Positions 1 to 64,000 of a stretch of 64,000 nucleotides of DNA are shown here, in pieces. The translations under genes were made by a program, and so were the position numbers. Every line of letters begins with the position of its first letter. Within the stretch, counting starts at the first letter, position 1. The DNA is from Lepiota brunneoincarnata. Lineage: Eukaryota > Basidiomycota > Agaricomycetes > Agaricales > Agaricaceae. The notes beneath the pieces were generated by a model. The model did not search any database and was not told where the DNA came from. It saw only the letters and a program-made list of their open reading frames with translations. Location: positions 992,001 through 1,056,000 of the forward strand of contig JAEBUN010000008.1 in NCBI GenBank assembly GCA_023014365.1. Direction: 5' to 3'.

Positions 1-3000
1 TACCAAGCTACGTCTCCTTCAACTTCCGGCCACCAGAACCTCTGCGTTATAAGCTTAGTGGTTGCGTATATTCCCCTGTGTCCTAGGAAGTCGTGGCTGG
101 CTCGCAACATATACATACGTTGCTCCTTATCCACTACTAGCTGATGCTGACCGCTAGGGCTCATCCTATACAGTCTCCCCTCTTCGTCCAAGAAGAAATG
201 CTCCACCATATGCTTAAGCTTACGCAGATCCGGCTCATCCAAGCCTTCAGCTGCGCTACTGCCCCCTGTTTTCAGGTATTCCCTGACTTTGGGTATTCTT
301 TTGTCCTGTATTCGCGCTGTATCTGTCCTGCGCGACTCATCATATGCTTCCTCTATCTCGGTCGACTTTTCCTCTTCGAAATCTGGCACTAGCCTGACAT
401 CCGTCATTAAGCTTAGTACTTGTCGATGGTTTTCTGGACAGGCTGGGTCTTCTATAACCCTAAGCTTAGCCTGTTGTTCATCCAAGTACTCTTCCCGAGC
501 TTGATCCAGCTCATACTCAAAATCATACACATCACGCGCCAGACCCTGGTAGAAGCCAGAGCGACTGTCGATCTCATCACAGAAGGCTTCCAAGGGTAAC
601 GGATCTGCAGCCCCCGGATCTTCTTTGATCAACTCGAACTCCTCTCCCTCGTCCTCGGATCCGTCGTCGAAACGACGGGCTGTCTCATCACCGGGATAGT
701 AATGTCGTCTGGACAGTCCATCCGGCCCAAATGTCTTTCCTTCTTTGTGTACTAGCGTGAAGTGGAACGATCTAATGAAGTCTACCCAACGGTTTACAGT
801 AGCGTTCGGGAGTTTTCCTGGGTTGTTTAACATCCCAAAGAGAAACTTCGCGTCTGTTTCCACTACTAGATTTCTCGATCCCCACAACAAATATTTCTCC
901 TGTTCCAGCACCATTCTTAAGCCGCATAGCTCTCGCTTGGGCTGAGAATACCTCTGCTGTCTCTCGTCCAATAATATTGACCCAAACTTCGCATAATGTA
1001 TAAGCTTAGCGTCTTCTCCATCTCGCTGATATATGTAGTATCCCACCGCCCTCCATGAGGTATCCACGGCTACTACTATGGGTTGTTTACTCGGGAATTC
1101 GGGGTTCCTGGTCGGGAAACAGCGTTGAATCGCATCTTTCAGCTCCTGCTGTGCTTTCCGTTCATTTTCTCCCCATTCAAACTCTTGCCCTTTCTTAAGC
1201 TTTTCGTATAGAGGTGCAGCAATGGCTATGAACTTCGGGATATGATTCCTGCAGCGCGTAGCTGTTCCTAGAAAACCCCTTAGCTCGGAGACATTCTCGC
1301 AATCCCCCCATCTTAATATCTTCCCAATGGTGTCTGTGGCAGGCAACCGTCCTTTATAAGAGCATTCAAAACCCACTACGGTGATTTCATCAGCGCAGAT
1401 AGTCGTCTTGGGCCCAGAGAAGGTTCCTCCTACGTATTTCATCCTCTGTAGAATCCTATTGACCGTCTGCATGTGTTCCCATACAAATCGTCGGATCCCT
1501 GGGTTTTCTTTCAGCGTCTCTTCCGTGCCATCTGGCAACTCATATCTAGTTTTGGGTCCTCTGATAGGTACATCATCTATGTACGGCATCGTGTATTCTG
1601 GTATCTCACTGGCCAGGATCGCTGTTACATCCTCATGAAATATAGGCACTGAATTGGTCCATCCCATGGGTAACGTCACTAAGCGTAGCGCTCCAAAAGG
1701 CATCTGGAACGTTGTTAAGTCCCGAGATGACTCAGCTAACAGTCGTTCGTCATAGCCAACATATAGATCCAGAATGCCTCCGCAAGCTCTGCCTGCGAAG
1801 TGCATTGCCAAATCTTCCGTTGCTGGCGGCAGTCCTGAATGCGCTATCGTCACTTTGTTCAGCGGTTCCAAGCTGTGTACCAGTCTCAAACTTTTCCCAT
1901 CTTTCTTCACCACACAGAACCATCTGGATCTATAGGATGAGTTCGACGGCTCGTATACACCAGCACTAATCTTTCTCTTTATAATGGCACAAACTTCATC
2001 ATAGATCGCTGGTGGAATCGGAATGGGCTTCTCAACCCACGGAGTATGTTCTACCGTCGGTATCTCGATCGGCGGGAAGAAATCTTCCCTAAAACATCCC
2101 TTTTCCTCATCTGTCCAGGCGAATGCCTTTTCTTGAAGCATCATGATGTGGTGCATCAGCTTTCTTTCCTCTGGCCACAAGAAATTCCCTGCATGGGCTT
2201 CGTCCAGCTTAAGCTTACGCTCCTCCGTATATCTGCCTGTCGGGACAAACTCTGGAGGATGCACGCTAAGCTCAGGCATTTCTGCCAGTGGGTCCCCTTT
2301 TATTTCTCGTTTTATCCTGAATCTCTCCGGTAGATCACCCAACACTGGCCTCACTTTTAAGGCTACTGGTTTATATTTCTTCCCAGCCAGGCATTGTACC
2401 GTATCTTCGTCATCTTCTTCTGTTTCGAAGACAGTTATTCCCTGGTCCTCTGTGCCCTGCGCGTTGGCTATGCGTCCTAGGCACAATAACGCCGTTGCTT
2501 TATCTTCCTGTGGGCAGTCCTTATCGCGTATAACTCGGTCAATGAACATTAGCTGTAGCTCGGCCTCTGAGAAGCTTCCTTTTGCTAAGCTTAGTGTTTG
2601 TGCGACGACAGGGCCCTTCTCATTATCATAGTCTATTATACAAGCCACCTCTCCTTGTCCCTCAGTCAACTCATCGAGGTTTCTTGAAAATTTTGACTGT
2701 TTTCCCTAAGCTTAGGAGGATTACACTCTCCTCGAGCATAAGTTGGTAACACAGCCCTTTCTCTGGTATTTGGGTCCGTAATAACCAAGGTTTGCTCGCC
2801 ACTGGCGCTATTCCTGACTTCGCTAGCCGTCATTACATCAAAGGGTCATCCCAGGAGTACTCGATACGCGGGGCTACGAACGATGTGAACTTGCAAATAG
2901 ATTGTGACTCCCCCGCAGGTAAAGCCTACGTTCTTTGCCAATCCACAAGTCTTTTCAACCTGCCCATTCGCACTCTGCAAATTTATCGTAGTATCTGGGT

Positions 3001-3799
3001 CCCAAGAAACTTGACATGCAATCGCCGCTTCCTGACTCATGGAGACGATCTGTGACCTGCTATCTAGCAAGGCCTCTTCCTGCCGAATCCCATTTATCAG
3101 AGTTGGCACTACTCTCAACAGCTCGCATTCTTTCGCAATAAACACTTGCCGTCCCCTGTCTCTTCGGGGCAGTGACTCCAAGTACTGCATGATTGGATCC
3201 TGAGCTACCCAGGCTTGGGTTGCCGAGCCTTCTCGGAGCACCGTATCATACTTCCGAGAGCCGTCTGCCAACTCCGTTATCATGACTTGTACTGGCCCAC
3301 TATTAATCTCTATATCTTCTGTATCATCGTCCCCGGGCCCTACTCCTGCTATTAAGCTTTGACTCGTGGGTACCCGTTTTCTCATAATGCGCTCTCTATA
3401 AGCATTCCTGTATATCGGTGACAATGCCAAGAGTTCTCCATGCGATACTGAGGCTTCTCGCTTCAATACCCTGCTGAGTACTTCCTCAACATCGACATTC
3501 CTCTCTATAGGGGCCTGGTGCTTATACGCAGGCTCCTTCTTGGATGGTTCCATCCTTCTGACAGGCAGTGGTGGTACCTCAACGACCGGGCGCAGTGGTT
3601 TCACATTTCTATATGGTAATTCTCCTGCTGCGGCACGCATTGGTTTCTCCATTGTCTGCCCTATTTCCTCATTTTCTGATTCTTCTGATCGCTCGGAATC
3701 CGACGCGTCCTCAGGAGTCTGTCCTCTGGCGAAGGCGACCTTCTTCTTCAGAGCCGGCTCCTTCCTCGAACCCTTTAGAAACCCGACTCCAAGTTCCAA
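1..3799 (-). pseudogene. Pol of gypsy-1: protease, reverse transcriptase, RNase H, start of integrase (partial)
   Basis: The protease segment (about 3150-2846) has the retropepsin context LLDS followed by Arg, then IVSMS, so the usual DSG/DTG triad reads DSR. A TGA at 2846-2848 follows LLG. The frame then stays open, and a one-base deletion in an A-run near 2697-2702 appears to shift it. The reverse transcriptase is plain, with SRWFCVVKKDGKSLRLVH near 1930-1880 and the catalytic MPYIDDVP near 1590-1565. RNase H follows (VVAVDTSWRAVGYY near 1080-1040). An H2C2-type integrase finger (HDFLGHRGIY, then FWWPE) begins at about 105-1. The integrase core is outside the window. It is a retrotransposition polyprotein and has no host role. 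Either the DSR change or the stop would probably disable it. Confidence 0.8.
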
Positions 3800-5442
3800 G
3801 TCTTCGCGCCACTCCTGGTGTCCAAATACTGGCTTGCCGAGGGCGTACCATCCGTCAAACCACTAAGCTTAGCCTGTATCTGGGCCAATTGCTCGGCCAA
3901 AGACTGTATCTCGACATTATCATCCTTTCTGGTCATAAGCTTAACCTTTGGAGCACTCCCGGCATGGATGGCAACTGTCTCCAACATTTCCATGCGTTGC
4001 TTCAGACGGCGGACTTCTTCTTCCGCTGGTGACCTTTGGTTTTCTGACCTCGGGAACGCTCTCTGTGCAAACACCGCTGACGTTGGCACTTGCGGTAACT
4101 CAGGCTCAACCTCCGGCAGTTCTGGTATCTGAACGAAGAGTTGTCCCTTTGTCGCATAGTACTTTGCCACTTTCTCTTTAATAGGCCCTTCTCCTCGAGG
4201 GATACTCGAGCCATCTCCCATATATATTTTGTTCCCTTCGACTCTAATTCGGCCAGCTTGCTTATCCGCCTCCATGTCCAGGCAGAATAACCAACTATGC
4301 CCTAATAACCAGCAGTAGAAACACTTGCGGTCGGAAAGCGACCCTGCCGACCCACTTCCGGTATTCCTCTGAGCGTGGTTATAACCGGCATGATTATGTC
4401 TGTCTTTTGCCAAGCTCTCTAAATATGATTTTAAGGTATGCCCCTGGATATTCATGAGGTCCTTAAGCTCAGCGAGACCGCCTGCCATCTGCGAGACTTC
4501 ATCCTGAAACTTCTGTTTTAAGCTTTGCAGCTCTCGCTTTACTACAGGGTCATAAGTCCCTGTTCCGGACGTCGCAGGTGGATGGCTCATTGATGCCGAG
4601 TTCACCGGCCTTGAATCCTGATGAAGGGATTGCATAAGTGTTTTGCCAATCGAAATTTCAACGGCTTTATCCACGACGATCCTCCAATCATAGGGGTCCT
4701 CTTCGCGTAAATCCTTCGCAGTTAGTGCCGACCCGTCGCTCGCAGTTCTACGCGCCCCGGTGATCGCTAATCTTGCATTGAGTACATCCTGGAACACCGA
4801 GTCCAGTGCGCTCGTAAATAACTCGACTAGTTCTCGGTTCGAGACTACCGCCGGCGACTTCAGACACTTCTCTGCTTCGAGAATGAATCGCCTTTTAAAG
4901 TCCAAGACTTTATGCTCCTCATTCATCGCAATGCCTCTACTCTCTGCGCAGAGTTCCCTCAATCGTCGCACTGAGCCCTGCTCGGCTGCCACAGTCTCGG
5001 GATACTCTTTCTTCAATCTCTCCACAAAGCCTGTCCAGCTTCCTGCTGGGAACTCCGCAAAACTCATCCACTCTTCATGGATATCCTGGTCCACATATGA
5101 CACTGCCCAATTTATCCTTTCTGCATCGTCCGTCGTCTTCGTTATCGTGAAGAGCCGTTCAAGCGTCCAGAGATAATTTCTCAATGTCTGTGGTTTTGAT
5201 GCATCCCATCTGGGAGCATTATTGCTAAAGGGAATTGGCATATGCTCGTGTCCCATTTTTCTAGCTGTGGTCGTCGTAGACGGCGTAGTTTGGTTTGTCT
5301 GTACAGTCGGAGTTGACTGCGATATCTGTGGTACCGTAGAGGCACCAGGAGGGTTCGTATGAAACGAGTTTTGGTTTGTAAATGCTAAGCTTAGCGTAGG
5401 AACGGTCTGACTGTCCTGGCTTTCGGTGTGCAGAATATGCAC
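3775..5442 (-). CDS. Gag-like polyprotein of gypsy-1 (capsid plus CCHC zinc knuckle)
   Basis: Structural Gag protein that would assemble the retrotransposon particle and bind its RNA. The frame is open from 5778 down to the TAA at 3775. The first ATG is near 5256, so the true start may be there or be created by splicing or a non-ATG start upstream. The first 60 residues of the listed span are Ser/Thr/Pro-rich. A helical capsid-like part rich in Trp, Leu and Glu follows (about 70-240 of the listed frame). A knuckle of spacing C-X2-C-X4-H-X4-C lies near residues 373-386, and a coiled segment near 480-520. The 3' end overlaps the Pol frame by 25 bases in another frame, so Pol may be made by ribosomal frameshifting. 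At least three TAAGCTTA palindromes fall in this frame and are read as Lys-Leu or as Leu-Ser-Leu. Confidence 0.75.
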   Translation of the reverse strand: MHILHTESQDSQTVPTLSLAFTNQNSFHTNPPGASTVPQISQSTPTVQTNQTTPSTTTTARKMGHEHMPIPFSNNAPRWDASKPQTLRNYLWTLERLFTITKTTDDAERINWAVSYVDQDIHEEWMSFAEFPAGSWTGFVERLKKEYPETVAAEQGSVRRLRELCAESRGIAMNEEHKVLDFKRRFILEAEKCLKSPAVVSNRELVELFTSALDSVFQDVLNARLAITGARRTASDGSALTAKDLREEDPYDWRIVVDKAVEISIGKTLMQSLHQDSRPVNSASMSHPPATSGTGTYDPVVKRELQSLKQKFQDEVSQMAGGLAELKDLMNIQGHTLKSYLESLAKDRHNHAGYNHAQRNTGSGSAGSLSDRKCFYCWLLGHSWLFCLDMEADKQAGRIRVEGNKIYMGDGSSIPRGEGPIKEKVAKYYATKGQLFVQIPELPEVEPELPQVPTSAVFAQRAFPRSENQRSPAEEEVRRLKQRMEMLETVAIHAGSAPKVKLMTRKDDNVEIQSLAEQLAQIQAKLSGLTDGTPSASQYLDTRSGAKTWNLESGF

Positions 5443-5800
5443 TATGTTGCGAGCTGAGGCTGGAAGCCTTATAGTAATTCTGGGAGCAGTAGAGGTCGGC
5501 GGTGCGACTTCTCTCGATACTGCAACTGCTGAACCACTTGCTGTGTTCGCAGCTAAAGAGTTATCGGGATCTTTTCGCTTTCGAGAGGTACTAGCGGCGA
5601 TGAGGCCTTCAGAACCTTCTGGACGATTGGAATTCCGAGTAGTTCTCTGTTTTGGGGGGTCGACCTTCCTGAGACTGTTCTCGAAGGATGTTTTGGGTGA
5701 CTTTACGGTCTTTGCTTGAACCTTTTTCTGCTTCGCAGGTGAAAGGCGGGCCAGTGTCCAAGTCTTTTGGTGTTTGTCTCATGAAATTCAACTGAAAACC

Positions 5801-5819
5801 CCCCTCGCGGTGGGCTCCA
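5801..5819 (-). promoter_or_regulatory. Candidate primer-binding site of gypsy-1
   Basis: On the minus strand the LTR ends in CA, then TC, then TGGAGCCCACCGCGAGGGG. A TGG within a few bases of the LTR end is the usual layout of a tRNA primer-binding site. I could not match it to a known tRNA 3' end. Confidence 0.45.
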
Positions 5820-5821
5820 GA

Positions 5822-7067
5822 TGAAAAGGAAGAAACTTTCGTAGATTTTAATATAGATAGTGGGCTTGTTTTCACTAAGCTTAGCTGCAATTCGATAAGC
5901 TTAAGCTAATACAAGTGGAATGATATAGATAATGAACAGTTTCGTCTTTTAGGGTGTTCTGGGGGTGCATTCTGACAGCGAAATTCAAGAGAGTAGTGTT
6001 TTTAGAGGTTAACGAACAGCCGTTGAAGTTATCTTAGCCGTACGGTGCAACAATGAAAGGACAATCCCTGTCAATTCAAAGTGCTGGGTCTCTGGTCTCT
6101 GGTCTCTGGTCTCTGGACTCTGGTCTCTGTCTCTGTCTCTGGGTTGGTCAACGACCGAAGAAATCACACTTAACGACGCACACTAAATAGCCCTCTGAAA
6201 CCGTTCTTGATCACAGCTCACAGACTTGCGTGTGGAAGTGGGGGTGAGACCTCTTGCTTCTTCACGAACAAGTGCGACCGTATTTATATTGTTTAGATAC
6301 ATACGGGAGATAGTAAATATGAAATAGAAAACAATAAGCTTAATTGTTACAGGCACTGTAGAACATTTTGGAAGGTTCAGCAGCATTTCTACCTCACCCT
6401 GGGTTATGGGTTTTTCTCTGATTAACGAATGGCAATCCAGCCAGACGTGTTCCGTGCTCGTCTGCATTATTCTGCATCCACACGAGCGCGTTAAGTTTCC
6501 GGATCAATTATGATCGGAATGTATAGCGGATGGACAATTCCTTGATCCGTTGTAATTAATCTCAGTTAAGCAGTATGCCAAAGTGCCGGGACCCCCAAAG
6601 CACTCGTTAATTAGGAGTCTTTGATATTTCTAGGTTTTTGGGCATCGGGTATTGCCTCCCGAACGTTGGATGTTCCGTTCCGTGGTCCGGTCATCATTAT
6701 TGAACTTGCTATAGACGTAATACGCCTGCGACAGCCGCTAGGTACATTCTTTTATGTTTAAACGCATTCGGGTTCATCAGAAAACTGCTCGTAAGGTCCC
6801 TTGATGCGACCGGGGTATACTTGATAGGCTATGTAGAGCCCTGAATCCCTCCGGAGAGCGTTCTGATAGCTTGGTTCACTAAGCTTAGTGATAATGAGCT
6901 GGTTTGAACACTTCCGAGGCTCGAATATCCTTAGTTTGGTCGAACTGGCTACTACGGGATATAGTACCAATCCTCTATAGAGTTCTTTAATGATATAGCC
7001 AATGATTCTATGTAGAGAATCGTTCTGGAGTACGGAATTCATGTATAGGTGTGAAATCGGCATATCA
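5822..7067 (-). repeat. 5' LTR of gypsy-1 (LTR copy A, 1246 bp)
   Basis: Bounded by TG and CA on either strand and closely matched by copies at 7812-9111 and 63742-64000. Read on the minus strand it ends in CCTTTTCA directly before the primer-binding-type sequence of gypsy-1, which fixes its orientation. It holds a TATAAATA box (6288-6281, minus) and a GGTCTCT/CTCTGT microsatellite at about 6088-6145 that accounts for the 54-bp length difference from copy B. It also holds four TAAGCTTA palindromes (5876, 5896, 6335, 6880). Confidence 0.85.
6281..6288 (-). promoter_or_regulatory. TATA box of the gypsy-1 LTR promoter
   Basis: TATAAATA on the minus strand, about 780 bp after the LTR start. The same box is kept in LTR copy B (8326-8333), so it probably drives transcription toward gag. 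The start point is not determined. Confidence 0.5.
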
Positions 7068-9309
7068 ACGCCTCCCCCAGGGACGAGACCCCCAACCCCA
7101 ACAACACCCCAGAACCAACAGCTGCCCCAGCCGCCTCCCTTAGATACCATACAGCTGGAGTACAATCATATGGACCAGATCACCCTTCTGATGGAGATCT
7201 GCGTGAGGCTGCCACCAACAGAGCCTTTACGACTAGATTGGAACACACTTCAATTTCAGAATATGACCGACAACTCTGGTACAACTATACCCACCATGTA
7301 TGACAGACTAAGGCTCTCACTACTGTGTACAATACGCAATGTGCCTGGGCAGAATCACTCGAGTGACTTCTCCGCTCAAGATTGGGCCTCATGTCCAAGG
7401 TGTTAAAGAACCTACCCAAACGAGATGAGGTACATACCTCGCAGCCCCCCACCGCAACCATCCCCACCACTACCATGACAACCACTGCCACAATCATCAC
7501 CACCATCCCCAACAAGGGAAAAAAGCCCACCAGTGTCAGAAATCCCTTCAGACTTCTCACCCCCACTAAGAACACCACCCACACCATCGCCAGTAACAAT
7601 GTCCCGATTCAGAACTCCCCCAACCCTGTTCACTCACGAACCAACACCTGAACCACTGACAGATCAGTCTGCATCCAATGCAGACATACAGGACACTGGG
7701 CCATGGATTGCCCCCAATTTGCCTGCCTCAGATGCAAGCAATATGCCCCAGGGCATTATTCATACAACTGCATCAAATATAGATGCCCCCACTGCGCTGT
7801 TTTCCAACCACTGAAAAGGTGGAAACTTTCGTGGGTTTTAATATAGATAAATGGCTTGTTCTCACTAAGCTTAGTCGAAATTTGATAAGCTTAAGTTAAT
7901 ACAAGTAGTATTAGATAGATAATGAACAGTTTCATCTTTTAGGGTGTTCTGGGGGTGCGTTCTGACAGCGAAATTCAAGAGAATAGTGTTTTTAGAGGTT
8001 AACAAACAGCCGTTGAAGTTATCTTAGCCGTACAGTGCAACAGTGAAAGGACAATCCCTGTCAATTCAAAGTGTGGGGTCTCTAGTCTCTGGTCTCTGGT
8101 CTCTGAACTCTGTTCTCTGTCTCTGTCTCTGTCTCTAGCACTCTGGAACTCTAAACTCTGGACTCTGTTCTCTGTCTCTGTCTCTGGGTTGGTCGATGAC
8201 TGAAGAAATCACACTTAATGACACACACTAAATAGTCCTCTGAAACCATTCTTGATCATGGCTTGCAGACTTGCATGTGGAAGCGGGGGTGAGACCTCTT
8301 GCTTCTCCATGAACAAGCGTGACCATATTTATATTGTTTAGATACATGTGAGAGATAGTAAATATGAAATAGAAAACAATAAGCTTAATTGTTACAGGTA
8401 CTGCAGAATATTTTGGAAGGTTCGGCAGCATTTCTACCTTGCCCTGGGTTATGGGTTTTTCTCTGATTGATGAATGGCAATCCAGCCAGACATGTTCCGT
8501 GCTCGTCTGCATTATTCTGCATCCATGCAAGCACGTTAAACCTCCAGATCAATTATGATCAGAATGTATGGTGTATGTACAATCCCTTGATCCGTTGTAA
8601 TTAATCTCAGTCAGGCAGTATGCCAAGGTGCTGGGACCCACAAAGCACTCGTTAATTATGAGTGTTTGATATGTCTAGGGTTTTGGGCATTGGGTGTCGC
8701 CTCCCGAACATTGGACGTTCCGTTCCGTGGTCTGGTCATCATTATTGGGCTCGCTATGGGCATAATACCCCTGCGACAGCTGCTATGTACATTCTTTAGG
8801 TTCCAACAAATCTGAGTTCATCAGAAAACTGCTCGTAAGGTCCCTTGATGCGACCAGAGTATACTCGATAGGCTATGTAAAGTCCAGAATCCCTCCAGAG
8901 AGCATTCTGATAGCTTGGTTCACTAAGCTTAGTGATAATGAGCTGGTTTGAACACTTCTAAGGCTTGAATATCCTCAGTTCGGTCGAACTGGCTACTACG
9001 GGATGTAGTACCAATCCTCTATAGGGTTCTTTAATGATATAGCCAATGATTCTATGTAGAGAATTGTTCCGGAGTACGGAATTCATGTATAGGCGTGAAA
9101 TCGGTGTATCACCACGCCATAAACGGACCGAATGCCCAAGTCAAAAGACTCGACATGCCCCCTATTCCAGAAATCCAGCAACCTGTCCCTCGACCACTCC
9201 CACAACTCACCATAGATACATCGATCTCACTCATGACGATTATTACGAGGAATGCTACGACGACGTGGCCGAATCAAACATTACAGGAGAACCATGCAGT
9301 TCTTTCTGA
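7068..9309 (+). pseudogene. Zinc-knuckle (Gag-like) gene split by a solo LTR
   Basis: Two blocks, 7068-7811 and 9116-9309, belong to one frame interrupted by LTR copy B. The left block ends with a C-X2-C-X4-H-X4-C knuckle (from 7670), a second C-X2-C-X6-H-X4-C and a CPHC pair. The right block continues in the same frame with a Tyr/Asp-rich tail to a TGA at 9307. The five bases ACCAC stand on both sides of the LTR, so removing the LTR and one ACCAC restores the join. The 5' portion (7068-7660) is Pro/Thr/Gln-rich, with stops in every frame, and is already decayed. This could be the Gag of another retroelement or a free CCHC protein. No pol is attached. Confidence 0.6.
7812..9111 (-). repeat. 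Solo LTR of the gypsy-1 family (LTR copy B, 1300 bp)
   Basis: Nearly collinear with LTR A, with TG...CA ends. It is flanked by ACCAC at 7807-7811 and 9111-9115. The terminal A of the LTR is shared with the right copy, so the target duplication is 5 bp (ACCAC) or 4 bp (CCAC). No internal element sequence is attached, so it is a solo LTR left by LTR-LTR recombination. Differences from LTR A are mainly transitions plus an expanded CTCTGT microsatellite (about 8079-8190). TATAAATA is kept at 8326-8333 (minus), and four TAAGCTTA palindromes are kept (7866, 7886, 8380, 8924). Confidence 0.85.
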
Positions 9310-9590
9310 AGAAAACCCAACCACTCCACCAGAAGAAAGAATGGAAAGCCCCCACTTCAGACGCCTTCTATACGACATTTTCTATCCTGGACAACCTCCC
9401 TCTCCAGAAACTGCCACTATACTTGATCTCCACAGAACTCCCACTCCCACTTTCTCTCCCATCGTCCCTCCCAGACCAGACTCCACCGACCAAACTCAGA
9501 TTGAATATTACAAACCAAATTACCTAGCCGAATACCCGGAAGAAGGAAATTAACGAGTTGTATGGAAAACAACTCTAGAAACGGACCTAA
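9310..9590. other. Spacer after the split zinc-knuckle gene
   Basis: Partly open in the frame ending at 9553 (Pro/Thr/Glu-rich, retroelement-like composition). I see no recognisable domain. It is probably the rest of the decayed Gag-like sequence. Confidence 0.3.
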
Positions 9591-9976
9591 TGTTATCAGA
9601 ATTCCATCAGAAGGACAGTTATCTTTAGTTATATTTCCCATGTCACTATGAAACTATCAGTAGTGTACATCAGAAGGATGATTCTTACCACATGCCTCAT
9701 GTTTTCTTATCTCTGACTCATAGTTACTTTGGTCCGGACTATTATAGTAGGAGTACAGCCACACTCAGAAGTATATAAGGATACAGTACAGTACCTTGTA
9801 TCCTTATCTTAGTGTTATACAGTTCTTGCCTCCTATACCTCTTTGCCCTTAAAACCGGCTGGACTATAGTGCTCTGTTGTCTCCAAGTCATGCCTAGTAA
9901 GACAGGACCAAGTCTGTATAGACATCCTGTGTCGAACACCATGCTACTCAAGAGCAAACCCCTAACCCAGGTAACA
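9591..9976 (+). repeat. Copia-type LTR, copy 1 (386 bp), at the edge of the copia fragment
   Basis: Starts TGTTATCAG and ends GGTAACA, so the ends form a short TGTTA/TAACA inverted repeat. It contains a TATATAAGG box near 9774. About 85-90% alike by eye to the copy at 10473-10861. The right flank is directly the middle of a copia reverse transcriptase frame and there is no matching target duplication. This copy therefore marks a deletion or recombination junction and is not a clean insertion. Confidence 0.7.
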
Positions 9977-10472
9977 TCTCCCAAGTCCCTGGTGTGGACT
10001 ATTTTGATACATTTGCACCTGTTGCTAAGCTCCCATTGATCAGAACAATCCTGGCAATTGCAGCAGATTGAGACATGGAGATCCACTAGATTGACATAAA
10101 GGGAACATACCTGAATGGTGTCCTCAGTGAGGACGAGACCATATACATATATGCACCAGCCACCCAGATTTGAGGATCCTGCACACCCTGGGAAAGTGTG
10201 CAAGTTGAGAAAGACCCTTTATGGCCTAAAACAGCCAGGTCATTGATGGTATCAACAATTATGTGAGATTCTGGTCAGCAACCTTGATTTCACGTGCTGT
10301 GAAGTTGACCAGTGTGTCTTCCTCAAACACAATGAGCCAGACCTCACCATCCTTGCTGTTCATGTTGATGACTGCACTCTCACAGCCACCAATATCACTC
10401 TCATTGTCTGGCTGAAGACAACGATCTCTGAATATGTGGAGATCACTGACTTGGGCGAAATCCACTGGCTAC

Positions 10473-10861
10473 TGTTATCAGAAATTCCATCAGAAGGACA
10501 GTTATATTTAGTACAAATTCCCATGTTACTATGAAACAATCAGTAGTGTATATCAGAAGGACTATTCTTAGTTATGACTCATTTTCCTTATCTCTGACTC
10601 ACAATTACCTGGGTCTGGTCTATTACAGTAGGAGCATAGCCACACTTAGAAGTATATAAGGATACAGTACATCCCTATGTATCCCTATCTTAGTGTTACA
10701 TATACAGTTCTTGCCTCCTATATCTCTTTGCCCTTAAAACTGGCTGGACTATAGTGCTCCATTGTCTCTAAGTCATGCCTAGTAGGACAAGACCAAGTCT
10801 GTATAGACATCTTGCCTCAAATGCTGTGCTACTCAAGAGCAAACCCCTAACCCGGGTAACA
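10473..10861 (+). repeat. Solo LTR, copy 2 of the TGTTATC family, nested in copia RT
   Basis: TGTTATC...GGTAACA, 389 bp, flanked by a 5-bp target duplication GCTAC. Removing it and one GCTAC restores the copia frame across IHWL / LGIRIA. It contains a TATATAAGG box near 10652. No internal sequence is attached, hence a solo LTR. Confidence 0.85.
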
Positions 10862-10991
10862 GCTACTAGGCATCCGGATAGCTTGTGTACATGAGCAGAA
10901 CACCCTCAGTATGTCCCAGGACTCCTACATAGAGTCCTTGCTCTGCCATTTTGGTTTCGAAGACCAAAAACCAGTGACAATCCCCATGGAC

Positions 10992-11295
10992 TGTTAGAGG
11001 AATAAGAGGCCCAAAACCAAGTTGATAATCAAGTGAGGGGCTTCACCCCTCAACCTGTGCCTATGTATATACTACAGACAGTGCTATAAATACTACAGAA
11101 TGTCCTGGAACATCAGAGAACAACTATTTACAGCACAAGATCAAGTTCTATCTAAGAATACCCATCAGGCAACCTACATCAGAAGAGGAGTAAGAATAGA
11201 TGAGTGGCAACCTGTTACACCAGTTAGATACACTGGGTGATCAGTATGCTAAGCTTACTAGGATTGGGATCTGGCTACCCAGCTGTCCCCTTACA
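10992..11295 (+). repeat. Solo LTR of a second family (304 bp), nested in copia pol
   Basis: Starts TGTTAG and ends CTTACA, flanked by the target duplication TGGAC. Excision restores the copia frame TIPMD-PSTWLT. An inverted, closely similar copy lies at 29596-29895. It includes one TAAGCTTA (11250), which has decayed in the other copy. Confidence 0.85.
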
Positions 11296-12043
11296 TGGAC
11301 CCCTCCACATGACTTACCTCAGAACATATGTAGCCCAAAAACAACTGCCAAGATTGCATTTATGGCCAGAATCCCATACCAGGAGGCTGTGGGCATGCTA
11401 CTGTATGCAGCGATTGGCACAAGGCCAGATATTGTGTATGCTGTGCAGGTTGTCTCAAAATTCTCCAGGAACTTAGGCCCTGCTCACTGGGAGGCCATAA
11501 AGCAAATTTTTTGCTATCTCAAGGGCATGCAAGGGCCAAAACTCACATATGGAGGTTCTAGGGGGAGTCTAGAGGGATACGCAGATGCAGATGGAAATAT
11601 GGCCGAAGATAGGAGGGCCACATCCGGGTATGCATTTCTCATCAATGGTGGTGCTGTCTCCTGGAGTGCAAAGCATCAAGAGCTAGTTACCCTGTCCACT
11701 ACAGAGTCCAAATACGTGGTGGCAACACATGCAGCCAAGGAAGCCCTATGGCTTTGCTCCCTCATCTCCTAGGTCTTTGCAGAAGACCCCACCCCCACAA
11801 CACTTCACTCCAACAACCAGTTGGCCATTGCCTGCACAAAGGACCACCAGTACCATGCCCAGATGAAGCATATTGATGTCTGATACCACTCCATTTGATG
11901 GGTGATCAAGGAGGGCAAGCTGAGGCTTGTATACTGCCCCACACATGAAATAATTGCTGACATGTTTACAAAGGCGTTACCTTTGCCTAAAGTCAAGCAT
12001 TTTGCTCAGGCCCTCAGACTCATCATGGCTTGAGGGGGAGTAT

Positions 12044-12486
12044 TGAGCTAGCAAGCTCATGTCAAGCCAGAAAGCTCATGTTGAGCTTTTTGCAACATAT
12101 CCCGTTTAGGGATTCTTTTGTTTGTACATTGTTTGTCAACACTGGGCATGTTTCTGCCCATTTATAGATATTTGTTGGTAGTGTATATACCTACCAGCCT
12201 GCTGTTAGACACCTCAGTACTCGCGTTACAAGCTACTGAGTTATTCTACATTACTTGCTCTTTTATTGTTCTGTATTTACCTTAAATAACGTAGCTCAAA
12301 TCACCGGCAGCCTCAGTTCTCATGCATACAAGTTTCTGAGGCTGTGAGTAGCCTATGTTACCTTCTCTTTTATGACTGTTGCTCACAATGCCTGTAGAAT
12401 GAACACTCATATTCTAATAGGTATAGAATATACTAAGTTCTCACACATACAAGTTTCTGAGGCTAATGAACACTTGTATTCTAACA
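12044..12486 (+). repeat. Copia LTR between a pol end and a gag start (443 bp)
   Basis: Follows the purine tract GAGGGGGAG after the copia pol, starts TGAGCTAGC and ends TTCTAACA. A priming-site-like GGTTATAGGCCCTGG and then a copia gag start come next. It contains a directly repeated segment around CATACAAGTTTCTGAGGCT (near 12330 and 12445). The order pol-LTR-gag suggests two elements sharing one LTR. Confidence 0.65.
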
Positions 12487-12500
12487 GGTTATAGGCCCTG

Positions 12501-12880
12501 GTATGGCTACTACTATAAATGATGTGCTACCCCAAAGCATTCCCAAGTTGGACTTATCAGGATCAAACTGGGCTATCTTCTGATTGCAGTTCAAGGTGGC
12601 AGTCCAGGGAAAAGGGTTATGGGGGCATTTCAATGGGAGCTCAGAATGACCAAAGCCTATGGCCTCATTGTCAGCAGCACCAAGGCAGGTCAGGTCCAAG
12701 TCAAGCAGTGACAAGGAAAAGGATAAGGACGATGGTGACATGGCTAAGGACCCCTCCCCTCATACATTTTCAGTTTCCCTTGATGACATACATGCATGGG
12801 AGCATAACAATGAAATGTGGATTACTTTACAGGATTGGAAACAAAGTTCATTAACAAGTTCACTAATTCTGACTTTATAA
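12501..12880 (+). pseudogene. Copia gag 5' fragment
   Basis: Begins ATG ACC-free, with a short leader and then IPKLDLSGSNWAIF, the classic start of copia Gag/UBN2-type polypeptides, followed by LQFKVAVQGKGLWGHF. Two TGA stops interrupt it (after NWAIF and after the GSSE stretch). A DIHAWEHNNEMW segment follows before similarity fades near 12880. Downstream gag, protease, integrase and RT are absent, so this is a truncated second copia copy joined to the first through the LTR at 12044. Confidence 0.6.
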
Positions 12881-13105
12881 GTTTGTGGGGGAGAGGTTGT
12901 CACAAATCTCCATAAATATATTCAATTCTAATGTTTTATGGTTTTGGTAAATTATTCTCTTAGTCTCCAATTAGACAGACAGTTGTCCTATCTGAATGCA
13001 ATGGGAACTTCAATGGTTGTTACTATATAATGTGTTAACTAATATCTTCATGATTTGTTAAGTCAGGCAAAACACAAGCTTTTGCAATCAGTGAGCCTCC
13101 ATAAA

Positions 13106-13410
13106 CCTAGCAGACAGCGTGTTCTAATGGGCCCTAGTGTACTACGTCCTTCTCTCTTGACAATGCTATAACTTTACACTACCCAGCGAGACAGGCTTTT
13201 TACAAGCTCCTGCAGTAAGTATCTTTAAGCTAGTAGGCCTAGCAGACAGCATTATCTAATGGGCCCTAGTGCACTACAGCTTCTGAACAAGGCAATAAAA
13301 CTTTATACTACTCAGCGAGACAGGCTTCTTGCAAGCTCCTGCAGTAAGTATCATTAAACTAGATAGACCTAGTGGACAGTGTTTTCAACAGGCCCTAGTG
13401 TACTATATTT
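13106..13410. repeat. Tandem repeat, unit about 131 bp, 2.3 copies
   Basis: Units start at 13106, 13238 and 13368 with CCTAGCAGACAG or close variants. Each holds GGGCCCTAGTG and, in the first two, CAGCGAGACAGGCTT and AGCTCCTGCAGTAAGTATC. The third unit is cut off. No coding potential. Confidence 0.75.
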
Positions 13411-14240
13411 GCTTCTCAATTAAACAGCTCTACAATTCAATGGTATACTTCTGAGGCAAGGCCTCTAAGAGGAACCCAAAGAAATGGAAGTTAGTGAACT
13501 TTCTACTTAAGAACAAAAGAGTTGTAGCAACTCATATTCAGTTCTCAAGTCAAGTAGAAGGGTCTGTCAATATCTCAATCATTTCAAAGGGTCTGGTTTT
13601 AAAGAGTATAACTCTTTAAGTCTCTGGTGGTCTATGACTGAAGAAAATCGCATAAAATTGCTTTATATTCCTATCCTAATTGACTATACAATCAGGGGGG
13701 GGGAAATAGGCAAGTGGATTCTTGCCTCCCATGTAATTTACAGATGACTTTTATAACAAAAATATAATTAACTTATGGGTATACTGGAAAACAAGCCTTC
13801 AGCATCATCATTTTATTGTCTCCTCATCATTTAGGAGCATCATTCTATGAGTTCCAATATCAGTGACATCAATTTGCTCTCAGGGACTTGCTCCCTAGGT
13901 GCCTGGCTATTTATATCACAGCCAGCCAGGTTAGCAAGTTTCCTCACTAACATTTATTGATAGGTTTTATTTTATTCTTGGACTCTCCACACCTGAGTTT
14001 TCAACCCTAATGTTCTAGAGTCCACTTCCATAGTCTTCAGGCAGTAGACTAATACTAGAGTTAATTAGCTTATTCTATTCTTATCAATCTTCATTTTCTA
14101 GTTCATCATTTCTGATCTCTTTTTGTTTCTATGAGGGGGCATCCTTCCCTGAGTACCCTCTGGGATACCCCCATTTGATCCCTTAGGTTTCAATATCATC
14201 AGAGCCATTCCAAGGGGACATTCTTGTCAGGGCATTAGCT
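13411..14240. other. AT-rich spacer, probably the decayed 3' end of gypsy-2
   Basis: No open frame of note. A nine-G run lies at about 13696. The part next to 14240 reads on the minus strand like the last residues of a gypsy Pol. A 3' LTR of gypsy-2 should lie here, but I could not pair it with a 5' LTR. Confidence 0.3.
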
Positions 14241-14393
14241 AATCCCTACATTCTTTTGTCAAGATTCACTCCTGGACCTGTTTTTATGACTAGGTACCAT
14301 CCAGATGACATAAGTGTTGTGACTCGTCCACTTTCTAGGGCAGAGGCAAAGAAATGGGCCTTTTGTGCAGTCATGAGTATCTTAACTAATATC

Positions 14394-17300
14394 TTAGTTA
14401 ACACAGTATTGGATACAATGCTTGGGTACATTTATACCAGAGTCATTCTTCCATAGCCTTATCACTAATAAGTTAGCTAACATCACTTTTACTTGTCTGG
14501 GTGTTCTGGTTCTGTTTCTGAGATGTCTGCCTTCACATATTTTAGATAGTATTCTAAATCTCTTGCACCCAGTGTCTGACCATGGCCATATACTGATATT
14601 ATTCAGTAATGGAGAGTTAGTTACTTTATTAGCTAGTGATTCCACAAATGAAACAATTTTGCAGTGCAACAATAAATCCATTGCGCAGTGGTAGGCTGTT
14701 GAGAAGGCTTGTTTGATGTTTAGTTGTTTTACTAGTTGTCTGAGGGATTGGACAGCAAATCTAGGGTCTCTGTCTGATATGATTTTGTCAAAGAGGCTGT
14801 ATCTTGTGAATATTTTTTTGATAAGAAGTTTTCTGATGTCATCAGCTGAAGCATTTTCTGATATAGGGATGAAAATTACCCCCTTTGTAAGGCCATGGTC
14901 CACCACAGACAATATGGCATTGTTTCCCATGGATGGAGGGAGACTGGTGATTAGATCCCATGAGATCTGGCTGAATGGGCATAGGGAAGATGCTGGTTGA
15001 ATTGGTTGGGTTGGAGCATAATCTGGTTGTCAGATGATTTGTGTTGCTGACACTCTGGACAGCCTTTGACATAGTTCTTTATGAATGTTGACATTCCTGG
15101 CCAATACACTTCTTTCTTGGCAAGGTGGTATGTTTCCTGTTCTCCAGGGTGACCACGTGTAGGGTGGTCATGGTATCTTGTGGTGACATTGCATCTGAGT
15201 TGAAGGTCTTCTGGAATGATGACACATTCCTGGATGTGAGGAGTGGACCATTTAGGGTCGGAACTGTTCCAAAGTCTTTATCAGTGGCATTTGGGTGTGA
15301 TTCTTTGAGGAGTTTGAATGCTTTGGTGGTTTTAGCATCATATTTGGGTGAATCTGTGATTCTTTCTTGGAGTTCCATATCAATGGTGGTGATAAAGAGG
15401 TGTTCTGGGAGTACTGTGACCATGTTTTGATCTTCTAAGGTGGTTATGGCAGCAAAGAGGTTATCTGGAAGCATGGTGATGTCTTCATTGTTGTTATCCT
15501 CATCAGGGATGTGGTCTGGGTATCTTGATAGCACATCTGGTGCAGGGATCTTTGATCCTGGGATGTATTCTAATTTAAAGTTATAATCGGTGAGGGTCTG
15601 GACCCATTGTGCTTGTTGGTGGTTGATTTTCTGGGGTTTATGCTAGTATGTGAGATTTTGATGATTTGTTTTGATATGGACAGTGTGCAGGCTGCCAAGG
15701 AGATAGTAGTGCCATTCTTCAAGGGCTTGGGGAATAGGAAGGAGTTCCCTGTCATAGATGTTGTAGTTATGTTCAGCTGGTCTGAACATTTTTGAATAGA
15801 ACAATATGGGTTTCTGTATTCCATTGATGTCGTGTTGATATAGGATGGCTCCTGATGCAAACTTGGAAGCATCAGCTTCTATGTCAAAGGGTTTTGTGGA
15901 GTCAGGCATAAGGAGTACCAGTTCTTTTAAGAATTTGTTCTTGAGTGTTTTGAATACTTTTTGTTGTTCTTCTTTCCATTTAAATTTGGTTGATTTGGAT
16001 AGGAGTTGGTTAAGGGGTTTGGTGTGGTAGGAGTAGCTGCAGATGAACTTCTGATAGAAGTTGCAGAATCCAATGAATTTCTGAATTTGTCAGATGGTTT
16101 TTGGTACAAGCCAGTCTTCTATTCCCTTGGGTTTTCCAGGATCCATTTTGATTTCATCTGGCATGATGACCATGCCAAGGCATTTGAGTCATTGTTTGTT
16201 GAACTCACATTTCTCCATTTTGAGGTATAGGTCATTTTCCTGTGGGATTTGCAGTACCTTTTCTGTTAGTTGGTCTGTTTTTTCCTGAGTTTTTCTGTAG
16301 ATTAGGATATCATCCATGTAGATGATGATTCCTCCTTTCTCCAGTATTTCAGAGAATAATGTGTCCATCATATGTTGGAATGTTGTGGAACTATTGCAAG
16401 TCTGAAAAATATAACAGTTAGTTTGAAAAGACCCATAAGAGTCTTGAATGCTGCTTTCCATTGGTTGCCATCTTTGATTCTGACATTGTTGTATCCTGGG
16501 TGGATGTCAAGCTTAGTGAAGTACTTAGCTCCTTTGAGTTTATCCATGATAGCAGAAATCATGGGGATTGGGTAGGTGTTTTTGACAGTATGATCATTAA
16601 GATAACAATAGTCTTAGCAGGGTTGGAGGTCTCCTCCTTTCTTGGCAACAAAGAAAAAGGGTGATGCCATGGGGGATTTTGAGGGGCAGATGTACCCTTT
16701 TTGGAGGTTTTTGGCTATAAATTCCTTGAGTGCTTTTTCTTCAGCAGGTGCCACTTGATAAGGTTCCATCAATTTTGCTTTGAAAGTTGGTTTTAGCTCA
16801 ATTTTGTGATCAAATGTTCTTGATGGTGGGAACTGTTTGGATGCTTTCTTGTTGAATATTTTAGCCTATCAGGTGAATTTCCAAGGGATTTTGGGTGGTT
16901 CCTTGTTTGATTCTGGTTGTTTTCCTTTTTGGTTTGCTGATTTTGTTGGATTGTGTTGCTCATTGTGGAGCATTGTGGCATATATAGCTTTGGCATTTAC
17001 TTCTAATGGGGTTAGAAGCATTGGGTTCATTTCTCTTTCTAAAGAGAAGGTGTCAAGGTCAACATTTGAAAGGTTGATGTATTCTTCTGGGTTGTCTTTG
17101 GGTTGAGAGGTTTTTCCAGCCATTATGTCCATGGTGATAGAGTTGAGTTTGACAGGTTATTGAAGGGTCCTGAGGAGTTTGGAAAAGTCTTGGTGGTCAA
17201 TTTGGGGTTTCCAAGAAAATGTCTTGGTCTTCCAGTTGATATCAGGGTTGTATTGTTCCAACCAGGGAAATCCAATGATGAGGTCCTTTTCACCAGTGTT

Positions 17301-17516
17301 GGTGACATATGCTTCTAGCATGCAATCTCTTCCATCAAAGATGGTCTTGATTTTGATATATTCATGGATCTTGCCATGTTGATTGTCAGTTCCATCAACA
17401 TTGCTGAAAGGGATTGGTTGGTCCAGCTGTTTGGTTTGATAACCATGTTGTTCAATAACTTTGTGGGAGATGGAATTCCCTTGGGCTCCTGAGTCTATCA
17501 GGGTGGTGATGGCCAC
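14394..17516 (-). pseudogene. Pol remnant of gypsy-2
   Basis: Protease has LIDSGAQGNSIS (intact DSG) and DLIIGFPWLEQYNPDINW. Reverse transcriptase has the fingers/palm text [19 protein letters not shown] and the catalytic IIIYMDDILIYR (YMDD). RNase H has FDIEADASKFASGAILYQ and then YDRELLPIPQALEEW. The integrase core has SVVDHGLTKGVIFIP and IISDRDPRF, with the later glutamate region degraded. Several stops and shifts break it, so no full polyprotein is possible. Very few CpG dinucleotides remain. Confidence 0.85.
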
Positions 17517-17602
17517 CAGTTTTGATGTCCATTCACTCCAAATCTCAATGGGTAGGAAAAGGGATCTTTTATTTGGGGAGAGTCATAATTGTACAGAGTT
17601 TA

Positions 17603-18052
17603 TCAAGAAATTGTCCTTCTGGGAGTAAGAGTATGTAAAGTCCTTCTGAGTTCTGGAATGTGCAGGGGCACATCGATTGACAGCATTCCTTTTGAAAAAT
17701 CCTGGAATGGATGCATCTCTGGATCTTTGGCTAGCACAGAGTAGAGTTCCTGTTGTAATTCAGGATCAAGTTTGTCATCCATTTGGTGCATCTGAGATGC
17801 AACTTCTGCAACAGTAAGAGAATACTTGCATTGTTGGGGTTTGAAGCCAGAGTTAGGCTTATTCCCTTGATAAGGAAGGCAGTTTGGGTTTCTGGCTGGG
17901 TATGGTGGATTGGTATGCATTCCTGGGAAGCATCTGGCTGGTGGGGGGTGTGGGCATTTACTGACCCGATGGTCATTTGCTCCACATTGGAAGCATTCCT
18001 GTTTCTGGTATGCCTTCATCTGTTGTCTAGTGATGATGGTATCTAGCTCCAA
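17603..18052 (-). pseudogene. Gag 3' part of gypsy-2 with a CCHC knuckle
   Basis: One open stretch with C-X2-C-X4-H-X4-C (CFQCGANDHRVSKC), followed by a Pro/Asn-rich linker and a short acidic region. The capsid part is missing upstream. Confidence 0.7.
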
Positions 18053-18054
18053 TG

Positions 18055-18290
18055 GAGGACTCTACACTCACCCACAAATCCTGAAGGAGTCTAACAGGAC
18101 TCCTGGTACTGAAACAGGAGTCTATCAGAACTCTATCAAGACTCAAACAGGACTTTTCTTAAGGAAACATGAGTTTTGAAAAGTCCTGTTCCAGTCCTGA
18201 TTGAGTTCTGATAGACTCCTGTAAGTACTTGTTTGAGTTTGAGTTTTAACAAACTCTATCAGAACTTAACCTCAAACTGCACCTGACTCC
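18055..18290. repeat. GACTCC/GAGTCT short-motif repeat cluster
   Basis: Dense, irregular copies of AGGAGTCTATCAGAACTC and its complement on both strands. A related cluster in the opposite orientation lies at about 30570-30890. The unit drifts too much for a simple tandem consensus. It borders the truncated 5' end of gypsy-2. Confidence 0.6.
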
Positions 18291-19085
18291 CTCTTATATA
18301 TAATAATAAATTAAGCAAGTAAGAAGGGGATTCAAACATAGGACCTCCCATACACAAATAAACAAGTAACAACTAGGTCTTGTTTGGTTGAGTAGACATA
18401 ATTACTACTTCAGCATTGGTCACATGGCCACTGAGTCATCCCCACATGACCCTCATCACCACTGCTTACCATCACAACTGCTTGCTGTCACACAATGTGT
18501 CCTCCACTCTCCCACATCATGTATCCCACCCACCAATGCATCCCCTACCTGTTATGACATCCCCCACCCCTGCTCATCATATTCCCCACTGCTGTTATGA
18601 ACAGTCCAGACAGAGAAGAACTGGAACAAGTATTCAACTTTACAAGATAGGTACAGGAGACCACAGACCAGTTATGGGCACAGGAATATGAAGACAAAGA
18701 GGAGGAGCACTACAACACCATGCAGGACTTGGCAAGAGATGCAGGAATGGAGATAACCTTGGAGGATATTCTGGAATACCCCAAGGAGGAAGGAGATAGC
18801 TATGGATTGACCAATCCAACCTCTGGTGTGGATGGAAGCACCAAGAGAGTGGAGAGCAAGAATGAAGAAGAAGCCATGAAGATAGGATTGGGAGAAGAGG
18901 ATTATGAGTCAGCAGAAAGCAATGAAACATTGCACAGCAGTGGAATGGAGAATGAGGACAGTGACTCATTGTAAGATATGAATAGCAGTAGGATGCCATC
19001 AGCTAGGATGCACATCATGGCCAAGGCTGTGCAGGACAAGTAGAATAGCCCAATAACCTATAATGAGTATATAGTATCTCATAGG
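18291..19085. other. Spacer with Pro/His-rich minisatellite-like part and a short acidic frame
   Basis: From 18410 to 18600 the CACATGACC / CCCACC-rich sequence resembles the degenerate minisatellite of 22976-30310. A frame at 18720-18977 would give an acidic 84-residue peptide rich in Glu and Ser. I recognise no family and would not call it a gene. Confidence 0.3.
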
Positions 19086-19087
19086 TA

Positions 19088-19302
19088 CAGTAGGTCAAAA
19101 AACTGTCCCAATGTTTTCACCATTTGGAAAGATCAGCTAATAGTGGACCAAAGTGATTACATAAATACTTGGGAAAATAGACAATGATAATATAGCATAT
19201 TGAGATCCTTCATCCGTTTAAATCACATGATTCATCCAAGAAGTAATGAATCAATTAATGATTTAAAATATGAACTCATTGGGACAGTTTTTTGACCCTC
19301 TG
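19088..19302 (+). repeat. Left inverted arm of mariner copy 1
   Basis: Starts with CAGTAGGTCAAAAAACTGTC and ends with the inverse of the same motif (19277-19302). The arm is therefore itself bounded by a 26-bp inverted repeat, like a MITE. It matches the right arm 20464-20677. Confidence 0.85.
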
Positions 19303-19498
19303 TCATTTTCCTAAAATCTGGTTTTGGACAGGCTGAATCAATACCAAATCAAATGTGGGGATAACAAAAATTGTCATGTGACCCCCTCCATATCACATGA
19401 CCATATTGAAATTACTTCAACAATCTTTTCTTCTTACCATTACATCATAGAAGCTATATCTTCTACCCAGTGCTTTCAAGTCATTTTTCTTCTTCAGA

Positions 19499-20462
19499 AT
19501 GGCTATTCCCTGCAAAAAACTCAGTCCAAACTGGTCTAGACAAGAGTACTATTGAGCAGATCGTGAAAGAAGTTGATTGAGATGAGGAAAACAATAAAGG
19601 AGGACAATCCTCTGTGCTGATTTCTCAGGATAAACAATCAATAATTTGCTAAATCACCACTGGAAAGCTGAACAATGCTGTTCAAGCTACCCAATTCATC
19701 CACTCTATCCTCCCTACTTCTGTCACACTTCAAACAATCTGAAATATGCTCAAGAAGAACAATTTCTGGTCTGTTGTTAAGACCAAATGACCTTTTCTTA
19801 ACAAGCAACACTGAACTGCTTACTTCAGATTGCCCACAAGCATAAAGATTGGATAGTGGGAGATTGGAAATTGATATTATGGACAGATAAAACAAAAATC
19901 AACAAGCTTGAGTCATATGGGAAGATGTATAAGGGTGGAAGGACTATCAGACAAGATTATTATTCCTACTGTTAAGTATGCAGGTGGTGGTAACATTATG
20001 GTATGGTAGGCTATGGGGTGGAAAGGAGTAGGAATGCTAGTGGAGGTTGAGAGGATCATAGATGTAGAGTAGTACTGTGGGATTTTGGAATATGGGATGG
20101 TGAATAGCTTCAAAACTTTGGAGATGGAGGAGGAGTAGATATTCCAGTAGGACAATGATCCAAAATACAAGTCTCAAAGGGCAACAGAGTGGTTTGAAGA
20201 TAACAATATGCAAGTTCTACTATGGCCAGCACAATCCCCTGACTCCAAATCCATTGAACACCTCTGAATATACTTGAAGAACCAGTTGAAGGGATATGAG
20301 AAACCACCTGAGAGAATACATGAATTATGGGACAGGTTGGTGGTAAAGTGGAGTAGGATTGGTGCAGAAAGGTGTCAAAAGCTTATAGAAAGCATTACCA
20401 GAAAGCTCAAGGCAGTTATTAAGGCAAAAGGAGGCAATTCAAAGTATAAATTAGGTAGATGA
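19499..20462 (+). pseudogene. Tc1-like transposase remnant
   Basis: Would catalyse cut-and-paste transposition at TA. Fragments that identify it are WTDKTKINKLESYG (first catalytic Asp region), a GGGNIMVW-like block, DNDPKYKSQRATEWFEDN and VLLWPAQSPDS (second Asp and LWPAQSPDLNPIEHLW signature), and the intact C-terminal 62 residues ending at 20462 (PPERIHELWDRLVVKWSRIG). Many stops, several at former Arg or Gln codons. It cannot be functional. The reading is helped by the related copy at 56299-57891. Confidence 0.8.
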
Positions 20463-20463
20463 T

Positions 20464-20677
20464 AGAGGGTCAAAAAACTGTCCCAATGAGTTAATATTTT
20501 AAATCATTAATTGATTCCTTACTTCTTGGACAAATCACGTGATTTAAACGGATTCGGGATCTCAATATGCTATATTATCATTGTCTATTTTCCCAAGTAT
20601 TTACGTAATCACCTTGGTCCACTATTACCTGATCTTTCCAAATAGTGAAAACATTGGAACAGTTTTTTGACCCACTG
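20464..20677 (-). repeat. Right inverted arm of mariner copy 1
   Basis: Inverse of the left arm, with a few substitutions. It also carries the terminal motif at both of its own ends, facing each other (20465-20489 and 20652-20677). Confidence 0.85.
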
Positions 20678-20679
20678 TA

Positions 20680-20937
20680 TATAAAGGCTTGTATGAGTAG
20701 AGATTAAAGCCTTAAGCTTTAATCTTGTTAACAGCAGTTGTTAACCACTCTCTGCCTTGATTTGGTGTGTTCCCTCATTATCTCATTGAGCATGATCCAC
20801 TAAGCTTTGCAAGGCCAACCATCTCAGACACCTTGTAAAGTGATTGAAGGCCTTCTCCAGTTATCTTTGGATACAGAAGGAGCAAGGATCATAACAACTG
20901 CCATGGTTTCCCCCAACCCCCTCTGGTGTGTTGCCTC
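20680..20937. other. Spacer, possible LTR remnant
   Basis: Contains ATATAAAGGC just outside the mariner copy, then a TTAAAGCCTTAAGCTTTAA near-palindrome (20704-20722) and GTTAACAGCAGTTGTTAAC (20727-20745). It looks like the end of an old LTR, but no partner was found. Its last 14 bases are the target duplication of the LINE. Confidence 0.3.
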
Positions 20938-22975
20938 TTTTTTTTTTTTTTTTTTATAAGTCAAAGAATTTATATTCCAGGGCCCAGTAGCAGTCCAGTC
21001 CCCCACATGCATATCCAATACATAGTGCCCCTTATATGGGGGCATTTAAACTACCTACTAGACCTTAGTGAAGGGGATTTGGGGTGGGGTAGGCACAGTC
21101 AAGCCCAGTGCACAGGTACTTAGAAAACACCTCCAAGGGATCAAACTAGAACATGGAGGGAGCAGCGAAAAATATCATACACCAGGCATCTCAGAGATGG
21201 TTTCACTCATCCTTGGGGGGTGCATAGTGCCAATGGATCCAGGCACCATCAAATTGGTGATGCCAGAAGGGACACTTCCAGTCATTGGATGAGTGGGCCT
21301 TGGTGCAGTTGATGCACCTTGGTGGATGAGGGCAGGGCTCACCAGCCCCAGTTGGGAGGATAGGTGGGGTCACCTTGGTATTGCCATGGCAGCAACCAGC
21401 ATGAGAGCAATGGTGAGCCTCAGAATAAGGCCTACCACAGAGGGGGCAGCAGCATGCTGAGCGATGGCATGCAGTGGTAGGATGGCCCCAATGCCAGCAC
21501 TGAGTGCACTGGGGGGAGCTGGGATTGGCCTGGGCCACCTGCATGAGGCAGGCTTCATCAGCAATGTAGAGGTAGTGGCCAACCAATTTCTTGGCTGCAG
21601 CGCCAGACTGAAAATCAAATACGTCAAAGTACATGGTTGCCATGTCAGACTTTGCAGAATTGCGGACCATGTGGGGAGGGCCAGTGAGGGAGAGAAGGTC
21701 ATCCACCAGGGGAGAGGCCCTGAAGATGGCAGTAAGGTCATCCAGGGTGATACAATGGTCCCCGAAGACAAGTGGGGCATCCAAGACCTTCAAGTACAAC
21801 TTGGAGTGGGGGAGAGCAGCCTGGACATCCTTATCAACTTGAAGGATGTGCGTGACAGCAGTGCAGACAACCAGCAGGTCAGCCAGGAGGGAAACAGAAA
21901 ATGTAGACAGCAAGATGCCATCATATGCAGGATGGATAGAATCAACCACAAGGCCGGAGCCCAAGGATTGAAGTGTCACATTGACAGGGGAGACCAAGGA
22001 AGCCAGGACCCCAAGTTTAGTGGGGACCTGGCATGGGATAAGGATCTGGTGGCAGGTGGGACCAGAGGTGGTTGCAGGCACCTGAGGGCATCTGCTAGGT
22101 GGTTTGGACACCACCTGTGCAAAGGAGGGGCACTCAGGAGCAGCTGGGGGGACAACAGTGGGGGGGGGCTGGGGGGGGGCAGCCCTGACAACCAGGAGGG
22201 TGGGACACCAGGGTAGTAGGAGGGGTTGGAGCAGCAGAATGTTGCTCAGGGGCAAGGGGGGAAGTAAGCATGGGACTGCTGACCTCAGTAGTTCTGTGGG
22301 ACAAGGGTGGCAGTGCTGCAGGCTGTGCAGCAGTAGGAGGGAGGAAGGAGGAGATCAACTCTCCAAGGACAGTGGTGAACAGGAGCTGGTGGCCATCATT
22401 AGTTTGGATGACTGCAGAGCCCCAGGGTGAAGACACAATGCTATAAACAATAGCACCAAGGGCAGCAAGTGTGCAAGCATGATCAGCATCCGTCACATTG
22501 AAGACGCTGGGATCAGCATCCCTCATTACCTGCCAAGTGGCAACAAGGTGAGTGGTAATGAGGGGGGGCCCGACCTGCAAAATTCCAGAGGTGGGGGCAC
22601 CAGCAATGGCAGTGGGGAGAGCCGTGCTGGGTACAGGGGTAGGCGTACCTGGGGGGGAGTCTGGGTTGGCATACAAGAGGCCGTTGTCATCATAGGTGGC
22701 AGCAGAAGCAACAGAAGCCCACAACCTCTTGGGGGCGTGAGCAGGATCAGGCATAAAGCCTTCATTGGGGGGAGAGTCTTGGCTTGTTGCTGGGAGACCC
22801 AGCGGGTGGCCAGGGGATTGTTCAGCAGCAGTGTGCTTTGGGGGCAGATGGGACAGAGTCTTAGGAGGCATATTCCCTGGTTAAACCAGAGGAGTACACA
22901 GGATGTAGGAGCTAGAAACCTCACTCAGTGAGCAGAGGGCAGACACGTGTCACCAGAAGATGATGGTGAGAGCCA
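20938..22975 (-). mobile_element. ORF1-only (non-autonomous) Tad-like LINE with target duplication
   Basis: On the minus strand it has a 5' leader (22975-22872), ORF1 (22871-21203), a 3' tail and an 18-base A tract (poly-T at 20938-20955 on the plus strand). It is flanked by TGGTGTGTTGCCTC (20924-20937) and TGGTGTATTGCCTC (22976-22989), a 14-bp target duplication with one transition. There is no reverse transcriptase ORF2, yet the element has a tail and a duplication. It was therefore probably moved in trans after losing ORF2, unless ORF2 was deleted later. Confidence 0.8.
21203..22871 (-). pseudogene. LINE ORF1 (Gag-like, zinc knuckles), frameshifted
   Basis: RNA-binding ORF1 protein of a Tad-clade LINE. 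The N-terminal half (22871-22134) is Pro/Ala-rich. The C-terminal half (22255-21203) holds a conserved globular stretch and three Cys/His clusters: CTQCWHWGHPTTAC (C-X2-C-X4-H-X4-C), CCPLCGRPYSEAHHC and CINCTKAHSSNDWKC, followed by WKCPFWHHQFDGAWIHWHY. The two halves are in different frames. The shift falls in C-runs opposite the G-runs at 22158-22183, a likely slippage site. No endonuclease or RT is present. Confidence 0.75.
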
Positions 22976-23092
22976 TGGTGTATTGCCTCACCCTCTAATG
23001 TATTCTCTAGCCCCCTGATGCATTCTCTAGCCCCCCAATGCATCACCAACACCACCAACATGTTACCTAGCTGGCCAGCACATTGCCTAGCC
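22976..23092. repeat. Degenerate 21-bp minisatellite, left block
   Basis: Repeats of the type CCAACATGTCACCAACCCC, here as ATGTATTCTCTAGCCCCCTG and ATGCATCACCAAC variants. It is the left end of the array in which gypsy-3 has inserted. It continues, before the LINE, at about 20905-20937. Confidence 0.6.
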
Positions 23093-23559
23093 TGTAAGGG
23101 GAACTCCAGGTCATTACTCACAACTGCAGACTCAGAGTTCCGATTTCCAGCCTTCCTGCACTCGGAAATCTGATCCCCAGCCCTCCTGCACTCGGAAATC
23201 CAATTTCCGGACTCCCAATGCTCAGAAATCTGATTTCCCGCCCCCATGGGCCCGGAAATCCGTCCCCTGACACCCCAGTACTCAGAATTCCCTCCTACAC
23301 CCCTCCAATGCAGACACAAACCCTCACTGGCATGCATGACCCTATCCCAAGCCCATTCCTGACTATACTTACTTTAGGCATCCCTGACACCTCACGGCCA
23401 TTTATGTAGAGTAGATTACTCAACTTGGACCTTATGGCGGGTAGTATAAGTAGTGTAGGTGAGCTTGGAGAAACCTTACTTGATTCTCTAAGGTTTCTCC
23501 CTGCTCAGGTATGTACTTGGTAGAAGTCCAGAAATGACACTAAGGTTTCTCCCTGCTCA
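23093..23559 (+). repeat. 5' LTR of gypsy-3 (467 bp)
   Basis: TGTAAGGGGAACTCC...CCCTGCTCA. Holds repeated CACTCGGAAATC segments and two copies of AAGGTTTCTCCCTGCTCAG. Confidence 0.9.
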
Positions 23560-23705
23560 GCTGATGCAACACGGCAACCAGGTTGCCCTTACAGAAGAAT
23601 CAAGTCTATTCCCAGAGGACTGGCCATTGACAAGGCCTGGACAAGTTATACCACTTCTCCCGTGCCAACTACACCCTTCCTCTACCCCCTAGCACCCTTG
23701 CCATC

Positions 23706-24817
23706 ATGTCCCAAGAGCAGCAGCAGCAACCACCGACTCAAATGACCATTGAGCAGGCCATAGGCTCACTTCTCACAGACATGGCAATGGTACAGGCCCA
23801 ACAAGCTGAAGCCGAATGGAACATGACGGATATGGTGAATGACATACATGACACACTCTGAAACCTCATGGACTCAATAGGATGACAGCACCCCAACACC
23901 CCCCCCTCCATCTCAGCCATGCCCCTCAATAGAGCAGAGTATGAGTCCCAAGCTGCCGCCCATGAACCCCCCTCTCCTGCTCCACACCCCCATCCACCAT
24001 CACCTCCACCATGCACCTCCACCAAGGCCAAGGTGGCAACCCCACCCAAATTTGATGGAGAACGCACCAAGGGTCGTGCATTTCTGAATGCATGCCAGCT
24101 CTACATCAGGCTCTCGGCAGATCAATTCTGTTCTGATGAACAGAAAATACTGTGGACCCTCTCTTACATGAAGTTGGGACGCGCAGCGCAGTGGGCCGAT
24201 GAGCTGTTGAAGACTACCTAGATACTTTCAAGGTCCTCATCTCTGAGTCTGGATACCGAGACTCCCAAGTTATAGTGGTCAAGTTCCGCCGAGGTCTACA
24301 CCCTTCCATCCAGAATGCCATCACTACCCTCCCAGCAGGCCGTCCCTCAGACTCAGACCCAGAGGCTTGGTACTCGGCAGTGCGATGGGTAGACCAAGCC
24401 CGAATGGCAAATGAGGCATTCTGCTCCAGTACTCGCTCCCCATTCCCGCCCCCCTCCAAGCCTCCCACAGGATATGTCAGACCCCCCCCTGCTATGCCAA
24501 CAATCAGACCTTCGGCCCCACCACGCCCCCCTATCCACTTCAACCCCTCTCTGGGAAATCCAGTCCCTATGGACATTGATGCCTCCAAGCAGAAATCCAG
24601 ACTCCCCCTGCTCTGCTACTGTTGTACAAGGCTGGGACATATGAAGGCCAAGTGTCCACTCCATCATGACATCTGGTACATGGATCTGGAGGAACAGGAC
24701 AAACTGATGCAGAAGTGGAACTCAGAGATGGATGCCCTAGCTGCAATGACTGGAATTCTGAGGGTGGAAGAAGCTGAGTTAGAAGCTGAAGAGGATTTTC
24801 AGCAGTGCGACGGGTGA
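23706..24817 (+). pseudogene. Gag of gypsy-3
   Basis: Starts ATG at 23706 with MSQEQQQQ. There are TGA stops at 23859 and 23883, then a Pro/His-rich stretch and a capsid-like part (KVATPPKFDGERTKGRAFLN, ILWTLSYMKLGRAAQWADE). A deletion near 24218 removes the middle of the capsid and shifts the frame. The rest (24275-24817) has WVDQARMANEAF and a knuckle CYCCTRLGHMKAKC, then an acidic tail. It overlaps the pol frame by 13 bases in another frame. It is not functional as it stands. Confidence 0.8.
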
Positions 24818-27800
24818 CTGGTGTGCCCCCACCACATTCATGTAATAGGTTCTTGGTTTTGTCAGTAGATGAAATAGAACCTGTTTCCAGCTCTAAACCA
24901 ACTCCCGAAGACACACCACCACCCCCAAAAACTTCAGTGCAACGTCCCTGCTGGAAACACCACCTCCCAAAGAGACCAATCATTGCTTATTCCGACTTGG
25001 AATCCAAGTCTCTCCAGTTGACAGTGGAACTTGAGACCACTGACTCGGCAGAATGCAAAACAGTCAAGGCATTGGTGGATTCCGGTGCAACCGGTTCCTT
25101 CATTGACCAAGACTTTGTGCGTGCTGCTTGCCTCAGTACTTGCCACTTATCCAATCCCATCCCGGTGTTCAATGTAGATGGGACTCTGAATGAGGCTGGA
25201 CAAATTTCCGAAGTGGTAGATGTGGTCTTACGCTATCGGAACCACGCCAAATGTACGCTGTTAGCAGTAACCAAGTTGGGGAAGCAAGAACTCCTTCTGG
25301 GATTCATATGGCTGAAGCTTCATAACCTGGAAATTGACTGGCAAACTGGAGAAGTCAAGTTATCCCGATGCCCCTCACGCTGTACAGAATGCTGAGACCA
25401 GTCACACGCCGAACGCCATGCCTGAAAACTTCAAGCCAGTTGCATCCGTGCCTGCCAACTTGGCCCCTTCCCCACCTTAGATGAAGAAGAGGACGAGGAT
25501 GAGCCAGCCCTCCCTGCTGAAGAGCCGGAGGAGCCTTTAGAAGATGGGGATTGCATCTTTGCAGTGGGACTCCTCCCTCCGAAGCTGACTCCGGAGGTAA
25601 TTGCCACAGGCTCTACTACCTCTCAGCACCTAGCAAAGGCCTTCCTCCGGAATTCCCAGATCAATAGCCCCCAGAATTCCAGCTTCTGAGCACATGTTCC
25701 CCCATATCTTCAGGAGTATGCTGCCATCTTTGCCAAGGAGTCCTTTGACATGCTCCCAGATCACTGACCCTGGGACCATGCAATAGAGCTCATTCCGGAA
25801 GCAGACCCCAAGGGGTGCAAGGTCTATCCACTGTCCCCTCTCAAGCAGAAGGAACTGGATGAATTCCTACAGGAAAACTTGTCTTCTGGTCGGATATGCC
25901 CATCTAAGTCTCCTATGGCTTCCCTGGTCTTCTTCATTAAAAAAAAGGATGGCTCGCTTTGCCTAGTACAGGATTACCAAGCACTCAATGCCCTCATGGT
26001 GAAGAACAAGTACCCTCTACCCCTCATCTCTGAGCTGGTTGCGCAGCTCCAGGGGGCAAAGTACTTCACCAAACTAGATGTTCGATGGGGCTTTAATAAT
26101 GTCTGGATTAAGCCAGGAGATGAGTGGAAGGCAGTGTTTCGCACCAATCGGGGCCTCTTTGAACCCCTTGTCATATTCTTTGGCCTCACTAACAGCCCGG
26201 CCACCTTCCAGATGATGATGAATGACATCTTTCATGAACTTATCATGGAAGGAGTTGTGGTTGTCTACCTGGATGATATCCTCATCTTCACCTGGACCTT
26301 GGAGCAGCATAGGGATGTTGTTAGGCATGTCATGGAGATCCTTCAATGGCACAAGCTCTACCTATGGCCAGAAAAGTGTGAGTTCAAGCACACTTGCATT
26401 GAGTACCTAGGACTCATCATCTCGGAAAACTCTATTGAGATGGACCCGGTCAAAGTTGCAGGAATCAAGGAGTGGCTGACCCCCAAGGATAAGTTAGGGC
26501 TTCAGTCTTTCCTGGGTTTTACAAACTTCTACCACCACTTCATCCAGGACTTCTCCCACATAGCCTGACCCCTCTTCGACCTCACCTGAAACAGCACTAC
26601 ATGGCAGTGGAACTTGGAAAAGCAAGCAGCATTTGATGGCTTGAAGGCAGCTATCACTTCAGCTCCAGTTTTGGATTCTCCAGATGATAAGGCACCCTTC
26701 TGAGTAGAAGCCGATAGTTTGGATTTTGCCACAGGGGCTGTACTCTCTCAACTCTCCGGAGATGATGGAAAGTGGCACCCAGTAGCATTCTACTCCAAAG
26801 CCTTGTCTCCGGTGGAGCGCAACTATGAGATCCATGATAAGGAGATGCTGGCCATTATCTGAGCACTGGAAGAGTGGAGACACTTCCTCGAAGGAGTATC
26901 AGAAAAGTTTGAAACCTGGACAGATCACAAGAACTTAGAGTATTTCATGACCACTCAGAAGCTAAACCACCACCAGGCACATTGGTCCCTCTATCTTTCC
27001 TGGTTCAACTTCTCTCTTCACCATCACCCTGGTCACAGCATGGGAAAGTCCGACGCCTTGTCTCAGAGATCTGATCATGGCTCAGGAGCACAGGATAATG
27101 CTGACATTACACTTCTCCCAGCATCTCTCTTCGCGGTATGAGCTGTTGATGGGATCTCTCTTCAAGGGGAAGAGCAGGCCCTCCTCTGAGACATCCACTC
27201 TGGAAACTGAGGAGGCAGACAAGAGAAAATGGTGGCCAAAGCAGCCCGGGAACTCCAGAAGTCTGCAACACGCTCAGTGCACAGTGCCGAGTGGTTGGAA
27301 CTGGACAGCTTGCTTCTCTTCCAAGGCAAAATATATGTTCCAGATGATGCAGCACTCTGCCAATGCATTGTAGCCCTTCACCATGATTCCCAAATTGGGG
27401 GACATGTGGGCCAATGGAAAACTCTGGAACTTGTCTCCCAAAACTACTGGTGGCCCAACATGTCTCACTACATTGGTCAGTATGTTTCTACATGCGACCT
27501 GTGCCTCCATGCAAAACCAATCTGGAAACTCCCTGTCGGAGAACTTCACCCTCTCCCCATTCCAGAAGCCCGATGGGATACCATTAGCATAGACTTTGTA
27601 GTGGAACTCCCAGAGTCCAATGGGTATGATGCTGTTATGACTGTGGTTGACTCCATCTCCAAACATGCTCATTTCATCCCAACACACACTACCCTTACAG
27701 TGGACAGAGCAGCACAGCTATTTCTCCATCATGTATGGAAACTACACAGACTTCCACATCAAGTGGTCTCGGATCAGGGTCCTCAGTTCATTGTGTCATT

Positions 27801-28908
27801 CACCAGGGAACTCTACCACTTACTCGGAATCAAAGGGGCTTCCTCTACAGCATGGCACCCCCAATCAGATGGGCAGACAGAACGGGTCAACCGGGAATTG
27901 GACCAATACCTCCGGATCTTTGTCAATGAGCGACAGAACAATTGGCACGACCTTCTCCCCCTGGCAGAATTCCAGCACAACAACCACATCCATACTTCCA
28001 CCCAACACTCACCATTTGTCCTAGACACTGGCCGAAACCCAAGAATGGGGTTTGAACCCCACCAACAACCGTCTCAGCTGGAAACAGTCAATGAGTTCAA
28101 ATCCCGGATGGAATCGGCATTGGAGGAGGCAAGATCGGCACTTGTGAAGTCCAAAGATGACATGGCAAGGTACTACAACCAACGGCAAACCCCAACTCCG
28201 GAGTTCAAGCCCGGAGACAAGGTTTTCCTGGATGCGTCGGACATACAAACCCTATGACCATCCAAGAAACTCTCACATTGCTGGTTAGGACCCTATGCAA
28301 TTGACAAACAGGTCAGCTCCAATGCATACCGACTGAAGCTACCGAAATCCATGAGACACCTCCATCCGGTCTTCAATGTGGTAAAGCTCACACTCGCTCC
28401 CACTGACCCTATTCCCGGATGCCAGCCCAAACCACCACCAGCACCTATCATCATCAAGGATGAAGAAGAGTGGGAAGTTGAGGAAATCCTGGATAGCCGC
28501 ATCCACTGGAGGAGACTCCAGTTCCTAGTGAAATGGAAGGACTTTGGGATTGAAGAAAACTCCTGGGAATCAGCCGAGGACATCCATGCCCCTGACTGCA
28601 TAATGGAATTCTATCAACAACACCCAGGAGCTCCAAGACAGATCAGGAGTCTTGCATTTGGCTCAATCCCCTTCCGTACCCTCAATCTGACCATTGTGCC
28701 GAGTTGTCACAACCTTGAAGGGGGGGTAGGTGTAAGGGGAACTCCAGGTCATCGCTCACAACTGCAGACTCGGAATTCCGATTTCCAGCCTTCCTGCACT
28801 CGGAAATCTGATCTCCAGCCCTCCTGCACTTGGAAATCTGATTTCCAGACTCCCAATGCTCAGAAATCCGATTTCCCGCCCCCATGGGCCTGGAAATTTG
28901 TCCCCTGA
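24805..28908 (+). pseudogene. Pol of gypsy-3: PR-RT-RH-INT-chromodomain, one frame with 12 TGA stops
   Basis: Protease ALVDSGATGSFID (25069-25107). RT with KDGSLCLVQDYQALNA and the catalytic VVVYLDDILIF (26258-26290). RNase H (VEADSLDFATGAVLSQL; ILTW-like block degraded). Integrase zinc finger HHDSQIGGHVGQW...CDLC (27379-27512) and core with Asp in SIDFVVELP, Asp in VVSDQGPQF and Glu in QTERVN. Chromodomain EVEEILDSRIHWRRLQFLVKW (28474-28536), which in chromoviruses reads histone marks and steers integration into heterochromatin. Stops lie at 25393, 25423, 25687, 25765, 26566, 26587, 26701, 26860, 27139, 27187, 27208 and 28255. All are TGA and in the same frame, and most stand at positions where the family has Arg. 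Confidence 0.9.
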
Positions 28909-29197
28909 CACCCCAGTACTCGGAATTCCCTCCTACACCCCTCCAATGCAGACACAAACCCTCACTGGCGTGCATGACCCTATCCTGAGCCCATTCCTGA
29001 CTATACTTACTTTAGGCATCCCTGACACCTCACGGCCATTTATGTAGAGTAGATTACTCAACTTGGACCTTATGGCAGGTAGTATAAGTAGTGTAGGTGA
29101 GCTTGGAGAAACCTTACTTGATTCTCTAAGGTTTCTCCCTGCTCAGGTATGTACTTGGTAGAAGTCCAGAAATGACACTAAGGTTTCTCCCTGCTCA
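28731..29197 (+). repeat. 3' LTR of gypsy-3 (467 bp)
   Basis: Preceded by the purine tract GAAGGGGGGGTAGG. Same length as the 5' LTR. The pol frame reads on into it as far as 28908. Confidence 0.9.
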
Positions 29198-30310
29198 GCC
29201 AACACAAGAGTGATCCAAAATGTCACTGAGCCCCCTGACCTGCCACCTACCCAGCTGATGTGTCACACAGCCCCTTCCAACATGTCATCCAGCCCCCTGG
29301 CACATTCCCAGCCTCTCTTACACATCACTGACCTGTCCACCTACATTCCTGACCCCTCTGACCCATTGCCAAGCCACACCAATGCATTATCCTGCCCCCT
29401 GATGCATTCCTGACCCCTCTGACTGATCCCTTTAGACATGTCACCCACCCCTCCTGATGTGTCACTAGCCCTCCAACATGTCACTCAACCCCTCCAACAC
29501 ATCACCAACCCCATGCAATGCATCACCAACCCCTCCAGCATGTCCCTGGCCCCCTCCAACATGTCCTTGGTGCCCTTCAGCATGTCATCAACCCCTGTAA
29601 GGGGACAGCTGGGTAGCCAGATCCCAATCCTAGTGAGCTTAGCATACCAATCACCCAGTGTATCTAACCAGTGTAACAGGTTGCTGCTCATCTATTCTTA
29701 CTCCTCTTCTGATGTAGGTTGCCTGATGGGTATTCTTAGATAGAACTTGATCTTGTGCTGTAAATAGTTGTTCTCTGATGTTCCAGGACATTCTGTAGTA
29801 TTTATAGCACTGTCTGTAGTATATAGGCACAGGTTTGGGGGTGAGGCCCCTCACTTGATTATCAACTTGGTTTCAGGCCCCTTATTCCCCTAACAACCCC
29901 CTCCTATGCATTGCCGAACCCCCAATACATCCCAGACCCCCTCTGACATATAACTGACCCCCTTGGACATGTCACCCCACCCTCTCAATGCATCTCCCAT
30001 CCCCCCATCATGTCATCAACCCCTCTGTCATGTCCTCCACTTGCTGTTGTGTTAAACAACCCCCTCTGGTGCATGCCCCACCCCTCTAATGCATCACCCA
30101 GCTCCCTGACACATCATTGAGCCCCACCAATGCATTGCCGATCCCAGCAACACATCCCTGGCCCCTCCAGCACATCACCAACCCCCTTGGACATGTTGCC
30201 TAGACCCCCAATGCATCACCCAGCTCATAGACACATTACCCAGCCCCCTAGCACATCATCAAGCCCCACCAATGTGTCCTAACCCCCCTGACACATCCTG
30301 ACCCTGTCTC
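29198..30310. repeat. Degenerate 21-bp minisatellite, right block
   Basis: About 40 irregular units close to CCAACATGTCACCAACCCC, clearest at 29450-29595. It is interrupted by the solo LTR 29596-29895 and continues to about 30310. No open frame. Same sequence type as 22976-23092. Confidence 0.65.
29596..29895 (-). repeat. Solo LTR (300 bp), inverted copy of the LTR at 10992-11295
   Basis: Plus strand TGTAAGGGGACAGC...CCCCTAACA, the inverse of the 10992 family. Flanked by ACCCC on both sides (29591-29595 and 29896-29900), a 5-bp target duplication within the minisatellite. Confidence 0.85.
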
Positions 30311-30569
30311 TGCTACCACAATGGCTACATCTCCCCCTGATCCTTATGCAGGTGTTATTGCATCTCTTGCTTTGTAAGTTGTTTTTATTTTATTTCTCAA
30401 ACATTCAGCCAGGAGGTGCAGCAACAGCAGGTCAGGGGGGTGTAGGCTTTACTACATCTCCCTCAATGCAGTTCCTGTTTCCTTACTTGAGTTGTATTTT
30501 TTTGTGATGGGATTATATACTTATAATATGACTTTCATTATTTCTAGGGTGTCTTTGCTGTATTACATT
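30311..30569. other. Spacer with a possible short gene start
   Basis: ATG at 30320 opens 18 codons (MATSPPDPYAGVIASLA), followed by a GTAAGT...CAG intron-like stretch (about 30376-30409). After it the frame closes within a dozen codons. It may be the stub of a truncated gene. Confidence 0.25.
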
Positions 30570-30890
30570 TAGAGTCTTTTTATACTCCTGATATACTCCT
30601 GACAGACTCCTAGTCAAGCCATTATTGAGTCTTGATAGAGTCCCAATAGAGTTTTTTTAAATTCTTAATAGTGTGTCTTTGTAAAGTCATTAAATATAGT
30701 CAGAGTCAACTTAGTCCTGATAGACTCCTGATAGACTCCTGATAGAATATAGTAAGGCTCTAAATAGAGCCAAATAAGAGTCTTGATAGACTCCTAATAG
30801 ACTCCTGTATACAGAACTTAAAATCTAATCAGAACTCTATCAGAACTCTATCAGAACCCAAAAGGGAGTCTATCAGGAGTCTAACAGAAT
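30570..30890. repeat. GACTCCTGATAGA short-motif repeat cluster
   Basis: Runs of GACTCCTGATAGACTCC and variants, then their complement near 30830-30885. Same family as 18055-18290 but mainly opposite in orientation. It ends next to a truncated exon at 30976. Confidence 0.6.
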
Positions 30891-30975
30891 TTGTGGGCCA
30901 TTGTAAAGTACTCCTTCTGACCAATCTTTAGGATTTGTGAGAACACCAGTCAAAAATAACAAAGGATGATCTTAC

Positions 30976-31181
30976 CTTGGATGAACAATCCCTGGTTGTA
31001 ACTCATGCTCAGTGATTACATGCATAGCTGTAAAGAGGATAGCATGCACACCACCCTGGATTGTGATCTTTCCTACAACTGCATTAGTTACAATGTCACA
31101 TGAGTTTGTTGTGGATCTATTTACAATGAACTTGTTTGGTAAAAGTCTGGAAAAGGACCTCAGAAAATCTCCTTCTCCCAT
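30976..31181 (-). pseudogene. Unidentified exon fragment
   Basis: On the minus strand an open stretch of 68 codons (start MGEGDFLRSF) follows a CCCTAATTTTGCAG acceptor-like site and ends at a GTAAGATC donor-like site. That looks like one exon of an intron-containing gene whose remainder is lost at the repeat cluster below 30900. I recognise no family. Confidence 0.3.
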
Positions 31182-31958
31182 TGAAACACTGCAAAATTAG
31201 GGTGAGACCTGTATCAAATGAGTTTGGTAAATGAAGCTCAACTGGAATGCACAAAATATTAGCCATGCCCCTCTCCATTAGCCCATTTGATACTTGCTTT
31301 TCATTTCAAAAGGCCTTGGAGTCTCCTGGCTATCAACTGTTTTTAGACTCTCCTCCTCCACCCTCAACCTCTTCACAATCTATGAACTCTTGAGCATTCT
31401 GCACCCTATAATTTGAACCCAAACATGGACAATGAGCACAATTGATTTATCATTCAACTGTATGCTGGCACCAATGAACTCAATTCAAGCATTCTGATAA
31501 TGCCTTTGGATCAACATACAAAAGTTCTATGGTAGTGACTTGGGGGACTGGGAATGAGAGCAAGACTTGTTTTGCACAAGTTGGAGTTTGGCATTTATCA
31601 TTCAAATCCAACAGTGCCAAGAACTGCAGGGTTGAGAAAAGGCATGGGAATTCAATTCATTGTAACTAGTGGAAGCCTATCATAGGGGGTAAACTCCTGG
31701 GACTCAAAAATTATATATATGTATATATAAAAGAACAAAGAAGTGTAGTTTTCCTTTTGTTGATAAGGGGATGGAAAGTTTAAAGTTAATCAGTTAATCA
31801 CCAAGTGACTATCACCAGTCACCATGCCCATTTACCTCAGATATAATCAACTATGGACATTTCACTCAGCAGGCATCAACATAGATTCACACCAAGTACC
31901 ATGCCACTATACCATTGTCACCTTACTACAAGTCAAAACAAATGAATCAAGATATGAT
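31182..31958. other. Spacer, no feature recognised
   Basis: AT-rich, with a short TATATATGTATATATA stretch near 31714-31729. Nearly free of CpG up to about 32150. Confidence 0.4.
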
Positions 31959-34266
31959 TTAGGATGCCAGCAAGACAAATTCTCCATGATCAACAAGGTT
32001 TAACAAGTTATCCAGAATGGTTACATAATGGAAATCCTCAGTGAATACAACATGGTACAATTTCTCAATCCCTTTGTCAGATGAAACTGAATGAGTGGAT
32101 TTATGACTGAAAAATGAACAGACTTACAAGGATGTGGGTCCCGAGGATATGTGGTACGGCAATCCAGGATAATGTGGTCGTCCATAAGGAGTGTTGTTCT
32201 ATAAGCTCTTAATGCTGAAAATCGACTAGAATATTGCTCAAGTTGATCACCATCACGAAGAAGTTCTACAGCCCAGTTCTTTGCAGGAATATAGAAATCA
32301 ACACACCCAGCTGCCAGTCCATATTCAGGAAGGGTGAGGAGTGAACCAAGTGAAACTGCATGACAGCAACGGTAAAATTCATCTTGATATTGTGCCTCTG
32401 GTGGTCGCTGAATCGAACCAGGCCCTATTCTTCGTTTGGCTGAGAGAAAGCGTGGGGAGAACTTGGCGATAACCTCTACCACAAACTCGAGTAGATCAGT
32501 TGCATTAAACTGAACGGGCGGAATGCCCCACAGCTTCCACTCCATAAACCAACGGTGGAGTGGGGATGCAAAGACGTAGCTGACTTCCACAGGCTGGCCA
32601 TGGCTATGAATCTTGTCGGTGTGTAGCCAGCCACTGTGGAAACACAGTTCAAGTGCATCTCTATCCTCTTCGGAGTGGAAGTCAGCTTTACCATTGCGCA
32701 GGACAACTGGGAAGGCATGGGCAATTGCTGTATCCCGGAGCTCCTGATCCTCCGGTAGGCCCCTATGGAATATAGAAGCATTGTTCTCGAGATTCCTTAG
32801 GAAGTCATGCAGAGGATACTCTCTCTGGAACATCTGCCAAGTGTACGATTGGCCAAACTTGGACGGATCGGACTTAAAAGAACGATATGACTGAGCTGGG
32901 GTCAGACTGTAGCCTCCATCAAAAACTAAAGTAAACCCACATGGTGACTAGCAACTATCGCTGTGAGATCATGTATAGCTCCCACATGCCCATTGGTTAT
33001 AGCGAAAACGGTATTCATGAATGAATCATCAAAACGGTATTTGCGTACAAAGACATTGTCGACAAGCTCCCGAAACTCCCTCCGAGTGAAAAAGAGCCCG
33101 ACAGCTGGGAGCCCATCCGCATGCTGAATGGGACGTAAGGTCACCCTCTGCACATCGTTCAAGTCCATGGGTGTCCCTGATGCTAGGGTGAGGCGCGCTG
33201 TCGGACTGCCATAGCTGGCAAAGGCAATGGCCTTGCACCCTTCCCTTTCATGGATAGATTTGAAAAAGCCACGCCAGAGGTTTATATCCGTGTACGAGCT
33301 TTGCGCTTCGTCAAGGATGAATACCGTTTTCTTGCTTTCTTCCCAACCTTGGCTTTGGAGATAGCGTTTGTATCCGCCCACCGCTTTCACCTCTTCCAGT
33401 AGCGGCCACCCATCGAGGAAAACGGTGGCCATCTCGGGATTTTTTCCAGCGATATGGTGGTGAAGTAATTTGGCGAGCACCGTTTTTCCGCTCGCAGGCG
33501 TCCCGCGAACCTGTATGGAGTGAGAAAGGATCCAAACCTTCAACGCTTTGATGTCGCAATACCTGAACGAAGCTGTATTTCATGAGTCGTTCGTAGAGTG
33601 CCGCAACTGTCTCCCTTCGTGGGCAGGTGGTTGCTAAGTCCTTGTGAGCGATGAGAGAACAGATATTTAGCTGGGCTTACATAAATCGGGGAGTGATGGA
33701 GGGGGGCTTGGAGTGGCGTGTGGTGGGCCTTTGTGTGGAGTGGCAGCGGGCCAGGAATAAGAGCCGGCCCGCAGTCCAAGGGGGACAAAAATTTCGTGTG
33801 GTTGGGGGCGTGGGGGTGGTGGAATGTCATTTGTGATGTCGGAAAATGGATGGGTTAGGCGGAGAAGAGATGATAAAACGGAACCAAAGGCGGTCGATGT
33901 GAGTGCAAATCAGTGAGGATCTATGGAGTAATAGGCAGGGGCACTTACCATTATTACGCCTGATATCCACCACAATATTGATATTGTCGAGCGATGGGGC
34001 ATCTACAAAAACAGCGGAAAGCTTCGCGGACGGCGACAGGGATTGATTTCCAGCAGATAAATGCTTCTCGATCTCGTCCCGGAGCGTTCATCACAGGGGA
34101 TGGAAACGGACCAAAGACCGAAAAGGTGTGGCTTGATAAGGCCGCCTATTTCGTCCAGGATCGCACGCTTGAGATCACCAACCCTTTCTTCCTTCTTGAT
34201 TTCGATAAAGAAGTTGTTAGAAATGTCCTCGCCGCGTATACCGCAATGCAGAGTGAGGGTGGACAT
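31959..34266 (-). pseudogene. CRN-1: Crinkler-type protein (ubiquitin-like header, P-loop NTPase, PD-(D/E)XK-like domain), probably broken
   Basis: Crinkler (CR) family effectors join a ubiquitin-like header to a STAND-type NTPase and a restriction-enzyme-fold domain. Known members act in or near the host nucleus. Exon 1 (34266-33949) encodes the header, with RVGDLKRAIL and LWSVSIPCDE. A GTAAGT intron follows, then a short exon ending FVQ and a 52-base intron. The NTPase exon has Walker A RGTPASGKT and Walker B FILDEAQ (33505-32926). The nuclease-like part (32833-32021) shows YQDEFYRC, then CVDFYIPAKNWAVELLRDGD. A last exon ends at TAA 31959. At 32926 a TAG plus two extra bases break the frame between NTPase and nuclease parts, where copy CRN-2 is open. 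Either that is a recent lesion or an intron I cannot place. Confidence 0.75.
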
Positions 34267-36231
34267 GACACTGAGGCAGTCACAATAGGTCACAACGTTC
34301 TCAACCAGCCGTTTTGGAACTCCCACGGTTAATACGAGCAAGTGTGACAGAGGGTGCAAATCCGCCGGTCCTGCACCATCTCCAAAAGGGCAGGGTGATT
34401 GAGTCCCCGAAATGAACCATATCTCCTGTTTCTCCTCACCGCCGAAGAGGGCCCGCTCTTATACATAGCTGATTCTTCTAAAAAAAACAAATTCCGACGG
34501 GTGCGAGTCGCGCAAACACATAGTAAGTTGTGGTAATGGGTCGGCTCGATGACTCTTCAAGCTCTTTGGGCTTCATGTCTTGTGCTCGGAGCACGGAAGA
34601 CCAATTCGTCTGACGCTGTTCCTGACTAACGGTCCACGGTTGCAGAAAGAGGATAAAGCGGGCTGAGGTGCTCTTCCAACAAGCTGTGTGCGGCTGCAAG
34701 TTTGCTCGACCGACAGGGGACGGGTTGAGGTCACCTACTGTTGGCCAGCGCACAATCATATGAGGTTCATTAATGAATGGCCCGTAACTTTACTCAGCGC
34801 CCCAAGGCACAGAATTGAACCCCATTAGATGCTGAATCCCGCCTGCTCGACAATTTTTTGTTCTGAAGGAAACCATCAACAATCCGGAGATCAGGATAAG
34901 TCCTCGCCGGACATTGACCTAAGTGTTACACTGATGACGATGTCCCACCTAATTTCGAGTCTTGGTTTTAGGTTCAGGTTCGTCTTTCGTTGGACGGCGC
35001 CTCGGAATTGTGCCCAGCTTTGTGCTCCGGGTGACTTCCCATCCATACCACTCATCCTCTGCAAAGTCGACTGCATCTTCTCTAACTCCTGTGTCCCTCT
35101 CCCTTTTCACCTCCTTTGCTCTCCCAAACCCCTCCCTCTCTGCCTTTAGCTCTTCTGCCCACCCCTTCACTTCTTTCAACAAGAACCCTTGAAACCCAGC
35201 GGTGGTGACCATCTGCTCTGGAACCTCTTCCGCAAACTTTAATCATAGGACAGTTTTTTCCTCGTCTGACATCCCCTCTTTGGCGGATTTGGGAGTGCAG
35301 TGGAAAATGGGGAAGAAGTGCTGGTAGAGGGTGGCAATCTGGTGCTTGGCATAGTGAAATTGCACATTTACTCGATCCAACATGAGCAAATGAGTGTGCT
35401 GTCGGGATCCGAGATGTGATTTATCCACAGTCATCTTGTGGGGGGGTGCCCCCATGCTTGGGGATTTGATTTTTCGGGTGCTTCAGGTTAACTCAACTAG
35501 GGCTTCGAGGAAAGCAATGAGCTAGGAGAAATGTGGGTGCTGGTCAGAGTGGATCCACTTGTCCACAGCATCTATATTATCTCGAAACGTGACAAGATAC
35601 AGTTCACGAATATATTCGAAGAAAGAAAGGGAAAGATGATGATGCAGGCTACAGCTGGGGGGTGCGTTACTCCGTCATGTCCACATCTTACCAAAACCAC
35701 TGACACTTGTTACAGTCTGACCGGTATCGGAGAAGTTGACCCTCTCCCCCTGGAGCTTTCCGTGGTCGAGGTGTCATCCATATCTTCCTGGAGGAGGGAA
35801 CCACGCTGTACCAGGGTGATCTGGTAGAATCAAATTATCAAAGCCAGAAATATCGAAGCCCTGGTCATCAAGCATAAGCTTTTCCTCTTATCCAAATGCC
35901 TAAGATAGACCTCAGCCCAAGTGAGATGCCTCCTCGAGTGACTTACGAGGCAAGGAAGATGTATCAACCCTATGAAGGAGCAGTGCACCAAGATGAACTG
36001 GATGGAGAGGAGCGAGGGTGGTTTTATTGTGATACACTGTTAATCATAATTGAGCTCGGAAATATAGTTGGATGTCAAACGGACAAGGATAGAGGGCTTC
36101 ATGAAGTTTAACTGTTTTGCTTAAACCTTTAATTTTGAGCAGTGGAAGGGTAAGAGCTAGCCCGAGGGTCCCGAGCACATGAGTTTCACTAATCTTTTGG
36201 GAATGCCTTGCTTTGAAGCTGACCCATACTA
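34267..36231. other. Intergenic region, no gene recognised
   Basis: Several short open frames in all directions, none with a recognisable domain or splice pattern. The first about 60 bases upstream of CRN-1 match the sequence upstream of CRN-2, so the duplication includes a promoter stub. Confidence 0.4.
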
Positions 36232-36573
36232 TATACTTCACCCTTGATTGACGGTCCCCCCGATTGACTCGTCACATCAGTCACATCCTTGCCGAAGTGA
36301 TGTCCGAGCAGACGCGCACCAGAGACGGCGCGTCGTTGTATCAATGGCACAGTGATACCATCGTGATATTCACACTCCGACACGGGACTCTGCTCGGAGT
36401 GTGACAAACCCCAAGCCCCCATATCTCAATAATCCTTGCATAGTTTTCGATAAATCAAGTTGGAATGCGATATCGACATTGTCACCAATTCATATCCAAA
36501 TTTGGTGAGATTCTGGAAAGATTAAGGGAGAAAGCGGCAATCGGGGGGGACCGTCAATCAAGGGTGAAGTATA
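36232..36573. mobile_element. MITE-like element with 35-bp terminal inverted repeats (342 bp)
   Basis: Arms 36232-36266 and 36538-36573 are exact inverses (TACTTCACCCTTGATTGACG...) apart from one extra G in the right arm. The ends are next to TA, as in Tc1/mariner-type target sites. No coding sequence. A small hairpin lies inside (CACACTCCGA at 36371 pairing with TCGGAGTGTG at 36394). Confidence 0.75.
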
Positions 36574-37396
36574 GTATTGACGTTAGACCCCAGTGGTGTA
36601 TTCCATCAGACAGACCATCTTTGATGAATAGAATGAATTTTGCGTCACCAGATCCTTACACATCGGTAAGCGGCGTGGATGTTGGTGCTCACTGAGCATT
36701 GATATATTGACCATTTTATTATCTCCGATGCGTGATCACCAATACGAGAATTCTTCTGTTTTCCAGAATTATTGATGTCGTCTTGACTACATTGATCATC
36801 ATTGGCACTTCGAGTAGTTGTGCACTACATTGTTAAGATCATCTCAAAGACCACCAATTATTGTTGGCGTCCTACAGCCAGCTTGATGTAGAGCCAGGGC
36901 CAGAAGCCGTCCTCACTTCCTACGAGACATTAAGTAAGCTCAGAGCCGAAACTTCCCAGGAAGAAAATTGAGATAACTTACCCGGCAGTACAGAGATTAT
37001 GTCCAACATTTAGCAAAGGCATCTTCCCATGTTGCACTTCAGCAGATAGCAACTGTGACTGCTAGTTGGGGCATGAAAAATTATGGTGATGGTGATTTCC
37101 CCGTGAGCAGGGTACTAAGCTATGATTCAGCAGACACGAATATCATTGCTGGTACAGAGAGTATTAGCTTCGAAACTCGTTGAGTGATGCATTCCCGAGC
37201 CTTGTCCGAAATTAGATTACGCTCGTGAGGCGGGTACTGTTTTATGATGATAAGTACATCGGTCGATCGTAGCTTCCATTTTTTCGTGCGTCTGAAATTA
37301 TCTGGCGAGGGGAGTATATATAGCCTTCAAGTCCATGTCGAGGGTGAAAGCGCCAATTAGCCCAAATCAACTCCTCCGAGTCGGACCACACTGCAA
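36574..37396. other. Upstream region of the membrane-protein gene
   Basis: No gene recognised. A TATATATAGCC stretch at about 37314 lies 80 bases before the ATG at 37397 and may be its TATA box. Confidence 0.35.
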
Positions 37397-38782
37397 ATGT
37401 CAGAAACGAACGGTCTCAAGCTTCTCGTGGCAATAGACCTCATCGGTGTCGGATTTGTGAATGCAGCTCTGTATGGGGTTGCATTTACGGCTCTACTGCT
37501 TCAGCGTTCAGTCATTATACCGACAACTCCATGATCCACATCGGCGAAGACAGACTATCGTCACACTCATGCTGACGACCCTTATGATGTCCTGTGGGTT
37601 CATCATTTTCGGCCTTAATGCACGAACGTACCAGTTGTCGTACATCGATCATGCCGACGATCCTGGAGGTGGATTCGTATATATGGGAAAAGTATCTCCC
37701 AGAAACACTGCTAGTGTCTCTCTATCAATGGTGGCACTAGACGTCCTCATGCAGGCAATCCAAGTCAGTTGAGCAGTTAGCATCTAATCGACATCTTGCA
37801 CTCATTTTTTACCATTAGATTTGGCGGTTATGGATCATTTGGAATATGGTGTGGTATGCCACCTTCATTGTGATCGTGCCATTATTGGCGTCGCTCGCGT
37901 ATGTGGGTAAGTTATGTTCCCTCATTCAATTTTAAGGTTTGTGTTGATAGTCCTGGTCTTGTAGGGATTGAGATAGTCGCAGTGACCAGCATTTACCATC
38001 CAAAACTCCCCCATTTACAAGATACTGTTGCCTTAATACCCGCCCGTACTGCGCTCACCTTGTCTATCAACGTAATCATCACTTCCCTCATTATCGGACG
38101 CATAGTCGCAGTCCGCAGACAGCATGTCAAGATCCTGGCTGTGTATTATTTTGATTTTTCGCGTCCGCACCCAGGTCAATCTGAGAACTCGCGTCAGTAT
38201 ACAACAGTTATCACCATGCTCATTGAATCTTTTGCCCTCGACTTTGTGTGGACGCTGTTTGGGGTTGTTTTCGGTGCAATGCTCGTTGGCTCGAAAGGCG
38301 CCGGCAATACGAGGAATGACTTTGTGTTTCTCAGATACTCTAGCCAATATCCAAGTAAGCCACTTCCGCTCACTTGGGTGAGTGTAGGGTCTAAAGGCTC
38401 TGTTTCCGCAGTTGATTGTCCTACCTCCTTGTTGTATATCGTGTCAGCACTAATCGAGGATGGGAGAGGGAGACAGAGCGGCGACTCACTAGGCCTACAG
38501 TGGAACCATGATGGACTGCAGACCTCAGGGATGGTCACGGAAGCATCTCTGCCAGTATCAGCTGAACATTCCAACCCGGGGGGACGCCATCTCAGCTTTG
38601 GGGCTGCCGGTGGAAGAACGAGCCACGGTCAGTCGGAAGCAGGCGTAATACTTAAGCCGTTCGGTAATAAAGAGGAAACATTATCGGGAAGAACTACGGT
38701 AACTACATGTAAAGTTGAGAGTGACGAGCACCGTCTAGCGACAAAACTGACCATTTCGTTGAATGTGTCACCTAAACATTGA
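37397..38782 (+). CDS. Seven-helix membrane protein, fungal family of unknown function; possible frameshift
   Basis: ATG at 37397 (MSETNGLKLLVAIDLIGVGF). Hydrophobic helices can be read in order: 1 near 37415-37495, 2 near 37560-37625, 3 near 37720-37830, 4 near 37840-37910, 5 near 38040-38100, 6 near 38215-38290 and 7 near 38420-38450, followed by a hydrophilic tail rich in Ser and Gly. Introns by eye are GTCAGT...TTAG (37763-37819), GTAAGT...TGTAG (about 37907-37963), one near 38130-38176 and one near 38354-38410. Between helix 1 and the basic loop YRQLHDPHRRR the frame changes by one base at about 37520 with no room for an intron, so either a one-base insertion or an unusual gene model must be assumed. 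The layout resembles the large family of GPCR-like proteins in agaricomycetes. No ligand or partner can be inferred. Confidence 0.6.
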
Positions 38783-39220
38783 CCATCGTCAATGTGCTGT
38801 AATATATTTTAATTTCTCGTCATGTTTACGGGTCCACCTGTTGAGCGTGTAGATCGATGATCCTAGCAAAATTTCTCGTCTTGCTAGTCCTCAACAACAG
38901 TTACCTTTTTCTCGTAATATGGCTCCCAGGTGTCTACTAGCTATTGTCCCCTATTTTGCAATGATGATCAAGTAGCACGGTGGCAGTCGTCCACCGCTGA
39001 GATTGATGTAATCACGAGTGGGGTTCCTATTACACAGTATCCGGCCACAGACCACGGGTTAATAGGAACAGTGCTTGCTCGAAGGTTCAGTAATTCTCAT
39101 TGATCATCTGTTTATAATCTCGTAATCTTCGTACAATTCGTAGAAGCAAAAATACATGGATGCTGAAAACGGTGATGAAATCAGGGCTAAACCAAAGCCG
39201 AGATATAAATCGAACAGTCA
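38783..39220. other. Convergent intergenic spacer
   Basis: Between the 3' ends of the membrane-protein gene and the BTB gene. It must hold both polyadenylation regions. No other feature is seen. Confidence 0.4.
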
Positions 39221-40424
39221 CTACCGTATAGAAGACCCTAGCCCGAAAATCCTCGGAAGGTCCTCGAAGAAATCCTTCCTCATCTGTCTCATAATCTCGA
39301 CATATGCGCTCTGGCAAGCAGAGCACAAGATCATACCAAACGTCCCCGTTCCCCAACCTGCATGTTCCTTCAAAATTTCCAAGACGTCCCTCCGCATCGT
39401 TATATCCTCCAACACCTCTGCCCAACGTAAATGTATACGCTGGCTGCACACAAGTCCTCGTTGATTCGTATTGGAGGGACAGTTCCACGTCCTAAACTTG
39501 CCCCTGGCATGCTGCGAAACCCATTTAGCCATCTCTTCCCTCCCTAGTGCAAGCGCCGCAAGATCCTCTCTGTCGAGGAGGTGCGTCATAGGCTCGGCCC
39601 CCTCCAAACACATCCCCTCACCATCACTGGCACTGCTCCCAGCGCTCCCAGTACGTTTAGGGTATCCCTGAATCAGGCAGTAGTATGCCAGAGGCAAGAT
39701 TTCTGGCATATCTGCGATCCGAGCCATCCGGATCGTGGCAGCTGGATCAAGGCGTGGTACATCACTGAACATCTCGCGTTTCTTTGCGAGTGTATCCCAT
39801 TCTTCAATAGTGTGTGGCCATGCCAAGGAGAGCTGGCTAGCAATCTCGACGCGGAGGGCGTCAACCTCGTATTTAAGTGCCAAGGACAGCACGCCAACCA
39901 TTTCGATGGTTGATTGTGGAGTGGGTTGGGTGAGCCAAGTCTTAATCGGACTTGAGCTATCGTTTTGAGTTATGAGCTGGGGGCATGAGGGGAGTATGAA
40001 TAGCGAGAATAACCTACAAAGGCTCGTAGATCAATCGCAAAAGAGCCCTGACAATATTTGGATCGTCCTGCAAATCTACTCTTGGAACTCCCTCGTACAG
40101 ATCCTGGTCGTTCGGTTGTGGGATACCGAACAAGTCGCAGAAGACCGAAGAATGCTTTGCCAGGAGCGATTGGTGCACTCGGAAGCACGTCGTCCCAGCA
40201 ATAAGCATAGCGTTCCCATCATGAAAGTAGACATGTTCGTCCTTGTGAAATACTGGTGTTGATGGTAACGGGGTTCGATAATCTGAGGAGCATGGTGAAA
40301 GAGGTGATGGCAGCGACGAAGAGACGGTTGAAGAACAGGGATCGTTGTAAGCAGGATAATTATGATGGTGATCCTGGCCCGAGGTAACACTTTGAGAGCC
40401 GAGCACGTTGTGTGATGCAGCCAT
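39221..40424 (-). CDS. BTB/POZ-domain protein
   Basis: Two exons. Exon 1 starts ATG at 40424 and ends at a GTAGGT donor just below 40020. The intron ends in GATAG near 39950, and the frame runs on to TAG at 39221. The first 55 residues are Ser/Pro/His-rich and probably disordered. A BTB/POZ domain follows (about 60-150 and on into exon 2): DEHVYFHDGNAMLIAGTTCF, RVHQSLLAKHSSVFCDLF, then PRVDLQDDPNIVRALLRLIY and, in exon 2, a Leu/Ala-rich helical part with ALKYEVDALRVEIA. BTB domains mediate dimerisation or Cullin-3 recruitment. This type, with no kelch or MATH partner, is greatly expanded in agaricomycetes and has no assigned role. The coding sequence looks intact. Confidence 0.85.
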
Positions 40425-41560
40425 TTGGCGAATTCCCGGGTTCTTCGTTGCGCACAGAAGTAAAATATGTCCTGGTGCACACTGTGCTTACCGATAGGTG
40501 TAAGTAGTGGTGGGGCAGTAAGGGGTGAACGCCGCTCTGATACGTATATAATTGGGAGAAATGTGACACCTATATGGCAGGAAGTACCTCACCATTGGTC
40601 AACGGGGTTAAGTCCAAGAGGGGAATGGGCTCTATTTTGGGGTCCCAAGCAGAAGTGCATCTGAATTCCAGCTATTTCAGCGGAATCACGGGGAAGATCC
40701 TTGCTAGTCGTTCCCTTCTCCGGTTCGACATAGCATCCGCTCGAATCTTTGTATACCCATCGTCTATTTTTTATCACAGTAAAATACTGACCTCGCTTTA
40801 TCAGTTAAGCCATCCGAATCCACGGGTACTCCTTGTCCAGTGGCTTGTCCTACCCTTCCACAATTCGTTCTGAAGTGTAAACCCGATGCGGGCATCTAAC
40901 TACGTCTATTCCATACATAAGAGCCATCCCAATCGGAGCGTCAACCATTGGTAAGCCAAGCCTAGAGAACGACATTCATCTCCATCATCAACGCGCCACC
41001 GCTAAAGCGTTATCTGCCTTGGATTGCACCAACCCTTCTAGATAACAAGGATCATTGAGTGGGTACCCCACGCGGCCGAGAAGAACCTTCTAATTGAGGC
41101 CGGCTTTCCTGTGACGACGAGACCGATCGTTACCAACCCAGTAAGCAACTCGGCAAAACCTCATACTTATTCCGCCTGTCGGATGCGATATCATCCAGTG
41201 ACCATGTTAGGGAAAAGTGACCAGCCGACGGCCGAGTCCTGCTTTCCCTGTCCCTCGCTGTCCTGAATACCCAGTGGGTACTGGCACAGGCCGGGTTGTT
41301 TCGAGCTATCCAGCCTCGTTTTCACCCAATACTTCAAGTGCACCCAGTAAAACGATAGAAATCTTATACCACACACCACAATGAAACACATAATACAGCA
41401 TAGTATGTACAACAAACACTCAGACGAAGAATGCTAGAAAAGAGGAAGACTGAGTTCTACGTGGTAGAAGGCATACAAATGGAAGGAATTTATACTGAAA
41501 GAATGCGTGAATGGTGCCGTTCTTGGTCTCTTCTTGGATTAAGTTCTCATAATACACCAT
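40425..41560. other. Intergenic region, no gene recognised
   Basis: No open frame with recognisable domain. Convergent overlap is possible with the 3' end of the acyltransferase gene at 41561. Confidence 0.4.
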
Positions 41561-44500
41561 CTAGTACTCTACTAGTGGGATCACCTTGCCTGTTCGACGA
41601 GCCCAGATCAACAAATGAATATAGAACTCTTGGCAACCCAGTGGGAATGCGGAGAACAAAAATACTTACCGACATCCGCGTAAGGTGACTTCTTCTTCCT
41701 CCTACCTAACAACTCGACTGCACCACTATCAAAGAACGAGTATCCAGCTACGTGCACATGTACCGGGGGTAGATTGATCGGTTCGGATTAACGAGTATTT
41801 CGACAAGGGAAGAAAGGAAACAATTGGTCAGCAAAGAGTGCAGCGGAGAGCCAAGCACTGAACAAGGAAACAGGGGTCCCAAAACAAAGAATAGCACGAA
41901 GATTCCATCCTGCGCACACATACGGGTACTCGATCCGATCCAAACGTAGCGGGGCAATCCGAGAAGTTAAAGAACTTCCCAATACCAAATCGAGAAGCGT
42001 CCTCGTGCTCCCCCCATTAATCCAGCGCACACATGCCCGAGAAGCATCACACACAAGAGAACTAAAAAGGAAGAAAATACAAAAGAGAGGAACATAAAAC
42101 ACTCACGCATGGGTACCTCTTCACCACTTTCATCCGGATCATCATCCGAGGTGTACCCATGTCCAACACCGTTGATCGGTCTTCCCGTCTTCGAATCTCT
42201 CAGCACACCAGTATGATCCACGAACGGGGCCGGACGCTCGTTCGCCGCTCTGTACAATTGCACGAGAATCCGCTGGATGTCGTACAGATATCCCTGGAGT
42301 GTATCAAGGAACCTGCGTGTTTGCAAGTGTTTAGATGAAGCACAGCTGGTAATGATCCCAAGTTGCCATGAGCGAAAGAAACCAAAGATTGAAACTGTGC
42401 ACGTACATCGAAATCCCGTCCTCCTTGATGATATACCCAATCCCATAACCATCCGCAGCAACAGGTCCGAATCCAAATAATCTCAGCGCAGGGTTCCCAC
42501 AGTTCGACGTGCTCAAGATCGAGGTGCTCAGTAATGCGTATCCCGGATCTGTGAAGATCGAAGGCAACCTGGGTTTTTGTGACTTGACGGCTTTAGCATC
42601 GCCGCTATTATCCGAGTTGGACAGGGCAGGGGAAGAAGGCGGTGAACTGAAAGTAACTAGGTCGTTCGGAGATGGGTTCAAGTTGCCTTCTGCCTCGCGT
42701 TGGAGGAGACAGTACAATGCATAGAGGTGCCTGTCTTGGCCTAATCCTTGACCGCACTCTTTTGTGAGTTTGACATGGACGCTCGCACGCCCTGCGGAGA
42801 GCAACGACTTTCTCGTGCGGTGGAGTTTCTGAGTGGAAAGTCTGAGAGATACATGTGAGACCGGAACGAAGATACTAGGAGGGGGGAGGCAGAACAGACG
42901 TGCCTTGATAAAGTTGACACTCTCAGGCTGAACTGACCTAATCGCCTCTGTACGACCATGCAAGAACGCCTTTGTCATCGCTGGTTCATAGACACACTCG
43001 ACCCGCCCTACCCAGAGAATCATCAGCACAGTCTTCCTCAATTCCCCCAAGGAAAGCACCTACCATACAGCCCAAAGTATGCAGCTTGGAACGCCATCTG
43101 GACAAAGGCGTCTGGACTAAATCCATGACTTGTGATGAAATTCTTCCCGTATCCCTTGAACTCGAGTGCCTGGCAATCATTCTGGCAGATAAGATCACTG
43201 ATCCTTGTTTCCGCAAATCGGACACCCGCACGAAGCTCAGGCGTAAGTTTCCACTCAAGTTTCTTCGGTGTCGTGTCAATACGTTCAAAGGACGGCGACG
43301 ACGGCACTATACAAGGGCAAAAAACCGATTAGACTGATGGCCCAACGCGAGGAGAAATTGCTAGACGCACTCTGTGCACCACGCGGCTTGTAGGACTTGG
43401 CGTGTGGAGATAAAGGGGCGTGGAAGAGCGTCGGCGCGGAAGGGTTGATCGAGCGGGCGAGAAGCATAAGTCCCTCGGTAAAGATATCGGCAGCGAACCT
43501 ATCGCACAGATCAGATACGAGTATAATGGGCTTGCTCGGCGGAAATCCGACGGACCTTAGGACGGTGTGGCCGTCGACGCCCGTGTGCTCAAAGTTAATT
43601 CCGGCGGCACCATCTGCACATACGATGATTTGAAGCTGCCGTGACCAGATGATAAGAACACGCAAATGGGGGCTTAGTGGAAGGGGTAGAGAGACAGACC
43701 TTATCGTACCACCGGTTTGTGCAGGTTCCGACTTGCTCACCGCCTTGCAGACTGTATGTCCCGCATAAAAAGTTGGAACACAAGTCCGCAAGATTCTCGG
43801 GTGTGGCGTCGTCCAAACAAACGACAAACAAGGCTCTGTCAATGATCTCGAGGCAACTCGCATTGCTGCGGTCTCTTTGGAGCATCTTGCGCAGACCAGA
43901 CCAGATCTTTCTGTTCTCTGTGGAAAGAACACCAATAGCCTTGCGAGCGACTTCCGAGCGGTCGAGGGTGTCTGCATCAGAGACGATAGCTTGGAGGTTA
44001 CGCAGGACTTCGCGTTCAGTTAGGACTGGGAGGTTGTCCTCGTCAAGGACATCAAACCAATCTATCCGTGGTTCAGCGGGAAATTGCGGATGGGGTGGTA
44101 AGGAACTCACAGAATTGCCCTCTCCTGAGAACGACAATATGCTTTGAGTCTGAATACGCTTCCATTCTGCAACCGCGCTGTGAAAGATAGGGGTATGACG
44201 TCAGTCACCGGTGCAGCTAAATGCCAGGGTCACCGTACATCCGTAGGAATTCTCGCAGTACCGAAGAGACGCGTGTACTGGTCCATGTCGAGGGGAGTAC
44301 CGCGAACAGCGTCGGGTTCGAGGATACCTGCGCGGAGGTCATGGATGAAGCCAAGGGAGGAGATGATGAGGGCTGATGCACGGGGAAGCTGGACCCCGCG
44401 GTCCGGTGTAGGGTCGTTCCTGAAGCATAGATAAGCATCTGGTCATAGCAGGAGGAGTGGGATACGCACTCAAGGACGAAGAAGGGGTTGAGGGCAAGGA

Positions 44501-44980
44501 CAACAGGGTCACTGTGGGAAAGGTAGGACTCGTACCAGAACTCTTCGATGTAGCTGATCATTCATCAGGACATGCCTCAATCCCAAAGCTATAGTGACAC
44601 TCGCCTGTCTTTGTCTGCTGCCCACTCGATCAACTTCTGTTGTATCCCTGGACCATCGCCCTCGAGAAACTCTTTCACTGCAGCCTCAGTCGCCTCGTGC
44701 TCCCGCTTATCCTGGAGTGCTTCCAGGGCCTTGAGGTATCGCTTGCAGGTATCTTCGAGAGAGGGTATTGGGAGCCTAGGGAGTTGACCTTGTCTGGAGA
44801 AGGTCTTTCCAGAGGTCCTTCTCTTTCTCAAATCTGGTTGTGGAACCAGCGCCAGACACGACGGAAAACATGGAGGGAAGAAGGCGGGCGAAGAAGATAA
44901 AGAAAGGGCTGGGTGAGTCGGGGGGTGTCTGGCGTCAGGCCATATGGACCAAGCCGGTCTTACCTTGTGAATTCGCCCAT
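41561..44980 (-). CDS. Carnitine O-acetyltransferase (choline/carnitine acyltransferase family)
   Basis: Transfers acetyl between CoA and carnitine, letting acetyl units cross peroxisomal and mitochondrial membranes. That is needed for growth on fatty acids and acetate. About ten exons by eye. The start chosen is ATG 44980 (MGEFT), spliced to FSRQGQLPRLPIPSLEDT, the family's N-terminal signature. Further landmarks are NPFFVLE, RNLQAIV with a nearby FDVLDE, NFEHTGVDGHTVLR (catalytic His of the EH-x3-DG motif, about 43580-43560), YEPAMTKAFLHGRTEAIR, then the LSTSNCG (STS) and DGYGIGYIIKED motifs near 42490-42420. Terminal exons encode GYSFFDSG and GKVIPLVEY, ending at TAG 41561. No stops were found inside exons. 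There is no SKL-type C-terminus, so location cannot be read. The match is to the CAT2/YAT group, and which paralogue is uncertain. Confidence 0.88.
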
Positions 44981-45247
44981 TGCAGTAGAACTCCGGTTGA
45001 TGATCGGTGTGCGGAGATGCTGCAGTGTGTGAGGGGAAGGGATCTGAGCCGAGTGGGGTACGATCCTCTGCTGGTATTTGAGCAGACCATTTTAGGACGA
45101 TTGCGCACATCCTCGCAATTCGCCTCTTTCATCTCGCTGCGGTGTTTGAGCGAATCGTTACTTGCCCAGTTTCTCTCTGATATGGTATAAATAACCTTTG
45201 GGTATATTTCTCCGTCTACCTCCGCATCACCAATGCCCGTAATCTAA

Positions 45248-47034
45248 TTAATTGATAACCTGCACCACCACAGGCTTACAATTATTCAAAATGTAATGCG
45301 GGTGCCCCGTCACTGGTGAGTACACCAGATCCAGCCTGTTATTCGCCGTCAAGTTTGTGCAGAGCGAAAACGCGTCGGGCTTGCCGCCAAACGCAAGAAC
45401 TGGTGGACTGCCCACTGGCGCCGAGGTATCATCCTAAAACCACGTCGTAAACTGATCCCCCGCTGTTATAGTTTGGGGCCCAAACTCACCATGAGGCAAT
45501 ATGCCTGGACGCCTGGGAATGCCGGCACGGACGCGACAAAATTGGGTGACTCGCCGTCGCCAGGGGCCGTAGACGCCATGAGCTGGCCAATGATATTATT
45601 CGACTGTGGCTGAACAATCGAGTTGCGCATCACAAAGGTCGGCCATTCGGAACAACAAGTATCACAGGACTAACAGACTCCCACGTCAGCACCTGCTCTT
45701 TCCGAACCAATCAGCCAACTCACAGAGAGCACTGTCCACACGACGTTCTTCGCGATTTCAACAGCTACCGGCTTCAGTTTGACTGCAGTGGGCCCACTGG
45801 TCGGCGGAATCCTAAACTTGGCTTGCAGCGTGAACGTGGACAGATCGGCGCCAATGCACTCCCTTGGCCCCCCCGGTGCAGATGCCAAGTGATAGACTCG
45901 CGACACGGTTCCCATTCCCGCAGTACTGCGTCACATTTGCGTCGCAGATCTGCCTGCAGTCATTGTCGGAGACGCGTTGTGACGGTGGTTTCATTGAATT
46001 GTCACACCCTAGGGACGAGATCAGCAATGTCGGCGAGGGGGATGTCGAAAAGGAGATGAGCCTACAGCACTCTCGACCAGTCTCGACACCTGCAAACGTA
46101 TACCCAAGGGACTGGCATGCCGATGCACATGTAGAGGCAGTCACTCCCAATGGAATGTTCACTGGGTTGATAAGCGTCCTTGCATTCACCGAGTCTCTAT
46201 CCAGTCAACATCGTCAGGCCACAGGAAGCAAGAAGAAGTCGCCTAGCGTACGTATAACAACCCTGGTACAACCATGTATTATCGTTGAGACTTGGCAGAA
46301 TCTGGGGGCTGGGTTTGCCATTCCAGAAAACGTTCAACCTACTCCCCCCACCGCAGAGCTCGGTCGCATTTCCGCTACAAGGGAACATTACAGCTAGGTC
46401 TCAAGAGCAGCCGTGCCTGGGATCTGGATAGTCGAGTCGCAATCTATATGCGCACAGAGTACGTGTCAAGAACGCATACAGTGGGAACCTAGTGCTAGCT
46501 TACAACATTCCTGTTTGTGTAATAACCGTTTTAGAACTGTGAAGCATGAAAATGGAAATTTAGGATACTTACGCCTATAGCCCATCGGACACCACAACAC
46601 GAACATCCTCCCTATTATTTCGAATGACTTACAGTACGGAAATATGGGACGTACGACCAAACTCAACACCCGCAAAGATATATCCCTTGGGGTTGCAGAA
46701 CGCCATACACGCCTCGATTGTCATGTTATTATCCGAGTTGGTCATGGCCGCGGCAAGCGTGCGCGTCAGGGAGACGTCTGTAAAAGCAGCCTTTGTATGT
46801 CCATGGTGATGGGAGAGGAGGAATGACTGGTGTAACGGCCCGCACGAGGATCTATGGGAGGAGGAGACGTCGAGGAGACGCGTGATCGAACAGCGGTAAG
46901 GGTCGAGGCAATTGAAAACTGTTGAGGGCTCGGAGTGAATAAGTAGCGTGACGTACCCTTGCCAGGATTGACGCCCAGAATCCCGACCAAAGGTGGGAAT
47001 AGCCAAGTTTCTTGAGGTTTATGGTATACTGCAT
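45248..47034 (-). CDS. WSC-domain protein, probably secreted or surface
   Basis: WSC domains are Cys-rich carbohydrate-binding modules found in fungal wall sensors and secreted enzymes. Two modules are visible on the minus strand. The first starts with DVSLTRTLAAAM and ACMAFCNPKGYIFAGVEFG (about 46790-46660), with a CSCCG continuation. It leads to PCSGNATELCGGGSRLNVF (about 46380-46330). The second has WLYQGCYTD, NIPLGVTASTCASACQSLGY and YTFAGVETGREC, then DNDCRQICDANVTQYCGN (about 46280-45900). The C-terminal 190 residues (FRIPPTSGPTAVKLKP to a TAA at 45248) form a beta-rich domain I do not recognise. Several short introns. The N-terminus is uncertain: 47034 would give a leader that could be a signal peptide after splicing, but an apparent extra base near 46790 needs an exon border there. 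Confidence 0.7.
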
Positions 47035-47950
47035 TTCGCTAATCGAGTCGAGGGTAAGGCACCACCTAAAGAGCCATTCCCCAGCTTTACTGCTATTTAT
47101 CTCATTCCGACGTGCGAGCTCGTCATATCATTCACACACTCAAATTTTCTTGTTCCCGTCCCATATGAAAGCTTGAGGTCGAAGGCATTCGTTCCGGCGA
47201 TATATCAATCAAATGTCATCGGCCAACTTGTGTCAGTCAATTGGCCCGAGTGTCAGGGCACATCAGGAAAATGATGCAGCATTGATGAGGGAATATAAAG
47301 TCGTAGGTTTTTATTACACGGTCCCCCCTGCTCCCGATTGTTCAAAACAAAGCTACCTATCTAACACTTGACCCTACCTCTCGTCGACAGACGCTCTAAT
47401 GACGCGACGGCTGAGCGTCTATACTCACCCTCTCGCAAGAACAGCTAAACATATAGACGCGTTCCTCGCTTATGAGCACAACTCCCACTGTCCACTGTCA
47501 CGATTCATATATAGCTACATGGGAGTTATTTACGCACGTACGCTGCGTGTGAGTGTTCAGGCACCTCGCACCTATTGGTCGTCAACACAAAACGAAGAGT
47601 TGAAGGCTGAACGGTCTGCAAGAGCTTCCGTAATGACATGGGATGATCAACATTTCTTCGATCCAATCACTTCGGCCACGAGATGGGTGATGGAATCAGT
47701 TTATAGAACGGCTTCTCGGAAGATTTACTATGCTCGGGTGGGAGACGGACGTCGAACGAGAAAAGGGGCGGAATTTTAAAATTAAGTATGGCATGTGGCA
47801 TGGTTGCTATGCGGGAAACATCCACCCCCTGTTGAGACTTGATTGAAGCTTAATTTTAAGGGGAATTTATCGGCAGTTCGTTGCACCCGTTCCAGCAGCG
47901 TGGGTCTCAGAAGAGGATTTTGGACTTGAAAGATGTGCTCATAGTGCGGG
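47035..47950. other. Intergenic region left of the TIR element
   Basis: One open frame at 47399-47779 (126 codons, Arg/Ser-rich) resembles nothing I know. I would not call it a gene without transcript support. Confidence 0.35.
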
Positions 47951-47986
47951 CCTACGGTTGCCGACCAGCGTCAGGCCTGTTTTCGA
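47951..47986 (+). repeat. Left terminal inverted repeat of the integrase/kinase element
   Basis: 25 bases perfect, then 8 of 11, against the inverse of 53361-53396. Confidence 0.9.
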
Positions 47987-48612
47987 TGAAGGCCCAGACC
48001 ATCAGCTTCCTTTTTTATATTTCGGGGTCCCAATACCTCAGTCCTCTAGTCGCACAGTAGTATTTTTATTCATGTATCGTTCCCTGTGACACACAGCCGA
48101 ACTGGCCCAGCTTGTGGCATCACCGCCGTCGTCTCCACAAGTGCCGCCGTAGTTCGGCAACTTATACTCACTTTGGCTCGTTGGGTTCAACGACTTTGAA
48201 GTGCACTAGCGAAGGGCATGATATGGATCATCCCACCATGGATCTGATCGCTGGGCTTGGGAGTGGCAGCCTCGATAACTGGATGCCTTTAGACTTGGAT
48301 AGCCCTGCAACTGGTTGTTTTAAGCCTCACCGACGATGAAGGACAGGTGTGAACAAGGTTTGCCAGAAGGATAAACTTTATTGCAGAGAATCATAGATTC
48401 AGAGATGGGAATGCTTAGCAACAGCCTCGTAAGTCCCGAGGCAAATAGTCTCATTGGCAGGATCTTCTGGTGACTCTAGCGTTGATTCGTTATCTCCTGA
48501 AGTCGGTGCCGGAACGGTGAAATATTTACTGCTACTGGACGTAAAAGCAAAGTAGACTAGCAAGTAACGTTGCTGGCCAGTTATTAGGTGCCGAATGATG
48601 TCTTCATCCGCC
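47987..48612. other. 5' region of the integrase/kinase element
   Basis: Holds the promoter side of the integrase gene. A short divergent frame (48614-48402, minus, 71 codons from MADED) begins on the complement of the integrase ATG. It has no recognisable domain and is probably fortuitous. Confidence 0.35.
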
Positions 48613-50145
48613 ATGCACAACCGTAACCCCCAGGGCAAAAACCAACATGGCACAAAACGTGAGTGGTTCTGAACACTTCATTCGAATAGTTGACAGGAGT
48701 GAGGTTACTTTTTAGCTAAAGCCGATAATCCAGTTCTCGTTGAGGCACTTACCAAGTACCATCACCGACTTTTGACGAACAACAAGAAAATTGCCGAGTT
48801 CCTGTCAGTTGATTACGGCATTGAAATGTCGTGAGTTCGAACTCAGTGGTATCTCACATCTTCTCACCAGAGCTGAACTCTGATACTAGAGCCAAGACAG
48901 TTGAACGCCGTAGAAAAGAACTTGGTCTGCTGGGGAGCCGAGCCAACGAGTCAAACAATTCTCAGCATGAAATCGAACAAGTGGTCCTTGGAATAATGGC
49001 TGAGAACCCATCTGGCCAGAAGGGACCACGCAAGATCCGTCAATCGGTCGCTAACAGGACCGGGCATCATATCCGACGTGACACAGTAGATGCGATAATG
49101 AAGAAACACGACTACGAAAATTTTCAGAAGAGAGCTCCAGGTGCACGGAAGATCCAACGGAGTAAGAAGACGCCGGTTGGAATACATGACCGATGGTCAG
49201 GCGATGGACACGATAAACTCAACAGGATTGGTTTTCCCATATGGGCCATTGTAGACGATGCCACAGGGAAGTGGCTTGGTGCATGGGTTGTACCTAACAA
49301 TCGTCTTGGAGTTATTGTTGGATACCTCTTTCTGTGCACAGTAGAGGAGTATGGAGGTGAGAAGCTGTCGTTCAGTGTTTGTATGTGCATCAATATGTGA
49401 AATGCTCACCATATTTCTTTAACAGGTATTCCCAACCAGATGACAACAGACTGTGGCTCTGAGACCACCTCAATTTACGGACTTGTGAATGCACTCAGGT
49501 ATTTCCCTAGGTTCTTGGACAATTTGATACCTTTTAACGCTGCCTGTAGGGAGATCTTTCATCCAGATTTTGATCCCACCAAGGAGCTTCCAGCACATGT
49601 GTTTTTAAGGAGTGTACACAATATCTCTATTGAGCGGTCTTGGTTCAGATTGCGGCTGGATTGGGGGGAGGATGCCGTTTTGGTATTTGAAAAAGGTGTG
49701 ATTAGCGGTGTCTATGACCCTCAAAATCCTCAGCAGTAGTACGTTGAAACACCTTGGAAGCAGTTACAGCACTCATACTCACTACAGCGAACTCTGTCAA
49801 TGGCTTTGGCCAAGATTCCTTCAGCAATCGCTTACCGAGTTTGTTGAGGAGGCTAATTCTTTCCCCTGTCGTTTCCAACAACAGAAGGCAGGGCCCTCGG
49901 GTATGTCAAAGCATGAAGCCTTTACGCTGTATCACAAATGGAATGGGAAGAATTGCCTGCTCCCGGTTGATGTCTCACTGATCCAAGAAATCAAAAAAGC
50001 TATGGGAGGCGATGAGCTTTTGAATTTCGTCACCTGTGAGTTCGCTAACCACTGTGAGGGGGTGTACAAAGATTTAGGTTCCCCCAAACTCTCATTTGGG
50101 AGCGTATGGATTGTGTTTGAGAAAATGTATCCTCTTGTCTTTTGA
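48613..50145 (+). CDS. Integrase-like DDE protein, presumed transposase
   Basis: Start ATG 48613, chosen because exon 1 (48613-48658) then splices in phase to 48716. Further introns are 48831-48889, one near 49354-49424, 49499-49549 and one near 49700-49780. The N-terminus has a helix-turn-helix-like stretch (NNKKIAEFLSVDYGIEMS, then TVERRRKELGLLG), followed by a region with DTVDAIMKKHDYENF. The catalytic core has Asp in RWSGDGHDKL, Asp in MTTDCGSET and Glu in SVHNISIERSW, spaced about 58 and 43 residues, as in retroviral-type integrase folds. A conserved C-terminal part follows (SELCQWLWPRFLQQSL, AGPSGMSKHEAF, NCLLPVDVSLIQEIKKAMGG). Genes of this type are widespread in agaricomycetes, usually annotated only as integrase catalytic domain protein. 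Here the TIRs argue that it is the transposase. Confidence 0.8.
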
Positions 50146-50518
50146 TCAATGTTCGTACGTACACTAGTGAGAAATGCATGATTTACGTCAAGTGCTACTC
50201 TACCAAAGTGGACACATGGTAAGATAGAGTCATTGTGGAGGGTATGGGACATGCTTTCCGAGACTCAGATGCTGTTGTGGTGTTCGCTGTTCACAAGGAG
50301 TGGGTGTTTGGGAGAAGGCAGGCCATGTGGGTCTGACGTACAAGGAAGGACCATACAACACACATCTGCGGGTGTTGGCCTCATACCGGAAGCAAAGGCT
50401 ATCAGACAGGTCAGATGGGTGCCAAACACGTTAGCAACAACTGTTGGAAGCAAAAAGGGTTGAAAAGTAGCAGAGTGTAGACGGCTTGACTCACTCATTT
50501 CTATACTCCCCCAAAACT
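50146..50518. other. Intergenic spacer inside the TIR element
   Basis: 373 bases between the integrase stop and the kinase ATG. It probably holds the kinase promoter. No feature is recognised. Confidence 0.4.
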
Positions 50519-53070
50519 ATGGTTCATTGTCCTCAATGCTTCCATGCCTTTGAACGACTTGCTGAAGGAGATGTACCTTGTGCCAAATGCCGTCAACAAA
50601 AGCCTGGGATGGATGTTGTTACATTAGAAATGCTGCAGGCTAGGGCGCAATTCTACTTTTAACAACTTCCCTATCTGACGTGTTTCTCTACATTATCTGG
50701 TGCATGCTTTTAGAACAAACAACAGTGTGCAACATGTGGGCTCATGCCTCCATCACTGGAGGCTGCAATTTGTAATGGTTGTGCAAAATACTATTGTACG
50801 TTGCAGTTGGCTAGTGTCCTGGGGCATTCTTCATTTTTCCTGATCACATTATATATAACAGCTGAACGATCATCAGGCATACCAAAAGCAGTCCTCGAGC
50901 TTCAAGGTGCCTTCAAACTTATTATGGCTCAGGGGGAACAGCATACTTTAGAGAAACCCACTACGGCTGGGTTTGGATCGGGCTTTCTCAAATTTGCAAG
51001 AGCACTTCAGAACGATTCTACGGCTGCTGGACGCCTTGCACAAAAGGTTAAGGTTGGGAGTCCGGCAGGCCAGTACCCAAACCTTGCAAAGGCAAGGTCT
51101 GCAAGGATAGTAAAAGCCGCCCGAGCAGAGGCTGCTAAAGGCACGGTGATGATAGATACTGGGAAAGGAATTAAAATCAGTGCTGGTGTCTGGCGATTGG
51201 AAGGCCCTGAGCGTATGCGAGAGGTTTGAAACTTACTTTCCTCTCCAAAAAGCTGATTCTGATTTTCCTGATTAGCTCAAACTCATAAGGGCTAGCGAAA
51301 TCTTTCCACTCCAGATGAACCTCAAAGCTGCCCTTGACAAATTAGTTGGTCGAGCACAAGATGACTTTGCTGCGCATTGGCCTCATCTCCCACCCTTATG
51401 CTGGTAGGTTCTATGATCTGTTATCAATTTTTATCCACCCAAAATCATATGGATTCTTAGGGACACTATCTACTTACACGCACATGAGTCAGCAAGCAAA
51501 CCAGTATCTCTTGAGTATCTGGACCATGGCAAAGAGCTTACGGTTGGGGAGCTATTCCAGCTAGTCATGAATCACAAGTGGGGGAGTGATAGTCTGCTCA
51601 AAGCAAGAACTGTAGAGCTTCGTTTCACCTATGGAAAAGGTTTGAACATGATGGACCTGGTTAGTCTTAGACCGGAACCTCATTGTGTATTGATGTGCTA
51701 ACTCTCATAATTACAAGGATTTCTCCACTGGAGATATAGGCTATCAGATGTCAGGTACTAGCGGTGGCAGCAACAAGCGACGAAGGTTGAAAAGTGGGCT
51801 TGGGTCTTCCAACACCTATGCCCAGAATCTGCCACGATCTATGCAAGCTCACTCTTCAAAAATTCCGTTTCAGTCAGCACCTCAACCTTCAGCTACTCGC
51901 ATTGTTCTTTCCAGCTCCTTTCGACCTCCTGTTGCACGTGTCCAAGCCTTTCCTCCAAGTCAATGGACTCGAAATCCCCCTCTTATAGTCCTCAAATTCA
52001 AGCGCTTCCTAACTGAATATGGAGGTGGACATGTCAAGGTTCAGGCTGGGACTGACGTTGAAGATATTCAGGTTGCATCTGACTGGAAGACGGGTGAGCG
52101 CAATGAGTCTGGCGCTGCACTGAGTTTAACAGGGTACATTGGATTGGGTTACAGTAAGCGAGCAATTTATGTAAGCAAATTCTAAAATATTTTATTCTGC
52201 TATTGATTAAATAATTATTTACAGGCTCGCATTGGTCCCCGAGAGTATGCTCTGACTCAGATGCATGATGCTGATTATTCAGAGAGCGAGGTCAAGAACC
52301 TTTTGCTTGCTGAGTACAAGCTCTTGTGTCAATGTGACCGTTTCAAAGCAGAGTTTGACAAGCACGCAACCAACTGCCAGGCCCAGGGTATCCCCTGTAC
52401 GTTCTTCAGATGCGTCTATGGCCTCTTTCTTATTACATAAGTCCAGCATTCTATTTCAATTTCAAAGACTCGATTTTTGGGGTGCTTTGCAATGATCCTG
52501 GCACTGAAAGGTTGGAAAAGGTTGCTTATCTCCCCTATAACCACTTCATAGCCACCCCACTCCTCCCCTGCAACAAGGCTGATGGTCGGCTGAGGAAATT
52601 CACTGGAAATAGTGAAATTGGCGAAGCAAAGGACAACCTAACCAAGGCTATCCATGCTTTTGCACACTTTTCTGTTGTCTATTCATCAAGTCACATTGTC
52701 TTCTGTGATCTGCAGGGTAGGTTCCAACACTCCTCACTTGCTATGAAGCTGAGATGCAGCACCAGGGATGTTTGACACCCGCGGCAAGATGTGCCTGTTT
52801 GATCCTGAGGCACACACGTAAGTTTCGACTCATCCAAGCCCACTCTTTTGTGACATGTGACACTCCAGGTCTGCAGAATTTTTGGATGACCGCCTCGCAT
52901 ATTGGGACCACGGTCCTGTGGGTATAAAGAACTTCTTGGATCTGCATGAACCCCACTGTGCTGAGAATTGGGTGTGCCAAAAGCTATCATTGAAGGATCT
53001 GGAGGTTGAGCAAGTCTCTAGTGCAGAGAAACCACCTAGCCGACATGACATCTCATTCTTAACAAACTAG
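50519..53070 (+). CDS. Alpha-type protein kinase (MHCK/eEF2K family) with N-terminal zinc ribbons
   Basis: Start ATG 50519 (MVHCPQCFHAFERL). CPQC...CAKC and, after an intron, CATC...CNGC pairs form one or two zinc ribbons. A middle part, KFARALQNDSTAAGRLAQKV to AGVWRLEGPERMREV (to 51228), is of unknown function. A disordered Ser/Arg/Pro region follows (51748-51960). The kinase domain runs from about 51990 to 53010: an N-lobe with GTDVEDIQVASDWKTG, GYIGLGYSKRAIY and REYALTQMH, then SSHIVFCDLQG, MCLFDPEAHT, the glycine loop YWDHGPVGIKNFLDLH, and the zinc-binding end CAENWVCQKL. These match the catalytic DLQG-type, DPxxH and C-terminal Cys/His features of alpha-kinases, which are unrelated in sequence to ordinary kinases. 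At least seven introns by eye, exact borders uncertain. The substrate is unknown, and catalytic residues look intact. Confidence 0.82.
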
Positions 53071-53360
53071 TCATGTATTTCAGCTTTCTTGGGGTATTCT
53101 TCATGAATCCTTTACCCCTCTTTTTCTTGGGTCTTGAGCTCGCTGTTATTTTGATACCACCAATGTAACATGCATTCAGTTTGCACAGAAAAGATGATAC
53201 AGTGACAATATTTAGAGAATCCCTACTTCGTATCACAAATTGTCAACCATACGTAAACATCTGGTATACTGTCAGATAGTGTATCGGTGAACCAGCTCAC
53301 TTGGTGCACCAATATTTTTTGCTTCAGGGCGTCACGCGGTCCCAGGACCCATGGCACCTG
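53071..53360. other. 3' region of the TIR element
   Basis: Kinase 3' UTR and subterminal sequence. No further gene is seen. Confidence 0.4.
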
Positions 53361-53396
53361 TCAAAAATAGACCTGACGCTGGTCGGCAACCGTAGG
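53361..53396 (-). repeat. Right terminal inverted repeat of the integrase/kinase element
   Basis: Inverse partner of 47951-47986. It lies 290 bases after the kinase stop codon. Confidence 0.9.
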
Positions 53397-55315
53397 GCCA
53401 TTGCTCTTACTTCTACCGAGTTTCAAGTCGCACGGGAACCACGGCGATTTTGGTTTGCTTTTTTACCCAGTCCCCCGCACGACATCATTGTTCCTCGTAC
53501 ATGTCGTTGTGAAGATTCCTGGCCACCATCATCAGAGGTGTTAGTGAATCATATTTATATCCAGGCACATCGCACACGGATCGTCCACGTCTGATGAAGA
53601 TTTCCTCAAACGAATAGGGGTTAAATACTTGTTGCAACTGGGTGTGAATGGATAAAGGAAGTTGCCTACGATCAGAGTCTCTGTTCTCCAGCGAGAAGAT
53701 AAGAACGATGATTGGACAGTCAACAGACAACGATCAGGTTCTCGAATACTCAGGCTGATTCTTATTGTCTAAATTCTTGCTTCTGGGTGAGTAAGCCAGT
53801 CGCGCAGCTTGATGAAGTGAGTACTCGTTTGAGGGTATGAGCAGCGGCTACTCGAGTACCCGAATTCTAGATTATGCACATGCTATGAACAAGTGGGTCC
53901 ATTCTGTATTCCTCCTATCTTTAATCAATAGTCTAACTCATGGTTTGCTAGGCAGCCTAGGCTCTGCTCGAACACATCTCGAAGCTCTAGTTGTGTTAAC
54001 CGAAGCACTCAAAAAATTAAGTGATGCATTACACTGGAAGTTTGATCCTGGGCAGGCAGTCCCTGCGCATTAGATTCCCGCACCCACGACAAGCGACCTG
54101 CCACACTCGTTCGAAGAGCTTCTGTGCCATCCTTTCCTCAGGACGAAAATTCGATGAGCAGGCGAGATGCAATGTCTATTAGGGGCCAATCCTGTGCCCT
54201 GGGGCACTGAGTAGAGTTACACGCCTGTCATATCCATGCCAACTATAAGTCTAATCACTTAAACTTCGGCTTCTCGACTCCACGTGTGTTCCACACAACA
54301 ACCCTCTGCCTTCCGACTCGGCCCCGACTCACTCCGACCGCAACCCACTGCCCCGATCACGCGACCACCTCCACACGTGCCGTGGTCACCTGAACCTCGC
54401 TGTCTCTATTTCCCCATCTCCATTTCCCGTCCGTAGTCAAGATACGTTACCAGTCTCCATACCCGTACCGGTCTCCATTTCGTTTGTAATCCGTTTGTAA
54501 CCATATGGGTCTCCGCTTCACTCCGCACGTAGTCAGTACGAGTCATAGTTCGTAAGGCCAGTAGTATATATACCGTAGGTACTTGGCTTGTACTCCTCAG
54601 TCTGATAATCGAATCGAGCAGCGGACCAGCTCCCTGTTCCATATCCTCTCCTCTCTTCTGCCTCGCTCCGCTTCGGCTCCGACTTCCTGAAATACGGACT
54701 AGGACAGTAGGAGGGCACAGCACATAAGCTGAGGCCGCAAGTCCAACCCCCCGCCCGACGTACTCCGCCTCGGTCCCGAAGTCTACGTACTGACTTCGCC
54801 CTGTCCCCTGGTTACCTTATACCAAGGATACCACCCCGACCCTCCGCTTCAGTCCCAACCCGCACCGGCTCTAACAACGCCATTCATTAGTGAGTTTCAT
54901 GTGAATGTGCACTGGCAAACAGCGGATGACCTCAGCTCATTCCTCGTCAGGACCGAAGACTCTTCGGAGTTGGGGACGAATATGAATAATGAGCGGAACA
55001 GCCGATTGTGGTGAAGGAAAGGTGATGCGTCTTGTCTAAGACATAACAGAGGGACCGAGACATAGGAGAGCACCGCCAGTGTCTGATATTCGTAGATGAT
55101 GTATTCAAGGTGCTCGCGAGCAGAACCCTGGATGGACAGGAGAGTAGCAACCTTCTTCAGCAGCAGCAGTGGTTATCACTGGTGGTGGCTCGAATTCTAG
55201 GCGTAGTTTAAAGCAAGAAAACTGAGCAGCCAGGGGACCTCTGTCACTCTCTGTCACGCTTGCAATGAACCTTTGATAAGAGTTGAGAACATTGTGGCTG
55301 CTGTGACTGTCCGTC
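53397..55315. other. Intergenic region, no gene recognised
   Basis: Short open frames only (for example 53837-54073, 78 codons). From 54290 to 54900 the sequence is rich in CCGACTC/CCGCTT and GTCTCC motifs without a clear period. The last about 60 bases before 55316 match the upstream region of CRN-1. Confidence 0.4.
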
Positions 55316-56298
55316 ATGTCCACCCTTACTCTTCCTTGTGGTATACGCGGCATGGACATTGCCTACACCTTCTTTGTCGAAATTGAGAAGGAAAAAAGGG
55401 TTGGCAATCTCAAAGGTGCCATCCTGAACGATGTGGGCCAAGGTGTTGGGGCACAAAATGTCTGTCTTTGGTCCGTTTCTATCCCCTGCGATGAGCACTT
55501 CAGGAACGAGGTCGAAAAGCATGTATCTGCTGGAAATCAGCCGCTGTTTTCATCTGCGAAGCTCTCTGCTGTCTTTGTAGGTGCCCCATCACTCGAGAAT
55601 ATTAGTATTGTGGTGGATATCATGCATGATAGTGGTGAATTCTCCCACCTATTACTCCCATAAATCAACACTGATTTGCACTCACATAAACTGTCTCTGC
55701 CTAACTCATCCATTCTCTGACATCACAAATGACATTCCTCTATCTCCATGTCTCTGACCACATGACTTTTTTTAGTGAAAATGTAATGTAAATAAAGAGT
55801 GGGAAAGGGAAAGCATGATGTCTTTCCTCACCCCTTATCCTCTCTTTTTATAACTGTAATCTACTGGTCCAAGCATACAGTTTATTGTTCTACTTGTACA
55901 ATGAGGTTTATCTATTACCATTGTGCTCATGTCGTATAGGATGGTAAAGTTCCTCTTGGAGAGGAACTTTGACCATCCTACAAGTTTCTCTTGGATACCT
56001 GACAAATCCAATACCATCAAACCCACTTTTATTGTTCATCTCTTCTCCAATGAGTCATGGCACAGATTGTTCATTCAATATTTTTTGTTTCCCTTGATCT
56101 ACCAGTTGGCTCTTATTCATGACTCACTTATCACTCTATACAAAGATCCCCCATATTTCACTCAAGCCCCCCATCTATTATCCCTCCTTTCATGTAGGCC
56201 CAGCTAAATATTCATCCAATCATTGCTCACAAGGATCCAGCAACTATCTGTCCATGAAAGGCTACAGTTGTAGCACTCTATGAATAACTCATGAAATA

Positions 56299-57891
56299 CA
56301 GTGGGTCAAAAAACAACCCAATGTTTTCATCATTTGGAAAGATCAGCTAATATTGGACTAAGGTGATTACATAAATACTTGGGAAAATAGACAATGATAA
56401 TATAGCATATTGGGATCCTAAATCCATTTAAAGCACATAATTCATCCAAGAAGTAATGAATCAATTAATGATTTAAAATATTAACTCATTGGGACAGTTT
56501 TTTGACCCTCTATCATCTACCTAATTAATACCTTGAATTGCCTCCTTTTGCCTTAATAACTGCCTTGAGCCCTCTGGTCATGCTTTCTATAAGCTTTTGA
56601 CATCTTTCTGCAGCAATCATATTCCACTTTACCACCAACCTGTCCCATAATTCATGTATTCCCTCAGGTGGTTCTCATATCCCTTCAACTGGTTCTTCAG
56701 GTATATTCAGAGGTGTTCAATGGATTTGGAGTCAGGGGATTGTGCTGGCCATAGTAGAACTTGCATATTGTTATCTTCAAACCACTCTGTTGCCCTTTTA
56801 GACTTGTATTTTGGATCATTGTCCTACTGGAATATCTACTCCTCCTCCATCTCCAAAGTTTTGAAGCTATTCACTATCCCATATTCCAAAATCTCACACT
56901 ACTGCTCTACATCTATGATCCTCTCAACCTCTACTAGCATTCCTACTCCTTTCTACCCCATAGCCTGCCATATAATAATATTACCACCACCTTCATGCTT
57001 AACAGTAGAAATAATATATAGTCCTGTCTGAGAGTCCTTCCCCTCTTATACAGCTTCCCATATAACCCAAGCTTGTTGATTTTTGTGTTATCTGTCCATA
57101 ATATCCATTTCCAATCTCCTACTGTCCAATCCTTATGCTTGTGGGCAATCTGAAGTAAGCAGTTCAGTGTTGCTTCTTAAGAAGAGGTCATTTGGTTTTA
57201 ACAACAGACCAGAAATTGTTCTTCTTGAGCATATTTCAGATTGTTTGAAGTGTGACAGGAGTAGGGAGGATAGAGTGGATGAATTGGGTCACTTGAACAG
57301 CATTGTCCAGCTTTCCAGTGGTGATTTAGCAAATTATTGATTGTTTATTCTGAGAAATCAGCATAGAGGATTGTCCTCCTTTATTGTTTTCCTCATCTCA
57401 ATCAACTTCTTTCATGATCGGCTCAATAGTACTCTTGTCTAGACCAGTTTGGACTGAGTTTTTTTGCAAGGAATAGCCATTCTGAAGAAGAAAAATGACT
57501 TGAAAGCACTGGGTAGAAGATATAGCTTCTATGATGTAATGGTAAGAAGAAAAGATTGTTGAAGTAATTTCAATATGGTCATGTGATATGGAGGGGGTCA
57601 CATGACAATTTTTGTTATCCCCACATTTGATTTGGTATTGATTTGGCCTGTCCAAAACCAGATTTTAGGAAAATGACAGAGGGTCAAAAAACTGTCCCAA
57701 TGAGTTCATATTTTAAATCATTAATTGATTCATTACTTCTCAGACCAATCACGTGATTTAAACGGATTCAGGATCTCAATATGCTATATTATCATTGTCT
57801 ATTTTCCCAAGTATTTATGTAATCACCTTGGTCCACTATTAGCTGATCTTTCCAAATGGTGAAACCATTGGAACAGTTTTTTGACCCATTG
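56299..57891 (-). mobile_element. Tc1/mariner element, copy 2 (1593 bp), inserted in CRN-2
   Basis: Flanked by TA (56297-56298 and 57892-57893). Termini are CAGTGGGTCAAAAAAC... and the inverse of CAATGGGTCAAAAAACTG.... Arms are about 215 bp, each again bounded by inverted copies of the terminal motif (inner copies near 56487-56512 and 57676-57701). The transposase remnant is on the minus strand (about 57480-56515), with stops. It is collinear with 19088-20677. Confidence 0.9.
56515..57480 (-). pseudogene. Tc1-like transposase remnant, copy 2
   Basis: Same decayed reading as in copy 1: the C-terminal PPEGIHELWDRLVVKW block next to 56640, a WPAQSPDSKSIEHL-type block near 56740, and the K-TKINKL block near 57070. 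Different stops from copy 1, so both decayed after separating. Not functional. Confidence 0.75.
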
Positions 57892-59045
57892 TATAACCCC
57901 CCTCAGATATTGTGGCATTGAAGCATAGAGAGTTTGGATTTTTTCTTACCCCCTACAGGTTTGTGGGACTCCTGCAAGTAGAAAGATGGTAGTCACCCAC
58001 TTCTCAATTATATCACTGAGAAAGACCCTAAGGTGACCACTATGTATCTTGATCAGTGACCACTGCAAAAAGTAAAAGCAGCCAGTGGCCACTACCACTA
58101 TCTACATCATTAGGGTTGGATATTAGGCAGGAAAATGGTGTTTGTTTTTGATGAAGCACAAACTTCATATATGGATATAGGTCTCTGGTGCAACATTTTC
58201 AGATCCATCTATGAAAGGAAAGATTGCAAGGCCATTGCCTTTACCAGCTATGGCAGTCTGACAAACACCTCACCCCAATACCAGGGACACCTATGGACTT
58301 GAACATTGTGCAGAGAGTGACCTTATGTCCCATTCACCACAAAGATAGACTTTAGGAGCTTGTTGATAATGTCTATGCATACAAATACAATTTTGATCCA
58401 TCATTTGTGAATACTATCTTTGCTATAACCAATGGACATGCAGAGGCTATACATGATTTCATAAACATAGTTGCTGATTATGATGTGGGTTTACTTCAGT
58501 TTAATGGAGGCTACAGTCTGATCTCAACACAGTTATATCATTCTCTTATATCCAATCCACTCAAGTTCAGTCAATTGTACACTTGGAAGATATTTCAGAG
58601 AGAGGTCACTTTGGATGACTTTTATGGCAGCTTGAGAATAGAGCAGCTATATTCTATAAGGGCCTACCATTTGATGTGTACTTCCAGGATCCAGCAATTG
58701 CTCATGCCTTCTTTATTGTTCTGTGTAATGGTATGGCCTCTAAAGTTGACTTTAACTCCAAAGAGGATGAGGATGCACTTGAAAAGTATTTTCACAATAT
58801 GTAGCTGGCTGTCCACAACAAGATTCATATCCATGGCCAGCCAGAGGGAGTTTGCTATGTCTTTGCATCCTCACTTTACTGTTGGTTTGTGGAGTGGAAG
58901 CTGTGGAGTATCCCACACATTCAGTTTAATGCAACTGATATACTCACATTTGTGGTTGGGGCTATTACAGTCACTCACCACTCCTTTATACACCACTGTT
59001 CCTTTATACACCAGCTTTTGTCTTATTAAAATATGCTTCAAGTAA

Positions 59046-59199
59046 TCTTCAAAAAATTCTAGAACATGCCTGGGAATGTTCTGCCCAGGTCTGACATGTA
59101 AAATTGCTGCTGATATGTCAGAGCAATCTAAGATCACCATACTTCCAAAATTGGAAAGTATAACAAATATGTAATCTGCTCATTATTTATTCTATCCTC
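59046..59199. other. Short spacer between CRN-2 and the gypsy-4 3' region
   Basis: No feature recognised. A direct duplication TCCTTTATACACCA lies just before it (58981-59013), at the point where Crinkler similarity ends. Confidence 0.3.
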
Positions 59200-60060
59200 C
59201 ACTCTACAACATGATTTTGGCATCATTGTGTCACCTTGAATGAGGGCTATCTGGTGATATCAGTTATATTATGTCTGGGTGAGGGGAAGAGCATGAGGCT
59301 CCAAAAAACTGCTAAAATTAGAAACAAGGAGGAAGATGATGGCAATCACTTGAAGAGAACTTGACTCCTCAGCACATGAAAAGCGCTGAAACGAAACCAA
59401 AACACAAACGAAACACGATCAAAACAGCGCTAACACAAACAAACAAAGGGGCAAGTGTGGTTGGTGAAACAACCACTAGGCTTCGAAAACCAAGAAAGAC
59501 AAGTTATAAGTGAGAGAGTGAGAGAGAGAGGGAGAATGAGACTGAGGGGGAGTTTTTTTTGGGTCCTATATTGACTGCTGAGCTCATAAGCAAGCTCAGA
59601 ACTTTATATACAAGCAAAATATTCTACTGACTATGTTTTCTGTACCGAAACAGACCGAAAAATTCAGATATAATTATGCTAGGACAAATCTGAGGATAGT
59701 GAAGGTGAAACAGGGGAAGAATGAGAAGTTTTCGTGGCTACGAGAACAGATATAAGGAAAGCTGAAGGGAACTAGTGAATGGGGTGGTGTGCGAAGCTCA
59801 GAAAGATCTAAATAAGGGAGAAAAACTTATGCTATGGTTCAAGTTCAGGGAAAGGAATAGAAAAGTAGTGAAAATTTATTTGGTAGGGAATGTAAGAGGT
59901 TTCAAGTGAAAGGGATATGTTGCGAAATGATAACGGCTTTGTTCAGCTGGGTGCTCTGAGTTTCTTGATCCGAGTTTGGATTTCAGGTTCCGAGTTTGGG
60001 TTCCGAGTCCTACAAGAGGTGGCATAGGGCAGCCTTTGCAGGTGTAGCCACTTGCCCACC
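59200..60060 (-). repeat. Probable 3' LTR of gypsy-4 (borders uncertain)
   Basis: Follows a purine-rich stretch (GGAGATGTAGAGGTGGGCAAG, minus, near 60070-60048). It has a TATATAAAG box (59610-59602, minus) and a GA microsatellite (59511-59540). No second copy is in the window, so the ends cannot be fixed. Confidence 0.45.
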
Positions 60061-60243
60061 TCTACATCTCCTGGGTACTTAAGAAACTGACCTCCCGGTC
60101 AGAGTGACAGTGGGTTTGCAAGCGTTCGAGGGGAGCCAAAATTGTAGGAAAGAGAGGTGGGAAGAGCATCAAGGAGTTATTGTGGGCGGGTACTGTGATA
60201 TTGGCAGTGATGAGAGGAAGTGGTGAATGAGGTGGTTGAACAC

Positions 60244-63200
60244 CTAATTCGGCTCGATGGGAGTTACATCCCAAGATGGGATCGAGCCTTTGATATGCAG
60301 GGATTGGTCCTGGTCAGCTGTCACTTGCTGTAACTCATCTTGATGGGAAGGTTCCATGTCATATGTGTGCTCCTCGAGGGCCTTGGGTGGTATATCTGTG
60401 ATTTTTGTGACTGGTATTGTGCGAAGATCACGTGGGTGATAAGGGACAAGCTGGAAGGCTGCAAAGCGAAGCTTGGAGATTGAGCCATCAAGCTCGGCAA
60501 GAATGTATGATCCTCCAGTTGTCTTCCTGAGTACCATGAGTGGCCTGTAATACCTAGGCTTGGTCTTGCTGCCCACATTGTGGTCGTATTGTGAATTTCT
60601 GACCAAAACAAGAGAGCCAGGTGAGAAATCAAAGTTCTGAATTGAATTAGAATACTTCTCGTTGAACTGTTGTATAGACTCGAAACAAGCCTTGAGTACC
60701 ATATCCTTAACCTTTGTCAGGTCCTGTGGCCACTTTTGAAGCTGAATTACCTGGGCTGCAAGGAGATCGGCTGTTGAGAGGGGCTTGGTGAGATTTGGTG
60801 CAAGGTATGTAGCTTCAGTGAGATCGAAAGGAAGGAGGGGTTTGATGCCATGTGCTATGTAATAAGGTGAGTACCCTGTAGATTTTTGAATGGATACTCG
60901 TTCAGCCCAGAAAATGGAGGGTGCAACTGTAGTCCATCTTTTCTCGTCTCCCTCAGCTGCCTTTACCAAGGCCTCTCAGACATCAAAATGTTGACGCTCC
61001 ACAGGACCGTTCGCTCGAGAGTTGTAGGGTGAGATCCAGATATGATTTATCTTGTATTTTTGTGCAAGGAATTCGACTGCTTGTACGAAGGCGGGGCCAT
61101 TGTCAGTTACTATTTCTTCAATAGCGCCCCATCTACAGAGGATATCTTCAAAAACAAAGGTTCCAAGGGTTCGGGCATTCTCGAGATGAAGCATTTGCCA
61201 CTCGGGGTATGAGGATAGGGAGCAACGTGCGTGGACAATGTAGCGGTAGCCATTTGACTTTGGCATGAACATTGTGTCTATGTAAGCTTTTCAGAAGAGG
61301 GTGAATGGGGTAGGGACTGTAGGGGGGATATAGAAATGATGGGAAAGTCTTGTCTGGCACTTGTGGCATGTTTGGATGTACCAGCGTACGTCCTGGTCAA
61401 GATGGGGCCACCAGAATCATTCTAAAAGCCGAATTCGGACGGTAAACATACCCTTGTGGCCCAGATCATCGTAAGCCTGTTGTATGAGCCTGTATCTTTG
61501 GTTCTCCAGTATCACAAGCTTGTGCTTGAGCTTGGCATCCTTTTTCCATAGCCTAGCATCCCATACAATAAATCCTGCAGCAAAGCAAATGAGTTTCTTG
61601 AGCATATCTTCTGGCATGGCACTGGGCCATTTCGGATCATTTAGGAAGATCTGGACTTGTTGTAGATCGTGGTTGTGTTGCTTTGCTTTTTCAGATCGTG
61701 GAATGATGGGCTTGGGAGGTGTGGCAGAGTCCAGGTACTCACCCAACAGGATTTTGACTGGGTGAATACCACTAAAGTGATGGATAGGATTCGATTGTGA
61801 GATATAGGGGGAAGGGTAGGTTAGTTCTGTTTTGTTAATGAATTCGATAGCGAACGTGTTTGAGGTCCATATCCATCCCAGTTCCTCCTGGCAGGGTGGT
61901 ATCTGTGGCCCATTACCATGTGTTGTTTGAAGGGTGAATGCATTTGCTGAATCGATCCAGTCTTCAAAATTGTCCATGATGGCAGGGTCTTCTGGGGCTC
62001 GGGGGCATTGTGACAATCCATTGGGGCCGTGTTCCTTGCCAGGGACATGCCTAAGGGGAAAATCAAATAGTAGAATCCCCGATATCCATCGATTGATGGT
62101 TGCCGAGAGCTGAATATCAGGGTTGTTGATCATACTCTTGATGTATTTTGCATCGACCTCCACAGCTAGGTTCCCAACTCCTATAATCCATAATTGGACA
62201 TCCTTCAAGGCTCTAAACAACCCAAACAGCTCCAACTTGGCCTGGGAATAGCGAGATTCACATTCATTGAGGGTGATGGAGCCAAACCTTGAGGGGTATC
62301 GTTTCGCATTGTCTCCCAGTTGTGATAGAATGTATCCAACAGCAATCTTTGATGTGTCGACGCCTAGTATAACCTCATTAGTGCTTGAATAGTCTATTGC
62401 TTGAATGCAAGGTGAATTCTTTGCTAATTCCTTTAGTGTATCCATCGCAGCCTGTTCTTCACTGCCAAACCTAAATTCCACTCCTTTCCTTGTCAACTTG
62501 ACCAGAGGTTGTGAGATTGCGGCAAAATCCTGGAGAAAAATTCAGAACGTGCCAAGGGTACCAAGAAACCCCTGCACTTCAGTGATGTTTGAGCATAATG
62601 GCCAGTCGAGGACCTTTTGGATGCGTGAGGTATCAGGAAGCCATCCAGTATACGTACATAAGTAGCCTACGACCACAGCAGATGAGGTGCAGAATTGTGA
62701 TTTTGGCCCTGAAAATGTTCCTCCAGCATGCTTGATCCGTTGTATAATTTGGTTGACATTCTGGAGATGTTCCCATACAAAATGTCAAACTCCAGGATTC
62801 TCGGCTATGGTCTCATAGCCATCATTGATTTTGTATCGCATTTTCAGCCCTTTAATTGGGACATCGTCGACGAAGGGAAGGGCAGTATGTGGGATTTCAT
62901 CCTGGAGGAGGAACGTGAGGTCACCTTGCTGAATTTGCATTGAGTTGGTGTATCCCATGGGGATTGAGGTGAGGTGTAGAGTCCCAAGAGGAGATTGAAA
63001 TGTGGTAAGATTGCGAGATTCAGGTGCTAGAGCACGCTGGTCAAAGCCAACAAAGAGATCAAATATCCTGTAGCATCCATGACCGCCAAAGGACTCAGCG
63101 TATGTTTCTACAATTGGTGGAACTCCTGCATCCTTGATTGTGATGGCATTGAGGGGCTGGAGATCATGTACAAGCCTAAGTGATTTGCCATCCTTTTTGA

Positions 63201-63741
63201 GCACACAGAACCATCGCGATTGATAGGACAAGTTTGAAGGCTCGTAAACACCTCCGGCAATCTTTGCCTTGATGACCTCGACTACTTGTTGGAAGTTTCC
63301 AGGAGGGATGGGTATGTTTCGGAGCAACCAGGGGACATGTTTGATGGTGGGTATAACAATGGGATCAAAATATTCACTTGAGAACTTGCCCTTCTCATCT
63401 TCACTCCATGCAAACCCAAGTTCCTGGGTTCTGATTAGGTAATGGATCAATTTCTCTTCTTCAGGCCATAGGAACCCTTCGGGATTAATATTCATAGCTA
63501 TTTTCCTTTCCAGCATGTAGCGGGTGCCAGGACTGAAGTTGGGTGGTAATGTGGGGAGAACTGGTATATTGTGAAGGGGATCTGTTGGTATCTGGCGAAC
63601 GATTTGATAATTTGTGGGGAGTGTAGTAGCTACTGGTTTGACCCAGTTTGCGACCTTTTTGTAGGCATGGGTCAAGATTTCAGCTATTGGATAGGTTTCT
63701 GTGATGTCAATCTCATATATTTCTTGTGGGTGGTTTAACGG
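60244..63741 (-). pseudogene. Pol of gypsy-4: RT, RNase H, integrase; one frame with five TGA stops
   Basis: RT: SRWFCVLKKDGKSLRLVH, YRIFDLFVGFDQ, catalytic ALPFVDDVPIKG (FVDD, near 62885-62850). RNase H: ILGVDTSKIAVGYILSQ, then SQAKLELFGLFRAL. Integrase: zinc finger ending near 61420, core with Asp in YIDTMFMPKS, Asp in IVTDNGPAFV and Glu in GPVERQH. A C-terminal part has GSLVLVRNSQYD and KTKPRYYRPLMVL, stop at 60244. Stops at 62785, 62542, 61417, 61291 and 60976 (lowest coordinate of each codon) are all TGA and in one frame, at places where Arg is expected. No indel was found across about 1,165 codons. The first 20 or so codons of the open frame above 63741 are LTR sequence. Confidence 0.85.
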
Positions 63742-64000
63742 TGATACGCCGATTTCACACCTATACATGAATTCCATACTCCGGAACAATTCTCTACATA
63801 GAATCATTGGCTATATCATTAAAGAACTCTATAGAGGATTGGTACTATATCCCGTAGTAGCCAGTTCGACTGAACTGAGGATATTTGAGCCTCGGAAGTG
63901 TTCAAACCAGCTCATTATCACTAAGCTTAGTGAACCAAGCTATCAGAACGCTCTCCGGAGGGATTCAGGACTCTACATAGCCTATCGAGTATACCCCGGT
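63742..64000 (+). repeat. LTR of the gypsy-1 family (copy C), partial
   Basis: TGATACGCCGATTTCACACC on the plus strand matches the inverse of 6809-7067 and of the corresponding part of 7812-9111, including the TAAGCTTA at 63922. It is inserted opposite in direction to gypsy-4 and runs off the window. Confidence 0.85.

Follow-up and report, generated by a model that had tools for sequence, protein, structure and literature searches.

A probable IS3EU-type DNA transposon carrying an alpha-kinase-fold gene in Lepiota brunneoincarnata

The element and its two genes

The window analysed here is a 64-kb stretch of Lepiota brunneoincarnata contig JAEBUN010000008.1. It contains a perfect 25-bp inverted repeat (47951-47975 and 53372-53396) that encloses two intron-bearing genes on one strand, as the initial annotation had claimed, with the true ends 2 bp further in on each side. 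Because these outer 2 bp are part of the near-palindromic 5-bp target duplication GGGCC, and a second copy on contig C1 begins at the same TACGG, we place the start of the element at 47953 and not at 47951; the element proper extends to 53394 and has the termini TACGG...CCGTA (Table 1). Exact inverted pairs of 25-mers or 18-mers within 12 kb did not occur in 20 first-order Markov simulations of the window. The real window has 78 such 25-mer pairs, since it holds further inverted repeats too.

Table 1. Features of the window element, and copies of a second family in the same genome
Feature	Position	Strand	Basis or remark
Target site duplication, left, GGGCC	47948..47952	.	identical to 53395-53399
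Left terminal inverted repeat, TACGGTTGCCGACCAGCGTCAGG..., first 23 bp perfect, 34 bp at ~91%	47953..47986	+	shared with copy C1 (L018:1421)
Transposase gene, 414 aa, six exons	48613..50145	+	hand-built GT-AG model, open to stop
Transposase exons 1-6	48613-48658, 48716-48830, 48890-49356, 49426-49498, 49550-49735, 49788-50145	+	
Alpha-kinase-fold gene, 679 aa, ten exons	50519..53070	+	hand-built model; Pfam Alpha_kinase; CxxC modules; relatives
Kinase exons 1-5	50519-50638, 50714-50795, 50862-51223, 51276-51403, 51461-51659	+	
Kinase exons 6-10	51718-52170, 52225-52396, 52447-52716, 52766-52817, 52869-53070	+	
Right terminal inverted repeat, ends ...CCGTA	53361..53394	-	sequence comparison
Target site duplication, right, GGGCC	53395..53399	.	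identical to 47948-47952
Family-2 copy	C16 L039:69-5810		duplication CTTGCAT
Family-2 copy	C22 L040:16-5757		duplication CACAGTG
Family-2 split copy	C58		duplication CTCCAAG, read by eye

Both genes are open to their stop codons in splice models that were built by hand from the sequence alone and whose start codons are our choice. In the model of the first gene, the integrase-type core reads D159-58-D218-43-E262, which is the spacing that had been proposed initially. Its product scores 32.2 bits against the Pfam integrase core rva_4 (cut-off 26) and has relatives with up to 57% identity across the full length, while its matches to the IS3, ISNCY, IS481 and IS630 models are weak and all far under the cut-off. 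The N-terminus appears HTH-like, with HTH-type profile matches upstream of the core that stay below the cut-off, and the HHCC motif is absent as judged by eye from the sequence.

The second gene, whose first intron is of the GC-AG type, encodes a protein that scores 47.5 bits against Pfam Alpha_kinase (PF02816; cut-off 21.3). The CxxC pairs noticed at the outset form two zinc-ribbon modules of the CxxC...CxxC type, starting from residues 4 and 45. Five relatives at 33-41% identity were found in Lyophyllum, Amanita, Arthromyces (two) and Termitomyces. In a MAFFT alignment, all six sequences of this clade have replaced the lysine that we take to be the ATP-binding residue of alpha-kinases (by T in five, by A in one), whereas 56 of the 58 sequences outside the clade with a residue at this position have K; the position is taken from the alignment and not from structure, because solved structures matched just the C-lobe. 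The other aligned residues are retained: the catalytic D and Q and the first zinc-binding His in 6/6, the DP aspartate in all five sequences with a residue there, and the second His and both Cys in all three that cover them. The clade thus deviates from the residue set of an ordinary active alpha-kinase in the replaced lysine, and the protein of the window may not be an ordinary kinase. An AlphaFold model of the Lyophyllum relative P0001, made from a five-sequence alignment, was too poor for use (mean pLDDT 50.2).

Further copies, a second family and other fungi

The initial annotation had suggested a transposon in which the kinase gene travels together with the integrase gene, and the rest of the genome bears this out. 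When the inverted repeat was searched elsewhere, a second pair of ends was found on contig C1 that again encloses both genes, with approximately 99% identity over 5.26 kb and its own 5-bp duplication, ACCGG. The two full copies of this window family (family 1) thus share their ends but lie in different flanks, each between a perfect 5-bp duplication of its own. They differ by 54 substitutions among 5255 aligned bases to the right of a nested insertion and by none among 186 bases to the left. In the copy on C1 the kinase gene carries two stop codons while the transposase is still open; a copy can thus be kept without a functional kinase. On C17 there is a 1.5-kb derivative that has both ends and neither gene. 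Among ten matches to the 23-bp end in this genome (up to three mismatches), four belong to the two full copies as their ends; at the loci around the other six (C38, C8 twice, C13, C17 twice) neither the transposase nor the kinase was matched. Likewise, two of five matches to the first 100 bases of the element are the full copies, and no such gene was matched at the loci of the other three (C17; C79 at 743707 and 753902). Empty sites, which had also been proposed as a check, were not found in this genome, where the joined flanks of the window and C1 copies match solely at both flanks themselves.

The same genome contains a distant second family, in which an integrase and an alpha-kinase gene lie on opposite strands between TACGG...CCGTA ends. 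We identified three copies of it, one of them split, each with a 7-bp target duplication (Table 1). A partial model of its kinase scores 92.1 bits against PF02816, and zinc-ribbon modules are present in both kinase types; no solved structure was matched by a translated segment of the family-2 kinase. The idea that the pairing explains the expansion of alpha-kinases is supported only in part: four of the eight alpha-kinase loci matched in the genome lie less than 4 kb from such an integrase, and the other four have no integrase match within 4 kb. A search of the genome with PF24764 gave three matches, none of them at the window; since it missed the window transposase, its family counts are incomplete. 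These three loci (L045-L047) matched neither the transposase nor the kinase queries, and their inverted pairs are all of the TAAGG type, with a 4-bp duplication or none.

The pair also recurs outside Lepiota. In Arthromyces matolae, gene models place integrase and kinase next to each other or fuse them at two loci: the consecutive tags H0H93_006154 (integrase) and H0H93_006155 (kinase), whose contigs have the same stated length, and the single model H0H93_012470 with both domains.

Relation to known transposons

According to the accessible text of Kojima 2025 (PMC12730594), alpha-kinase genes occur in IS3EU transposons of rust fungi, namely in TET+ families with termini TAYGG..CCRTA, the general IS3EU termini being TA..TA. 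The initial statement that no element with this pair had been described is therefore not borne out. Among the openly accessible articles listed, this is the only one whose available text describes an alpha-kinase within a transposon; Repbase entries, supplements or subscription papers may hold a fuller account of kinase-bearing IS3EU elements from mushrooms.

The agreement with IS3EU extends to several features. TACGG...CCGTA ends are present in both full family-1 copies and in all three family-2 copies, the window transposase has an IS3EU-like D-D-E integrase-type core and, by eye, no HHCC motif, and the alpha-kinase gene of the rust TET+ elements is found in the window element and in family 2. 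The inverted repeats exceed 30 bp as in the rust TET+ families, with 34 bp at 91% in family 1 and 94-103 bp in family 2. Transposase and kinase genes have opposite orientations in the rust TET+ elements and in family 2, in contrast to the same-strand arrangement of the window family. Moreover, the rust elements have a TET/JBP gene between the two, and none was seen in the window element, where the gap between the two gene models measures 373 bp. The target duplications (5 bp in 2/2 full family-1 copies, 7 bp in 3/3 family-2 copies) do not match the 6 bp of IS3EU. We consider them an IS3EU variant, because 6 bp is published as the usual length (Kojima 2023, PMC10045372); in the same text, IS3 subgroups vary between 3, 4 and 5 bp. 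Since the pair is published for rust fungi, the element is a variant of an already known kind and not wholly new. Its variant features are the 5- or 7-bp duplications, the same-strand genes and the lost ATP-binding lysine in the kinase clade.

Other transposons are less similar. KDZ transposons with TET/JBP passengers share the presence of an accessory enzyme gene in a fungal transposon, but use a different transposase. Zisupton forms duplications of 8 bp (PMC12730594). Styx from Zymoseptoria has a DDD/E transposase held to share its origin with IS3EU, and a proposed ancestor coding for two proteins; it differs by four coding sequences, 36-bp inverted repeats and 6-bp duplications, and the available text names no alpha-kinase inside (PMC10853768). 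Ginger1, Ginger2 and Polinton share the integrase-type catalytic core, but in Ginger1 an HHCC zinc motif lies upstream of it; as given in the accessible text, their duplications measure 4 bp, 4 or 5 bp, and 6 bp, respectively (PMC10045372).

Role of the kinase and alternative explanations

Judged by the published description of IS3EU, the locus is probably a cut-and-paste DNA transposon of this type that looks autonomous, with the alpha-kinase as a regular accessory gene. Judging from established knowledge on DDE transposases, the 414-aa transposase would bind the inverted repeats via its N-terminal HTH region, its D-D-E site would cut them, and the ends would be joined to a target cut with a 5-bp stagger. 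The co-occurrence of the genes suggests that the zinc-ribbon alpha-kinase-fold protein might be a regular accessory of these fungal elements and assist them in trans; the transposase, a host repressor or a chromatin protein would be the most likely target that it binds or modifies. Given the loss of the ATP-binding lysine, its action in the window clade may not depend on ordinary kinase chemistry. Tentatively, the alpha-kinase-fold protein could even be a dedicated second transposition component of fungal IS3EU elements that was retained while the transposases diverged deeply. In one mushroom clade this protein would then have become a lysine-less partner, possibly a pseudokinase, while the transposase shifted to 5-bp target cuts; we regard this as possible rather than probable.

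It is unlikely that the transposon picked up the kinase as passive cargo with no role in transposition. The stop codons in the kinase of C1 next to an open transposase and the lost lysine would fit such a history, and the accessible text of Kojima 2025 (PMC12730594) describes passive transfer for the TET/JBP genes of fungal transposons. However, two distant families that differ in gene orientation both have the pair, both kinase types have zinc-ribbon modules, and the pair is also reported there for rusts; such long and regular persistence is not expected of passive cargo. Even less probable is a new superfamily beside IS3EU, set apart by its 5-bp or 7-bp duplications. The constancy of these lengths and the weak resemblance of the transposase to the IS3, ISNCY, IS481 and IS630 models speak for it, but the termini and the alpha-kinase companion fit the IS3EU description (PMC12730594), and neither the 'usually' 6-bp duplications of IS3EU nor the 3, 4 or 5 bp of IS3 subgroups argue for a separation (Kojima 2023, PMC10045372), as far as the available text of both papers goes. 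That two host genes lie between an inverted repeat by chance is ruled out by the second copy and the separate target duplication that flanks it, besides the second family and the lack of exact 25-mer pairs in the simulations.

The preferred reading, a transposon of the IS3EU type with an accessory kinase gene, means that a mushroom-type genome shows, complete with ends and target duplications, alpha-kinase genes riding IS3EU-type transposons. This points concretely to where some of the mushroom alpha-kinase genes come from and calls for caution, since transposon genes may be present among the proteins annotated as kinase-like. Finally, the 5-bp versus 7-bp duplications and the opposing gene layouts within one genome offer a natural comparison for the target spacing of the transposase and for the need for the kinase.

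Ends, copies and genes of the window element

The unit in the window is a mobile element that has moved in the past, since a search of the genome (55.6 Mb, 95 contigs) revealed a copy on contig C1 with exact ends, a flanking duplication of its own and near-identity to the window copy. The window covers 992001-1056000 of contig C79, and the closest relatives of its proteins suggest a mushroom-type fungus as host. This bears out the transposon-like unit of the initial annotation, a model's reading that took a long inverted repeat as its boundary. The repeat is present, but it overshoots the true ends by 2 bp at either end, as the target duplication of the window element, GGGCC, is nearly palindromic. 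The target duplications, whose presence the same annotation proposed to check, are thus found at both copies (GGGCC in the window, ACCGG on C1).

Features of the element, its relatives and its surroundings (L numbers are fetched loci: L018 on C1, L024 on C17, L044 on C12, L019 on C38, L023 on C13)
Feature	Location	Strand	Size	Remarks
Family 1, window copy	window 47953-53394		5442 bp	
Transposase, window copy		+	414 aa, six exons	D159-58-D218-43-E262
Kinase-fold gene, window copy		+	679 aa, ten exons, nine introns	first intron of GC-AG type
Family 1, second copy	C1:27320-33398			termini exactly TACGG and CCGTA; ACCGG on both flanks
Insertion nested in second copy	L018:1608-2242		635 bp	ends CACCTGAGACCTG...CAGGTCTCAGGTG (CACCTG...CAGGTG); ACA repeat at both sides
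Family 1, internally deleted derivative	L024:6684-8199		1.5 kb	termini TACGG...CCGTA; 82-88% identity at both ends
Family 2 element	common to C16 and C22		5742 bp	94-103-bp inverted repeats TACGGTGCGCCGTTAG...
Remnant of family-2 kinase half	L044:3229-5706			adjoins kinase exons ~53% identical to the window kinase
Sites resembling the inverted-repeat end	L019:5707; L023:718			both preceded by cgtctacggttg
Repeat, two inverted copies	window 19086-20680; 56296-57893		1.6 kb	94% identity; ~230-bp inverted ends on each
Ty3/Gypsy-like open frames	window 24203-28908; 60244-63810			protease, reverse transcriptase and integrase motifs (by eye)
Related stretches	window 32469-33566; 57903-58965			71% identity; open frame in the first with P-loop-like motif GTPASGKT (by eye)

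The extra length of the C1 copy is due to a nested insertion in its left non-coding part, presumably a non-autonomous element of the EnSpm/CACTA type. Aligned over 5255 bases to the right of this insertion, the two copies show 54 substitutions; the 186 bases to its left have none.

All gene structures are hand-built splice models. According to these, the window copy contains two complete genes, and the two intron-bearing genes on one strand as well as the D-58-D-43-E core described earlier were recovered. The transposase matches the Pfam family rva_4 (32.2 bits, cut-off 26), with HTH_Tnp_Tc3_2, HTH_21 and rve below their cut-offs, and the second gene matches Alpha_kinase (47.5 bits, cut-off 21.3). 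In the models of the C1 copy, the kinase has two stop codons and the transposase is still open. Transitions make up 52 of the 54 differences: 39 have C or G in the window and T or A in C1 (31 at CpG), and 13 run in the opposite direction (5 at CpG). Judged from two copies without an outgroup, this pattern suggests that methylated CpG has decayed, chiefly in C1.

The region around the element is rich in transposons (see table). The sites on C38 and C13, two loci that have long repeats in common, do not look like ends of a family-1 element.

A second family and the recurrence of the gene pair

A distant integrase was detected on C16 and C22 near other alpha-kinase matches. It belongs to a second family, in which kinase and integrase lie on opposite strands. 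The transposases of the two families share approximately 22% identity over their length (tblastn, introns counted in) and 30-32% in the best exon. The C16 and C22 copies are 27 substitutions apart (25 transitions, 22 of these at CpG) and are flanked by perfect 7-bp duplications, CTTGCAT and CACAGTG. A third copy on C58 is split in two, one half with the kinase and the other with the integrase, and has CTCCAAG at the outer ends; judging by their coordinates, the halves span about 14 kb. As all three duplications begin with C, there is a residual chance that they really comprise 6 bp and one extra terminal base; this, however, requires a chance C as the preceding base in all three.

Both genes are enclosed in five of the six two-ended copies found, two of family 1 (window included) and three of family 2. 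The sixth, the derivative on C17, has neither gene and no matching target duplication. Because copies within a family do not count separately, there are two independent cases of the pair. Fixed syntenic neighbours without inverted repeats, named beforehand as the contrary outcome, are not the picture in this genome.

The search yielded at least eight alpha-kinase loci (E up to 0.001) and at least six integrase loci, both lower bounds. Four of the eight kinase loci (the window contig C79, C1, C16 and C22) have an integrase locus no more than 4 kb away; on the split C58 copy the integrase is 12 kb off and on C47 about 58 kb, and the C28 and C12 loci showed no integrase match within the 9.9 kb fetched. 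C47 harbors a further kinase and, at this distance, a third integrase that is diverged. A 389-bp stretch is common to the two loci (L042 and L053, 98% identical), and they may represent a third family whose gene pair has come apart. On C12, where no integrase match was found, the remnant and the adjoining exons look as though one element had jumped into another.

Kinase residues and relatives in public proteins

The window kinase was aligned with five relatives, the partial family-2 model and 63 family-2-type proteins. At the lysine of FVAKRF, which we take to be the ATP-binding lysine of alpha-kinases, 56 of the 58 other sequences with a residue there have K (one E, one S); six of the 64 sequences outside the window clade have a gap. 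All six members of the window clade have it replaced (five T, one A). They retain the catalytic D and Q (6/6) and, wherever the sequence extends that far, the zinc His and Cys, with wider cysteine spacing (HEPHCAENWVC) than the family-2 type (DHRCKEIC).

The window kinase has two CxxC-x(8-30)-CxxC modules within its N-terminal 200 residues, which confirms the reported CxxC pairs. This pattern occurs in the corresponding 200 residues of two of the five relatives (of the other three, two start late or are integrase-fused) and in 28 of the 63 family-2-type proteins (35 without), compared to 5 of 1260 shuffles and none of 120 listed integrases. Zinc-ribbon modules are therefore present in both kinase types, if not in every protein. 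A CAGC...CQKC module also lies directly upstream of the family-2 kinase model, in a frame not joinable to it.

The five kinase relatives come from the 7996 scored candidates sharing most words; the transposase has 185 relatives, 120 of them listed. In Arthromyces matolae, known here from protein records and tags, the kinase H0H93_006155 and the integrase H0H93_006154 carry consecutive tags on contigs both given as 25,459 bases, and H0H93_012470 combines both domains in one predicted protein, with the integrase ahead of the kinase, the order seen in the window. In Amanita brunnescens and Termitomyces, the contigs of the listed kinase and integrases differ in length, and the record of the Lyophyllum atratum relative does not make neighbouring genes readable. 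Searching with the family-2 kinase gave 64 proteins, those named being from mushrooms and their kin; none of the 64 has a precomputed integrase domain, so that this search added no further case of the pair.

Role of the kinase and relation to IS3EU

With past mobility, ends, duplications, two open genes and a recurring pair observed, the D-D-E transposase would move the element by cut-and-paste, and the kinase-fold protein may act in trans as a helper. The main rival is that the kinase is passive cargo. That the pair recurs across deep divergence speaks against this reading; the stop codons in the C1 kinase and the loss of the lysine still give it some weight.

According to the sections of Kojima 2025 (PMC12730594) on rust TET+ IS3EU, these transposons have 6-bp duplications, inverted repeats of more than 30 bp and termini TAYGG..CCRTA, and in all families a TET/JBP gene lies between transposase and alpha-kinase genes of opposite orientation. 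The corresponding parts of Kojima 2023 (PMC10045372) unite IS3EU and GingerRoot in one lineage, give TA..TA termini for all complete IS3EU families and usually 6-bp duplications, and describe a duplication length that varies among IS3 subgroups. On this comparison, the window element works like IS3EU and very probably is one. Family 2 shares the opposite-strand layout of the rust elements. In contrast to what these sources describe, the duplications comprise 5 bp (family 1) and 7 bp (family 2), the family-1 genes are on the same strand, no TET gene was seen in the window element, and the window clade is devoid of the kinase lysine. The pair, initially thought to be undescribed, is already in print for rust IS3EU (PMC12730594).
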